IMG/VR virus record: IMGVR_UViG_3300036715_001249
Location: 1-45,573 of that record
Origin: a virus
Length of the DNA stretch: 45,573 nucleotides
Strand: one strand, 5' to 3'
The number at the start of each line of letters is the position of its first letter. The first letter of the stretch is position 1. The position numbers and the translations under genes are program-made. The notes beneath the pieces are model-generated. The model ran no database searches. It was not told the DNA's origin and was given only the letters and a program-made list of their open reading frames with translations. Positions 1-45,573 of the stretch are shown here, in pieces.

Positions 1-465
1 GGAAGTTACATCGAGGATGGCAGCGACATGACCATTTCACAACTGCGGGCAATGGCGCGGAGGCTGAATCAGAAAAACAAAATCTCGTTGTGGGTTGTGG
101 ACTACTTGCAACTGGTGACGTGCCCCGAGGCACATGCTAAAGGCAACCGTGAGCAGGAGGTTGCCCAGGTTGCCGTCGGTTTGAAGCAGCTTGCAAAAGA
201 AATGGATGCGCCGGTGATTGTGTTGTCGCAGTTAAACGACGATGGGAAGTTGCGCGAGTCCAGGGCGACCGGACAGCACGCGGACGCGATTTGGAAACTC
301 AACCGGAGTGAAGGCGGGAACATGCACGGCGAAGCGGTTTGCTTGCACGTTGAGAAGCAGAGAAGCGGCCCACGCGGCCCGGTCAACCTCACATTCATTC
401 CGAAGTGGACACGGTTTGAGTGTGCCGCGAAAATCAGCGACCAAGACATGCCGCACAACGATTGA
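1..465 (+). CDS. dnaB: Replicative DNA helicase DnaB, C-terminal part
   Basis: This is the C-terminal 154 codons of a DnaB-family ring helicase, open from base 1 and cut by the window edge. The RecA-like ATPase core is recognisable: a Walker-B-like VVDYLQLV segment, VIVLSQLN, and the LRESRATGQHADAIWKL block equivalent to the DnaB DLRESG...DAD motif, whose arginine lies near the subunit interface. The upstream residues SYIEDGSDMTISQLRAMARR match the region of DnaB just after the Walker A half. The matching N-terminal part is at 44750-45573, so this is one gene across the ends of a circular molecule. It unwinds DNA at the phage replication fork. Joining the ends directly would shift the frame, so a few bases are probably missing there. 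Confidence 0.93.
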   Translation, partial: GSYIEDGSDMTISQLRAMARRLNQKNKISLWVVDYLQLVTCPEAHAKGNREQEVAQVAVGLKQLAKEMDAPVIVLSQLNDDGKLRESRATGQHADAIWKLNRSEGGNMHGEAVCLHVEKQRSGPRGPVNLTFIPKWTRFECAAKISDQDMPHND

Positions 466-470
466 ACATT

Positions 471-599
471 ATGAATTGTGAAATCTGTAAAAGAGCGAAT
501 GGGCTTTTCTATTCAGCGGACGCAAGCGCGAACTGGTTTGTGACGTGCTCCGAATGTATGACAATGCGTAATCACTTCCAAAAACGATTTCACCTCTGA
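471..599 (+). CDS. 42-residue zinc-ribbon-like protein
   Basis: A short ORF starting five bases after the helicase stop, in the same orientation. It contains two Cys pairs, CEIC near residues 3-6 and CSEC at 26-29, separated by about 20 residues, so it probably folds around one zinc ion. Position and tight spacing suggest co-transcription with dnaB. No family is recognised and the function is unknown. Several other tiny Cys-pair proteins occur in this genome (12738, 12941, 29775, 42796). Confidence 0.55.
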   Translation: MNCEICKRANGLFYSADASANWFVTCSECMTMRNHFQKRFHL

Positions 600-670
600 A
601 CTGAAAGTGCAAGTCCGTTGGGCGTTTGTCCATGTTCAACAACCCTGAAAACTGAGACGCTGGCGACGCA

Positions 671-868
671 ATGAAACTTTACCAAGCAACCGACACCTGC
701 GAGACGGTCGCCGAACAACTCGTGCGAGACTTGGAAGTTGCGCGGAAGCTCGCTGACAACGTTGACCCGCTGTTTGGCTATCAGGTCGAGATTTTCAAGC
801 GCGACGCGGTGAAGCTGAAAAACGATTTGGTGATTCTCGCCGGAGCAGCACGGAGGAAAGCGAAATAA
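671..868 (+). CDS. Hypothetical helical protein, 65 aa
   Basis: A small basic and acidic helical protein ending in ARRKAK, with no recognised motif. It starts about 70 bases after the preceding small ORF and ends two bases before the next gene, in line with an early operon. Function unknown. Confidence 0.6.
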   Translation: MKLYQATDTCETVAEQLVRDLEVARKLADNVDPLFGYQVEIFKRDAVKLKNDLVILAGAARRKAK

Positions 869-870
869 TT

Positions 871-1410
871 ATGACCCAAACCAAACAAATCAAAGCGGCT
901 GAAAAGCGGTGCCGGGCAGCGTTCTTAAAACATCCGAACGCAACGCACGCATGGTGCTGTCATCACGAAGTGCTTTTCGAGAAGTTGACCGAACCGGCCA
1001 CGAACCGGATTGCGTTCATCCTATCCTCAAAATCGCCGAGCGAACAAGTGGCTCGGCTGAACAATTTCAGGCCCGTGCTTGACATGTTGAAATTCAAGCC
1101 CGCCCGCGATGCCTACGACGCCGCCGTGAAGCCCGCCCGCGATGCCTACGCCGCCACCGTGAAGCCCGCCAGCGATGCCTACGACGCCGCCGTGAAGCCC
1201 GCCCGCGATGCCTACGCCGCCGCCGTGAAGCCCGCCCGCGATGCCTACGCCGCCGCCGTGAAGACCGCCCGCGATGCCTACGCCGCCGCCGTGAAGCCCG
1301 CCCGCGATGCCTACGCCGCCGCCGTGAAGACCGCCAGCGTAAAACTCATGAAGATTTACCGGCAGGAAGTTCCGCTTGGGACATGGAACGGAAATAGCAT
1401 TTTCAAATGA
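871..1410 (+). CDS. Hypothetical protein with 11-residue tandem repeats
   Basis: A 179-residue protein. About 75 unique residues are followed by seven consecutive copies of an 11-residue unit close to KPARDAYAAAV (residues ~76-152), then a short unique tail. The repeats are Ala-rich with regular Lys, Arg, Asp and Tyr positions, which predicts a long amphipathic, hendecad-type helix or coiled coil. The DNA repeats are almost identical, so copy number probably varies between relatives. Its stop overlaps the next start as ATGA. Function unknown; a structural or DNA-binding rod is one possibility. Confidence 0.75.
   Translation: MTQTKQIKAAEKRCRAAFLKHPNATHAWCCHHEVLFEKLTEPATNRIAFILSSKSPSEQVARLNNFRPVLDMLKFKPARDAYDAAVKPARDAYAATVKPASDAYDAAVKPARDAYAAAVKPARDAYAAAVKTARDAYAAAVKPARDAYAAAVKTASVKLMKIYRQEVPLGTWNGNSIFK
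1096..1326 (+). repeat. Seven tandem copies of a 33-bp unit
   Basis: Within the preceding gene, a 33-bp unit (AAGCCCGCCCGCGATGCCTA and onward) is repeated head to tail seven times with few substitutions, followed by a partial eighth. The unit is a multiple of three, so copy-number change keeps the frame. It has no spacers and is not CRISPR-like. Confidence 0.9.
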
Positions 1411-1724
1411 GCAAATTTGACAGATTCAACGAAGGCCCGCCCGATCTTGAGCATCGCGGACAAGCCGAGCGCGAGGATGAGGGCAAGACTTTGACCGCGA
1501 CCGTCAACGAATGCCTCCGCCCAACAATGGCCGTGCAGCCGGTGGAATCGCTGGAGGATACCATTGCGAAATTCAACGTGGCGTTCGGGCAGTCGTTCAA
1601 CGTCAACGGGGAGTATTCGCGGACGACGCTTACCAACATGGCGATGCACGCGATGGATAAAGGCATGCCGGAGCTTTCCTATTTGCTGACGCGGCACGCG
1701 GAAATTGCGGAGAGAATCGTTTAA
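1407..1724 (+). CDS. Hypothetical protein, 105 aa
   Basis: Starts at an ATG overlapping the previous stop (ATGA), which indicates translational coupling. The first 30 residues are highly charged, followed by a mixed helical domain ending in LSYLLTRHAEIAERIV. No family recognised. It lies upstream of the recombination genes in the early operon. Confidence 0.7.
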   Translation: MSKFDRFNEGPPDLEHRGQAEREDEGKTLTATVNECLRPTMAVQPVESLEDTIAKFNVAFGQSFNVNGEYSRTTLTNMAMHAMDKGMPELSYLLTRHAEIAERIV

Positions 1725-1742
1725 CACAACCAACACAAAACT

Positions 1743-2105
1743 ATGACCAAAATCGAATCAGCGGAGGAAAACTTCAAAAAAACAGAACGGTGCATTGCCG
1801 CTCTGCGGGCGTTTTTTGCCAAGCACGCAGCCGCACTTGAGCAGATCGAGTGGCGAGCCTACGGGTGGAACGAAAAGGAAATCTCCATCAACCATCGGAC
1901 ATGGGGCGAGAATCCGCTTGAGCCGAAGCAAATCGCTTCCCTGTTTGGCTTGGACGGCTGGACGCGCAGGCACAACAGCGGCTCGTGCGGCGCGGTGAAC
2001 TGGTTGAAGGAACTGGACGGCTGCACGCTCATCATCGAGAACGCGGAAAGCATCAAGCCGAAACTGATTGAAACCGTGAAATTCCACACCGAGGCCGCGA
2101 CATGA
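1743..2105 (+). CDS. Hypothetical protein, 120 aa
   Basis: A Trp- and Lys-rich soluble protein with an N-terminal helix (about residues 10-35) and a mixed alpha/beta remainder. It overlaps the ERF gene start by four bases, so it is likely translated together with it. No catalytic motif or known family seen. Confidence 0.7.
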   Translation: MTKIESAEENFKKTERCIAALRAFFAKHAAALEQIEWRAYGWNEKEISINHRTWGENPLEPKQIASLFGLDGWTRRHNSGSCGAVNWLKELDGCTLIIENAESIKPKLIETVKFHTEAAT

Positions 2106-2842
2106 ACAAAGAAACCCAACTCGAAGTCATGCCCGGCGGTTCGCGGGCCGTCGCGCCGGTTGAGCCGCAAGGCGTCATCACAATCGAATCCGCATTTAAC
2201 GCGGCGGCATCCAAGGCGCTCGACAAAGACAGCCTCGCCGTCATGGAGCGGCTGCTGGCGATGGACGGCGAACGCAAGTTCAACGCCTCTTTCGCCAAGC
2301 TCCAAAGCGAACTGCCAACCATTGTCGCTTCGTCCATCATTCCGAACCGGGGAAAGTATGAGCGATTCGAGGACGTGATGCGCCAGATCGGAAAGCCGCT
2401 TTCGGAAAACGGATTCAGCATCAAGTTTTCCCAGGACTACCACGAAAACAAAATCGTCGTGACGTGCGAACTTAGGCACGCGGGCGGTCACAAGGAACTC
2501 AACCGCTACGCCGTGCGCGTAAGTGGCAAGGCTGACAGTGAGACGCAGGCCGATTGCAAGGCGTCCACCACGGCGAAGCGCAACGCACTGTTGCAGGCTC
2601 TCAACATTGTCATCCGCCAGGATTGCCTCAACGAAGAAAACGACCCGCACATGGAAGGCAACCCGGATGCGTTCGTGACTCAGGCCGTCGCCGATGAACT
2701 TGAGCGGCGCGTCAAAGAACTGAACGGCGATGTTCCGCGCTTCCTCGCGTTCGCTGGGGCCAAGAAGTTCTCCGAAATCAGGGCGAGCAAATACGACATG
2801 CTGGATTCGTCGTTGCGCGATAAAGCGAAAGGCTCGAAGTGA
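2102..2842 (+). CDS. erf: ERF-family single-strand annealing protein
   Basis: A 246-residue protein matching the ERF superfamily of phage single-strand annealing recombinases. The pattern includes the N-terminal helix before FAKLQSELPTI, the region IPNRGKYERFEDVMRQIGKP where ERF proteins have their conserved start of the core, and the GKADSETQADCKASTTAKRN / ALLQALNI segment typical of the C-terminal core. ERF proteins pair complementary single strands and help circularise or recombine phage DNA. It is coupled (GTGA) to a YqaJ exonuclease gene, the usual two-component phage recombination set. Family call is firm; partner specificity is inferred. Confidence 0.85.
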   Translation: MNKETQLEVMPGGSRAVAPVEPQGVITIESAFNAAASKALDKDSLAVMERLLAMDGERKFNASFAKLQSELPTIVASSIIPNRGKYERFEDVMRQIGKPLSENGFSIKFSQDYHENKIVVTCELRHAGGHKELNRYAVRVSGKADSETQADCKASTTAKRNALLQALNIVIRQDCLNEENDPHMEGNPDAFVTQAVADELERRVKELNGDVPRFLAFAGAKKFSEIRASKYDMLDSSLRDKAKGSK

Positions 2843-3528
2843 AAGTGTTCAGCGGCTTCGAGCAAGGCGGATTGGAATGGCTGACAGCCCGCGCTGGCGT
2901 CGTGACCGCGAGTGAGTTTGGAAACCTTGTGACCGACAAATGGGAGATTCGCAAAGGCGAGATGCCGAAAACGTATCTCAACAAAAAGCTCGCCGAGCGT
3001 TGGACAGGCCAGCCGATGCAAGATGGCTGGGTTTCTCACGCCGCCGAAGATGGCAACCTCTTGGAAGAAGAAGCGCGCAACTGGCTAGCGTTCAAATTCG
3101 GCGACGAGATTCACCGTCCCGCGTTCATCACCACGGATGACGGTCGCGCCGGGTGTTCGCCCGATGGCGTTATCGGCACGGCGGGGATCGAGTTGAAATG
3201 CCCGCAGGCACCGAATCAGGTGAAGTATCTTTTGGCCGGCGGCTTGCCTGAAGAATACGGCCCGCAAGTTCACTTCTCAATGTTCGTCACCCGATGGCAG
3301 AAATGGCATTTCATCTCCTACGGCCGCCGGTTGCCAAAGCTCGTGCTTGTGGTTGAGCGTGACGAGAAGATTCAAGCGGTCATTGCCGACGCGCTGGCGG
3401 GCTTCCTTGAGCGTCTGGACGCCGCCTACGCGCGCCTTGTTGAGATAAACGGCAGCGAGCCAAAGCGGTTCAAGCCAACGCAACCGCAACCCGAACCCGC
3501 CGACGAGCGTTTCGACATAAATTCGTAG
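2839..3528 (+). CDS. YqaJ/lambda-exonuclease-type viral recombinase nuclease
   Basis: A 229-residue protein with a GTG start overlapping the erf stop. The N-terminus has the W-L-x-x-R-x-G-x-V-T-A-S-E signature of YqaJ exonucleases. The PD-(D/E)XK core is visible as AGCSPDGVIG (catalytic Asp) followed by GIELKCP (Glu-x-Lys), and a downstream helix contains GPQVHFSMFV. Such enzymes resect 5' strands of double-stranded DNA to make substrates for an annealing protein, here ERF. Both would act in phage DNA recombination. The protein is of usual length and looks complete. Confidence 0.88.
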   Translation: MKVFSGFEQGGLEWLTARAGVVTASEFGNLVTDKWEIRKGEMPKTYLNKKLAERWTGQPMQDGWVSHAAEDGNLLEEEARNWLAFKFGDEIHRPAFITTDDGRAGCSPDGVIGTAGIELKCPQAPNQVKYLLAGGLPEEYGPQVHFSMFVTRWQKWHFISYGRRLPKLVLVVERDEKIQAVIADALAGFLERLDAAYARLVEINGSEPKRFKPTQPQPEPADERFDINS

Positions 3529-3541
3529 AACAACAAACCTA

Positions 3542-3721
3542 ATGAAAAACACAAAACTGACCGGCACTATTACCGAGATCGGCAGCGACCCGGAAACCGG
3601 CAATCCGCGTGTCATAGTTGAAACAACCGAGGAAGCGATTCGCAGCCTTGAGGTCAATCCTTTCGGCAAACGATGCACAGTCGAACTCGTGAAGGCGGAA
3701 CACGCGGAACGCGAGGAGTAG
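3542..3721 (+). CDS. Hypothetical protein, 59 aa
   Basis: A short ORF starting 13 bases after the exonuclease stop. It is beta-rich (TKLTGTITEIGSDPETG), ends in a charged helix, and resembles a small single-domain protein. It is the last gene before the integron array. No function recognised. Confidence 0.6.
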   Translation: MKNTKLTGTITEIGSDPETGNPRVIVETTEEAIRSLEVNPFGKRCTVELVKAEHAEREE

Positions 3722-3740
3722 TTTCAAGACATTCACGCAC

Positions 3741-3779
3741 TCGGGTCGCGCAAGCGATAGCGTAGCGTTGGACAAAGCC
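3741..3779 (+). other. Candidate attI-like insertion point at the head of the array
   Basis: The sequence GTTGGAC at 3767-3773 fits the GTTRRRY core-site consensus exactly. It is preceded by a short GC-rich region with GCG repeats (GCGATAGCGTAGCG) and no convincing folded left partner, as expected for an attI rather than an attC. It lies just after the replication genes and before the first cassette ORFs. In all known integrons the first cassette begins at attI, so the head of this array should be about here. This is a positional inference only. Confidence 0.3.
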
Positions 3780-3884
3780 AGTATAGCCAACGATGAAACC
3801 AAGATAAGTAAATTGCCCGGACAGACGGAAAAGCTGGTTCACAGTGACTTTGCTGGAGTTCAAAGAAACCAGCGCCACAACAAA

Positions 3885-4256
3885 ATGATCGCCGACATTT
3901 CAGAAACCAAACCGAAACGCGCCAAGCCGTTCGCGGCGAACAACGCCAGCGTGAAGCATCTTGAAGCCGAAGGGTGGACGGTGGCGGTAGTTGAGCAACG
4001 CATCCCGAAAACATTCATCACGCGGGACGCGTTTGGTTTTGCTGACTTGCTCGCTTGCTCGCCGTCGCGAGGCGTGATGCTCGTTCAAGTCACAGGCGGT
4101 CTAAGCACGAGCAACTATCACGCGCGCGTTGCCAAGACGAAGGCGGAACCGCGTCACGCCATCTGGCTTGCCAGCGGCGGCAGGATTCAAATTCATTCTT
4201 GGGAAGGCAAAGGCAAACAGCGCACGTTGCGCGTGCTGGAATTGACGAAGCAATGA
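3885..4256 (+). CDS. PDDEXK-nuclease-like protein, first cassette
   Basis: A 123-residue protein if it starts at ATG 3885; the frame is open back to a TTG at 3768. The core FITRDAFGFADLLAC followed by GVMLVQVTGG resembles a conserved group of small phage and bacterial proteins with a PD-(D/E)XK-like fold. The expected E-x-K is here Q-V-T, so catalysis is doubtful. The C-terminal beta strands (GGRIQIHSWE...RTLRVLEL) also fit that group. It overlaps the next ORF (ATGA), and both end before attC-1, so the pair would be the first cassette cargo. A DNA-binding or nuclease-like role is inferred. Confidence 0.65.
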   Translation: MIADISETKPKRAKPFAANNASVKHLEAEGWTVAVVEQRIPKTFITRDAFGFADLLACSPSRGVMLVQVTGGLSTSNYHARVAKTKAEPRHAIWLASGGRIQIHSWEGKGKQRTLRVLELTKQ

Positions 4257-4438
4257 AACGCGCCTACAAACCCGAATACTGGTCGCTGACACCGCACATC
4301 TTCTGGCGGCTGCTCAAACACCGATGGGTGCCTACACGCGCTGGCGTTTTAATCCGCCTCAACCCGAAGCTGCTGACGGCCAACGAAAAGCTCAGCGACG
4401 GCGAAGGCGAGTCTGCGAGCCGTAGCCGTTCGCTGTAG
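4253..4438 (+). CDS. Hypothetical cassette protein, 61 aa
   Basis: Starts at an ATG overlapping the previous stop. The N-terminal 40 residues (KPEYWSLTPHIFWRLLKHRW) look like a small basic folded domain. The last ~18 residues, rich in Ser, Gly and Glu, are encoded by the attC-1 site itself, whose arm supplies the stop codon. Such an attC-encoded tail is probably not functionally selected. Function unknown. Confidence 0.6.
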   Translation: MKRAYKPEYWSLTPHIFWRLLKHRWVPTRAGVLIRLNPKLLTANEKLSDGEGESASRSRSL

Positions 4439-4451
4439 CGCATGGTTAGAT
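4378..4451 (+). other. attC-1 recombination site
   Basis: Left box GCCAAC, right box GTTAGAT (exact GTTRRRY). Arms GCTCAGCGACGGC and GCCGTTCGCTGTAGC pair with one extra T and one extra A on the 3' arm. About 74 bp; loop of about 22 nt. It closes the first cassette. Confidence 0.85.
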
Positions 4452-4785
4452 TTTGCCAATTAAGAGCCGAGCTTTCGCTGCTGAATGGAGCGGGAGGAGG
4501 TAGCGGAGCGCCCAAAAAACAATCTCAACAAACTTCTTGCAATGCGTAACGTCACGCATGATACTTCCCGCAGTTCTTTGAGTCGTCACAACGAAACCGA
4601 AATCCTTGGTAAGCGCACGCGGCGCTCACCGGCACAACGCAAGCGAGTCGTCATCTTCGGATGGCGCGGCCTTCGGGCGAGAGCGAACAAGTAATGCCAG
4701 TGTGAGCGTGTATCACCGGAGTCGAAAGACGACCGAGGCGCGACACGATAGGGCTGGGCTGACAACGACTCAAAGAACGCTTTTT
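4452..4785. other. Cassette stretch without a convincing gene
   Basis: About 330 bp between attC-1 and the next supported ORF. An ORF from ATG 4442, whose start lies in attC-1, could encode 35 residues, and another at 4485-4694 could encode a 69-residue Arg-rich peptide. Neither has a convincing composition. The stretch holds a 14-bp perfect inverted repeat (separate entry) and several copies of GAGTCGT. It could be regulatory, a small RNA or a decayed cassette ORF. Confidence 0.4.
4573..4778. repeat. 14-bp perfect inverted repeat bounding ~180 bp
   Basis: GTTCTTTGAGTCGT at 4573-4586 and its exact reverse complement at 4765-4778. The outer span is 206 bp and lies within the mostly non-coding part of cassette 1. 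No target duplication is obvious at the flanks. It could be a small non-autonomous insertion or the closing stem of a folded RNA. Confidence 0.6.
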
Positions 4786-4965
4786 ATGACGCATCGAAAA
4801 ATCAGGTTCGGGGAAAAACTCAAGAAGGGGGATGAGCGGTTTCGCTCATCCGGCGGATCATGCTGTCATCCCGGAGGATGGTTCAGCATACCAGCGTGGG
4901 AGGTCGGAGATAAAAGGTCGCATCAAAACGCGGGACTAGGACTTCGGAGTCCGGTGAAAAAATGA
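4786..4965 (+). CDS. Small phage protein of the 'GEKLKKGDE...W' type
   Basis: A 59-residue ORF. The pattern FGEKLKKGDE, then a Trp about 20 residues on, and a final RSPVKK resembles a widespread class of short phage proteins (GExIxxGDE ... W ... RRP). The reading frame contains three perfect short hairpins (9-bp stem at about 4830-4851, CATCC/GGATG at 4866-4879, GGACT/AGTCC near 4937-4950). These are explained at least partly by coding. The stop overlaps the next start (ATGA). The family's function is unknown; it probably binds a partner protein. Confidence 0.55.
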   Translation: MTHRKIRFGEKLKKGDERFRSSGGSCCHPGGWFSIPAWEVGDKRSHQNAGLGLRSPVKK

Positions 4966-5159
4966 ACGCATCCGACATGGGTAAAAAAGGCGCAAGGAAT
5001 CGCTGGAAGGGTAGCACCAAAGCCGAGCGAAAAGAGGAGATGCGTCGCATTGCTCTTCTTCGGTGGGCGGAGGTGGGGGAGAAAACCGCGAGCACAGAGC
5101 GGCGCGCAAAATCTAACGACCCAAGCTCAGCGACGGCTGGGCCAAAACGCCATGATTGA
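4962..5159 (+). CDS. Small basic helical cassette protein, 65 aa
   Basis: The N-terminal 40 residues have the pattern G-x-K-G-A-R-x-R-W-K-x-x-T-K-A-E-R-x-E-x-x-R-R-I-A-x-x-R-W-A. It resembles the proteins at 9812-9997 and 43612-43809, which share the Gly-Ala-Arg / Lys-Ala / Arg-Trp plan. It is likely a short helical nucleic-acid-binding peptide. The last ~18 residues are encoded by attC-2. Second ORF of cassette 1, coupled to the first by ATGA. Confidence 0.6.
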   Translation: MNASDMGKKGARNRWKGSTKAERKEEMRRIALLRWAEVGEKTASTERRAKSNDPSSATAGPKRHD

Positions 5160-5203
5160 AACCGAGGCGCAATCCAGCCGTTCGCTGCCGCGCATGGTTA
5201 GGG
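5111..5203 (+). other. attC-2 recombination site
   Basis: Left box ATCTAAC (exact RYYYAAC) at 5111-5117, right box GTTAGGG at 5197-5203. Arms GCTCAGCGACGGCTGG and CCAGCCGTTCGCTGCCGC pair with extra bases on the 3' arm. 93 bp. The loop holds the stop of the upstream ORF and the start of the downstream ORF. Confidence 0.88.
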
Positions 5204-5445
5204 CAATTCGTGACCTGCTCGACAATCCCTATCCGTGGGACTTGGTGCAAATCCGGCATCTCGTGCAAGCGGACTTCGGAGGTGACGAGGAAGCGGCGAA
5301 AGCTGAGATGGTGACATACTGCTCCGCTCAATACTGCGAGGCCGCGATGGCTCGCCATCTGGAATCCAAACGCGCTGCGGCTGAAGTGGTGCGTGCTCAT
5401 TGCCCTAACGGTCGGGATCAGAGACCCGGCCCACAAGACGCATGA
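5152..5445 (+). CDS. Hypothetical cassette protein, 97 aa
   Basis: I chose ATG 5152 in the attC-2 loop; ATG 5194, inside the right box, is an in-frame alternative. The part inside the cassette (from MVRAIRDLLDNPYPWDLVQI) is a helical acidic protein with two Cys near residues 60-66. The first 14 residues are attC-encoded, and the last ones run into attC-3. It overlaps the upstream ORF by eight bases. No family recognised. Confidence 0.6.
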   Translation: MIETEAQSSRSLPRMVRAIRDLLDNPYPWDLVQIRHLVQADFGGDEEAAKAEMVTYCSAQYCEAAMARHLESKRAAAEVVRAHCPNGRDQRPGPQDA

Positions 5446-5494
5446 ATTGAAACTGAAACGCCCAAGCCGGGTTCTCTGCATCCCGTGGTTGGGC
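5403..5494 (+). other. attC-3 recombination site
   Basis: Left box CCCTAAC at 5403-5409, right box GTTGGGC (exact GTTRRRY) at 5488-5494. Arms CGGGATCAGAGACCCGGC and GCCGGGTTCTCTGCATCCCG pair fully except for one extra T and one extra C on the 3' arm. Very similar to attC-14. Confidence 0.93.
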
Positions 5495-5509
5495 ATCACG
5501 TCGAACAAA

Positions 5510-5827
5510 ATGAAAATCAAAATACCAGCAAAGACGGTCGAAGCCTGCGACGTGTGCAAGCGTGAATCGTCATGGCTGACGAAGTGCAAAGTCTGCGCCC
5601 GTGATTACTGCCACACCTGCGAGGCGATAATCTGCGGCTGCGTCCACCAGCCTGACATCTGCAAAGAATGTGCCGACAAGGAAAAGGTGCGTGCCGTCGT
5701 CGAGAAGTTCGTGAAACCAATCAGCGCGCTCCTCAAGAAGCGTGACACCGCGATGCGCCGCGCTAGTCAGAACGACCGAACTGAGCGACGCGGATCTGCG
5801 ACGCTCGAAAACCAGAAACCTTTATGA
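5510..5827 (+). CDS. Cysteine-rich zinc-binding cassette protein
   Basis: A 105-residue protein with about ten Cys and two His in residues 11-60 (CDVC, CKVC, CHTC, CGC, H, CKEC), a cross-brace-like pattern similar to B-box or FYVE-type fingers. It is followed by a basic helix. It probably binds two zinc ions and mediates protein or nucleic-acid contact; no enzymatic motif. ATG 5510 is preceded by an A-rich stretch and lies after the attC-3 right box, so it is wholly cassette-encoded. The stop overlaps the next start in attC-4. Confidence 0.65.
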   Translation: MKIKIPAKTVEACDVCKRESSWLTKCKVCARDYCHTCEAIICGCVHQPDICKECADKEKVRAVVEKFVKPISALLKKRDTAMRRASQNDRTERRGSATLENQKPL

Positions 5828-5875
5828 GCAAACCCAAACGGCCCGCCCACGTTCGCTCCAGTGAGCTTGTTCGGC
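5767..5875 (+). other. attC-4 recombination site
   Basis: Left box TCAGAAC, right box GTTCGGC at 5869-5875. Arms CTGAGCGACG and CGTTCGCTCCAG pair with an extra T and an extra C on the 3' arm. 109 bp. The loop holds ATGA, joining the two flanking ORFs. Confidence 0.83.
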
Positions 5876-6108
5876 GGTTCACGGACAAACAGGCTCAATG
5901 CGCCGCAAAAATCAGCAACGACATCGCCGAGGACATAGACTGCGGCGAGTCTCGAAGAACTCTGCGGATGGCCGTCGCATACTTCGCGGACGTGGCCTGC
6001 GTCGAAGCGCAACGCCGCGCCGCTGCCGAGTCGAAGCTCGAAATCTTCCGTTGTGCAAAGGGACTCATGGATGCCGCACTTCCGCCGAACGACAAAATCC
6101 AGCCATGA
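5824..6108 (+). CDS. Hypothetical helical cassette protein, 94 aa
   Basis: Starts in the attC-4 loop and stops in the attC-5 loop. All-helical composition with paired Cys and many Ala and Glu (AYFADVACVEAQRRAAAESK). No recognised family. The first 15 residues are attC-encoded and would change on recombination. Confidence 0.6.
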   Translation: MSKPKRPAHVRSSELVRRFTDKQAQCAAKISNDIAEDIDCGESRRTLRMAVAYFADVACVEAQRRAAAESKLEIFRCAKGLMDAALPPNDKIQP

Positions 6109-6211
6109 GCGCCTACAGAAAAAGAGAGTGTCAATGTGGAGCAACGTGGGAAGGACTGAAAACGTCCACCTGCCCGCGATGTAGCTCATTGGCTGCACCG
6201 CATGGTTCGGC
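6084..6211 (+). other. attC-5 recombination site
   Basis: Left box GCCGAAC and right box GTTCGGC are perfect complements. Arms CCAGCCATGAGC and GCTCATTGGCTG pair with an extra T on the 3' arm. 128 bp. The long apical loop is coding (start of the next ORF). Confidence 0.88.
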
Positions 6212-6392
6212 GCTGGAAAGGAGCGTGGAATCGGCGCACAGGCTCGCGATGCTCGCCCTACAATCAGAGCGATACTCTGCCGACCACGAATACCGGAATG
6301 CGGTGGACGCCGTGCTGTCATGGTCACTGCCAGCGTGGACGGCACAATGCCAAGCGCCGAACGTCTGCATGAGCCACGGCGGGCACAAGTGA
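6105..6392 (+). CDS. Zinc-ribbon-headed cassette protein, 95 aa
   Basis: Begins at an ATG overlapping the previous stop, inside attC-5. Residues 8-27 hold C-x-C and C-x-x-C pairs (ECQCGATWEG ... CPRC), a probable zinc ribbon encoded by the attC-5 loop. The remainder, a helical region from residue ~37, lies past the crossover point in the next cassette. The ORF is therefore a hybrid of two cassettes. An in-frame TTG at 6189 could start it close to the crossover. Function unknown. Confidence 0.5.
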   Translation: MSAYRKRECQCGATWEGLKTSTCPRCSSLAAPHGSALERSVESAHRLAMLALQSERYSADHEYRNAVDAVLSWSLPAWTAQCQAPNVCMSHGGHK

Positions 6393-6450
6393 CGCACGAA
6401 TTTGCACGACGGCAACGCGCCCGCCGTTGTGCTCCATGCAGTGGTTCGGG
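6356..6450 (+). other. attC-6 recombination site
   Basis: Left box GCCGAAC, right box GTTCGGG at 6444-6450. Arms GCATGAGCCACGGCGGGC and GCCCGCCGTTGTGCTCCATG pair with three extra bases, all on the 3' arm. 95 bp. Confidence 0.92.
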
Positions 6451-6474
6451 CGCACGAACAACAGAAAAACTAAA

Positions 6475-6705
6475 ATGAAACTGCATCAAGAACGAGTAGT
6501 GACCGAAAAGACCGAACTGGACGACAAGCGCAACAAGCTGACCGCCTTCATTGGTGGAGACCTGTATCGCTCGCTGGACGCAACCGAACGATCGAGGCTC
6601 AACCGCCAACTGGAAGCGATGACCCTGTATGCAAACATCCTCGGAGAACGCATCGCGGCCTTTGCGCCCTACGCAGAGTCCAGCCGCCCCGCGCCGAAAA
6701 TCTGA
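6475..6705 (+). CDS. Conserved small phage protein, 76 aa
   Basis: A helical hairpin-type protein with the pattern E-R-V-V-x-E-K-x-E-L-D-x-K-x-x-K-L-T-A-F-I ... S-L-D-x-x-E-R-x-R-L-x-R-Q-L-x-x-M-x-x-Y-A-x-I-L-x-E-R-I-A-A-F. This is a recurrent class of short phage proteins of unknown function. ATG 6475 lies after the attC-6 right box with an A-rich leader. It is a phage-type gene carried as an integron cassette. Confidence 0.7.
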   Translation: MKLHQERVVTEKTELDDKRNKLTAFIGGDLYRSLDATERSRLNRQLEAMTLYANILGERIAAFAPYAESSRPAPKI

Positions 6706-6778
6706 ACGCTATGGAAACGAAAACGAGCAACGAAAATCAGGACGCCTGCGCGGGGTTGGCTGCGACGACGGGTTCGGT
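6666..6778 (+). other. attC-7 recombination site
   Basis: Left box degenerate (GCCCTAC), right box GTTCGGT at 6772-6778. Arms GTCCAGCCGCCCCGCGC and GCGCGGGGTTGGCTGCGAC pair with an extra T and an extra C on the 3' arm. About 113 bp, with coding loop. Confidence 0.75.
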
Positions 6779-7091
6779 GAAATACGTGCCATTCACAATC
6801 ACCGTCCCCGAAGTGAAGCCCGGCCAAGGTGTCGCCACGAAGGAAATCCAAGTGCCGGTGCGAGACGATGAAGGGGTGGAAATCCTGACCATCGAAGCGC
6901 ACGACCTGATAGACCGCATCAAAATGCAGATGATGCTCTCGCGCCTGAATGAAGCCGTGCGCGAACTCTTTGCCGCCAACCAGAAATTGCCTTCTTCCGA
7001 AGCAAAGGCCACGCCGACGGAGACTGCTGGTGGCGGCATCCCAATTTCACCGAACGACAAGCTCAGCGACGGCGGGCACAAGACGCTATGA
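6711..7091 (+). CDS. Hypothetical cassette protein, 126 aa
   Basis: ATG 6711 is in the attC-7 loop; a GTG at 6777, right at the crossover, is an in-frame alternative that would start at VKYVPF. The body has a beta-rich N-terminal half and a helical acidic part (IEAHDLIDRIKMQMMLSRLN), then a low-complexity tail running into attC-8. No family recognised. Confidence 0.6.
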   Translation: METKTSNENQDACAGLAATTGSVKYVPFTITVPEVKPGQGVATKEIQVPVRDDEGVEILTIEAHDLIDRIKMQMMLSRLNEAVRELFAANQKLPSSEAKATPTETAGGGIPISPNDKLSDGGHKTL

Positions 7092-7139
7092 ATATAACTG
7101 AGACGCAATCCCGCCGTTCGCTGAAGCGACTGGTTCGGC
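7049..7139 (+). other. attC-8 recombination site
   Basis: Left box ACCGAAC, right box GTTCGGC at 7133-7139. Arms GCTCAGCGACGGCGGG and CCCGCCGTTCGCTGAAGC pair with an extra T and an extra A on the 3' arm; the spacer GACAA between box and arm is unpaired. 91 bp. The best textbook example in the array. Confidence 0.93.
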
Positions 7140-7411
7140 CACACTGCTTCATCGCGCCAAGAGGCTACGCAGAACCGGATGGCGAATATCGTAGCCGCTT
7201 CAACTTCGTGTGGTGGTTCTGGCTGCCGAGACTTCACACGCAACGGCCTGACGACCAAAACCCGCGAGTCATCCGGCTCATCTGGCTGTGCTTCGCGGCA
7301 GGGCTGGACATCTGGGGCGACGAGTCGCGCCGGGTGTGGCCGAACGTAGAACTGAGGCACAGCGCCGACAGCGACGCCTCGCAACCAAAGGAAACAACCG
7401 ATGAAAAGTGA
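7088..7411 (+). CDS. Trp-rich hypothetical cassette protein, 107 aa
   Basis: Starts at an ATG overlapping the previous stop in the attC-8 loop; the first ~16 residues are attC-encoded. The body has two Trp/Phe-rich segments (FNFVWWFWLP and LIWLCFAAGLDIW) separated by a charged loop, which could be short membrane-dipping or hydrophobic-core helices. The C-terminus is encoded by attC-9. Unknown function. Confidence 0.6.
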   Translation: MNITETQSRRSLKRLVRPHCFIAPRGYAEPDGEYRSRFNFVWWFWLPRLHTQRPDDQNPRVIRLIWLCFAAGLDIWGDESRRVWPNVELRHSADSDASQPKETTDEK

Positions 7412-7460
7412 TGCTCAAATGCAAGACGGGGGCGCTGTTGCCTCCAGTGATTTGTTAGCC
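7339..7460 (+). other. attC-9 recombination site
   Basis: Left box GCCGAAC, right box GTTAGCC at 7454-7460. Arms ACTGAGGCACAGCGCC and GGCGCTGTTGCCTCCAGT pair perfectly apart from an extra T and an extra C on the 3' arm. 122 bp. Closely similar to attC-13. Confidence 0.93.
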
Positions 7461-7784
7461 GATTCCCCGACGTGGCCGCATGTGCTCGCCTTCGCGAAAC
7501 GCATGGAAGCCAAGCTCGCGAAGAACCGGCACAAGGGCGACCGCGAAGGATGGCTCAAAGACCACCCGTGGGAACTGGTGGAACGGATGCTCGACGAAAC
7601 CGTGGAAGTGCAACAGTCCTTTACGGCTCACTCGGAAGGCATCGACAGCCCCAACCCGGAAAAGACCGCCGACGAATGCGCCGACGTGGCGAACTTCTGC
7701 ATGATGGTGGCAGACCGCGTGACGTATCAGCCTTCGGCTAACGCTCCGGCTCACCGACCGGCGCGAGAACAAGAGAAACCGTGA
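7401..7784 (+). CDS. MazG-like nucleotide pyrophosphohydrolase-type protein
   Basis: A 127-residue protein. The body reads F-A-x-x-M-E-x-K-L-x-x-N-R-H-K-G-D-R-E-G-W, then L-x-E-R-M-L-D-E-T-V-E-V, and later T-A-D-E-C-A-D-V-A-N-F-x-M-M-V-A-D-R. These E-x-x-(E/D) and E-x-A-D helices resemble the all-alpha NTP pyrophosphohydrolase (MazG/dUTPase-2-like) fold, where the acidic residues bind magnesium. Such phage enzymes clean or adjust nucleotide pools; the role here is inferred. The first ~20 residues come from the attC-9 loop, which has an AGGA-type ribosome site before the ATG. Confidence 0.6.
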   Translation: MKSDAQMQDGGAVASSDLLADSPTWPHVLAFAKRMEAKLAKNRHKGDREGWLKDHPWELVERMLDETVEVQQSFTAHSEGIDSPNPEKTADECADVANFCMMVADRVTYQPSANAPAHRPAREQEKP

Positions 7785-7847
7785 ATACGTCTCCGACATC
7801 TGAACTGCTGAGGCCCGCGCCGGTTCGCGTGCAGCCGGTTGTTAGCA
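7736..7847 (+). other. attC-10 recombination site
   Basis: Left box GGCTAAC, right box GTTAGCA at 7841-7847 (GCTAAC/GTTAGC pair). Arms CCGGCTCACCGACCGGCGCG and CGCGCCGGTTCGCGTGCAGC pair with extra bases on the 3' arm. 112 bp. Confidence 0.88.
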
Positions 7848-8110
7848 GCAGTCTCGTGGGCAAGCAAAAGTGGGGGCGCGATGTGCTACCGTGCTGGCGG
7901 TGTGGATTCTCGCCGGTGAGACTCGAAGCGACGCGGGATAACCACGGCAAGGAGTTCGCCTACACCTGCCCAAATGAAGATTGCGAGGAAGTTTGGAAGT
8001 CCCCGCCGATGAAACTCTGGAAACGCAGCAAGGCAGAGGCGGCGGACGCATGGGATGCTGCTAACGAAAAGCTCACCGACCCGGCGGCGCAACCGAAAGA
8101 GACTTTATGA
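7781..8110 (+). CDS. Lar-like restriction-alleviation family protein
   Basis: A 109-residue protein with a GTG start overlapping the previous stop. It has the layout of the Lar restriction-alleviation family: a CWRCG pair in front, a strand with the E-F-A-Y-T-C-P-N-E-D-C second Cys pair (CPNEDC), then an A-x-A-A-D-A-W-D-A-A-N helix corresponding to the family's A-x-x-x-W-N. Lar of the Rac prophage reduces type I restriction, partly by stimulating host modification. If the homology holds, this cassette would help the phage against restriction. N-terminal ~20 residues are attC-10-encoded. Confidence 0.6.
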   Translation: MNTSPTSELLRPAPVRVQPVVSSSLVGKQKWGRDVLPCWRCGFSPVRLEATRDNHGKEFAYTCPNEDCEEVWKSPPMKLWKRSKAEAADAWDAANEKLTDPAAQPKETL

Positions 8111-8189
8111 AACTAGAAAATGTGAACGAAGAAACGGGCGTCCGAACTGCCCAAGCCAAGCCGGGTTCTGGTGCAGCAAGTGGTTCTGC
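8059..8189 (+). other. attC-11 recombination site
   Basis: Left box TGCTAAC, right box GTTCTGC at 8183-8189. Arms GCTCACCGACCCGGC and GCCGGGTTCTGGTGCAGC pair with extra T, T and C on the 3' arm. 131 bp, coding loop. Confidence 0.86.
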
Positions 8190-8373
8190 CTACCCGTGGG
8201 ACGAAGCCTATGACGCCCTGTGCCGGGCACTCGACGAAGATGCCACGGCAATAGAAAAGATCGTGGCCGACGAGGACTCGTGTTGTCCGGCCCGCGAACT
8301 GCGCCGCGAGCGCGCAGCAACTCTGCGCTACGTGCTCGGGCTGGCTGAAACACTGAGACGGTGGGACTGGTAG
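8107..8373 (+). CDS. Hypothetical helical cassette protein, 88 aa
   Basis: ATG overlaps the upstream stop within attC-11; about 27 residues are attC-encoded. The cassette-encoded part (from YPWDEAYDALCRALDEDATA) is acidic and all-helical with adjacent Cys (SCCPARELRRERA). No family recognised. Confidence 0.6.
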   Translation: MKLENVNEETGVRTAQAKPGSGAASGSAYPWDEAYDALCRALDEDATAIEKIVADEDSCCPARELRRERAATLRYVLGLAETLRRWDW

Positions 8374-8501
8374 GCAGAACGTGAAACTCTAACACCGCCG
8401 CCAAGATGTCTACAACCTCAATGCCGCCCGCGATGCCCGCCGAAGCCGGTGACTCTCGAATCACCAGCGATAAGGCGGTTGTCAGCAAGGAATTGTTGGG
8501 C
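8374..8501 (+). other. attC-12 recombination site (degenerate)
   Basis: Left box GCAGAAC, right box GTTGGGC (exact GTTRRRY) at 8495-8501. Arms CTCTAACACCGCC and GGCGGTTGTCAGC pair with an extra T on the 3' arm and about two mismatches. Spacing and layout match the other sites, but this is the weakest stem. Confidence 0.6.
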
Positions 8502-9008
8502 TGCGTCGTCGTGGCCTTCATGCAAAATATGTGGGTGCGTGACCCGGAAAAGGTCAAGGCAAGCATCGAGCGGATGCACTGGATGAAACGGGACGAATAC
8601 CGTCTGCGACTGATCCACTACTCGCTATTCGCTGGCTGCGTAAGTGGCCGAAGGCTCAAGGCTGCGTTCGGTGAAATGTGTGATGCGATAATCTGGGAGG
8701 AAGCCTCGCCGGAAATCGCTGGCGACCCGAAAACAATCTGCCTGCCAGTGCCGCGACATATCCAGTGTGCGCTTGAGCACCACAATCCCGACATCGTAAT
8801 CACGTTCGGGAAACTCGCTGGCGATGCCGTGGCAAAACTCTGGCCTGCGAAACTAATCCGCGTGTGCCATCCGGCAGCGCGGCAACCGGACACAATCCAA
8901 AAACTCAAAGCGGCTGCCGATGAACTGAGGACGTTCGCCAAGCAGCCCAACGAAAAGCTGAGGCACAGTGCCCCGGCGGAAGACTCCGATAACACAAAAA
9001 ATATATGA
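8406..9008 (+). CDS. Uracil-DNA-glycosylase-superfamily-like cassette protein
   Basis: A 200-residue protein, among the largest cassette cargos. Segments LFAGCVSGRRLKAAFG, IIWEEASPEIAG, PDIVITFGKLAGDAV and the late VCHPAAR follow the order of conserved blocks in UDG-like proteins (active-site loop, core strand with the F-G helix, C-terminal H-P motif). The classical G-x-x-P-G motif is not evident, so activity is uncertain; another alpha/beta fold is possible. A uracil- or modified-base-related role would fit a phage. First ~32 residues are attC-12-encoded. Confidence 0.45.
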   Translation: MSTTSMPPAMPAEAGDSRITSDKAVVSKELLGCVVVAFMQNMWVRDPEKVKASIERMHWMKRDEYRLRLIHYSLFAGCVSGRRLKAAFGEMCDAIIWEEASPEIAGDPKTICLPVPRHIQCALEHHNPDIVITFGKLAGDAVAKLWPAKLIRVCHPAARQPDTIQKLKAAADELRTFAKQPNEKLRHSAPAEDSDNTKNI

Positions 9009-9070
9009 ACAACGAAGACCAAACGAAAACAGAAGGCGGGGGCACTATTGCCTCCAGCGCCTTGTTATGC
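8945..9070 (+). other. attC-13 recombination site
   Basis: Left box GCCCAAC (exact RYYYAAC), right box GTTATGC at 9064-9070. Arms GCTGAGGCACAGTGCCCC and GGGGCACTATTGCCTCCAGC pair with extra bases on the 3' arm. 126 bp. Confidence 0.9.
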
Positions 9071-9412
9071 CGTTTCCCGCGAATGGAGAAAGACGGCAAA
9101 GTGGCGGTGCTCTACTCCCCCGGATTCGGGGCAGGCTGGGCAACGTGGAACGACGATGAGTGGAAACCGCTGCTCACAACTCACCGAGACATCGTGCAAG
9201 CCGTCCTCGACGGGGACAAGGAAAAGGCTGGCAAGCTCGCGGAGCAACTAATCCGCGAGGCGGTCGGCAAAGCTGATGCCTATGTGTGCGTCCTCGGTGC
9301 GGACGACCTCAATGTGGAATGGCTTACCAAAGGCGCTCAATTCGAGATTGAGGAATACGACGGCTCGGAAAGCATCCATGTCATCGGCGACCGTGGCTAC
9401 CAGACGGCATAA
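9005..9412 (+). CDS. Conserved unknown ('YSPGFGAGWATWN') protein
   Basis: A 135-residue protein starting at an ATG overlapping the previous stop in attC-13. From about residue 30 it reads V-A-V-L-Y-S-P-G-F-G-A-G-W-A-T-W-N, then an I-V-x-x-V-L-D-G-D-K-x-K-A segment, Y-V-C-V-L-G-A-D-D-L-x-V-E-W-L, and F-x-I-E-E-Y-D-G-S-E. I recall this as a recurring phage/plasmid family of unknown function. The body is complete; the ~28-residue head is attC-encoded. Confidence 0.7.
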   Translation: MNNEDQTKTEGGGTIASSALLCRFPRMEKDGKVAVLYSPGFGAGWATWNDDEWKPLLTTHRDIVQAVLDGDKEKAGKLAEQLIREAVGKADAYVCVLGADDLNVEWLTKGAQFEIEEYDGSESIHVIGDRGYQTA

Positions 9413-9497
9413 CGTCGGGATCAGCGACCCGGCCCACAAGACGCCATGATTGCAACCGAAACGCTCAAGCCGGGTTCGCTGCATCCCGTGGTTCTGG
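9407..9497 (+). other. attC-14 recombination site
   Basis: Left box GCATAAC, right box GTTCTGG at 9491-9497. Arms CGGGATCAGCGACCCGGC and GCCGGGTTCGCTGCATCCCG pair fully except for an extra A or T and an extra C on the 3' arm. 91 bp; almost the same as attC-3. Confidence 0.92.
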
Positions 9498-9581
9498 CGC
9501 ATTTTCAATGGCTTACAAACAATCGGAAAATAGTTGCAGATTTCTCTTGTGCAACCGGCTTGCGCATGGCAGTGTATAGCC

Positions 9582-9815
9582 ATGAAAACGAACACGAACC
9601 AAGTAATCGAAGCACTGAACACCCTCTGCACCGGCTGGACGGAATCACGGCCCGGCGCGATGCTCTGCAACCCGAATGCAGGCGGCGGAATCATAGACTC
9701 GGAAATCGTATCCGGGGAATGGTTCGTAATCTTCAACGACAGCCGGGAAGCACTCTCAGGCTACGAATCACGCGAGGACGCAATCGAAGCCTTCGCAATC
9801 GCGAGCCGCGTGTGA
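9582..9815 (+). CDS. Hypothetical cassette protein, 77 aa
   Basis: Chosen start ATG 9582, inside the cassette. The sequence has the layout helix (NQVIEALNTL), Gly-rich turn, beta strands (GEWFVIFND) and helix (REDAIEAFAIA), a compact alpha/beta domain similar to several unannotated small phage proteins. Stop overlaps the next GTG (GTGTGA). Confidence 0.6.
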   Translation: MKTNTNQVIEALNTLCTGWTESRPGAMLCNPNAGGGIIDSEIVSGEWFVIFNDSREALSGYESREDAIEAFAIASRV

Positions 9816-9997
9816 GCGACCCAATCACCAAATACCTCGCCGCCATCGGGGCGCGAGGCGGCAAGGCGGGGACGGGAAAAGCCAAAGCCCGCACAAAGGC
9901 GCAAGCCCGCGCCGCTGCAAAGGCTCGATGGGACAAGGCGCGTGCTCTGCGCCTGAACGACAAGCTCATCCACGAGGCGGGCGACCAAAGACTATGA
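9812..9997 (+). CDS. Ala/Lys-rich basic small protein, 61 aa
   Basis: GTG start overlapping the previous stop. The core is G-A-R-G-G-K-A-G-T-G-K-A-K-A-R-T-K-A-Q-A, then A-A-A-K-A-R-W, like the proteins at 4962 and 43612. Strongly basic and helical, so probably nucleic-acid binding; the related pattern occurs in many small environmental phage and bacterial proteins. The tail enters attC-15. Confidence 0.6.
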   Translation: MSDPITKYLAAIGARGGKAGTGKAKARTKAQARAAAKARWDKARALRLNDKLIHEAGDQRL

Positions 9998-10049
9998 AAA
10001 CACGAAAAACGTCAACGCCCACATCGTTGGGTGCAGCGACTGGTTCGGC
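9952..10049 (+). other. attC-15 recombination site
   Basis: Left box CCTGAAC, right box GTTCGGC at 10043-10049. Arms GCTCATCCACGAGGCGGGCG and CGCCCACATCGTTGGGTGCA (followed by GC) pair with two mismatches and an extra T and C on the 3' arm. 98 bp. Confidence 0.85.
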
Positions 10050-10209
10050 GATTGACCCGGCCTGCGGAACTGGCGGCTTCCTCGCCGCTGCGCTCGGCAT
10101 CTGGTTCACGCCTCAACACGTCCTCGACTTCCTCGAAGGAAAACCAACCGCGAAGCCGGAACTCATCTACTGCAATCCACCGTTCGGAACGGAATCGCCG
10201 AACGAATAA
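9994..10209 (+). CDS. Miniature N6-adenine DNA-methylase-like protein, 71 aa
   Basis: ATG 9994 overlaps the previous stop in the attC-15 loop. Just past the crossover it reads IDPACGTGGFLAAA, a near-perfect SAM-binding motif I of type I-like N6-adenine methylases (DPACGTGGFL). Only about 35 residues later comes YCNPPFG, like catalytic motif IV (NPPF). In normal enzymes these motifs lie 60-100 residues apart within a protein of several hundred residues. This is either an internal-deletion remnant that kept both motifs or a mimic that binds SAM or a methylase. The attC head contributes ~18 residues. Confidence 0.5.
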   Translation: MKTRKTSTPTSLGAATGSAIDPACGTGGFLAAALGIWFTPQHVLDFLEGKPTAKPELIYCNPPFGTESPNE

Positions 10210-10287
10210 TCTCATGGACGCGCCTCAACAGACTCTTGAATTGCCGATGGACGCGATAAGCGCGTTCCATGCATCGCCTTGTTCAGC
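10197..10287 (+). other. attC-16 recombination site
   Basis: Left box GCCGAAC, right box GTTCAGC at 10281-10287. Arms TCATGGACGCGC and GCGCGTTCCATGCA pair with an extra T and C on the 3' arm. 91 bp. Confidence 0.87.
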
Positions 10288-10768
10288 GGTTCTTTCGCCG
10301 TGCCGACTCTATCGCTACGACCTGTGGCGGCGATGGAGTGACGCGCCCTACTGCATGTTCGTGGGACTAAACCCCTCGACGGCTGACGAGACGCAAGACG
10401 ACCCGACAATCCGCCGCTGCGTGGGCTACGCGAAGCGGTGGAACTACGGCGGACTCTGCATGGTGAATCTCTTCGCCTTCCGTGCCACGCAACCGCGAGA
10501 CATGATGGCCGCGCAAGACCCAATCGGGCCGGACAATGACCGCACGTTGAAAACTCTCTCGCAAGGCGCGGGAATCGTAATCGCGGCGTGGGGCAAGGAC
10601 GGCAACCACATGGGCAGAGACAAGCAGGTTATGGCGCTACTGCCGCACCTCTACTGCCTGAAACAAAACAAAGACGGCTCGCCCGCCCATCCGCTCTACC
10701 TGCGAGGGGACGCGACGCCGTATCCGCTGAACGGTGAGATGAGCCACGCGGCGGCGAGCGCGGTATAA
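10214..10768 (+). CDS. DUF1643 family protein
   Basis: A 184-residue protein. Residues ~50-69 read V-G-L-N-P-S-T-A-D-E-T-Q-D-D-P-T-I-R-R-C, followed by MVNLFAFRAT, DPIGPDNDR, VIAAWG and HPLYL. This block order is diagnostic of DUF1643, found in many bacteria, phages and mobile elements. Its biochemical function is not known to me. ATG 10214 lies in the attC-16 loop; ATG 10250 is an internal alternative. The gene fills the largest single-ORF cassette. Confidence 0.85.
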   Translation: MDAPQQTLELPMDAISAFHASPCSAVLSPCRLYRYDLWRRWSDAPYCMFVGLNPSTADETQDDPTIRRCVGYAKRWNYGGLCMVNLFAFRATQPRDMMAAQDPIGPDNDRTLKTLSQGAGIVIAAWGKDGNHMGRDKQVMALLPHLYCLKQNKDGSPAHPLYLRGDATPYPLNGEMSHAAASAV

Positions 10769-10857
10769 GGATCGAAATGAATGCGACACCCGAACGTAAA
10801 GAGATGATGGCCGAAGTCAGTAGCCAAGCCGCGTTGTGCTCCATCGAATTGTTAGAG
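10726..10857 (+). other. attC-17 recombination site, last of the array
   Basis: Left box GCTGAAC, right box GTTAGAG at 10851-10857. Arms GATGAGCCACGCGGC and GCCGCGTTGTGCTCCATC pair with extra T, T and C on the 3' arm. 132 bp. No clear attC follows it before intI. Confidence 0.9.
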
Positions 10858-11013
10858 AGCATGGCGAAACGGCTTGAGCGTAGAGCGCGTGAAATGGACA
10901 AGGCTCGCGCCTTCAATGACGAGGAACGAACCCAGCGCCGGTGCATGGTCGTCATCTACATGGAAATTTCCAACATGCTCCGAGCGGAGTGTGAAAAGCT
11001 CTCTAACATCTAA
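10777..11013 (+). CDS. Hypothetical helical protein, 78 aa
   Basis: ATG 10777 in the attC-17 loop is preceded by an AAGGA-like ribosome site. The protein is a long charged helix pair (LLESMAKRLERRAREMDKAR). Its body lies after the last attC, so it is either the fixed gene at the array tail or part of a cassette whose own attC is lost. It ends 8 bases before the intI GTG, so the two are probably one transcript. Confidence 0.6.
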   Translation: MNATPERKEMMAEVSSQAALCSIELLESMAKRLERRAREMDKARAFNDEERTQRRCMVVIYMEISNMLRAECEKLSNI

Positions 11014-11037
11014 TATGCCGAGTGGCATCTGTTAAAA
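11003..11037 (+). other. Att-like hairpin between the array and intI
   Basis: TAACA ... ATGCC, GAGT loop, GGCAT ... TGTTA forms a two-part stem with an unpaired segment on the left. The left end, CTCTAAC, resembles RYYYAAC and the right end, GTTAAAA, resembles GTTRRRY. It covers the last stop codon and the intI start region. It could be a decayed attC, an attI-like site or a translational control hairpin for intI. Confidence 0.35.
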
Positions 11038-12017
11038 TGGAGATTCACACCGCGAAAGCAGAACCGAAGCCGAAACGGCTGCGCGAGGAAATGCGCGAGG
11101 TGATGACCATGCTCCGCTACAAGCGCAGCAGCATCGCCCAGTATCTCGGCTATTGTTACGAGTTCGCGGCGTTTCATAACCGTGATCCGAGGGAAATGCG
11201 CGAGCCGGAAATCCGCGCGTTCCTGACCTACCTGGCGGATGTGAAGAAGGTGGCATGGTCTACGCAGCACTCGGCCATGTGCGCCATCGTCTGCCTCTAT
11301 CGCGAGGTGTTGAAGGTGAAGCTCGGCGATTTCGGGCAGTTCAGCTTGGCGGCAAAGCCGAAGCGACTACCCATCGTGATAGCGAAGGCGCGCACGCTTG
11401 AGTTGATCCGGGCCGTCCAGGGTGAGGAGAACCGGCTGGTCTGCCGCACGCTTTACGGTTGCGGGCTACGCATCAATGAAGCCCTCGACTTGCGCGCCCA
11501 AGAGATTGATTTCGAGCGCGGCACGGTGACGATCCGTGCGCCGAAGCAGGATCATGACCGCCAAGTGATGTTGCCGGAAACTTTGCGGGACGATCTGAGG
11601 GCGCAGATTGAACGCATGAGGTTGCGATGGCAGCAGGACGGCGGCGCGTGCGTGGCCTTGCCGGATGCCTTGCGGCACAAATACAGGAACGCGGAACGTG
11701 AATTTGGCTGGCAATATGTATTCGGTGCAAAATATCTCTCGCCTGACCCGGAGGATCAGGGCCGGTTGAAGCGGTGGCACATCCACGAGAACACCATTCA
11801 GAAATGCGTTCAGGCAGCGCGGCATCTCATCGGGCTGGATCAAAGGTTCACGCCGCATTGCTTCCGGCATTGCTTTGGCACGCATCTTTACGAAGCTGGC
11901 ACGGACATCTACCGTATCAAGGATTTGATGGGGCACCGGAAGATTGAGACGACGCTGATTTATATCCATCTTGCGCGGAAGCCGGCAGAGTGCATCAAAT
12001 CGCCATTGGACAAATGA
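11022..12017 (+). CDS. intI: Integron integrase IntI
   Basis: A 331-residue tyrosine recombinase, GTG start (ATG 11037 possible). The N-terminal SAM-like domain includes YKRSSIAQYLGYCYEF and PEIRAFLTYLA. Catalytic residues in order: R150 (CGLRIN), K175, H279-x-x-R282 (HCFRH), H305 (LMGHRK) and Y314 (LIYIHL). Between boxes I and II lies the integron-integrase-specific insertion, VALPDALRHKYRNAEREFGW followed by QYVF and SPDPEDQG, absent from XerC/D and phage integrases. The C-terminal SPLDK also matches IntI proteins. IntI recombines folded single-stranded attC sites with attI or other attC sites. All residues needed for activity are present. It lies downstream of the array and reads with it. 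Confidence 0.96.
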   Translation: MASVKMEIHTAKAEPKPKRLREEMREVMTMLRYKRSSIAQYLGYCYEFAAFHNRDPREMREPEIRAFLTYLADVKKVAWSTQHSAMCAIVCLYREVLKVKLGDFGQFSLAAKPKRLPIVIAKARTLELIRAVQGEENRLVCRTLYGCGLRINEALDLRAQEIDFERGTVTIRAPKQDHDRQVMLPETLRDDLRAQIERMRLRWQQDGGACVALPDALRHKYRNAEREFGWQYVFGAKYLSPDPEDQGRLKRWHIHENTIQKCVQAARHLIGLDQRFTPHCFRHCFGTHLYEAGTDIYRIKDLMGHRKIETTLIYIHLARKPAECIKSPLDK

Positions 12018-12307
12018 AACCGCACGCCCTAAATGTCCATGACCGCGTGACGGGCCGCGCTATTCCGAGACTGTCCCGCCGAGCAAGCGGCTGGTGGGAT
12101 TGGTTTATTAACGATGCGCTGGGTTGTTCAATCGAAGGCGTCGGCGGGTTCGAGAAGTCCAAGACGAAGGCGCACAAGCTGGCGAGCCACGCCGCCCAAG
12201 AATACAACGACCGCATCCGGCGCGAGCGGCCAACGTCTGCGCCACAACCCAAGGAACGCCCCTACTGCGTTCCCGCCGGGGACGGCACGGAGGTTTTTAG
12301 GAGATGA
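12014..12307 (+). CDS. Hypothetical protein, 97 aa
   Basis: ATG overlaps the intI stop (ATGA), so it is translationally coupled to intI. Residues ~25-65 (SGWWDWFINDALGCSIEGVG) suggest a folded domain, followed by a basic Lys-rich helix and a proline-rich tail. No attC is seen here or beyond. Unknown function; its link to intI makes a recombination-related role possible but unsupported. Confidence 0.6.
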   Translation: MKPHALNVHDRVTGRAIPRLSRRASGWWDWFINDALGCSIEGVGGFEKSKTKAHKLASHAAQEYNDRIRRERPTSAPQPKERPYCVPAGDGTEVFRR

Positions 12308-12741
12308 AGATTCGATTTGACGCCGTGAACGGTGCGATTAACTTGGTTGCGTTCTCCTTGATCGGTGAACATGACCATGATGAGTTTGATACCAACGATA
12401 ACAAAAGCCGCCGCAAGGCGCTCTCCGCTCATGGTGGAGTTCACCGATCAATCGTTGGCATCGTGACGCCGGTTGGCCCGCAAGGGTTGGCCGGTGTTTT
12501 CTTTTGCCGTGAACGCCGCCCGGTGGTAATACTCCACCGCCCCGAGAGGGATAAAGAAACGCGGGTCAAGGCACGCAGGATTCACTGTCCCCTACCTACC
12601 GGCCTAGCTCAGAGGGTGAACGCGAGCGCATCACGGTGCGCTCTGGTTTTCCCTTTTGGCTTCTCTCTTTCTGTTCTTCTGGGGACTTGTTCTCTTGTCC
12701 CTCTTGTCTTTTCCGTTTTGCTTTATCCTTTAGGCTTATGA
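12304..12741 (+). CDS. Hypothetical protein of doubtful C-terminus
   Basis: Starts and ends in four-base ATGA overlaps with its neighbours, which supports a real gene. The first ~95 residues (KIRFDAVNGAINLVAFSLIG ...) look like a small beta-rich protein. From about residue 105 the frame crosses a strong hairpin and a pyrimidine-rich tract and becomes Leu/Val/Ser-rich and unnatural. The functional protein may end earlier through a frameshift, or the tail may be a membrane segment. Confidence 0.45.
   Translation: MKIRFDAVNGAINLVAFSLIGEHDHDEFDTNDNKSRRKALSAHGGVHRSIVGIVTPVGPQGLAGVFFCRERRPVVILHRPERDKETRVKARRIHCPLPTGLAQRVNASASRCALVFPFGFSLSVLLGTCSLVPLVFSVLLYPLGL
12624..12650 (+). terminator. Hairpin followed by a T-run, terminator-like
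   Basis: GAGCGCA, loop TCACGG, TGCGCTC gives a perfect 7-bp GC-rich stem, followed by TGGTTTTCCC and a long pyrimidine-rich stretch to 12735. It resembles an intrinsic or attenuating terminator inside the operon after intI. It lies within an open frame, so coding constraint cannot be excluded. The preceding bases (TAGCTCAGAGGG) look like a tRNA D-arm. Confidence 0.35.
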
Positions 12742-12944
12742 GCTTTGAAAATTCCAAGTGCCCTTGCGGTGAAACCAAGCCATGCGACACGATGCTGTGC
12801 GACAGTTGCCTTGTTGCTTTTGCAGATCGCCGCGAAATGCAAGAGCTTAACAACGACAAGCTGCCGGTTGAATCCCGCCGCCATTCGGCAATCATTCTCG
12901 TTACGCTCTCACGCCAACGCAAACGCCAGTTGCAATTCGCATGA
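12738..12944 (+). CDS. Small zinc-finger-like protein, 68 aa
   Basis: ATG overlaps the previous stop. N-terminal CPCG, C and CDSC cysteines (residues 8-25) form a probable zinc site, followed by a basic helix (RQRKRQ). It overlaps the next start (ATGA). Unknown function. Confidence 0.6.
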   Translation: MSFENSKCPCGETKPCDTMLCDSCLVAFADRREMQELNNDKLPVESRRHSAIILVTLSRQRKRQLQFA

Positions 12945-13102
12945 CCAAGCCGCGCAAGCCCCGTCGAACCTACCCGCGAGTGCGCTGCCCCGGCTGCGGT
13001 TGGACGCACGCCCTGATTGATGGCCGCATCTGGTCGCACTGGATTGGCGGCAAGTTGTGCATCGGCTGCAAAATGCCGTTGCCGCACGATTACGAAATAT
13101 GA
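12941..13102 (+). CDS. 53-residue zinc-ribbon protein
   Basis: Starts in an ATGA overlap and ends in another. Two Cys pairs, CPGC (16-19) and CIGC (40-43), with intervening Trp and His residues form a typical single zinc ribbon. The N-terminus is highly basic (KPRKPRRTYPR). Likely nucleic-acid or partner binding. Confidence 0.6.
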   Translation: MTKPRKPRRTYPRVRCPGCGWTHALIDGRIWSHWIGGKLCIGCKMPLPHDYEI

Positions 13103-13482
13103 AAACAGAACTACTCGATCAAGATTCAATCAACCAACTGTGCCGCGATTACTCAAAGGAAATCACCGAAGGCTACCGGCACGACGCATTACAGAAGAAG
13201 CTTTCCGATGCGCTGGATGTCGAGTGCATCCATCTGCAACGGTTGTGGCGTCGGGCGCTTACGGTGGCGACGCGCGGCACGTTCATCAACACAGACAGGG
13301 CGCGTGTCTGGATGAGCATTAACCACAGTGTCAGGCCAGTCACGGTCACGCCGATTGCCTCCGTCAGCATTTGCATTGTCCAAGGATGTGAGCTTAATCT
13401 TTCATTCGTCGCCACGACCGAAAATATCAAAGCCGAGACGGCGAAGTTCAAAAAAGTGTTGGCCGTTTATTTGAACCGATGA
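13099..13482 (+). CDS. Hypothetical protein, 127 aa
   Basis: ATG 13099 overlaps the previous stop. A helical N-terminal half (residues 1-55) is followed by a beta-rich half (VTVTPIASVSICIVQG). No motif recognised. Coupled to the following membrane peptide gene by ATGA. Confidence 0.6.
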   Translation: MKTELLDQDSINQLCRDYSKEITEGYRHDALQKKLSDALDVECIHLQRLWRRALTVATRGTFINTDRARVWMSINHSVRPVTVTPIASVSICIVQGCELNLSFVATTENIKAETAKFKKVLAVYLNR

Positions 13483-13580
13483 AATTTCTTTTCTACTCCT
13501 ACCAGCAACTTCTACCAACCCTGATGCTCCTGACCGGCATAGTCATCGGCTGGTGGCTGTGCAAGAAAGTGAACCGATGA
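13479..13580 (+). CDS. 33-residue single-pass membrane peptide
   Basis: Starts and ends in ATGA overlaps with both neighbours, strong support for a genuine tiny gene. Residues ~10-28 (LLPTLMLLTGIVIGWWL) form one transmembrane helix followed by CKKVNR, so positive residues lie on the cytoplasmic side. Possible roles include a small membrane-active or exclusion peptide; none is shown by sequence. Confidence 0.55.
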   Translation: MKFLFYSYQQLLPTLMLLTGIVIGWWLCKKVNR

Positions 13581-13831
13581 ACGCGACGCAGCTTGATTTA
13601 CTCGAACGGGACTGGGTTGAACGGATGAAGCCCGTCGTGCTGGCGAAGATGCGCGGGCGGGAGTTCACGAGCGATGACTGCCACGCGGTAGTTGAACCGC
13701 CCAGCAACCCGAACCTCTACGGCGTTCTTTTCGCGTCCATCCGCAAACACCTTGAGCGCGTCGGCTACCGCCCCAGCACGAGGCCGGAACGGAATGGGGG
13801 CGTCGTCCGCGTTTGGGTTATCAAGTCCTGA
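13577..13831 (+). CDS. Hypothetical protein, 84 aa
   Basis: ATG 13577 overlaps the membrane peptide stop. It has an N-terminal helix (QLDLLERDWVERMKPVVLAK), a central P-x-N-P-N-L-Y-G-V-L-F segment and a C-terminal beta hairpin (GVVRVWVIKS), a winged-helix-like order seen in small DNA-binding proteins. That fold is only a suggestion. Confidence 0.6.
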   Translation: MNATQLDLLERDWVERMKPVVLAKMRGREFTSDDCHAVVEPPSNPNLYGVLFASIRKHLERVGYRPSTRPERNGGVVRVWVIKS

Positions 13832-13846
13832 CTACTCGCGCAGCGC

Positions 13847-14089
13847 ATGGCTGAAATGATAAATGGGAACACGTTGATCGTTTTCGTCACTTGTGACGGC
13901 AACCTGTGGCACATTCAATACCTGTATATTGGCGGCGTTGAAGTGCGAACATTCTGCGGCAAGACGTTGAAGAACCCGGCCATGCTGATGAGAGCCTATC
14001 CAGACCGCATCTGTTCAGAATGCAACAAGCAGGCAATGGAACAGTTGGAGATTTCAAAAAATCTACAAGGTCACTCGCGCAGCCTATGA
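13847..14089 (+). CDS. Hypothetical protein with a Cys pair, 80 aa
   Basis: Beta-rich N-terminal part (NTLIVFVTCDGNLWHIQYLY) and a later CSEC with an earlier C-G-K-T that could make a zinc site. ATG 13856 is an alternative start. Stop overlaps the next gene's ATG. Confidence 0.6.
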   Translation: MAEMINGNTLIVFVTCDGNLWHIQYLYIGGVEVRTFCGKTLKNPAMLMRAYPDRICSECNKQAMEQLEISKNLQGHSRSL

Positions 14090-14349
14090 CATTCAAAGAA
14101 GCTCTCAAGAAACTGAACATAGAGGACTACGGGCGGCGCATCTTCCACAGCAGTTCAACCGGCGAACTGATGCACCTGATGGACTATGTTGAAATTGCGA
14201 CCGCAATCAAAGATGCAACGTGGTTCCGACCGCTCTTTGTGGCCGCAGTAAAATACGCGGAAGAAAACTGGAGCCGTCCAGAGTCCTGCTTTCAGCACAT
14301 GCCACAACTGATGCAATCGCTGTCGGATGCAATGAAGGAAAAAGACTAG
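14086..14349 (+). CDS. Hypothetical protein, 87 aa
   Basis: Last gene of the plus-strand operon, coupled by ATGA. Helical throughout (FKEALKKLNIEDYG ... MPQLMQSLSDAMKEKD). It ends 11 bases before the convergent stop of the giant late protein, leaving no room for separate terminators. Confidence 0.6.
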   Translation: MTFKEALKKLNIEDYGRRIFHSSSTGELMHLMDYVEIATAIKDATWFRPLFVAAVKYAEENWSRPESCFQHMPQLMQSLSDAMKEKD

Positions 14350-14360
14350 CGCAGTGGACG

Positions 14361-17300
14361 CTATTTCTGCTTTTCCTTCGCCTCGTAGCTCGATACGCCC
14401 GCGCCGAATTCAGACAGCACTTGAATGATTGCGCCCTCGGTCATGCCGCGTTCGCGCATCGTCGTCACAAGCTCGCTGATAGCCAGCGGAACCGGAAGCG
14501 CGGCGCTCGCAGCCTCGCCGGGAGTCACGCGCACTTTCTTCGGGTCTTTGCCGTAATCAATCGCGGCAATCGTGGCGCGGACAGCGGCGGCAATGTCGGG
14601 CCGCGCCTTGTTCTTGAAGAAATTCCAGATGACTTCGCCGGAACCAGCCTTCGCAATGTTCCGGTTCTTGTCCTCAATCGAAGTTGTCTCGCCTTTCTGC
14701 AACCGTTCTTCAAAAACAATCAACTGTTGGAATCCACCCCACGGATCAATGCGAGTGTTGCCGCGAACCACTTTGCCGAAGTCGGTTGATGTGGAGACGT
14801 TCTTCTCCTTCTCATCAAACAGGCGGCTAACGAGGGCGAGAGCAACGCCCCCAAGAATAATCCGGGCGTATTCCTTCACGACAATCTTGCGCGCCCTGGC
14901 ACTGCCGGCCAATTTGCCGCCGCCCCAAATCGGCTGGCCCGTCAGGAATTGAACCCGGCTGGCGAGAAGCTTTGGCGACCATAGAACAATGCTCCCAGCT
15001 TTGGAGACGGCGGGATTCAGTTTGCCGCGTCCAGTGGCGATGTTGACCATGTTGCCGATCACGCGCAGTTCAACATCTGTAGGCGGTCGGTCCCTGAAAT
15101 TCACGTCAAGCAGATGGTCAAAAAATCCAGCGCGCATCGTGTTCAGTGACGCAATGAAAGCCCGGTTGGAGGCCCGCACGCCGCGCGAGGCGAGTTTGAA
15201 CGGGGCGGTAACAGCCGACTTGCCGAGGTTGCCAGTCTTGAACGGAAGTTTCGCCCATTCGTCCAAGATGGATATGGCGTTTTCCTCGCCCTTGGTGAAC
15301 TTCGTTTCGTTCAGGTCGGTGTATTCGATGCCGGCCTTCTTGTCCGCGCCACTGGTTGAGTTCGGGCGCATCTTGCGGCGTTGCTCGATGACTTCTGCCC
15401 GGCCCTCGCTGGACGCCGCTTTGAACATATCCACGAATGGACGGTAAAGCAGTTCCGCCCCCGCCTTGGGATTGGTCAGCACGCGGGTCGAAGCGGAAAG
15501 CAGCGCGGCAAGCATCTGGCGGGGCGATGACAGGTCGTAGCTCGAAACGATGTTCACAAACGCGCCGCCCGTCTGCTTGATGCCACTCCAAACCTTTTGC
15601 GCCTTCGTGCGCCGGGCCAGTTCGTATTCGTGGTTCGCTTTGTCGTATGCGGTTTTCTCCCGTTGCACGTCCGCCAACGCCTTCAAAACATCCTCGTTCA
15701 GTTCGCGCTTTGGCTTGGGCGGTGCCTTTTCAAAATCTCCCTTGGCCGTGCGCTCCTGATATTCGGCGGCGCGCTGGCGCAGTCGTAGTAGGTAGTTCAG
15801 CAGAAACTTTTCGTGGGCCTCGGGTGAAGGCTGATTGCGCTCCCGTGCGTTCTTCCGCTGCTCCTTGAGTTCGGCCAGCTTCTTCTCGCGCTCGATCACC
15901 CGCGCATCTTCCGAAGGCGTCCGCTCTTTCTTGGGCTTGCTGAAAACCTCGTCGTCGCGAAGCTGATTTTCAATCGCCTCAATCTGTTTGTCCAACGTCT
16001 TGACGCGGGACTCTGCCGCCGCTGCCTCTGGCTCTGGCTTTGGCTGTGCCGCGTCGCGGGCGTAGTCACGCTGCTCCTTGAGTTCGGCGATGCGCGCGCG
16101 GGCGGCGGTCAGCTTCGCGCTCTCGCCAGCGAACGGCACGCGACTGCGTGGAAAGATTTCGCCGCTCCGCATCTGCCGCTCGATCTCGGCAATCTGCCGC
16201 TCTGCCGACTTCTCCACCGCTGCCAACCGCTGTGCATCCGTCAACTCCCTGCCGAAAATCTCGTCGTGCGCTTTTTGGATCTCCGCAATCTCGTTCCTCA
16301 ACCGCAAGGTTTCCGCGTTGTAAGGTGATGGCGAGCGTTCGCTGATGATGCGCTGCCGAGTGGCGACCTCCTGCCTCAAGTCGCGCAGGCGGTTCGTCAG
16401 CCGAGTGTTGATGGAGTCCAGGGCGGACTTGATGGCTTTGGCCGGGTCGGTCGGAACATCCAAGTGAAAGGCTTTCTTGGCCTCGTTCACCATCTTGATC
16501 CAGCCGCGTTGAATGTCGCTGGGGGCATCGCGCAGCAAGCCGGTTGCCTTGGGCGATTCGCCTTTGAAATAGTCCAGCAGCTTGCGGACGGAGATAATCT
16601 GCGCGGAGATGTCGCGCACCGTGCGCTTGGTGAATTCCGGCGATGGCAGCTTTGACTTGCCGTAACCGCTCATCAAATCCATGGCCTGCTCGCGCGTGAT
16701 CGTCGGGTCAATCTTCTGCAAAATCTCGTGAACGCGGGTTTCCATCGGCAACCGCTCCTTGATGCCTTCGTGTTCAACGAGCAATTCCATCAGCTTGCGG
16801 ATGGACGGGTTTGCGCCGGTCAAATCGCCTTCCTCCTTGTGATGCTCCTTCAGGTAGTCGGTTACGTCCTTTTGTTCCGCTGCCAAGTCGCGGGTCTTTC
16901 CAGCACCCTTGACGACTCGTTTAACCTTTTCGGAATCCACGCCTTTGACTTTCAGAAGGTCAGACTCAAGCATTTCTTGGCTCTTGTCGTAAGCCGGTTT
17001 CAAGTAAGGCTCAATCTGATCTGCATACTCAACTCCGACGTGACGGCGAACCGCGTCCGCCCACTTGGCAAAATCCACAATCTTCCGGCCCAGCTTGGCA
17101 ACCCCGATTTCGGCCAGGTCGAAGATTATCGTAGGGTCTGCGCCCCCGGTGTTCGTGCGCGCCAGTTTTTCGCGCAAGCGCAACACGGCCACGTCAGCGC
17201 GGCGCTCGAAGCCTTTGACGATGCGCTCGGCCCGGTCCAAGATGGACGGATGGTATTGCGGCTGGCTGGCGGCTTCTTTTGCAACCCGGTCGAGTGCTTC

Positions 17301-20300
17301 TTTGACTGCTGCGGCTGAATCCGCTTCACGTGTGTCCGCCTTGTATTTCTTTTCCGCCGCCTCAAGTTTGGCTTCCAGTTCCGCAATGCGCTCATGCGCT
17401 TTCAACAACTCCAAGGTTTCCTCCTTGGTGAGTTTTTCACCCTTCGCCTTCATGCGCTTGAGCGTCATCATGTCGAGCGAGTAATCTTCGCGCAGCCCGA
17501 TCTTGATGGCCTGCAACGAGCGACCCGCCGCCGTGCCTGAACCACCTTCGCCAACCAGTTCGTCCAGCTTGGACAACTGCTCGCTATAAAACTCCACGTT
17601 GGCCGATTCCGCCGCCTCGGCTTCGGCGCTGCCGTTCTCGAAATGCTCGCGCCAGTTCTTGATGGCGCGGTAGTAGGCGTTGCTCAACTGTGCGCGGTGA
17701 ATGGCGACAATGGCGCGCTCCGTCGGGTCAAGGGTCGTCTCGCGCTTCTTGCGCAGGCGGGCGAGAATCTTTTCCGCCGCGTCGGGCGTCTCGTCCAGAA
17801 TCCGGGTTGCTTCTGCCACCGCCTGCTTGTTGCTGAAAACTTCGTGTTCCTCCAACGGGCCAACGCCGCGTTCGGCGCGCTCCTTGTTGATCTGCTCGAT
17901 GGTGTTCTTGGTCGTGAACGGTTTGGCCGGCTCAACCTCAGACGGCTTCGCCCCTCCTAATCCACCCTTGCCAGCCGCGCCAGTATCAATGTTTGGATTG
18001 CCTTCGGAAAACATCTCCCCCTGATTCTTCTTCGCTGCGGCCTCGCCTGCCGCCTTGTCGGCTTCGGCTTTGGCTTTCTCGGTGGCGATGCGGTCGCCGT
18101 CGCTGGCTTTCTCGCCTGACAGCGTGAAATCCTCGGTCTGATTCTTGAGCAAGTCGCCCGTGCCTTTTTCCATCGCACCGAGTTGCGGAATTTTTGCTTC
18201 CACTTCTGGAATTTTCGATTCCGCCCGCTTCACCCGCTCGACAAACAACGTCTCGCCGCCGTCAACCTCTTGCACGCCGAATTGCCTGCCGTCTTTCAGG
18301 GTGATGTCGCCCGTCTTGGCGTCTTTGGCGATGACTTCCACCGGATCGCCGTTGACCTCGATAACGTCGCCCACATTCAGCTTGTTCGCCTTCTGACTCA
18401 GCGGCCCGCCGTGTTCTTCGCTCGTATATTGCTTGAACTCGTGTTCCTGCAACACGCGGCCACGGTTCTTGATGACGTATTCGCGCAGCTTGGCGAGGTT
18501 CTTTGACCTGTCCAAAGCGGATTCAGGGTTGCCCTCAAGCCCGGCTTCCTGCCATGCGCGGCGAATGGCTGACTTCATCGCGTCACTCGCCTGATTGCCG
18601 AGCGCCTTGGTGTCGGTCGGTTCGGTGTGTTCCGGTCGCAACCAGCCATGTTCCGGCCCCTGCGATTTGATGACCTTGATGAAAGAGGCGTGATCGGCTT
18701 TGGCCTTGGTGCGCTGTTCGGTCGTCAGTCCGGCAAACTCCTGCTCGAAAGTCTTTTTGCCAGCGGCAGCGGGGCGGTCGGTGACGTTCGCGAGCTTGAT
18801 GTTGCGCGATTCGCCCGTCTTGGTGATGCGGACTTGAACGGTGCCGTCGGTGTGAACCTGCGTCACGGTGGCGTCGTGAAACTTGTTGGACTTGGGCGCG
18901 ATTTGCACCATGACCTTTGCGCCGGGCGGGAAGGGGGTGGGCTTGTCCACTTTTGCCGCCTCGGTTGCCTGACGTTGCGCAACAATGTCGGCACGGCGCT
19001 GCAATTCATCCCGCTTGCCCTGTGCAATCTCCTTGTCCGTGATGCCACGCTTGCGCAACGGCGTGTTCACCACGGCTTGATCTGGCCCGGCAGTTGCAGC
19101 CGTGGCCGCTTTGGCGCGGGCGTATGCTGCATCTGTTGGGCGGTCTGACTTCTCCTGAGTGAAAAACCGTCCGTCTGCCGTCTGCCCAATCAGGAACTTG
19201 CCCGTCGGGTCTTGAAGCTGCGCCTTCGTCTCGCCGGGTTTCGGCAACAGGTTCTTGCGGCCGCCGTGAATGGCAATCGCTTGGTCGCGGCTTATCTCGT
19301 GCTGTCCGTCTGGAAGCGGAGATTTAACCTTCCCCGCTGCTCCTGCTAAGTCGGGTGCAGTCGGGGAAGGTTTGTTTGGCGTCCCAACCGTCGGCCCCGT
19401 TTCGGCCATGTCCACGGCGACAGGTTTCGCAACCGCGACAGGTTTATCCGCTGGCCGGGGCGCGGCGGGTGGGGAAATGGGTTCGGCTGGCTTAGGCGCA
19501 AACGGGTTCGCCCCGCCCTTTTCAATGAAGGTCGCCAGCGCGGCCAAATCCGCCTTGGTTGCCGCCGGGCTTGGTGCCGCCTGCCCCGCTGGAGCCGCAG
19601 ACGGGGCAGACGGCGGAACGGTTTCGGCGGGCACTTCGGCAGTCTTGGCAGTAATCGGCTCCGAAGGCAGCGTAACGGGCTTTTGCAGCGTCGTCCCTAG
19701 CGTGCCGGTGTCCGGGCGTATTTGCGCTTCCGACGCCGTGGCGGGGCGGGACGGCGGCAAAACACCACCGCCGGGGGGCTGTTGCTCAATCTCACCCGGT
19801 TTGGGCGGCGTGAATGGCTCAGAACTCAGCGCGGCAGGCTTGCGCCCCATCGGATCGGCAGCTTGACGCGCGGCGTTGTCCGCCCTGGCGGCTTCGGCTG
19901 ACAGCGTAATCGGCTCAAATCGCTTCTGAACCTCGGGAATGGCAAAGGCAAGGTTGCTGCCGATGATGACCGCCAGTTGCCGCTTAAACTCCTGCGGGTC
20001 GGTTTTCGCCAGTTCGACCAGTTCCGGCGTGGACTGCGCTACCATCAGGGCGTCCATCGAAGCCTGATTTGAGGCAATGTGAATGGCCTTCTGCGCGGCA
20101 GCGCTACCCATCCAGCCCGCGCCCCGGTCAATCCCGGCCTGAATCATCTTGTCCGCGCCTGCCGATGCCGCCTTGCCAACCACCGGGAACAACGCCGCAA
20201 ACGCCGCGCTCTTGGGGTGGAAGTTGCCCTGTTCGTCGTAGCCGAACAACGCCGCACTGCCCGCCATGCTGGTAGGCAATCCGCCCGCCGGCATCAGCGT

Positions 20301-20837
20301 GATCTTGGGTGCCATGTCGGCTATTCCAAGCGAGATGTCACCCGCGACCGTGCCCCAGCCAAAGTCGCCGCGCTCTTTATCCACTTCGCGGGCGGTTTCC
20401 AACGTTTTCCTTATTGGTAACGGTTCGTCACCGCGCACGGAAGCGAGGTTTGAAGGCTTCTCGCCAGCTATCACTTGCGCCGTGTCGCCAACGATAGCCG
20501 TCGCCGTGCGTCCGAACTGTCCGGGGATTGATCCTGCCGTGCCGAGAATGCCTTTTCGCTGAACCATGTCGCCAGAGTCAACGTCGGGATCTCCAATCAG
20601 CGTCTTGACCAGCGGCAGGCGGCGAATGTCGGAAGTGATGGCTTCAAACCGCGACGGAGCGCGCAACGTCCCCATCGGGTCGGAAGGCTTAGGAATGGGT
20701 ATGATGCTGGACGGCCCTTGGTTCATCACAGACCCAAGGTCAAACCGGGGCGCGGGCGTCTCTACCTCATCCGGCCCCGGCGGCACGAAGGATTGCACGT
20801 CCTCGATCTCGTCGGGCAATGGTGGCGTGAAGGGCAT
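14361..20837 (-). CDS. Giant internal virion / polyvalent protein, 2158 aa
   Basis: The longest gene. The N-terminal ~600 residues are Pro/Ala-rich with PSEPITAK and KPAP repeats. Residues ~1000-1700 are highly charged and mostly predicted coiled coil. The C-terminal ~400 residues (from AYDKANHEYELARRTKAQKV) contain folded helical segments and one hydrophobic stretch (ARIILGGVALALVSRLF) that could insert in a membrane. Size, position after the other internal-virion-type genes and the loosely built C-terminus resemble the very large polyvalent proteins of podoviruses that are ejected with DNA. No peptidase or lytic motif was identified by eye. Confidence 0.6.
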   Translation of the reverse strand: MPFTPPLPDEIEDVQSFVPPGPDEVETPAPRFDLGSVMNQGPSSIIPIPKPSDPMGTLRAPSRFEAITSDIRRLPLVKTLIGDPDVDSGDMVQRKGILGTAGSIPGQFGRTATAIVGDTAQVIAGEKPSNLASVRGDEPLPIRKTLETAREVDKERGDFGWGTVAGDISLGIADMAPKITLMPAGGLPTSMAGSAALFGYDEQGNFHPKSAAFAALFPVVGKAASAGADKMIQAGIDRGAGWMGSAAAQKAIHIASNQASMDALMVAQSTPELVELAKTDPQEFKRQLAVIIGSNLAFAIPEVQKRFEPITLSAEAARADNAARQAADPMGRKPAALSSEPFTPPKPGEIEQQPPGGGVLPPSRPATASEAQIRPDTGTLGTTLQKPVTLPSEPITAKTAEVPAETVPPSAPSAAPAGQAAPSPAATKADLAALATFIEKGGANPFAPKPAEPISPPAAPRPADKPVAVAKPVAVDMAETGPTVGTPNKPSPTAPDLAGAAGKVKSPLPDGQHEISRDQAIAIHGGRKNLLPKPGETKAQLQDPTGKFLIGQTADGRFFTQEKSDRPTDAAYARAKAATAATAGPDQAVVNTPLRKRGITDKEIAQGKRDELQRRADIVAQRQATEAAKVDKPTPFPPGAKVMVQIAPKSNKFHDATVTQVHTDGTVQVRITKTGESRNIKLANVTDRPAAAGKKTFEQEFAGLTTEQRTKAKADHASFIKVIKSQGPEHGWLRPEHTEPTDTKALGNQASDAMKSAIRRAWQEAGLEGNPESALDRSKNLAKLREYVIKNRGRVLQEHEFKQYTSEEHGGPLSQKANKLNVGDVIEVNGDPVEVIAKDAKTGDITLKDGRQFGVQEVDGGETLFVERVKRAESKIPEVEAKIPQLGAMEKGTGDLLKNQTEDFTLSGEKASDGDRIATEKAKAEADKAAGEAAAKKNQGEMFSEGNPNIDTGAAGKGGLGGAKPSEVEPAKPFTTKNTIEQINKERAERGVGPLEEHEVFSNKQAVAEATRILDETPDAAEKILARLRKKRETTLDPTERAIVAIHRAQLSNAYYRAIKNWREHFENGSAEAEAAESANVEFYSEQLSKLDELVGEGGSGTAAGRSLQAIKIGLREDYSLDMMTLKRMKAKGEKLTKEETLELLKAHERIAELEAKLEAAEKKYKADTREADSAAAVKEALDRVAKEAASQPQYHPSILDRAERIVKGFERRADVAVLRLREKLARTNTGGADPTIIFDLAEIGVAKLGRKIVDFAKWADAVRRHVGVEYADQIEPYLKPAYDKSQEMLESDLLKVKGVDSEKVKRVVKGAGKTRDLAAEQKDVTDYLKEHHKEEGDLTGANPSIRKLMELLVEHEGIKERLPMETRVHEILQKIDPTITREQAMDLMSGYGKSKLPSPEFTKRTVRDISAQIISVRKLLDYFKGESPKATGLLRDAPSDIQRGWIKMVNEAKKAFHLDVPTDPAKAIKSALDSINTRLTNRLRDLRQEVATRQRIISERSPSPYNAETLRLRNEIAEIQKAHDEIFGRELTDAQRLAAVEKSAERQIAEIERQMRSGEIFPRSRVPFAGESAKLTAARARIAELKEQRDYARDAAQPKPEPEAAAAESRVKTLDKQIEAIENQLRDDEVFSKPKKERTPSEDARVIEREKKLAELKEQRKNARERNQPSPEAHEKFLLNYLLRLRQRAAEYQERTAKGDFEKAPPKPKRELNEDVLKALADVQREKTAYDKANHEYELARRTKAQKVWSGIKQTGGAFVNIVSSYDLSSPRQMLAALLSASTRVLTNPKAGAELLYRPFVDMFKAASSEGRAEVIEQRRKMRPNSTSGADKKAGIEYTDLNETKFTKGEENAISILDEWAKLPFKTGNLGKSAVTAPFKLASRGVRASNRAFIASLNTMRAGFFDHLLDVNFRDRPPTDVELRVIGNMVNIATGRGKLNPAVSKAGSIVLWSPKLLASRVQFLTGQPIWGGGKLAGSARARKIVVKEYARIILGGVALALVSRLFDEKEKNVSTSTDFGKVVRGNTRIDPWGGFQQLIVFEERLQKGETTSIEDKNRNIAKAGSGEVIWNFFKNKARPDIAAAVRATIAAIDYGKDPKKVRVTPGEAASAALPVPLAISELVTTMRERGMTEGAIIQVLSEFGAGVSSYEAKEKQK

Positions 20838-20838
20838 G

Positions 20839-21924
20839 TCACTGCGCTTGCTGCCAGTTGTTCGGGTCGTTGATGTCGCCGCCCGTGTAAATCAGCCCGC
20901 CCTTGTAGCGTTGGCCGATTTTGTAGCCGGGCGCGGCAGTCTTGGCCGCAGGCTGGATTGTTTTTTGTGGAACAATGGCAGGAGCGACCGGCGCGGAAGC
21001 GTCCGAACCGTCCGGGTAGCCTTCGTTGTCGTGCGGCGGTGCCTGAATCCCCATCGCCCCGAGCGATTGCACGCCGGGCGCGGGTGGTGCGGCGGGCGCA
21101 ACCTTGGTGCCAAACCGCTTGTCGTAAGACTGAATGGCAATCAGCGCGTTCTCGGGCGTGATCTTGCCAGCCGCTTTCTGCGCGAGAATCCCACCAACGA
21201 ACCGCTGCCGGTTGCTGTCAGCCTGGGGCGTGGTCGCATTAGGAGTCGGACGCGGAACGCCTTGCGCCAGCCGGTTCAATTCCACGCCGGGCACGTCGCC
21301 GACAAGTGACTGGTCAGGGTTCAGCTTGTGCAAGCCGAGTCCCCCGAGCAAATCGCCCGTGGTCGGGTCAACGACGGTTGAGCCTTCGGGCCGGACAATC
21401 GGTTTGGTGCGGTTGGTGAACTCGCGCTGATCAACGGAATACTCGTTGCGCCGGCCTGCGCCTGCAATGGTCGCGTCGTTGCGCTGGCCGGTGGCGGTGC
21501 GCGTCACTTCCGCCTCGAATCCCGCGTTGTTGCCCTTCAAAAGATTCGCCTGCCCAGAGCCAACGGAATTTGCGACCGCGCCCAACTGCGGGAACTTGCC
21601 GATAATCTTAGCCAGCGCCGGACCTGAGATTGCAAACCCGCCGCTTGGCGTGTTCGTCAGTGCGCCCGGCTCTTCCATGATCTTCGCCAGTTCCGCCGCC
21701 GCAATCGCCTGACCTTCGGCATTCGCCGCCTCGGCATTGCCTTTGCGCGCACTGGCCCTGTGAGCCTCAACCTGCGCCTCAGCCACCTGCCCGCGCTGCG
21801 CCTGCGCTATCGCCTCATTCCGAAGCTGCGCGCGAATTTGCGGCATTTTCATCAAATGCGAACCTAACATGTCCGCCGAATGTTGAATCGGGCGAACCAA
21901 ACTTCCGTAGTCGTTGCGCGGCAT
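20839..21924 (-). CDS. Internal virion-type protein, 361 aa
   Basis: ATG 21924 (MPRNDYGS) is preferred to the longer open frame, which would overlap the upstream gene. The N-terminal half is Ala/Gln-rich helix (QIRAQLRNEAIAQAQRGQVA); the C-terminus reads YKIGQRYKGGLIYTGGD and DPNNWQ. Composition fits an internal or ejection protein. It lies between two similar proteins and the giant gene, two bases from the latter. Confidence 0.65.
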   Translation of the reverse strand: MPRNDYGSLVRPIQHSADMLGSHLMKMPQIRAQLRNEAIAQAQRGQVAEAQVEAHRASARKGNAEAANAEGQAIAAAELAKIMEEPGALTNTPSGGFAISGPALAKIIGKFPQLGAVANSVGSGQANLLKGNNAGFEAEVTRTATGQRNDATIAGAGRRNEYSVDQREFTNRTKPIVRPEGSTVVDPTTGDLLGGLGLHKLNPDQSLVGDVPGVELNRLAQGVPRPTPNATTPQADSNRQRFVGGILAQKAAGKITPENALIAIQSYDKRFGTKVAPAAPPAPGVQSLGAMGIQAPPHDNEGYPDGSDASAPVAPAIVPQKTIQPAAKTAAPGYKIGQRYKGGLIYTGGDINDPNNWQQAQ

Positions 21925-21931
21925 AAAATTC

Positions 21932-22636
21932 CTATCGTATCGAGTTGGCAAACTGAATGAGTTCTGACGGATCGGTATAACCTGCCGGTGTAATTTCACC
22001 CCAGCCGGACACTCCTGCGCCCGCGCCTGCGCCAGCACCGCCCACCGCCCCATACATCCCGCCCAGCGCGCCTATCGTTGATGCAAGGCTGCCCGCCGTG
22101 CTCCAGCCGTCGCCAGCGTGCCCGGCGTCCTGCATGTCCGCCGCGAGGATTTCCGCCGAGTGCCGCGCGTCCGTCCCGATGGCGTCCAGCTTTTGACCCG
22201 CCCGATGCGCCGCGATGTTGCGCGACAAACCCCAGTCGCCGTAACCGCCCAGCCGCGCCTGCGCGCCGCCCAAGATTCGATTCCACGCCTGCGCGCTCGC
22301 GCTCTGCGCCGTGCTGGTAGCCGTTGGCGTTCCGGTCGAAACCACGCGGTTTTGCGTGACCGTCGCCGGGGATTGCACCTGATTGATGATTCGGTTGTAT
22401 GCCGCCGCGCGTTCGTCAGCACCTTTCGCAATCGCCGGGTCGGCTGTGTCGCGTCCGCTCTCGGCAATGGATTGATCCGCCACGGCCTGCGCCTTGTCGC
22501 GGTAGCCTTTCTGGCGTTGCATCTCGTTGTGCTGCGCTTCGGCACGGGCGTTCTGCGCTTGGTTCTGCCCAATCATCTGCGCCCCTGTGCCTGCGGCGCT
22601 GAGAGCTAAAGCGGCTGCAATAAGTGGGTATGGCAT
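21932..22636 (-). CDS. Internal virion/ejection-type protein, 234 aa
   Basis: Short hydrophobic start (LIAAALALSAAGTGAQMIGQ), then an Ala/Gln/Arg-rich helix (QNQAQNARAEAQHNEMQRQK), then a Gly-rich C-terminal third with membrane-like Gly/Ala runs. This plan is common in podovirus internal proteins that form a DNA channel through the cell envelope. Homology is by composition and position only. Confidence 0.6.
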   Translation of the reverse strand: MPYPLIAAALALSAAGTGAQMIGQNQAQNARAEAQHNEMQRQKGYRDKAQAVADQSIAESGRDTADPAIAKGADERAAAYNRIINQVQSPATVTQNRVVSTGTPTATSTAQSASAQAWNRILGGAQARLGGYGDWGLSRNIAAHRAGQKLDAIGTDARHSAEILAADMQDAGHAGDGWSTAGSLASTIGALGGMYGAVGGAGAGAGAGVSGWGEITPAGYTDPSELIQFANSIR

Positions 22637-22639
22637 AAA

Positions 22640-23230
22640 TTATCCGTTCACGTTGCGACCGCTGCCGCCGCTGCTCCAGGAGAAAAGCGGACTCACGGAA
22701 GGATCGTAGGCGCGGGCGACTTGGTTGCTCAAATAATTCCGTTCCCACGAAGCGAACATGTCACCAATGGGCGCAAAGCTATTCGGTTGCTGATACGCCT
22801 GCGCCGTCCTGAGCGCCGCGCTGCTCGCCTGTCCGGGGTCTGCGCTCGCGTTCAACTGCGAAACCAGATTCGTCCTCTGGCCTTCGACGGTTTGCCGTAA
22901 ATCATTCGCCCCGGCGCGTCCTGTGTCGGCCACGTTGCGCAACTGTTGGGCATTCTCCAAGTCGAGCGCGGCGCGCTTCTGGCCGGCCACGGATGAATTG
23001 CGCAGGCCCGCCCGTGCTAGCGAGTAGGCAAGGCTGTTACCTGTGCGCGTGTATTGCTGGCCCACTTGGGGCGCGGCAAAGTTTTCGTAGTCGCGGGCGC
23101 GGCGGTTGAAAAACTTGTCGTCGAAACCGGCAAACTGCGCGTCAATCGCCTGCGTGCCGCGATCAATACGCGCCTTGCGCTCGGCTTCTTGTCTGCGTTG
23201 GTCGCCACCAATTCCACCGCTGCCATACAT
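22640..23230 (-). CDS. Internal virion-type protein, 196 aa
   Basis: Gln/Ala/Asn/Arg-rich helical protein with FAGFDDKFFNRRARDYENFA near residue 35 and a Ser/Gly tail. It belongs to the same set as the next two downstream genes. The plus-strand HNH gene begins just upstream of its start, separating it from the tail genes. Confidence 0.6.
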   Translation of the reverse strand: MYGSGGIGGDQRRQEAERKARIDRGTQAIDAQFAGFDDKFFNRRARDYENFAAPQVGQQYTRTGNSLAYSLARAGLRNSSVAGQKRAALDLENAQQLRNVADTGRAGANDLRQTVEGQRTNLVSQLNASADPGQASSAALRTAQAYQQPNSFAPIGDMFASWERNYLSNQVARAYDPSVSPLFSWSSGGSGRNVNG

Positions 23231-23249
23231 AAATCAGTTCGCTCCTTGG

Positions 23250-23278
23250 TTGACTAAGTTGACCGAACGGAACAAAAT
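23250..23278 (+). promoter_or_regulatory. Possible promoter for the HNH gene
   Basis: TTGACT at 23250-23255 and CAAAAT at 23273-23278 with a 17-base gap resemble a vegetative promoter, pointing toward the HNH endonuclease gene 64 bases downstream. The endonuclease is antisense to the late operon and so needs its own promoter. Match is moderate. Confidence 0.35.
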
Positions 23279-23341
23279 TGGAGCGCGGTTAGCCAGCGTA
23301 TTCAGCGCCGGAAAACCGCTAAATCCAAACATGAAATCACC

Positions 23342-23950
23342 ATGAATGAACCTGCCGAGACTCTTACTGCGACACCTGAACTTCTCAAGCTGAATCCCAA
23401 GCAGTCCCGCAACTTCTGGGGGAAAGTGGACTTTGATTCGTCGCCGAAAGGCTGCTGGCTTTGGATTGGGTCTAAATGTGCCCACGGCTACGGATTTTTC
23501 GGGGTTAAAGGTAAGTTGATTAGGACTCACCGCCTTTCTTGGTTGATGCACCGAGGGCCAATTCCTGATGACGTTTTGCATCGGTGCGACAATCCGCCCT
23601 GCGTCAATCCAGATCACCTTTTTACAGGCACTCATAGCGACAACATGCAGGACATGGTTAGAAAAGGACGTAACAAATTTCCTGACAATTCCGGTGACAA
23701 CAACTGGTCTCGCCGAATGCCAGAACTTATTAAGCGCGGGGACAACCATTGGTCGCACAAGCGGCCAGACTGCGTTACGAAAGGCGTAAAACACGGCAAC
23801 GCCAAGATTACCCCAGAGATTGTCCTCAAAATTAGGATTCTTTGGGGTGGAGGCAATATCAGTCAGCCGAAAATAGCCGCGCGTTTTGGAATCAGCCAAT
23901 CCAATGTCTCTGGAATTGTGAATGGGAAGTCCTGGACTCATGTGGCTTGA
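23342..23950 (+). CDS. HNH homing-type endonuclease, 202 aa
   Basis: The order CWLWIG, YGFFGVKGKLIRTHRLSW, and HRCDNPPCVNPDHLFTGTHS is the HNH domain of phage freestanding endonucleases, with Cys/His zinc residues and the N-P-x-H-L motif. Thereafter come two NNWS/DNHWS repeats (NUMOD-like) and a C-terminal helix-turn-helix (SQPKIAARFGISQSNVSGIV). It nicks or cuts DNA to spread itself. It is inverted relative to the late operon and overlaps the neighbouring gene's 3' end by 13 bases. A lower-GC style suggests later insertion. Confidence 0.9.
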   Translation: MNEPAETLTATPELLKLNPKQSRNFWGKVDFDSSPKGCWLWIGSKCAHGYGFFGVKGKLIRTHRLSWLMHRGPIPDDVLHRCDNPPCVNPDHLFTGTHSDNMQDMVRKGRNKFPDNSGDNNWSRRMPELIKRGDNHWSHKRPDCVTKGVKHGNAKITPEIVLKIRILWGGGNISQPKIAARFGISQSNVSGIVNGKSWTHVA

Positions 23951-24600
23951 ACCCCTTCCGGCGCATCCTCCTCATCATAGGATCTGAAAGGGGAAACAGT
24001 CCTCAGAGCGCCCCAGCCTTTGTTCAGGTAAACAATGTGCATCAGCACGTCAACATCAGAGCATCGCAACACAGGGGCGAGCGCGCGCTTGGAAGGATCG
24101 TTAGAGCGGGAAAACATATCCCCGTCAAGATTGCGAGTCATGGCCTGAACAAACATTGTTAGCAACTCGGGTCGGTGACGTTGAATGAACGGATTGAGAT
24201 GTAACCCCATGAAGAAATCCGACATGGCCCGGTTCATAAGACAAACATCGTCAAGGGAGCGATGCGTTTTTCCGCTTTCGATCAACGAGTGCCAAGTTTC
24301 CAGGAATCGCTTCATGGCAGGCTGTGTATCCTGATTCAATAGGTATGACGCAACAACGTCGTGCAGATGCGTCATACCAGCTTCAATCATGTCCTCGCCC
24401 CATCCGCTTTCATCAAGAGCGTCGTCGAGGGCGTGAGAAAAGTTGGCAAAACTCCAGAGCGCGTTGAACACGTCGCTATCGCCACCCGCGAGGAACTTCA
24501 TTATTGGCAGCCAACCCTCGCCCGTCGCCGGTTCGCCTTTCGCGCGGCAAAGCCGGTCGTGCTTCTCCAGTTCGCAGGCGCGTGTCAGGTAGTATTTCAA
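23938..24600 (-). CDS. Hypothetical late protein, 220 aa
   Basis: An all-helical acidic protein with many Asp, Leu and His (NALWSFANFSHALDDALDES). It shares a four-base overlap with the tail gene upstream in transcription. No motif recognised. Its 3' end is overlapped by the HNH gene on the other strand. Possibly a tail assembly or internal protein by location. Confidence 0.6.
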   Translation of the reverse strand: MKYYLTRACELEKHDRLCRAKGEPATGEGWLPIMKFLAGGDSDVFNALWSFANFSHALDDALDESGWGEDMIEAGMTHLHDVVASYLLNQDTQPAMKRFLETWHSLIESGKTHRSLDDVCLMNRAMSDFFMGLHLNPFIQRHRPELLTMFVQAMTRNLDGDMFSRSNDPSKRALAPVLRCSDVDVLMHIVYLNKGWGALRTVSPFRSYDEEDAPEGVQAT

Positions 24601-26075
24601 GAGCTTTCCCCCTTCCCGTCGTGGATGGCAACCGCGCTGAATATCGCCGCGCCCGTGCCGTTTTCTTCCAAGAGCAAAGCAACGTGTGTCCCCTTCATCT
24701 GGACGCCGATGCGACCGAGCTCGTAGCTGCTGGCATCCGTCGTGTTGTCCTTGGAGTAGGCTTCCTGAAATACGCCGCCCGCCGTGTCCGTGCTAGCGCT
24801 GATTGTCCAGTTGCCTCGGCAGCTTGCGTCAATCGCGCGAACAAGCTTCTGCGTCGCCGGTTGATTGCCGTCCATGAACGGCGTCTGCGCGGTCACGCCA
24901 CAATTCTCGTAGCTGTTGCCATCTGTGCCGCCGAAGGAAATCAAACCGTCCGACGTGCGGGCATACACCCGGCCATCCTTCACCACAAACTTCTGGGGGA
25001 CGAACGGGATCTGCGCGGGAAAAATCGTCGCGTCATTGGTGCCTAGTGCCGTGCCGTGCAAGGTGCCCGTCGTAGCTGACGAGGTGAACTCAACCGCTGT
25101 TGTGTAGGTCGTCGCGCCGACAACGAGGCTTGTGCCGACGGTGCCCGGCGTCCAAGCGTATTTGCCGCCGCTCGTCAGTCCGGTAACGGCGATTGTTCCC
25201 AACGTCGGTGCGCCTGCGCTGAACGTCGTTCCGTAAGTCGGGATGGCCGCGTCCTGATACGTTGGCCGGTATTGGCTCCATGCCTGAATCTGCGAACTCG
25301 GAAAGTAGCTCAGAACGAAAATCACGCCTTCGCCGCCGTTGTCGTCCGGGATGAAACACCAATAGCGTCCGCTGGTAGGCTCCACGACGCCGCAACACGT
25401 TGCCTTTTGCGCATCGGTCAAGGTGACGAGTAACGCCTGAACGAGCGTGTCAACTGGCGTTCCGATGTCCACGACGACGGCGTTGTTGCTGGAGTCGCGC
25501 ACGCGCAGGGAACGGAAACCGGAATCCGCCAGGAGCATCACGTCAATCATGCCGACGGAGCGCACGGCTTCCGGCGCGAACGTTCCGAAGTTTTCCAGCG
25601 TTTGCTGCCGCTGATAGTTCGCCGGGTCCGGGTCAATCGCCCAAATCTGAGTCGAGTTGCGATTGATGATGGCGAGCTTGCCCTGATAATTCGCCAGCGC
25701 GACGATGTTCTCGGGCGTGCCGAAATTGTTACCGGGCGTCAGCGAGCCGTTGCCAGGATCGTCGCCGTCCGTCGCGCCGATGGTCACGATGTCAACAAAG
25801 CCGTCGGGGTTTCCGATGGCGGAGAATGACAGCGTGGTTCCGCACGCGACATACACCTTGTCCCCGAGCGTCAGGGCGAATGATGGCACCTTGCCGGTTA
25901 TTTCGCCGTAGCCGAAGGCGTATTGCGCCGCCGTGGCCGCGTTGGTTAGGCGCACGGTGAAGTAATCGCCCGCAACCCAAGTGCCGCCAAAGGTCAGCGT
26001 GTTTTGCTCCGTTCGTTCCGCAACGGCAGCGATACCGCCATGCAAGGCAACCGACGTTGTAGCTAAGTCGGGCAT
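24597..26075 (-). CDS. Tail nozzle/stabilisation-like protein, 492 aa
   Basis: Beta-rich with repeated propeller-like strands, e.g. ANYQGKLAIINRNSTQIWAI, VGMIDVMLLADSGFRSLRV and PTSGRYWCFIPDD. This order is typical of the podovirus tail-hub/nozzle proteins that complete the short tail below the portal. It overlaps by one base with the 703-residue gene, with which it probably forms a complex. Assignment rests on the pattern I recall from podophage tail proteins. Confidence 0.6.
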   Translation of the reverse strand: MPDLATTSVALHGGIAAVAERTEQNTLTFGGTWVAGDYFTVRLTNAATAAQYAFGYGEITGKVPSFALTLGDKVYVACGTTLSFSAIGNPDGFVDIVTIGATDGDDPGNGSLTPGNNFGTPENIVALANYQGKLAIINRNSTQIWAIDPDPANYQRQQTLENFGTFAPEAVRSVGMIDVMLLADSGFRSLRVRDSSNNAVVVDIGTPVDTLVQALLVTLTDAQKATCCGVVEPTSGRYWCFIPDDNGGEGVIFVLSYFPSSQIQAWSQYRPTYQDAAIPTYGTTFSAGAPTLGTIAVTGLTSGGKYAWTPGTVGTSLVVGATTYTTAVEFTSSATTGTLHGTALGTNDATIFPAQIPFVPQKFVVKDGRVYARTSDGLISFGGTDGNSYENCGVTAQTPFMDGNQPATQKLVRAIDASCRGNWTISASTDTAGGVFQEAYSKDNTTDASSYELGRIGVQMKGTHVALLLEENGTGAAIFSAVAIHDGKGESS

Positions 26076-28186
26076 TACGCGTAGTTGTAAAACTTGAAGG
26101 CCATTGACAAATCAGCGGAGGCCACTTTGGGCCGCACTGAATTTGAATCCGTCACGGTGACTCGGACAGTTCCTTCATAGTTGTTCTGGTGAAATGTGCC
26201 TGGAGGTTCAAAAGCGTCAAACGCGTTCCGAGTGATTTTCAACAGCGGCGCTCTTACCGTCGCATCCACAGCCGCGCCCGTCCCGAGAAATTCAATTTTA
26301 GGAACACCTGAAGGATTGCTTCCCTTCGCTACTGGAGTGCCGGCGGTGAAACCTTCCCCTGATGGAATTGACCAGAGATAGCTATATGGCGGAGTTCCGC
26401 CAGCCACGTTCACAAAAGCCCCAGTGCCGCCAACGAAGGAAGTTAATCCGAGTGTGGCTGGCCCGAATTGCGTCAGGTTTTCCGGCCCTGGCGTTACAAT
26501 GATTGCATCGGTTGGGCCGGTGACGACGCCTCCGCTTGCATCCACAACCACAATTACAGTTATCGGAAAGCTGCTGCTCGTCGTCGTCAGCCGCGAAATG
26601 TAAAGAGTGCTTCCGATTGCGGTAGCAGTGTAGCCAGTCGTTGCAGACGCAATTATTTTTGCCGCCGCATCGGCCACCTTATCCTCGATTGTCGTCCCGC
26701 TTGCCGGGCCTCCAAGAACCTCAACCCCGTTGATGTAAATGGCGCTCAGTGTCGGCACGGTGATTGTTGCGCCGCTGGTTTGGGTCAGCGTGAACGAATA
26801 CTGGTCAATACATATTCCGCCCGCCGCGTTCGCCGCAGTGGTGACACTCACAACCTTACTGTTGGCCGCCGTGCCGGTCGCGCTGGCGATGATTTGAACT
26901 ACGTTTTCGTCAACGGCTGCCGTGTAAATGCGAGTGCCGATTGTCACAGTTCCGCCAACGTCCGCCGTGCTGCCTTCGTTGGTGCCCGTGTTTGCGTAGC
27001 TGATGGTCGTCGCAGCAACGGCGGTGATTGTCACCGTGCCGTTGTAGTTTCCGCCAACCGCGTTCGTCACGCCTGCCACCGTCACGATGTCGCCAACGAG
27101 AAACTTGTGCGCCGCCATCGTCAGCGTTGCGACATTGCTTGCGCGAGTTCGGAACGTCGTCGCCATCACGGTAGCCTGCCGCGCGTTGATAGCATCCTTT
27201 ACCGCCGCTGCCGTCGTGTCGTTGTTGGTCACATAATCCACGCTCGCACCAAGCAACTCCTGCCCGCCAACGAGAACCGAAGTCACCTTGCTCGTGCCCG
27301 CAGCTACCTTGCCCGCCTGAATCGAAAACTGCCCCTGCGCGGAAACCCCGGTGATGCCGTCAACCTGTGTCCGGGTCAACGCATCAACCAGAGTTCCCGC
27401 CGCAGTGGATTTTTCCACCGTTACTTCGGTGGACAGGCCAGACGGACTTGTGACGGTGACAACCGAAAGAGCTGAGGAGGAGGAGAAGGCAGCGGATCGG
27501 TTGATCAACGCGCTCAAGTGAGCCGCGAGACCAGAGTTGCTAGTGAGCCAGCTTGCTGCCTGCCCACTGAAAAAGTCGTAACATACCACGCCGTCGTAGA
27601 ACGCGAACTTTGCTCCTCCAAAGCTGGCAATCGCAAAAGCCAGCCCGTTGTAAACGGTCGAGTGAATCAGCGCCGTCATCGCGGTTGCGCCGTCGGGATG
27701 CTGCAACCGCTGGTAATAGACCGTTCCGGGGAAGTAGAGAACGGCGATGGCTATGGTGTCGGAATACGCCCCATTCCCGCCGCCCGGCCCCTGAGCAACC
27801 GTCACCGTCAATGTCGTTGTCGTGGATGCGGTGACAGTGCCAGAACTGGAAAGACCCTCGCCGTTGGTTCCAATCGAAACCACCGTTCCGACTGGCACAG
27901 TATGACCGAAACCAACATTGAAAACTAACGACGTTCCGGTCGCCGTGAATGAGGTTGACGTGAAAGCCATGTCCTCAGAGCCGAACGTGATAAAGCCATC
28001 CTCGGTGACTTCCAGCCCATACGCATTCGACGGCAGCAACCCGCGCCCAAACTTTTTGCGCTTCTCGATCTCGCCGCCAGGCGTGATGTGCGCGTTACGC
28101 AACGTCACAAGGCTGCCCGGCGGCGAGTTCAGCAAGAACCGCCGCGCGTCCAGCCCGAGCTTGAAATCTTGAATCAGGAAATACAC
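26075..28186 (-). CDS. Large podovirus tail protein, 703 aa
   Basis: The N-terminus LIQDFKLGLDARRFLLNSPP, then LRNAHITPGGEIEKRKKFG, is a conserved opening of podophage tail proteins. The rest is Thr/Val/Ala-rich beta structure with Ig-like pieces (FVNVAGGTPPYSYLWSIPSG near the C-terminus) and repeated cell-adhesion-like strands. Together with the following gene it likely forms the tail nozzle or a host-contact part. Confidence 0.65.
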   Translation of the reverse strand: MYFLIQDFKLGLDARRFLLNSPPGSLVTLRNAHITPGGEIEKRKKFGRGLLPSNAYGLEVTEDGFITFGSEDMAFTSTSFTATGTSLVFNVGFGHTVPVGTVVSIGTNGEGLSSSGTVTASTTTTLTVTVAQGPGGGNGAYSDTIAIAVLYFPGTVYYQRLQHPDGATAMTALIHSTVYNGLAFAIASFGGAKFAFYDGVVCYDFFSGQAASWLTSNSGLAAHLSALINRSAAFSSSSALSVVTVTSPSGLSTEVTVEKSTAAGTLVDALTRTQVDGITGVSAQGQFSIQAGKVAAGTSKVTSVLVGGQELLGASVDYVTNNDTTAAAVKDAINARQATVMATTFRTRASNVATLTMAAHKFLVGDIVTVAGVTNAVGGNYNGTVTITAVAATTISYANTGTNEGSTADVGGTVTIGTRIYTAAVDENVVQIIASATGTAANSKVVSVTTAANAAGGICIDQYSFTLTQTSGATITVPTLSAIYINGVEVLGGPASGTTIEDKVADAAAKIIASATTGYTATAIGSTLYISRLTTTSSSFPITVIVVVDASGGVVTGPTDAIIVTPGPENLTQFGPATLGLTSFVGGTGAFVNVAGGTPPYSYLWSIPSGEGFTAGTPVAKGSNPSGVPKIEFLGTGAAVDATVRAPLLKITRNAFDAFEPPGTFHQNNYEGTVRVTVTDSNSVRPKVASADLSMAFKFYNYA

Positions 28187-28189
28187 GGC

Positions 28190-28390
28190 CTATTTCTTCT
28201 GCCACTTGGCAAACGTCGCTTCCAGATGCGCGTCGAGTGCGGCTTCTTCTTCCGGCGTCAGTTCGCCAATCTCGCGGCGTTCCTCAAGCCACTTTCCGAT
28301 GCGGTTCGCCAGCGTTAGCAGTCCGTCGGCAATGGCGATGGCTTCCAGCGGCCCCATGAAGGCGACTTTCTTTTCAGTTTCTTGGCTCAT
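28190..28390 (-). CDS. Small helical late protein, 66 aa
   Basis: Sequence has AIAIADGLLTLANRIGKWLE and LTPEEEAALDAHLEATFAKW. Short helical proteins with this E-x-x-E-E-A-A-L-D tail are frequent near phage lysis or tail genes. It overlaps the lipoprotein gene by four bases. Function unknown. Confidence 0.6.
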   Translation of the reverse strand: MSQETEKKVAFMGPLEAIAIADGLLTLANRIGKWLEERREIGELTPEEEAALDAHLEATFAKWQKK

Positions 28391-28782
28391 ACGTTTTTGG
28401 GTTGGGGTTGATAATGTTCACGGACGGTTTCGAGCAGGCCGCGCAAGGCGTCCAAACTGAGTTGCAGTTTCGTTTTGTCGGCGTCGGTGCGACTACCCTT
28501 GTAAGCCCGCGTCGCCGCCCGCAGTTCGCGGATATACACCGGCCCCGACGTTGCCGCCAGATCACGCGCCGCAATAACATCGGAGCCGAGAATGAAGGCG
28601 TTGCGGTCAACGTATGAAATGAAGTCGTCCAAAGTCGCCGTCGCCTCCTTGGCTAGTTGTTCCGCGTTGACGACGAGAATGTCTGACCCGGGCTTGATGC
28701 GGGACTGAGGCACGCAGCCACACAGCATGACGCTGGCGGCAATGAGAGCGGCCAATGCCGCGATGATGGGTTTAGTTTTCAT
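28387..28782 (-). CDS. Lipoprotein, 131 aa
   Basis: N-terminal signal with Lys residues, hydrophobic core and a lipobox-like MLCGC at about residues 19-23, so the mature protein should begin at a lipidated Cys. The rest is helical (ATLDDFISYVDRNAFI). It follows a predicted membrane protein, so an outer-membrane spanin-like lysis role is possible. It could equally be a surface lipoprotein. Confidence 0.65.
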   Translation of the reverse strand: MKTKPIIAALAALIAASVMLCGCVPQSRIKPGSDILVVNAEQLAKEATATLDDFISYVDRNAFILGSDVIAARDLAATSGPVYIRELRAATRAYKGSRTDADKTKLQLSLDALRGLLETVREHYQPQPKNV

Positions 28783-29132
28783 TGTGTTTCTGGTTTGTCG
28801 GACGTGGTTACTTCCTTGGTGGTCGCAACGGTGGTTTTTCCGTCCACGTGCGTGATGCTTGAAACTTCCATGGAGGAAATGTCCATCGCCGATCCGTCAC
28901 TCGGCGGCAGGGGCGACTTCATCAATACGGCGGCAAGATGGCTGGCAATGCCGATGAGCACGAGGACGCCTAGCTGCCGCCCCGTCAGGTTGGGCATGGT
29001 GACGCCAACGTTGTTCAGGACGGGCATGGATAACGCTGAGATGATGGCTCCGGCCAGTCCGGTGATGGCCGCTTTGAGCAGCGCGTAAAACCAACCGCCC
29101 CAGTCCAGTTCGTTGAGTTTGATTTTTGGCAT
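28779..29132 (-). CDS. Two-helix membrane protein, holin candidate
   Basis: 117 residues with two transmembrane segments at about 14-36 (WFYALLKAAITGLAGAIISA) and 54-70 (LGVLVLIGIASHLAAVLM), then a soluble Ser/Thr/Glu tail. Size, topology and the adjacent lipoprotein gene suggest a holin in a lysis cassette. No endolysin is recognisable nearby, so the call is tentative. Confidence 0.5.
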   Translation of the reverse strand: MPKIKLNELDWGGWFYALLKAAITGLAGAIISALSMPVLNNVGVTMPNLTGRQLGVLVLIGIASHLAAVLMKSPLPPSDGSAMDISSMEVSSITHVDGKTTVATTKEVTTSDKPETQ

Positions 29133-29133
29133 A

Positions 29134-29763
29134 TTATTTGAATCGGTTCCTGATTGTGTTCACGCCGAGTTCCATGCGCGTGACTTCATCTGGGGTGAAT
29201 TTCCGTTCGTAGTTAGCCACCGACATGAAGCTGAGTTGGTTGTCAATACAACCGAGGAAAAACCAGTAGGCGTCTTTCACGCCCTCGGCGGCGTAGATGC
29301 GCCCAATCAAGGCGGACAGCGGAACGGTCGTGGTGTCAATGTGAATCACGCCGTTCGCGGTCATCTCTTGCAGCATGACCTTGTAGGGCGCGTCCACCGG
29401 CATGTTCTGGTAGCCGTCCACCGGGAAGTTTTCTTCGTGTTCGGGTGATAGCGTCCAATCAATCGAGGAAATGTAAAACGATTTGCCGATGGACGGGATG
29501 CCGCCGCAGTTGTGGCCGGAGAACATGATGACACGATGCGCCCGGGTCGTGCGCCGGATGGCTACCATGTCGGCATTGACGCGGTGCGCGTCTTGGAAGT
29601 AGCCGACGAAGGATTTGCGGATGATGCGCGAGGCGAGCTTGGGCAAAATCGTCTTGGCGAGCTTCATCATGCCGTAGAGGGCGACCACGGCCCCGCACAC
29701 CGCCTTGGTGACTTCGGCCCAAATCTCCGGCTGGGCTGCTTTATCCTCGATTCCCGTGTTCAT
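29134..29763 (-). CDS. Membrane-anchored GAF-like protein, 209 aa
   Basis: Start set at ATG 29763 (MNTGIEDK). A membrane segment at about 20-40 (VCGAVVALYGMMKLAKTIL) is followed by an alpha/beta domain (RAHRVIMFSGHNCGGIPSIG ... DAYWFFLGCI) in the style of GAF-like sensory domains seen in some phages. Role unknown. It lies beside the candidate holin. Confidence 0.5.
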   Translation of the reverse strand: MNTGIEDKAAQPEIWAEVTKAVCGAVVALYGMMKLAKTILPKLASRIIRKSFVGYFQDAHRVNADMVAIRRTTRAHRVIMFSGHNCGGIPSIGKSFYISSIDWTLSPEHEENFPVDGYQNMPVDAPYKVMLQEMTANGVIHIDTTTVPLSALIGRIYAAEGVKDAYWFFLGCIDNQLSFMSVANYERKFTPDEVTRMELGVNTIRNRFK

Positions 29764-29774
29764 GGTGCGCGTGG

Positions 29775-29993
29775 TCACGGCAGTTTTCGTGAGTGATATT
29801 TTGCGAAGTTTAGACAGTCTCGGCACAATCCGCTTTTGCTGATTCGACCATGACGAATCGGCGAGCCACACTTGCAATGGTTTCGGGCGGCGGTTTTCAG
29901 TTGTTCGCGGGTCTGACTAAGATTCGCAGCGGCAACCCAATCGCCAGAGCGATGCGCGGCAACCAGCAAATTTTTGTTTTCCGAAAGAGTCAT
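29775..29993 (-). CDS. Cys-rich small protein, 72 aa
   Basis: ATG 29993 sits in a TGATG overlap with the upstream stop. Cysteines CKCG and CRDC with a basic C-terminus (AKYHSRKLP) form a probable zinc-binding site, similar to recombination-endonuclease-like or HNH-like fragments but too short to tell. Unknown. Confidence 0.55.
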   Translation of the reverse strand: MTLSENKNLLVAAHRSGDWVAAANLSQTREQLKTAARNHCKCGSPIRHGRISKSGLCRDCLNFAKYHSRKLP

Positions 29994-30286
29994 CACTGGT
30001 TGTCCTTCAAAATCTCCACCTGTCGCGGTGTCAGCCAGTAGCAGGCACGCGGCTGGTCGCGAATCTGCGCAAGTGCTTTTTCATCCTCATCCTCACTCGT
30101 TTGCGGCACATACTTGCGATTCGTCTCCTGCATCAGCAGGCGGCGGTATTCGTTGGCGGATAGCGGTTCCTGAATCACCACCCGCTTCCTCTCCTTCGCC
30201 GCTGCCGTAAATTCATCCGCAGGCGCACACATCACCGCGCCCCCATCGGCGTAGGTTATCGGTTGCGATTTGAGCGGTTCGTTCAT
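29993..30286 (-). CDS. Hypothetical late protein, 97 aa
   Basis: ATG 30286 (MNEPLKSQ) overlaps the preceding gene's stop. The body is acidic and charged (LLMQETNRKYVPQTSEDEDE) and ends with the helix ACYWLTPRQVEILKDNQ. No recognised family. Confidence 0.6.
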   Translation of the reverse strand: MNEPLKSQPITYADGGAVMCAPADEFTAAAKERKRVVIQEPLSANEYRRLLMQETNRKYVPQTSEDEDEKALAQIRDQPRACYWLTPRQVEILKDNQ

Positions 30287-30441
30287 GGCTTCTTGGGCTT
30301 TACCATAGCCGCTGTGAGAATGTTCTGGCGGTGCGTCGCGTTGTGCCCGCGCTTGAAAGTGTCTCCCAGCGTGTCCACGTCCATTTCGACTTCTGCAAAA
30401 GTGGTCAAGCCTTCGCTGGTGAATGAGATTTTGATTTTCAC
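30283..30441 (-). CDS. Hypothetical late protein, 52 aa
   Basis: GTG start in a GTGA overlap with the previous stop, and its own stop overlaps the next ATG. Beta strand N-terminus (KIKISFTSEGLTTFAEVEMD) and a basic tail. The coupling at both ends makes this tiny gene credible. Function unknown. Confidence 0.55.
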   Translation of the reverse strand: MKIKISFTSEGLTTFAEVEMDVDTLGDTFKRGHNATHRQNILTAAMVKPKKP

Positions 30442-30959
30442 GGCACCTGCCTTTCATCCAGCTTCACAAGATGCGTGCCGCGATACTGGAAATAAGTCTG
30501 GCCCGACAGCCGGTAAGCGTTGGTCTGCTTCGGCGGTTCGTTCGTGCGCGACCATGTGAGCAGGTTGGTTGAACACCACCACTCGCCGCCAGTGATGTTC
30601 AAAACCGCGATGAAATAACTGATGCCTGCCTCCCCGGACATGCCGTTCGTGTAACTTGCCGTCAGCCGTAGATAGTTCGTCCCCTCCGCCAGCGGGAACA
30701 CCACGTTCGTTGCCGGCGTGTTCGTCGTGAAGGTGCCCACCGTCAGCGTGTAGAAAGTCGCCAATGGCAGTGGGTCCCACATCGCAGTGCGCTGATACTG
30801 CGGCTCGTCTGGCTCAACGGTCACGAGTGCTGCCTTGGGCAGTGCCAGCGGGCTGACCTCTGAACTCTGACCGCTGACCTCGGGCGGGAACGGCGGCTGC
30901 GCATTCAACGCAAAGACGCAGAGAAGCAAAGACGCGGGGGATGGAAGATGGCGCGTCAT
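30438..30959 (-). CDS. Exported FN3-like beta protein, 173 aa
   Basis: Hydrophobic N-terminus (LPSPASLLLCVFALNAQPPF) looks like a Sec signal peptide. The body reads MWDPLPLATFYTLTVGT ... TNYLRLTASYTNG, an FN3-like beta sandwich with the Trp and Tyr core. The final part (WWCSTNLLTWSRTNEPP) resembles the verrucomicrobial-type extracellular domain style. It is coupled to the metallophosphoesterase gene; the two may work together outside the cytoplasm. Confidence 0.6.
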   Translation of the reverse strand: MTRHLPSPASLLLCVFALNAQPPFPPEVSGQSSEVSPLALPKAALVTVEPDEPQYQRTAMWDPLPLATFYTLTVGTFTTNTPATNVVFPLAEGTNYLRLTASYTNGMSGEAGISYFIAVLNITGGEWWCSTNLLTWSRTNEPPKQTNAYRLSGQTYFQYRGTHLVKLDERQVP

Positions 30960-33727
30960 CGGTTTAGCCTCTGCACAGAGTTCGCTTTCACGGTGGCCGT
31001 CGCCGTGGCACCGCTCAAGTTAGTGAAAATGAAACGACCGCCCGGCTGGATCATTCCACTCAGTTGCCGGTTCCTTGCAGAATTGGCGCTCATCGCTGGC
31101 TCGCTCACTGAAATTCCGTTTTGTTCCCACGTCCCATTCGCGTCTTGGTCAAACCATAGCCCAACCTCGGCGGCGTCGGTGATTGTCGCGGGTGTGAGTG
31201 CGAAACATTGTGAGATAAAAAGAACCGAAGCGCCGTTTGTATTGTAGGCGTTCATCACATAGTCATTGGTATCCGATAGCATCGGCGCGACGTTGTTGGA
31301 AATGTAACCTCTTCCAAAAATGAAGTTGGTTTTACCCAAGGCGTTAATCACGTTAAGATTCGATACGGTTACTAGTCCAGAGCCGTCAAACTGAACAACG
31401 ATGGTGTCGTTTGAATTTCGGATTTGGAATGTTGGTTCGGTGGCTCCCGCATTTGAATCGTCATCCAGGTCGAAACGGAAATTTCCGCCGCTGGAGAATT
31501 GGGCCGTCCCGATTCCCGCCGAAGCCCATCCCGCGCCGATACGAGTTTCACCGCTCGTAGCTGAGCGCGCTCCGGTAATCCTCAACGGATTCCCGCTGGT
31601 GCCGTCAATGACCAGAGTCGTGTTTGTGGCTTGGTCTGCGTCGAGTGCGGATAGAGTTGTTTGCGTAATGGCTGTTAAATTCGTCGCGATGATGTTGCCC
31701 GCGCCGGAAATAGAACCCGCCGCAATCACGATTGAATCGTTGGTAAATGCACCTCTTACAAGCAAGTTGCTGACAATCGCCAGTCCAAGCCCGTCAAACT
31801 GAACAACGATGGTGTCGTTGCTGCTACGAATCTGAAATGTCGGAACGGTGCTCCCGGCGCTAGAGTCGTCATCCAAATCAAATCTGAAATTGCCTCCGCT
31901 AGAAAGTTGCGCCGACCCAATTCCCGAACCCACCCATCCCGCTCCGAACTTATCTTCACCGCTGGTTGCCGTCCGGGTTGTTACAACCCGGAGAGGATTT
32001 CCGGTGCCTCCATCAACAACGAGGGAGGTGTTGGTGGTAACGCCACTATCGAAAGAAACAGGCGCGGAGACATCTCCGCTTGTCGAGATGCTGAGAAAGT
32101 TCGATCCCGACCCTACTGACTGTTTTTTATCCGCAGCGACGTAACGCAGATTGAATGCGCCGTCCGAAAAGAAACGCATCATGGAGAAACCGTCCACTGT
32201 CGAATCGTCCGTATGCCGCCACAAATTCACCGTGGTGTCTGCAAGTTCGTTCGATACGAGTGTCAGGCTCCAGTTTCCCGGGCCTTTGGCATAACTGCGC
32301 TGCATCGCCATGCGGCCGTCAATGTTCAGCGCGTGCTGTTGCAGCGCCTTCTGCACGATTGGGAATCCGAAGTTGAGGTCATAGGCATTCGTCACTATCG
32401 AACCCTCAAATGCAGGCTCTCCGTTCGTCGTCCAGTGCGCCGTTGTATTCTCCCACGTCCGGGCCTGAACCCAGTTTTCAATCGGCTTGTAAAAATAATA
32501 ACGGATGTAATTGCATCCGGTGTTGGTGTTGTTCTGGGTGTTCCATAAAATTCGGACGGGCATCGCGCCGGATTCCAGATGTTCCTGCATGACCGCGCCG
32601 TTGAAGCCATCGCGCATGTGTCCCCCGTGGATTTGCACGAGGTTTTGAAGCAAGTTCAGCTTGCTTCGCTGGTAGCTGTTACCGCCGCTGGTGTCACTGT
32701 CCAATCCGTCCAGACGATTTTCATGCGAACCGATGTTGATATGATTCAGCGCAATCACCAGATGGTCCGGAAAATTAGTGCAAACAAATGCCAGCCAGTC
32801 CGTCCTGTTCGTCGCGTAAAGGTCGCTCGTCACCCAAGCTAGTTTCGTGCTGCTGTTTGTCTGGAGAAGATACACCTGTCTGTAACCGCCGTAGGAAGAT
32901 GTGATGCACCCTGACTGTGCCAGTAGCGGGCCGAAGAAACGATCCCAGTTCGTGTCCACATTGTTGCCGCTGCTGATCCACGCTGAACCTTCATGGTTTC
33001 CCGCTGGCGTAATGACGGGGATGCCCGCCGCGACCAGCCGTTGAAGCTGGTTGCTCATATATGGATAATTCGACTCGACCAGAAACGTCATATTGGCAAC
33101 GTCACCCGCCGAATTGAAAATCTTGGTGTTCAGCGTGGTTTTATTGCTGATGATATAACCAATGGATGCCTCAAGCCATGCGCGCCCAATCACGCCGCCG
33201 TCACTATCCACAGTCTGTCCGGTTGCGTGTCCGCTGTGCATATCGCCGATGAATGCCTCACTCCAGTTAGTTTGCTGGACGATGACACGCGCTGCGTCGC
33301 TCACCGTCGAATCACCCGCCTGTGCGGCGTCGAGCGCGGAGTTGGTGCCCGCTGCATTCGTCGCGGAAATCGAAGTCAACGCACTCGCCAGCGTGGCCGA
33401 ATCCCCGGCGATTCGCGCCGTCGCTTCAGTGTTCGTGCCGGTGTTGTAATCGGTTCGGATCGTCAGGTTGGTATTGAGGACGCTGTTGGTGAACACCGGG
33501 CCAGCATTGGTGAGGGTGATGGTGGTGCCGGAGCCGCTGCCCAAGCCGAACCCGATTGCCCCAATCGCGTTTGTGATGTCGTCCGCCCAAATGCTCCAGC
33601 CGTTCGTCGGCAGCAACAGTTCGTAGTTGTTCGGGTTGTAAAGGACTGCGCGCCCGGTAATGGGTGCCGCCGCTTTAGCGCCGAATGCGACCAGAAAAAT
33701 GACCAGCATCAATCGAAGTGATTTCAT
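30956..33727 (-). CDS. Exported metallophosphoesterase with fibre-like tail, 923 aa
   Basis: Residues 1-21 form a likely signal peptide (LRLMLVIFLVAFGAKAA). The calcineurin-like phosphoesterase set is visible in order: G-D-M-H-S-G-H at 161-167, A-G-D-V-A-N at 207-212, A-G-N-H-E at 242-246, L-N-H-I-N at 327-331 and G-G-H-M near 368-371. These residues would bind two metal ions. Residues ~560-830 hold two ~100-residue near copies (SSGGNFRFDLDDDS motif). A catalytic enzyme fused to a repetitive beta tail at the tail-fibre position suggests a receptor-degrading or host-surface-modifying protein. The signal peptide makes a virion role unusual. Confidence 0.7.
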   Translation of the reverse strand: MKSLRLMLVIFLVAFGAKAAAPITGRAVLYNPNNYELLLPTNGWSIWADDITNAIGAIGFGLGSGSGTTITLTNAGPVFTNSVLNTNLTIRTDYNTGTNTEATARIAGDSATLASALTSISATNAAGTNSALDAAQAGDSTVSDAARVIVQQTNWSEAFIGDMHSGHATGQTVDSDGGVIGRAWLEASIGYIISNKTTLNTKIFNSAGDVANMTFLVESNYPYMSNQLQRLVAAGIPVITPAGNHEGSAWISSGNNVDTNWDRFFGPLLAQSGCITSSYGGYRQVYLLQTNSSTKLAWVTSDLYATNRTDWLAFVCTNFPDHLVIALNHINIGSHENRLDGLDSDTSGGNSYQRSKLNLLQNLVQIHGGHMRDGFNGAVMQEHLESGAMPVRILWNTQNNTNTGCNYIRYYFYKPIENWVQARTWENTTAHWTTNGEPAFEGSIVTNAYDLNFGFPIVQKALQQHALNIDGRMAMQRSYAKGPGNWSLTLVSNELADTTVNLWRHTDDSTVDGFSMMRFFSDGAFNLRYVAADKKQSVGSGSNFLSISTSGDVSAPVSFDSGVTTNTSLVVDGGTGNPLRVVTTRTATSGEDKFGAGWVGSGIGSAQLSSGGNFRFDLDDDSSAGSTVPTFQIRSSNDTIVVQFDGLGLAIVSNLLVRGAFTNDSIVIAAGSISGAGNIIATNLTAITQTTLSALDADQATNTTLVIDGTSGNPLRITGARSATSGETRIGAGWASAGIGTAQFSSGGNFRFDLDDDSNAGATEPTFQIRNSNDTIVVQFDGSGLVTVSNLNVINALGKTNFIFGRGYISNNVAPMLSDTNDYVMNAYNTNGASVLFISQCFALTPATITDAAEVGLWFDQDANGTWEQNGISVSEPAMSANSARNRQLSGMIQPGGRFIFTNLSGATATATVKANSVQRLNR
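31380..31965. repeat. Duplicated ~175-bp coding segment
   Basis: The stretch beginning GTCAAACTGAACAACGATGG near 31387 recurs near 31792, and the following ~150 bases are clearly related. It encodes the two near-copies of the SSGGNFRFDLDDD region in the phosphoesterase-bearing protein. Identity is high at the ends and lower between. Confidence 0.75.
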
Positions 33728-34554
33728 AGCGTCCCTGTCTGTCCAATTTCAATCGTCACCTGGCCTTGGTCGTTCACCAGTTGGAAGGAATACCAAAGTC
33801 CGTCGCTCGCCAGCAGTTGAGTTTCCCCATTCACGAACCGAATGTAGCTCACGCTGTAATCCGTCACGCCAACCATCGGCCTGTCTTTCGTGCAGCACGT
33901 CCGCCCGCGCCCGCTCAGGCTGAACGTCTCAAACTCCGACGGTCGCGACGCTTTAAGGCTGTTCAGCGCGGCTTGCGCCAGTGACAGTTTCGCCTGCGCG
34001 TCCGCCTGCTTGTCGCGCGTCAAAATCTCAGCAGCCGTGAACAGCACGAGCACCAAGTCATCCACAACGCACAAATCTCCGTTGGCTGTCATTGTGGACG
34101 GGACGCCCATGCCTTCGATAATCATCGTCTGATTGCTGGCAGGGATCGGCCACACCTCCAGCTTGCGCGTGCCTGCGTCGTTGATGATGTCCCAGCGGAT
34201 TACCGGGTCGCAGCGCATGTCTAGCGTCGGGTCGAAGGCGTTGTAATGCTCCTGGCGGATGCCGAATTCCATCCAGAAACGAAAGTTCCCAAGTTTCGTG
34301 TAGGCCGGTTGATCCAGCCGGTCCAAATCAATGCCCGTCGGCAGCGTGTAAAGCCGCGTGCCCGCCGTCAACGCCACTTCCTTACGAACCTTGGACAGCA
34401 GATAGGCGTGCTGATTGGCTAGCCAGCTTTGCTTCGTCGAGAGTAAGCGATTGTGCAGCGTCACGTTGGCCGGCGAGGCTGTCTCGTCCAGGTTCTCGCC
34501 AATCTCCGCGCGCAACATCTGGCGCAAGGTCAACAATGTGGTGCCGACGGGCAT
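33724..34554 (-). CDS. Head-tail connector/adaptor-like protein, 276 aa
   Basis: N-terminus TLLTLRQMLRAEIGENLDE, then NRLLSTKQSWLANQHAYLLS, a helical start typical of podovirus adaptor proteins that bind under the portal. The C-terminal half is beta-rich (VSYIRFVNGETQLLASDGLW). Position between the capsid region and tail genes agrees. No close family named. Confidence 0.55.
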   Translation of the reverse strand: MPVGTTLLTLRQMLRAEIGENLDETASPANVTLHNRLLSTKQSWLANQHAYLLSKVRKEVALTAGTRLYTLPTGIDLDRLDQPAYTKLGNFRFWMEFGIRQEHYNAFDPTLDMRCDPVIRWDIINDAGTRKLEVWPIPASNQTMIIEGMGVPSTMTANGDLCVVDDLVLVLFTAAEILTRDKQADAQAKLSLAQAALNSLKASRPSEFETFSLSGRGRTCCTKDRPMVGVTDYSVSYIRFVNGETQLLASDGLWYSFQLVNDQGQVTIEIGQTGTL

Positions 34555-34587
34555 GGTTTGAAGGGGCGCACCTACGCCCCGTTGTGA

Positions 34588-35151
34588 TTACTCTTTGGCC
34601 GCTTCCTTGGCCGCTTTGCGTTCCTTGGCGGTTTTCGGCTCGTCCGCATCGGGCGTGACAACCACCGGCTCATCCTTGGCCTTCGCCAAGCGCGCCTTCA
34701 CTTCCTCGCGAACCGCTTCTTCCTCGGCGATTTCCTCCTGCGTGGTGATCTTCGCCTCTGAACCGAGATGCCGCGCGATGCTCTTGAACGTCGTCGGCAA
34801 CGGTTGCATGTCGTCCGGGAACACGGCGAGGAAGGCGGGCTTCACGTCCCGGCCACTGCCGATGTTGCCGGTAAAGCGCTTCTCCAGCCGGGCGCGCTCC
34901 TCGGCGTCCGTGCGGTCGCGGTAGTCATAGACCTTCTTCCGGTCTTTCGACTTGTCGGAGAGGACAACTTCCTCGAAGTGATACCCGGCGCGCTCCTGCG
35001 CTGTGCCGGTGATGACGATTGAACCGATGGCAGTGCCGCCGGTTGCAACGTGATGAAGCTTGGCGAGAACGACGGCCTCTGCCGGGGTGACATCGCGAAG
35101 ATTCTTGGAACTGAACGGGCCTGTTTTGACTTTGATGGTTGCGGTTTGCAT
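34588..35151 (-). CDS. Hypothetical late protein, 187 aa
   Basis: N-terminal alpha/beta domain (IKVKTGPFSSKNLRDVTPAE ... GSIVITG) and a C-terminal charged helix rich in Glu, Lys and Ala (KTAKERKAAKEAAKE). Located in the head module. Might be a head-decoration or assembly protein; unknown. Confidence 0.55.
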   Translation of the reverse strand: MQTATIKVKTGPFSSKNLRDVTPAEAVVLAKLHHVATGGTAIGSIVITGTAQERAGYHFEEVVLSDKSKDRKKVYDYRDRTDAEERARLEKRFTGNIGSGRDVKPAFLAVFPDDMQPLPTTFKSIARHLGSEAKITTQEEIAEEEAVREEVKARLAKAKDEPVVVTPDADEPKTAKERKAAKEAAKE

Positions 35152-35271
35152 AGTTTTGCGTTGTTAAAGTTGGGTGTGGATTTTATTTCCGCCGCGCACT
35201 GCGCCGACTATGACCCAACCCCACAGTCGGACACGGCACGCGGCCAGATTGATGCTCGATTACCGAGCGAC
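35152..35271. other. 120-bp gap in the late operon
   Basis: No ORF is credible. GTTGGGT and ACCCAAC, ~40 bases apart, could pair. It separates the exported protein gene from the next late gene and might hold a processing or weak termination signal. Confidence 0.3.
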
Positions 35272-35817
35272 TTACATCCCCCCAAGGATTTTCAACTGCT
35301 CAATCACGGTATTGCCCGCCCCGGCGGAGGCTGTATGCGTGATTGTGCTGACTTGGATTTGCTTGGCCGTGCCCAGCGTCAACGCCGGGATTGGCACACA
35401 GAACACAACGGAGGCGTTGCCGTTCATGTTAATGGCGTAGGTGAACGCATTCGTGCTTTCCGTGCTTACCCTACCCCCCGCAATGGGCACGGTGCGCAAC
35501 ACAAACGAAACATTGTTCGTTGTGGCCGCATTCGTGCCAAGCAGTGAGCCGGTCAGGTAATACGTTGGCAGCGCCCCGTCAGGCCGAAGCTGCAACGTCA
35601 CCGCCGAGAACGCCCCCGTGTTCGTGTAGATCACGCCCGCCCGCATGTAGATGTTGCTTACGGTTGTGTTGTTCACGTTCGTGTAGAGGTTCGCCCCATT
35701 GTTCACGACGTTCGTTCCAGACAGCAGTGTCTTTTCGAGGATTTCCACTGCCTGCGTTTGAGCGGCGAACAGGCCGAGAGCCAGCACCGCGCCGATGATG
35801 AGTGTCTTGATTTTCAT
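35272..35817 (-). CDS. Exported Asn/Thr-rich protein next to the capsid gene
   Basis: Start chosen at ATG 35817, which gives a clean signal peptide: KIK, hydrophobic core LIIGAVLALGLFA, then AQTQAVE with an AxA-like cleavage site. The mature part is a beta-rich, Asn/Thr/Val-rich protein (TNVNNTTVSNIYMRAG). It is the gene transcribed directly after the major capsid. A Sec signal is not expected for a virion component. It may be a cell-surface protein or a borrowed head decoration. Confidence 0.6.
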   Translation of the reverse strand: MKIKTLIIGAVLALGLFAAQTQAVEILEKTLLSGTNVVNNGANLYTNVNNTTVSNIYMRAGVIYTNTGAFSAVTLQLRPDGALPTYYLTGSLLGTNAATTNNVSFVLRTVPIAGGRVSTESTNAFTYAINMNGNASVVFCVPIPALTLGTAKQIQVSTITHTASAGAGNTVIEQLKILGGM

Positions 35818-35860
35818 GTGATTCACTTTGTCTTGATGATTTCGGTTTCGGTTCAATAGC

Positions 35861-36919
35861 TCACACCGCATCGAAGATGCCGTTGCAGTCCATCTGATTG
35901 CACGTCAGCGCGCCGCGATCCGTCATGGACTTGCTGATGATGAGCTGGTCCGTCGGCTCGGGCCGGTCCTGAATCTTGCCCCACTCCAACTTCTGCGGGC
36001 GCAGGCGGAGGTGGTTCGAGTCGAACACCACCAAGCGGGCTTCCATACCCTTGTCGTCCAGCGTCGGGTCGTATTCGATGGTGTAAGGCCCAACCATGAT
36101 GCCCTTGACCAAGATGTTGGTTTTCTTGTCATACCAGCCGGTGACGGTGTTCAGCCCCTTGTAACGGGCCTCGCGTTCAACCATGTCGCAGAAGTCCGAA
36201 CCGGCCAGCCACACGTCCGGGTCGCCGCCGTAGCGGGTCAACTGCCGGTGATACGTCGCCAGCCCTTCGGTCAGCGTGCCGTCCGTCTTGGAATACACGA
36301 GCTTGGGATCTTCGCCAGCGATGCCCGTCGCCGCGAGATTCCGCCACCATGTATTGCTCGTGCTGATACCCAGCACGGTCTGCGTGGTAGAAGGATCATC
36401 CTGAAGGATGGAGAAGATGCCGGGGATGTCCTTGGCGTCCTGCGTGCCGTCGTTCCACAACGCCAAGTTGCGTGTGATGGCGACCGACTCGCCGAAGTCC
36501 GCCATACGAGTGGCAAACAGGTCGAGCAGCTTTTCCTTTTCGTCCGTGGTCGCGCGGCTCTTGCCGTCCGTGATGTGGATGCCGGCGCTCTGGAGTTCGT
36601 CCTGGCTGATTTGAATGCCGGAGTGCGCCCAGCCAATCGTGCATTGGGTCTGAATCGCACCGTCCGACTTTTTGAACACCAACTGGTCTGAACCGGCGAT
36701 ACCGGCGCGGAAGCCAGCTTGATCCTTGAGCAACGCGCCCATGACGCCTTCGCGCACATAGTTCAAGCCGCTGCCCCATTCCTTCTTCTTCGCTTCCAGA
36801 TGCCGCAGGAGCGGACGCTTCTGGAGATGTTGCAGGATGGATTCGGGCGTTTCGGGACTGATGTATTGGTTTAACTGAATTGCCGCCATGTCACTGGCGA
36901 CCGCTACTGTAAATGGCAT
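35861..36919 (-). CDS. Major capsid protein, 352 aa
   Basis: Downstream of the scaffold gene. It has an N-terminal extended arm, GLNYVREGVMGALL, a long-helix region (ATTDEKEKLLDLFATRMADF), a WLAGSDFCDMVEREARYKGL segment and a C-terminal A-domain-type region (YTIEYDPTLDDKGMEARLVV), in agreement with an HK97-fold capsid protein of podophage type. Length is normal. It forms the icosahedral shell. Confidence 0.8.
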   Translation of the reverse strand: MPFTVAVASDMAAIQLNQYISPETPESILQHLQKRPLLRHLEAKKKEWGSGLNYVREGVMGALLKDQAGFRAGIAGSDQLVFKKSDGAIQTQCTIGWAHSGIQISQDELQSAGIHITDGKSRATTDEKEKLLDLFATRMADFGESVAITRNLALWNDGTQDAKDIPGIFSILQDDPSTTQTVLGISTSNTWWRNLAATGIAGEDPKLVYSKTDGTLTEGLATYHRQLTRYGGDPDVWLAGSDFCDMVEREARYKGLNTVTGWYDKKTNILVKGIMVGPYTIEYDPTLDDKGMEARLVVFDSNHLRLRPQKLEWGKIQDRPEPTDQLIISKSMTDRGALTCNQMDCNGIFDAV

Positions 36920-36951
36920 AACTCACCTTTTGGTTGTGCCCGGCTTCACCG

Positions 36952-38097
36952 TCAATCTGCGTTATGTTGCTCCTCAAGTGCATCGAGGGTTTCCATCAGA
37001 TTGGTCGGCTTCGGTCGGACGTTTCTGGATGAGCCATTCGTCGTAACAGGAATGCGAGTCGTTCGAGTGCGCTGCGAGGCAAATGCCTTCTGCTGTTGGT
37101 AGGCTTTCTTCACGATTGCCAGCTTTTCAGCAATGGTCACCGGCCCCTGCTTGGTCGCCATCAGATTGTTGATCTCCGCAAACGCCTGATTTTTTACGTT
37201 ATCCTGAATCGTCGGCGTCCCGTCGTCCTTGCGAAACAAGTAATCCGGGTCTGACTTTACAATCTGAGCTTCCCAATCGTTGAGCGCCGTCGTGTGCTCG
37301 GTCATCATCTTCTCGTAGGCGGCTTGCTGCGTGGCCTTGTGGCTCGCCTGCTTTTCCGCCTCGGTCTGCTTCAATCCGGCGCGTGTGCGCTCCAACTCGG
37401 ACAGGAGCTTGTTTTCCTCCTCGGCTTCGGCCTCGTCCATCAAACCCTGCTCAACTTTTTGTTTCAAGGCTTCTGCCTTTTTGAGCAAGTCCGGTGAACT
37501 AAGCTTCGCGCCGCGTCTGGTCTGCAAGTCCGTCAACAGTTCCGTCAGCATCGCCTCAGCCCGCTCGTCGCCGCGCTGCCAGAGTTCAACGAGAGCAATG
37601 GAATTCTCCACGCCTTCATCGCCCACCGCTTTGCGGAGACGTTCAACCCGCTCGTGAGAGGGTTTGAAAACTTCGAGTTGCTTGGTCGTTGCCGCTTCAC
37701 GTTCGTAGAAGCTGCGCAGAATCCCGCGCATCTCCTTCGCCTTTTCAGGGGCGACCAGCTTGAGCGCCTTTTGCCACTCAGGCCGTTCGGTGAACTGCTT
37801 TTCCTGTCCTGCTTGGGAAAGATCAACCTTCTCGCCTGCCCCGGCTTCGTCCTCACCCGGCTCATCCGTTTTGGGTTCGGCTTCCTCCGTGGCTTCCTCG
37901 GTCGTGGTAGCTGGCGGGGCTTCCGGTTCCTCGCCGTTGTGATCGGCCTCAATCTCGTTGAGCTTCGCCATCAAATCCGGCTTGAAATCTGCGCCTTCGG
38001 TGGATGAATCCGATGTTACATCCGGTGAGTTGGACGAAACTCCAGTCACGTCCGTTCCGGGTGACGAAGCCGGTGTAGCGTCAATTTCTGTGGGCAT
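36952..38097 (-). CDS. Scaffold protein, 381 aa
   Basis: Acidic Ser/Thr/Glu/Pro-rich N-terminus (PPATTTEEATEEAEPKTDEP), a long charged coiled-coil middle (LLKKAEALKQKVEQGLMDEA) and a basic C-terminal end with Arg/Thr. This is the usual plan of phage scaffolding proteins, and the gene lies between portal and capsid. It would guide procapsid assembly and leave during maturation. Confidence 0.75.
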   Translation of the reverse strand: MPTEIDATPASSPGTDVTGVSSNSPDVTSDSSTEGADFKPDLMAKLNEIEADHNGEEPEAPPATTTEEATEEAEPKTDEPGEDEAGAGEKVDLSQAGQEKQFTERPEWQKALKLVAPEKAKEMRGILRSFYEREAATTKQLEVFKPSHERVERLRKAVGDEGVENSIALVELWQRGDERAEAMLTELLTDLQTRRGAKLSSPDLLKKAEALKQKVEQGLMDEAEAEEENKLLSELERTRAGLKQTEAEKQASHKATQQAAYEKMMTEHTTALNDWEAQIVKSDPDYLFRKDDGTPTIQDNVKNQAFAEINNLMATKQGPVTIAEKLAIVKKAYQQQKAFASQRTRTTRIPVTTNGSSRNVRPKPTNLMETLDALEEQHNAD

Positions 38098-38131
38098 GTT
38101 TAGTTTGGGTTGTAGTTGCTGTCAAATTATT

Positions 38132-40381
38132 TCAGCCGTTTGCCGTCTGCATGGCTTGCTGTCGGCTGGCCGGCGGCAGCGGTGGCGCACCCGGCGCTTG
38201 TCCCGGCTGCGGAACATTCGGCGCGGCATTGCCCGGCGGAAGCGGCCCGCCCGGTGCGCCTTGCTGCCCCGGCGCGGCAGGCATCACGGGTTGCGGCCCC
38301 TGTATCTGCGCGGGCTTCAACAGGTCGTCCACGTCAATGTTGGAATCCGCCGCGCGACCCAGCATCTTGATGACCGGCACCAAGCTCTTGCCTTCTTGCG
38401 TCATCACTTCGATCAACAACGGCAGCGCCTTCTCTAACTTCTGCAATTCCATCGCCGCATTAGGCTTGCCGGATGAACCCGCCTCGATTTGCAAGTAAAT
38501 CTCCGACCGAATCGCGTCCATCGAAAGCCTCGGCCACACCGCCCCGCGACCGACCAGCTTCTTGACGCGCTCCTCGGGCATCTCCTGCGCCAGCATTTCC
38601 CAACTCATCTGTGCGATGGTGGAAAGCGCAAAGTCCAAGTCGTCCGTGTTGCTGGCGTCGGCGGAAATGCGCGAACCTTCCGCGATGCTCTGCCCGGTCG
38701 CCGTCTCGTCGGCACGTTGCGCGCCCAAGTTCGACGGCTGCATTCCCGTGGCGAGCATCATGGCCTGATTGCTGGGGGACGGATCGTAAAGCTTGGGGTC
38801 AATGGCTTGAAGCGGCCCGGGCATTATGGCATCATCAAGTTTCTTACCCATCGCAAGAGCTTCCACCATCAAAATTTCGTGAGCCTGACGGGGGGACGCT
38901 AACTTCTTTCGGTCTTTTTCTCCCCACGCAGCCGCATCACCAATCCACCAAGGCCGGTTTGCAACGCGATGCTCGCGTAATCCCTCGCCAGCGTTGTTGA
39001 TGTCCTGTTGCATCGGCATCGCGAGTCGAACGTCCGAGCGCGGGTAAATCGTCACGTCCTTTTCAGGCTCGTTGACCTCAACCTCCTGCACGTTTAACAC
39101 TACCGGGACGATGCTCCAGAAGCGCGCAACCTTCGGCTCGTTGGCGTAGGGTTCGCGCAGGAAGTCTTTGACGCCATCGCAAACGACGTAGCACAGACCA
39201 GTCTCCTTGTCCTCGATGTGCCAGACGCAGACTTGTCCCTTGTCGCCATCGTCGCCGCTCGACCGCTCCGCCTTCGCCTTTGGCTGACGTTCCTTGCCGG
39301 TTTCCTCGTAGCAGACGGCCCCAGTGTCGTCCAGGCTCACGCCATAGACCCGCTCGCACTCCTCATACGGCATGACAATCTCGTGCGCGATACGCTTGGC
39401 CGCGATGAGCTCCCGAAGTCCACGGCAACGGCGGTCAATCAGGACAGCGGTTGCTGGCAGAAAGTCATATACCAATCCCTCGTTGTCCGGCTCGTCGTCA
39501 GGTGTGGGCTGTTGCTGCGCGCCGGCCATCCGTTGCGCCATTGACTGCATGAGCAGCCGCGTTTCCTCCACCTCACTCGAATCTTGGTCAAAGTCCGGCT
39601 CACTCATCGCCTCCAGCCGCATCTTGAGCGCCGCAATGTCGTCCACGGGCAGGTTCGCCGACTGCGCTGCGACCTCTTTCCCGTCGCCTTTGCTCCGATA
39701 CATCACCTTGATGAACGCCACCCGGGAAGTCAGAACGCGAGTCACCAGTTGCTTCATGCTCGCGAGGAATTCCGGGGACTGCACGCGCCATTGCTGGTCG
39801 AGCAACAGGGAAGCCGTGCGCGCAATCTTGTCATACATCGCCTTCTCGGCCATGCCTGCCTCGTAATCCTTCACGATGGACTGCGCGAACTCGATTTCGG
39901 GCGGTGGCGGCGGGATCTCCTGCCCCATCATAATCGCCTGCTGTGCCTGTTGCAGAATCGGGCCAGCCGCCTCAAGTATCGCCTTCGCCCCGTTCAAGCT
40001 CTCCTGAGATTCGTCCCACACAGCATAGTTCATCTTCTCGGCCATCTTCGCCTCGGGCGTTGGATTCTTGGCGTAGAGCGAGGCTGTCTTGCGATTGAGC
40101 ATCTGCTGGATCACGTCGCCGATGAAAGGCTCTCGTTCGTCGCCCTTGCATTTGTAATCGGACGGCCATTGATGACCGGCAGCGAAATCCTGCTCCTCTT
40201 TGATGCGGTCGAAGATGGGTTTCCAGAATGCCCGAGTTTCAGTCGCCCACTCGTTCATTTCCGCGACCAACTCTTTTCGGCCCTTCTGCCGAGGCTCCTG
40301 GGCGAGCGGGTTGGGCATCTTGCCGGTCAGCAGGGTTTTTCCAGCAGTCTTGAGGCGGTCAATCATTCCGAGTGGTTGCAT
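38132..40381 (-). CDS. Portal protein, 749 aa
   Basis: N-terminus (residues ~25-140) contains NEWATETRAFWKPIFDRIKE, a helical clip-type start, and GDVIQQMLNRKTASLYAKNP, typical of podovirus portal proteins. Central beta-rich wing (VWHIEDKETGLCYVVCDGVK), then the IADASNTDDLDFALSTIAQM stem helices, and a Pro/Gly/Gln-rich tail (PGQQGAPGGPLPPGNAAP). The ring sits at the unique capsid vertex and conducts DNA. Located immediately after terL. Confidence 0.85.
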   Translation of the reverse strand: MQPLGMIDRLKTAGKTLLTGKMPNPLAQEPRQKGRKELVAEMNEWATETRAFWKPIFDRIKEEQDFAAGHQWPSDYKCKGDEREPFIGDVIQQMLNRKTASLYAKNPTPEAKMAEKMNYAVWDESQESLNGAKAILEAAGPILQQAQQAIMMGQEIPPPPPEIEFAQSIVKDYEAGMAEKAMYDKIARTASLLLDQQWRVQSPEFLASMKQLVTRVLTSRVAFIKVMYRSKGDGKEVAAQSANLPVDDIAALKMRLEAMSEPDFDQDSSEVEETRLLMQSMAQRMAGAQQQPTPDDEPDNEGLVYDFLPATAVLIDRRCRGLRELIAAKRIAHEIVMPYEECERVYGVSLDDTGAVCYEETGKERQPKAKAERSSGDDGDKGQVCVWHIEDKETGLCYVVCDGVKDFLREPYANEPKVARFWSIVPVVLNVQEVEVNEPEKDVTIYPRSDVRLAMPMQQDINNAGEGLREHRVANRPWWIGDAAAWGEKDRKKLASPRQAHEILMVEALAMGKKLDDAIMPGPLQAIDPKLYDPSPSNQAMMLATGMQPSNLGAQRADETATGQSIAEGSRISADASNTDDLDFALSTIAQMSWEMLAQEMPEERVKKLVGRGAVWPRLSMDAIRSEIYLQIEAGSSGKPNAAMELQKLEKALPLLIEVMTQEGKSLVPVIKMLGRAADSNIDVDDLLKPAQIQGPQPVMPAAPGQQGAPGGPLPPGNAAPNVPQPGQAPGAPPLPPASRQQAMQTANG

Positions 40382-40385
40382 ATTT

Positions 40386-41840
40386 TTACCAGCCTTTCAC
40401 GGGCGACTGCCGCCGTTGTTCGATGGCCGCGAAGTAGTCGGCGGATTGTTCGACGGGTTGCACCTTGGGATTCAACCCCGGCGCGTTCAAAATCGTGTCC
40501 AGACCCATGCCGACATGCGCCAGCGCATCAACGAAGTCATCATGCGTGCCAGTGTCGAACGAGAGCAGTTCCGCCTCGGCGCGTTCCCACCACGGCGCGA
40601 ACTTCGGGAATCGAACCATGCCCATGCTCATACGGCCCGCGATGGACTGCGCCCGCGTGCGCTTGTCTTTGGCCGGCACAACCTCGTCAATGTGGACGTA
40701 GCAACGCTCATCCAACATTCGACGCCGCAGAAAAGGCCCGATTGACTTGGAGATGTGCCCGGACTCGGCCCACCACGTCAGCGGCTGGTGCGCCTTCATC
40801 AATCGCATGGCCGCGTCAACCTGGCCTTGACCGTCCAGCCGATCCCAAACCAAGTCGGGCAGAACCCAAATCACCCCAGCCGTGTCCACGCCGACCGGCA
40901 TGAAGCACGTCTTGTCCGCCTCTTGCTTGAGACTCACGGCATGGTCTGAGGCGAGGTAGTAGCGGAGGTTCGATGGCAGTTCGGCAGGCTCATAGCCTTT
41001 GAGCCAATCACGTTTGAAGAATCCGCCCTCTTCGGGGGCGGGCCGTTGCTGATACAGCGCAGACCAGACGCGCGAGGACTGCCTGGCCGTGTCGCGCATG
41101 CCTTCGGTGAAGTATTCCGGCCAAAGCGGCTGTCCTTCCGTTCGACCAATAGCATCGTTCTCCTCCGCCACCATCGGCAGCCGTATGACTTTCCAGTCCT
41201 TCCCTTCGGCTGCAAGGATGCGGCCGGCAAGATCATCCTCATGCCAGCGAGTTTGAATCAGCACGACGGAAGCGCCGGGTTTCAACCGTGTCATCAAATC
41301 GAAGCGATACCATTCCCATTGCCGGTCGCGGTTCAGCTTTGAATCCGCATCTTCGGCAGAGCGCACCGGGTCGTCAATCAGCGCGAGGTCAGCCCGCCGT
41401 CCAGTCACCGAACCGCCAACGCCTACCGCGAAATACTCACCTTGGTTCGTCGTCGCCCAGCGTCCTGCGGCCTGCGAATCCTCCGCGAGTTTGTAGCCCA
41501 GCAGCGGCCCCCACTCGGCTACCAAGTTACGAACTCGCCGGCCGAACGAATCGGCAAGCTCTTGGGTGTGCGAGGCCGCAATAACACAATGCCCCGCGTG
41601 CCTGCCGAGATACCAAGCTGGGAAAAGGATGCTCGCATAGGTGGACTTTGCCGACCCCGGCGGCATGAAGATCGCCAGCCGTTTGCACTCGCCCCGGCTG
41701 ACTTCATCCAGCGCACGCAGCACAAGGTCATGGTGCATCGCAGGCTCAAACCCAACTTTCCGACACCACCGGGGCAACTGGCGACGGCACAAAAGCCAGT
41801 CAGCAGCTTCGGCAGATGTCAGGTTGAGCTTGGAGGCCAT
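40386..41840 (-). CDS. terL: Terminase large subunit, 484 aa
   Basis: Walker-A-like FMPPGSAKST (K65) followed by a DEAD-type core, adenine/ATP loop LALIDDP at 152-158 (Walker B with catalytic acid) and QTRWHEDDLAGRIL, the coupling motif III. The C-terminal RNase-H-like nuclease region begins near YYLASDHAVS with later Asp residues (PVGVDTAG). It cuts and pumps phage DNA into procapsids. Partner terS overlaps its start by one base. Confidence 0.95.
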   Translation of the reverse strand: MASKLNLTSAEAADWLLCRRQLPRWCRKVGFEPAMHHDLVLRALDEVSRGECKRLAIFMPPGSAKSTYASILFPAWYLGRHAGHCVIAASHTQELADSFGRRVRNLVAEWGPLLGYKLAEDSQAAGRWATTNQGEYFAVGVGGSVTGRRADLALIDDPVRSAEDADSKLNRDRQWEWYRFDLMTRLKPGASVVLIQTRWHEDDLAGRILAAEGKDWKVIRLPMVAEENDAIGRTEGQPLWPEYFTEGMRDTARQSSRVWSALYQQRPAPEEGGFFKRDWLKGYEPAELPSNLRYYLASDHAVSLKQEADKTCFMPVGVDTAGVIWVLPDLVWDRLDGQGQVDAAMRLMKAHQPLTWWAESGHISKSIGPFLRRRMLDERCYVHIDEVVPAKDKRTRAQSIAGRMSMGMVRFPKFAPWWERAEAELLSFDTGTHDDFVDALAHVGMGLDTILNAPGLNPKVQPVEQSADYFAAIEQRRQSPVKGW

Positions 41841-42304
41841 CAGTTTTTGAACTTGGAAGGATCGGCGAGCTTGAGCAATTCAGCATCCGACACGACCGGC
41901 ATCTCCTGGACTTTGATTGCGCCGCCGTTCGCTCCAGTCAATTCGGTCCGCACCGTGTCGCGATAAGTTTCGGGAAACCGGCAGCGAACTTGAATTTCCC
42001 AGAGCTTCGGATTGAAATCGCGATTCCCGAGGTTTTCGATCCCTTTGCGCTCGAAGAACGACTGAGCTTCATGTCGCGCGCGCGTGGTCGCCTGACGAAA
42101 CTCGGGGTATTTTTGAATCCACTCGTAGAAGTTTTTCTCTGCGATGTCGAATTCGCAGGCCATCATGCAGAAAGACCAGCCTAGCTTTCCAAGCTCAATC
42201 GCACGCTCGCAAAATTCTGCTCGGTAATCCGTGGGCCTTCCCTCGTTGACGCGCCCGCGCTTTGAAATTCGATCTGGAAGTTTGGAAAGTGTCGGCGTCT
42301 TCAC
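41840..42304 (-). CDS. terS: Terminase small subunit, 154 aa
   Basis: GTG start. DNA-binding helix-turn-helix region (AIELGKLGWSFCMMACEFDI, then KNFYEWIQKYPEFRQATTR) matches the terminase small subunit / DNA-packaging family, as do ENLGNRDFNPKLWEIQVRCR and the Asp-rich end. It recognises phage DNA for packaging. First gene of the late operon. Confidence 0.85.
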   Translation of the reverse strand: MKTPTLSKLPDRISKRGRVNEGRPTDYRAEFCERAIELGKLGWSFCMMACEFDIAEKNFYEWIQKYPEFRQATTRARHEAQSFFERKGIENLGNRDFNPKLWEIQVRCRFPETYRDTVRTELTGANGGAIKVQEMPVVSDAELLKLADPSKFKN

Positions 42305-42476
42305 GCACCCATTTTAATGACCTGAAAAGATATGAAGTCAATCCTTTTGTGATGAAAGGACATGTTTGGGCGATAAATGCAAGTTGGTGGGCGATTAGTC
42401 CATTCCAATAGCCAAGCGGTTGGGTTTATTCTGGTGGTGTTCAAGATGACTTGGACGAAACAAAAAAGGCCCAACT
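42305..42476. promoter_or_regulatory. Divergent control region between late and early genes
   Basis: About 170 bp with no gene, between terS (minus) and the first early gene (plus). On the minus strand TTGACT (42336-42341) and TAAAAT (42311-42316) make a moderate promoter with a slightly long 19-base gap. Its start point would fall at the terS GTG, giving a leaderless message. On the plus strand TTGTGA and GATAAA near 42348-42378 are weak. It is AT-richer than its surroundings and probably holds the main operator/promoters. Confidence 0.35.
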
Positions 42477-42791
42477 ATGACGACAACGGAAAACAAAATG
42501 CAGGTCGCGAACACAATCGCGCATCAGATAGGCGCCCTCGCTTTTATGATGATGGGGACGATGAACAAACTCGGGGCCGCAAACTCTTTGATCTTCAATC
42601 TGCGCGGCTCGCCAAAGCGGATTGATAAAATCGTCGTGACGCTTGAGCCTTCCGACACCTACCGCGTTGACTTCTACCGTGGCGCGATTGCGCGGCATCC
42701 GGCCAAGTTGGAGGCGAGCGTTGACGGCGTTTACGCCGACGGGTTGAAGCAGTGCATTGAACACCACACCGGGCTTGAGTTGAGCCTCTAA
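42477..42791 (+). CDS. Conserved phage early protein, 104 aa
   Basis: Sequence ANTIAHQIGALAFMMMGTMN, then IVVTLEPSDTYRVDFYRGA and VDGVYADGLKQCIEHHTGLE-like ending. I recall this pattern as a frequent small phage protein of unknown function. It is the first gene of the plus-strand early operon. Confidence 0.7.
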   Translation: MTTTENKMQVANTIAHQIGALAFMMMGTMNKLGAANSLIFNLRGSPKRIDKIVVTLEPSDTYRVDFYRGAIARHPAKLEASVDGVYADGLKQCIEHHTGLELSL

Positions 42792-42795
42792 CACC

Positions 42796-43071
42796 ATGAA
42801 ATCAATCCCCTACATTGGCGGCAAGGCGGTCTGTCCTGATTGCGGCAAAGATGCGCTCAGTTACGATGCGCGGATGACGCAAAAGCTACCGCTCGGTTTC
42901 GGCGACGACGGCAAGGGCCGGTTCGTTGTGGACTTGGCAATCAGCAAGGGCTTTCGCGGTGAGTGCATGGAGTGCCGTTGCGTGGTGTTCGCTGTTCAAT
43001 CCACACGGCGCGGGAGCAAATATCCGACCGTCATCAATCGCAAGCTGCGGGAAATGGCTGGTGCGCTGTGA
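42796..43071 (+). CDS. Zinc-binding early protein, 91 aa
   Basis: Two Cys pairs, CPDCG (13-17) and CMEC (57-60), indicate a split zinc ribbon. The C-terminal half is basic (STRRGSKYPTVINRKLREMA). The stop overlaps the next GTG (GTGA). Function unknown. Confidence 0.6.
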   Translation: MKSIPYIGGKAVCPDCGKDALSYDARMTQKLPLGFGDDGKGRFVVDLAISKGFRGECMECRCVVFAVQSTRRGSKYPTVINRKLREMAGAL

Positions 43072-43439
43072 AATTGTTTGGTCACCAGCGCCCGGTGCGC
43101 GACGCATCCGGCGAGGTTATCGAATCAAAGGCCAGTCCGGCGCGTGCGGTCACTCGCGATGCGCTGGACGGGTCTTTCGGCTGTGACCGTGGGCGCAAGC
43201 TCGTGGTGAGTCTTGAGGCTGGCGACGTGATTTCGATTCGCGCGGCCAAGACGCAGCGCAGCTATTCGGCCAAAGCGTGCGACGTGTATCGTTGGCTGAT
43301 TCACTGCCGGGCGTCGGCTGCGGCAGCGGTCAAAGCCAAGGAGCGGAAGGAGCGTAAGAAGCTGCGGCTTGAGTCGCAGGCCGTGGCGCGTGCGGATCGT
43401 AAGCTGAAACTTCAACTCAGGAAGGAGCGTGGATTGTGA
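43068..43439 (+). CDS. Basic early protein, 123 aa
   Basis: GTG start overlapping the previous stop. Residues ~35-85 form a beta-rich then helical domain (KLVVSLEAGDVISIRAAKTQ ... YRWLIHCRAS). The C-terminal ~40 residues are very Lys/Arg/Ala-rich (KERKERKKLRLESQ), likely nucleic-acid binding. Coupled to the next gene by GTGA. Confidence 0.6.
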   Translation: MKLFGHQRPVRDASGEVIESKASPARAVTRDALDGSFGCDRGRKLVVSLEAGDVISIRAAKTQRSYSAKACDVYRWLIHCRASAAAAVKAKERKERKKLRLESQAVARADRKLKLQLRKERGL

Positions 43440-43615
43440 AACGTAAATTGAAAATCGAGGAGCGCGGGGACTACTTCGCGCGCAAGACGGTGCCGACGGT
43501 TCGACTCAAGGGCAAGTGGCTGCAAGCGGCAGGCTTTCCAGCTGGCAGACATTTGTAACTGACGGTCATCAGTCCTGGAGTCATTGAACTTCGGGTGATT
43601 GGGGGCGCGACGTGA
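43436..43615 (+). pseudogene. SymE-like protein interrupted by an in-frame stop
   Basis: The first 40 codons give a SymE-toxin-like strand pattern (VPTVRLKGKWLQAAGFPAG), then TAA at 43556-43558. The same frame continues as LTVISPGVIELRVIGGAT and stops at 43613-43615 in the GTGA overlap with the next gene. SymE-like domains read L-K-G-x-W-L-x-x-A-G-F-x-x-G-x-x-L-x-V-x-x-x-P-G-x-I-x-L, so the missing half is right after the stop. It is a recent nonsense mutation, a readthrough site or a sequencing error. Confidence 0.55.
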
Positions 43616-43809
43616 AAAGGTTCACCTCAACTCAGATCATGGACATTGACGACGCTTCACGCGCTGCAGCTGCCGCTGCCCTAGGACGCACCGGGGGCCG
43701 TTCCCGCTCCCAAGCCAAGGTTGCGGCGGCAAAACGCAATGGCGGGCAGCCAGTGCGTGCAGGGCAGCGTCCACGCGGGCGGCCTTGGCACGGCGAACTG
43801 CCGGCCTGA
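43612..43809 (+). CDS. Basic Ala/Arg-rich protein, 65 aa
   Basis: GTG start in GTGA overlap. Contains AAAAALGRTGGRSRSQAKVA followed by KRNGGQPVRAGQRPRGRPW, similar in style to the proteins at 4962 and 9812. Probably disordered and nucleic-acid binding. Last gene before an intergenic stretch with a terminator. Confidence 0.6.
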   Translation: MKRFTSTQIMDIDDASRAAAAAALGRTGGRSRSQAKVAAAKRNGGQPVRAGQRPRGRPWHGELPA

Positions 43810-43816
43810 GAATCAC

Positions 43817-43846
43817 GCGACTTGGAAACGCGTCGCGTTTTTGTTT
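43817..43846 (+). terminator. Intrinsic terminator candidate
   Basis: GCGAC (43817-43821) pairs with GTCGC (43832-43836), with a smaller AAACGC/GCGTTT alternative inside, followed directly by GTTTTTGTTT. It ends the first part of the early operon. Confidence 0.5.
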
Positions 43847-43952
43847 GACGCGGTGCGCGGGGTTTGTTTTTCTGTCGTTGCTCGCGAGAAACGGTTTGGA
43901 AGCCGCGCGATACTTTGAACAGTGCAAATGCAATCAATCCATCGAAACTTCT

Positions 43953-44039
43953 GTGCGTCACTCGCTGGCGCAAACGGTAATCTTCACAGCATTCGTGCTG
44001 GGCTGTTCAGCCGCTTCCAACGTCTGGCGAGTGACGCAC
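43953..44039. ncRNA. Structured intergenic element (three-way junction)
   Basis: GTGCGTCACTCGC at 43953-43965 is exactly complementary to GCGAGTGACGCAC at 44027-44039. The ~60 bases between contain AGCA-TTCG-TGCT and GGCT-GTTC-AGCC hairpins. The whole folds as a closing stem with two arms, 13 bases before the replisome-organiser gene. It could be a non-coding RNA, a leader structure or a replication-origin cruciform. About 100 bp before it (43847-43952) show nothing recognisable. Confidence 0.45.
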
Positions 44040-44052
44040 TGAAATTTCACGC

Positions 44053-44748
44053 ATGAAACTTTACAAGATTCGCGATTGGAACAGGCACTTTGAGAACAAC
44101 CGTTCGCGCGTAATTGAGAACTGCCGTTGGGTCGCCATCCCAAACCGGCACGATGGCGAGACGTTCAGCACGATGATGCTTCACCCTGACGGCCCGGTGA
44201 TCTTCACAGGTTGGATTCTCATGGTTCAACTGGCCTCGAAATGCACGCCCCGTGGGTCGCTGATTCGCGGCAACGGCGAACCCCATAACGTCACCTCGAT
44301 GTCAGCCAAGTGTCGTCTGCCTGACGTCCACCTGAATACGGCCATTTCCTACCTAGAAAATAACACCGATTGGCTTGAAGTTGTTGAAGTTGCATCCGAA
44401 ACGTCAGGCGGGCGTCATGCGGGCGTCACGGACACGTCAACGAAGGAAGGAAGGAAGGAAGGAAGGAAGGAAGGCGAAACGTCAGGCGCTCACTCTTTTT
44501 CAGAAACACCAAACTGGGAAGAATGGTGGGGCTACTGCAAAAGCATAACTTTGGTTGCCGAGTGGTATGCGAGGGACAAGTTTCTCGCTGCCGAGGCGGA
44601 TCAATGGGAGAAAAAGAAGGCTTGGCGAAAATACGCGGATCGGTGCAAGGGCTGGTGGGAAGGCGATGGCCGGCCAATGCAGCCGAAGCGGAACGGGAAG
44701 GCGGCACCACCGACGCACGCCGCCGTGACAACCTCGGGAAACTACTGA
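44053..44748 (+). CDS. Replisome-organiser-like protein, 231 aa
   Basis: The N-terminal ~115 residues (CRWVAIPNRHDGETFSTMML ... LPDVHLNTAISYLEN) match the DNA-binding replication-organiser domain often found next to phage DnaB. The middle is a low-complexity KEGRKEGRKEG linker made by a GAAG microsatellite. The C-terminal ~75 residues (EEWWGYCKSITLVAEWYARD) are a Trp-rich helical domain like helicase-loading tails. It ends two bases before dnaB. It probably brings DnaB to the origin; sequence is not close to lambda O or DnaT. Confidence 0.6.
   Translation: MKLYKIRDWNRHFENNRSRVIENCRWVAIPNRHDGETFSTMMLHPDGPVIFTGWILMVQLASKCTPRGSLIRGNGEPHNVTSMSAKCRLPDVHLNTAISYLENNTDWLEVVEVASETSGGRHAGVTDTSTKEGRKEGRKEGETSGAHSFSETPNWEEWWGYCKSITLVAEWYARDKFLAAEADQWEKKKAWRKYADRCKGWWEGDGRPMQPKRNGKAAPPTHAAVTTSGNY
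44442..44474 (+). repeat. GAAG tetranucleotide microsatellite (8 copies)
   Basis: GAAG repeated eight times plus one base inside the replisome-organiser gene. Four-base repeats in coding DNA change frame when copy number slips by one, so the C-terminal domain could be phase-variable. Perfect repeats of this length are rare in phage genomes. Confidence 0.9.
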
Positions 44749-44749
44749 C

Positions 44750-45573
44750 ATGGAATCACACGACCGGCACCCACCGCACTCCGTCGAAGCCGAGCAAGGC
44801 GTCTTGGGCTGCATACTTTGGGATCCTGCCTGCCTGGATGAGTGCGCCGCAATCGGAGAAGGGGCGTTCTACGATTTGCGGCACTGGGAAATTTTCAAGG
44901 CCGCGCGCGAACTGCGCGACGAGCAAATCCCGGTTGACATGTTCACAGTCCAGCAACGCTTGAACGCAGTGAATAAGTTGGAACAAGTTGGCAATATCAC
45001 CTACCTGAGTTCGCTACAGGACGCCACGCCATCGGCGGCGAATCTCCGCATCTACCTCGACGTGTTGACCGAAAAGTGGACACTGCGAAAAGCAATCCGG
45101 CACTGCGCTACCTTTTTAGATCGTGCTTACGAATGCTCGGCGGATGTTGGCGCGCTGATTGACGAGATGGAGCGCGCGGCCCTCGCTGTCCGCGTTGAGA
45201 GGGTCGCGATCTCGACGGGCATCAAGGAACTGGTTCACTCGGCCATCGGCGAGATCGAAGATCGGCACAAGCGTAACGGAATCGGCGGGCTGACGACCGG
45301 GTTAATTGACCTCGACAATTTTACCGACGGAATGCACGGCGGCGAGCTTATCGTTCTGGCAGCGTTCCCGAACGTCGGAAAGTCTGCGCTCGCCATGAAC
45401 ATTGCGGAACACGTTGCGATTGATTTGAAAAAGTCGGTTGGTGTGTTTTCGCTTGAAATGTCCGGTGTGGAGTTAATCAAGCGGATGATTGGCGCTCGTG
45501 CGCGAGTAAACCTGCGCGGTGAACTGTGCGAACGCGACTTTCAACGCATGGCGACGGCAAGCGGCAACATATC
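44750..45573 (+). CDS. dnaB: Replicative DNA helicase DnaB, N-terminal part
   Basis: 274 codons up to the window end. N-terminal primase-binding domain (SVEAEQGVLGCILWDPACLD ... LSSLQDATPSAANLRIYLDV), linker, then the RecA-like core with Walker A AAFPNVGKSALAMN (K211) and the FSLEMSGVELIKRMIGARA motif. The two parts of the gene (here and 1-465) give ~430 residues, a normal DnaB length. Confidence 0.95.
   Translation, partial: MESHDRHPPHSVEAEQGVLGCILWDPACLDECAAIGEGAFYDLRHWEIFKAARELRDEQIPVDMFTVQQRLNAVNKLEQVGNITYLSSLQDATPSAANLRIYLDVLTEKWTLRKAIRHCATFLDRAYECSADVGALIDEMERAALAVRVERVAISTGIKELVHSAIGEIEDRHKRNGIGGLTTGLIDLDNFTDGMHGGELIVLAAFPNVGKSALAMNIAEHVAIDLKKSVGVFSLEMSGVELIKRMIGARARVNLRGELCERDFQRMATASGNI

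Follow-up and report, generated by a model that had tools for sequence, protein, structure and literature searches.

The window, a stretch of 45,573 nucleotides of metagenomic origin (IMG/VR record IMGVR_UViG_3300036715_001249, positions 1 to 45,573), carries a complete integron at 4378-12017 within a phage genome. Seventeen attC sites, all genuine, make up the array proper (4378-11037), and the cassette genes point towards the integrase gene, against the polarity of the attC sites. We hold with high confidence that this phage genome harbours a complete reversed-cassette integron, in which catalysis by IntI, expression of the array and recent activity are predicted from the sequence.

The replicon carries genes for TerL, a major head protein, Erf, an exonuclease and DnaB; the presence of TerL, the major head protein and replication genes alongside the integron identifies it as a member of the Caudoviricetes. 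No lysogeny genes were found among the proteins scanned, most of which match nothing, and the TerL relatives of the window (L009-L051) showed no arrays in the genome stretches examined. TerL is linked to the array by a second contig of 23.7 kb, IMGVR_UViG_3300035180_001006, which extends from the TerL region over the window's ends, through the array and past intI at >99.8% identity. This contig is the sole near-identical relative of the window and has the same array, with no cassette difference, so that activity in the window phage itself is inferred.

The integrase gene intI (11037..12017, plus strand; its ORF is open from a GTG at 11022) is apparently the last gene of the array operon. Its product scores 290.4 bits on the IntI model TIGR02249 (cut-off 265), versus 108 for XerC and 90 for XerD, and has all the catalytic residues (R, K, HxxR, H and Y) as well as the IntI-specific EFGWQYVF patch. 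Together with the 17 attC sites and the phage genes on the replicon, this score confirms two proposals of a first-pass annotation, namely that the integrase is of IntI type and that the integron is complete and phage-borne.

Rfam offered no model matching attC sites, and an initial hairpin scan proved unspecific; it was replaced by a box-pairing test, a strict rule-based attC scan run with reversed and complemented controls, and a covariance model, R1, built from 13 attC sites of class-1 integrons and bacterial genomes with zero window sequences. The 15 best R1 matches in the whole window are 15 of the 17 attC sites, at box-to-box coordinates and with 37.7-14.1 bits. The remaining two score 12.0 and 11.2 bits, and the best match outside the array 12.8. 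All sites lie on the minus strand: attC1 at 4378..4451 (32.9 bits; predicted crossover 4383/4384), attC2 at 5111..5203 (27.5), attC3 at 5403..5494 (31.6), attC4 at 5767..5875 (23.3), attC5 at 6084..6211 (28.9), attC6 at 6356..6450 (17.7), attC7 at 6666..6778 (12.0; stem 12.6 with a bulge in the 3' arm, and a degenerate left box, TAC), attC8 at 7049..7139 (37.7), attC9 at 7339..7460 (14.1), attC10 at 7736..7847 (22.0), attC11 at 8059..8189 (14.8), attC12 at 8374..8501 (11.2 for 8387-8501; box complementarity 12 nt), attC13 at 8945..9070 (14.3), attC14 at 9407..9497 (33.7), attC15 at 9952..10049 (20.5), attC16 at 10197..10287 (27.1) and the attI-proximal attC17 at 10726..10857 (16.6). The first-pass annotation had extended the array to 3767, where there is no site and GTTGG alone pairs.

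The polarity of the array was established from several features. As had been noticed earlier, the extra unpaired bases are in one orientation, on the 3' arm of the plus strand in 17/17 sites; in class-1 arrays and in virus Rctr41k they lie on the 5' arm of the gene strand. Extra-helical bases are located on R''-L'', and bottom-strand cleavage occurs between A and C (Bouvier 2009). The plus strand should thus be the recombinogenic 'bottom' strand, with the cut in the left box at AA|C. The attC polarity is accordingly that of the minus strand in all 17 sites, running away from intI as usual. The cassette genes, on the other hand, are on the plus strand and point toward attI and intI, so that the canonical orientation, with genes on the strand of attC polarity and read from Pc at attI, does not apply. 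Since ORF length pointed to the wrong coding strand at several loci, the strand was called from codon scores, which give +134 for the plus strand versus 0 for the minus strand.

A reading-frame rule accompanies this layout. Wherever a gene crosses a left box, AAC is read as a codon (16/16 in the window and 13/13 in other phages), while the right-box GTT in the window is spread over all three frames; because the AAC codon is always in frame, exchange would swap C-terminal tails in frame. The minus-strand specificity of R1, the frame test and natural insertion breakpoints agree in placing the predicted crossover at the left box, AA|C, and not in the right box, between its G and TT, as proposed in the first-pass annotation. 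Pairing between unit ends is of the kind seen in excisable cassettes. Between the initial 10 nt of each unit and its own left box, 108 of 126 positions match, versus a maximum of 84 among 200,000 permutations, none of which was equally good. R'/R'' complementarity was found along the array, with a clear failure solely in unit 3 (5409-5772), whose ends are unmatched, and imperfect pairing around attC7. Given these unmatched ends and the degenerate attC7 box, some units may have undergone fusion or decay.

With lengths taken between successive left boxes, the array contains 17 cassette units of 245-733 bp (4384..11006, plus strand), and most of their genes start inside the attC at the unit's 5' end and finish inside the next attC. 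On the phage side, an anchor gene (4253..4438) crosses the attC1 left box in frame, so that attC1 encodes its C-terminal tail; at an empty attI it would end ...LTANI. All of the following ORFs are likewise on the plus strand. Unit 1 has an ORF of 65 aa (4962..5159); it also contains a 14-nt inverted repeat (4573-4586/4765-4778), which was considered as a lost cassette. The unit 2 ORF (5152..5445) starts in the attC2 loop and stops in attC3, and the unit 3 ORF (5510..5827) has an ATGA overlap with that of unit 4 (5824..6108). Units 5 to 9 hold ORFs at 6105..6392, 6475..6705, 6711..7091 (unit 7; codon score 24 on the plus strand), 7088..7411 and 7401..7784. The unit 10 ORF (7781..8110) has a weak zinc-finger match below cut-off (NF041915, E=8e-6), that of unit 11 (8107..8373) stops just 5' of attC12, and unit 12 (8406..9008) is followed by a unit 13 ORF (9005..9412) whose stop is the TAA of the attC14 left box. 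Unit 14 has two ORFs (9582..9815 and 9812..9997), and the unit 15 ORF (9994..10209) a weak N6-methylase motif-I match below cut-offs. A full DUF1643 domain is encoded by unit 16 (10214..10768; PF07799, E=2e-46), and the unit 17 ORF (10777..11013) ends ...LSNI* within attI. Searches against Pfam and NCBIfam named almost none of the cassette proteins, and most ORFs match no protein family.

The segment at 11001-11037, which might be counted as an eighteenth attC, is instead predicted to be attI (minus strand; CTCTAA/CATCTAATATGCCGAGTGGCATCTGTTAAAA, crossover 11006/11007). It lies directly before the intI start codon, its left box pairs with the attC17 right box at 10/10 positions, and it supplies the preceding gene with an in-frame 'Asn-Ile-stop'. 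Its position also matches the attI of phages L120, L094, L097, L132 and L096, mapped by natural junctions, in which flanking homology starts at AA|C before intI.

Exchange at AA|C is directly visible in related phages. Two 99%-identical phage contigs, L060 and L061, have three one-cassette differences with breakpoints at AA|C, up to which the left flanks are 100% identical. Moreover, L120 represents an empty and L130 a filled state, and L094, L097, L132 and L096 share attI from AA|C onwards. Cassette variation in relatives had been expected at G|TT, and its actual position is the left box. The earlier idea that IntI drives cassette shuffling thus holds for gain and loss in related phage integrons, and finds no parallel in the unchanged array of the window's own relative. 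Arrays were also classified, with the coding strand taken from codon usage and, for short contigs, from pooled training. Of 22 resolved upstream viral arrays, 17 were reversed, and five viral arrays scored canonical, whereas 11 of 12 bacterial arrays were canonical: resolvable phage arrays are mostly reversed, and bacterial arrays nearly all not. Many phage IntI fall into clades separate from bacterial ones (the largest such clade, SH 97, has 33 rows, of which 31 are viral), and the reversed layout occurs with IntI of several phage lineages.

We propose that the 17-cassette array extends leftward from the attI that would lie directly before intI at its right end, with genes running rightward against classical attC polarity, and that a phage early operon ending in intI may transcribe it. 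IntI would fold every attC on its coding (plus) strand and cleave the left box at AA|C. The mobile unit would be an attC with the start codon in its loop plus the gene body up to the Asn codon AAC, and units would be inserted or lost through a joint inside that codon. A gene would then obtain its last residues and stop from the next attC or attI, always in frame. It seems to us probable that phages evolved an integron class of their own with reversed cassette polarity and attC at the 5' end, in which expression would come from the phage operon without a Pc promoter, new cassettes would enter at the operon's distal end, beside intI, and every exchange would re-assign a protein's C-terminal tail via the Asn codon.

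The most serious competitor is a chromosomal integron fragment acquired by chance and now decaying, with an accidental arrangement and an inert array. The unchanged array of the close relative, the degeneracy of unit 3 and attC7 and the lack of a functional assignment for most cassettes would fit it; we nevertheless consider it improbable, as IntI is intact, the frame rule is preserved at all 16 sites, many phage IntI stand apart from bacterial ones, and many phages have the same architecture with live exchange. Ordinary polarity, with attC at the 3' ends of plus-strand genes, crossover at G|TT and attI at 3767, draws on the symmetry of the R boxes and on unit-end complementarity that fits either polarity. 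It is very unlikely: the sites score 37.7-11 bits on the minus strand and at most 11.3 on the plus strand, the extra-helical base would be on the wrong arm, the frame is fixed at the left box and random at the right, natural breakpoints in related phages are at the left box, and 3767 is without attC features.

Even less credible is a classical layout in which the genes are on the minus strand and the plus-strand ORFs are antisense artefacts. GC-rich DNA often has long antisense ORFs, and the simple ORF-length test did misjudge some loci, but the strand of DUF1643, the codon scores, the ATGA overlaps and the fixed frame at AAC all point to the plus strand. Finally, metagenomic origin might suggest a bacterial integron joined to a phage contig during assembly; this has next to no likelihood given the second contig, which crosses the ends and the array past intI, and the similar phages found elsewhere.

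The reversed-cassette reading leaves much in common with bacterial mobile and chromosomal integrons (class 1, Vibrio and Shewanella types): the IntI family, an attI adjoining intI, attC sites of the form R''-L''-L'-R' with extra-helical bases on R''-L'', paired cassette ends, and an array of classical polarity that leads away from intI. Unlike them, the window's cassette genes face attI and have attC at their 5' ends; the joints interrupt coding sequence, always in one frame; and the array is on a phage, apparently in one operon with intI last. In Treponema-type integrons (PMC3607928), as in the window, intI and cassette genes share a strand, but transcription of intI heads toward attI and that of the genes leads away from attI, the opposite of the window in both respects. 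Rctr41k (KX853513) and contigs L072, L091 and L101 also have IntI with an attC array on a phage; their arrays are downstream of intI, and attC polarity follows the genes where resolvable, unlike in the window. The first-pass annotation was half right in calling phage integrons rarely reported, as complete ones in temperate phages, as well as attC clusters in virulent phages, have been described (Qi et al. 2023, PMC9892861). In that study, phage attC were functional with IntI1, the complete integrons were bacterial ones that temperate phages or phage-plasmids had captured, and in virulent phages no intI accompanied the attC. Integron parts and complete integrons in phage genomes are thus common to that study and the window; it describes neither reversed genes nor a frame rule, and our literature search found no report of a reversed-cassette variant with in-frame joints.

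In textbook integrons, a promoter at attI reads the cassettes and attC follows the gene. The reversed layout inverts this rule, and the joint within a codon makes the inversion workable. Such arrays may be misannotated by integron finders that take the classical gene orientation for granted. For phages, the system offers modular accessory genes suited to one-way transcription, with C-terminal tails as exchangeable parts. Bacterial integrons are now regarded as stores of anti-phage genes; a phage integron exchanging small accessory genes would therefore be their natural counterpart.

Judged by its sequence, the element at 4378-12017 of the window is a true integron. Against the integron-integrase model, whose cut-off is 265 bits, the open reading frame (ORF) at 11022/11037-12017 reaches 290.4 bits, compared to 108 for XerC and 90 for XerD, which upholds its first-pass annotation as IntI; it retains its catalytic residues as well as the patch specific to IntI. 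The attI site (11001-11037) lies directly before the intI start, and the array extends away from it. The attC sites were delimited by their boxes, then checked by independent tests. Pairing between the first bases of each right box and the left box closing the same unit reached 108 of 126 bases outside GTT/AAC, and none of 200,000 permutations exceeded 84; the paired runs, up to 12 nt long, resemble those of known cassettes, whose ends pair over 9-11 nt (Bouvier et al. 2009). A covariance model derived solely from attC sites of class-1 and bacterial-genome origin, 13 in all, was run unfiltered over the whole window. Its 15 best matches were 15 of the 17 predicted attC sites, with exact box coordinates and all on the minus strand; the other two scored 12.0 and 11.2 bits, with 12.8 for the best match outside the array, and no array site exceeded 11.3 bits on the plus strand. 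A strict rule-based scan yielded 11 minus-strand sites, 10 of them inside the array; each of two control sequences gave five, scattered over 45 kb. One of the units and one of the boxes seem to have decayed. Unit 1 also contains a perfect 14-nt inverted repeat, GTTCTTTGAGTCGT (4573-4586) and ACGACTCAAAGAAC (4765-4778), which looks like both ends of a further decayed cassette.

The carrier, an IMG/VR virus record of 45,573 bp, encodes a terminase large subunit (40386-41840, minus strand), a major head protein (35861-36919, minus strand), Erf (2102-2842), an exonuclease (2839-3528) and DnaB, and relatives of the terminase are accompanied by a matching portal, head and tube set. One part of the DnaB gene lies at each end of the window. 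The two ends are bridged, with a few additional bases, by a further contig, IMGVR_UViG_3300035180_001006 (loci L001 and L007), which has the same integron at 99.94% identity; thus the genome is circular or circularly permuted, and an assembly accident does not explain the integron. Among the proteins scanned, most of which match nothing, neither a separate phage integrase nor a repressor was recognised. The ORF at 871-1410 consists mostly of repeats of an ARDAYAAAVKP-like peptide, and its DNA repeats also break the alignment of L001 and L007. The minus-strand late region includes a 2158-aa protein without Pfam match (14361-20837) and, on the plus strand, an HNH endonuclease gene (23342-23950) that is likely a homing endonuclease.

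In its geometry relative to intI, with attI before the gene and the array leading away, this integron is like classical ones, but it differs in the direction of its cassette genes, which lie on the plus strand and are directed at attI and intI. Unit 16 encodes a complete DUF1643 domain on that strand (E=2e-46), and a codon model trained on the remainder of the genome gave 134 on the plus and 0 on the minus strand for the cassette region. Most cassette ORFs start within the attC that opens their unit on the 5' side and stop within the following attC, frequently with ATGA overlaps. At every crossing of a left box by a plus-strand gene, AAC forms a codon of that gene (16/16, a chance of about 7e-8 for one frame), and the two remaining genes stop just upstream; at right boxes GTT is crossed in each of the three possible frames (5, 5 and 4 times, by hand count from the ORFs). 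Other phages also have AAC in frame at the left box, in 13/13 coding-supported cases. Such a fixed frame would be demanded by a joint lying inside that codon. attI supplies Asn-Ile-stop, so that the last cassette gene terminates in ...LSNI, and the upstream phage gene would terminate in ...LTANI were the array removed. One cassette protein of 71 aa (9994-10209) carries two N6-adenine methylase motifs, DPACGTGGFL and NPPFG, with the rest of the enzyme absent.

Extra-helical bases lie on the plus-strand 3' arm at 17/17 sites of the window. In class-1 arrays, and likewise in virus Rctr41k, it is the gene strand's 5' arm that carries them; for Vibrio and Shewanella phage arrays, a simple stem score gave a mixed result. 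Since these bases are located on R''-L'' and determine the strand used, and since the bottom-strand cut falls between A and C of R' (Bouvier et al. 2009), the recombinogenic strand is predicted to be the plus, that is, the coding strand, with the crossover at AA|C of the left box.

Scanning with an alignment of IntI provided some 80 loci each from viruses and bacteria. Among them, contigs L060 and L061 are approximately 99% identical, with identical IntI, yet differ by three whole units, two additional in L060 and one in L061; at each difference, identity of the left flank stays at 100% as far as the left-box AA|C, the point from which the right flanks are homologous. L130 is the filled counterpart of the empty L120, and the attI sites of L094, L097, L132 and L096 are common from the same AA|C point, with differing neighbours. 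These comparisons show that integrons of this build do exchange cassettes in related phages, at the predicted AA|C rather than at G|TT; the window's own array shows no variation in its one relative. The proposed cassette gain and loss is therefore seen in related phages, but with breakpoints at the left box, not between G and TT of the right box. L058, the closest kin of the window IntI in the tree, has an empty attI-like site directly before intI; like L120 it is a phage contig with IntI, an attI-like site and no cassettes, and both sites read AA|CAGTGATTA. In locus L106, three attC (118-989; 52.8-54.6 bits) spaced by exactly 389 bp represent a recently duplicated cassette.

Arrays were counted if they had at least two model matches and a resolvable coding strand. 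Cassette genes and attC polarity were on opposite strands in 17 of 22 viral arrays upstream of intI (18 of 23 including the window), and the canonical arrangement was found in 11 of 12 bacterial arrays. With one downstream viral array included, Fisher's test gave p ~2e-4, but the direction of the contrast is firmer than this figure, because rows are partly non-independent (L060/L061, L080/L082) and codon-based strand calls can err. The sole bacterial array scored as reversed, in Planctomycetes bacterium Pla163, has two attC downstream of intI. In a quick tree, most reversed phage IntI group in one clade (SH 97) in which 31 of 33 rows are viral; the window clusters with L058 on a separate branch, and L131 stands on a third. 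A second phage design, with the array downstream of intI, is that of Rctr41k and its kin. In Rctr41k (KX853513) the attC array (5600-10100) follows an IntI annotated as xerD, and this virus is absent from the printed tables of Qi et al. (2023).

That study described three temperate phages with complete integrons, of bacterial origin, as well as virulent phages in which attC clusters occur without intI, and found five of six tested phage attC active with IntI1 (Qi et al. 2023). In Treponema integrons it is intI that is transcribed towards attI, an inversion distinct from that of the window, and isolated cassette genes in reversed orientation are mentioned for Xanthomonas. No description of a reversed, in-frame class of phage integron was found in the openly accessible journal literature that was searched. 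The integron of the window thus appears to be new in the polarity of its genes, in its joint and in its carrier.
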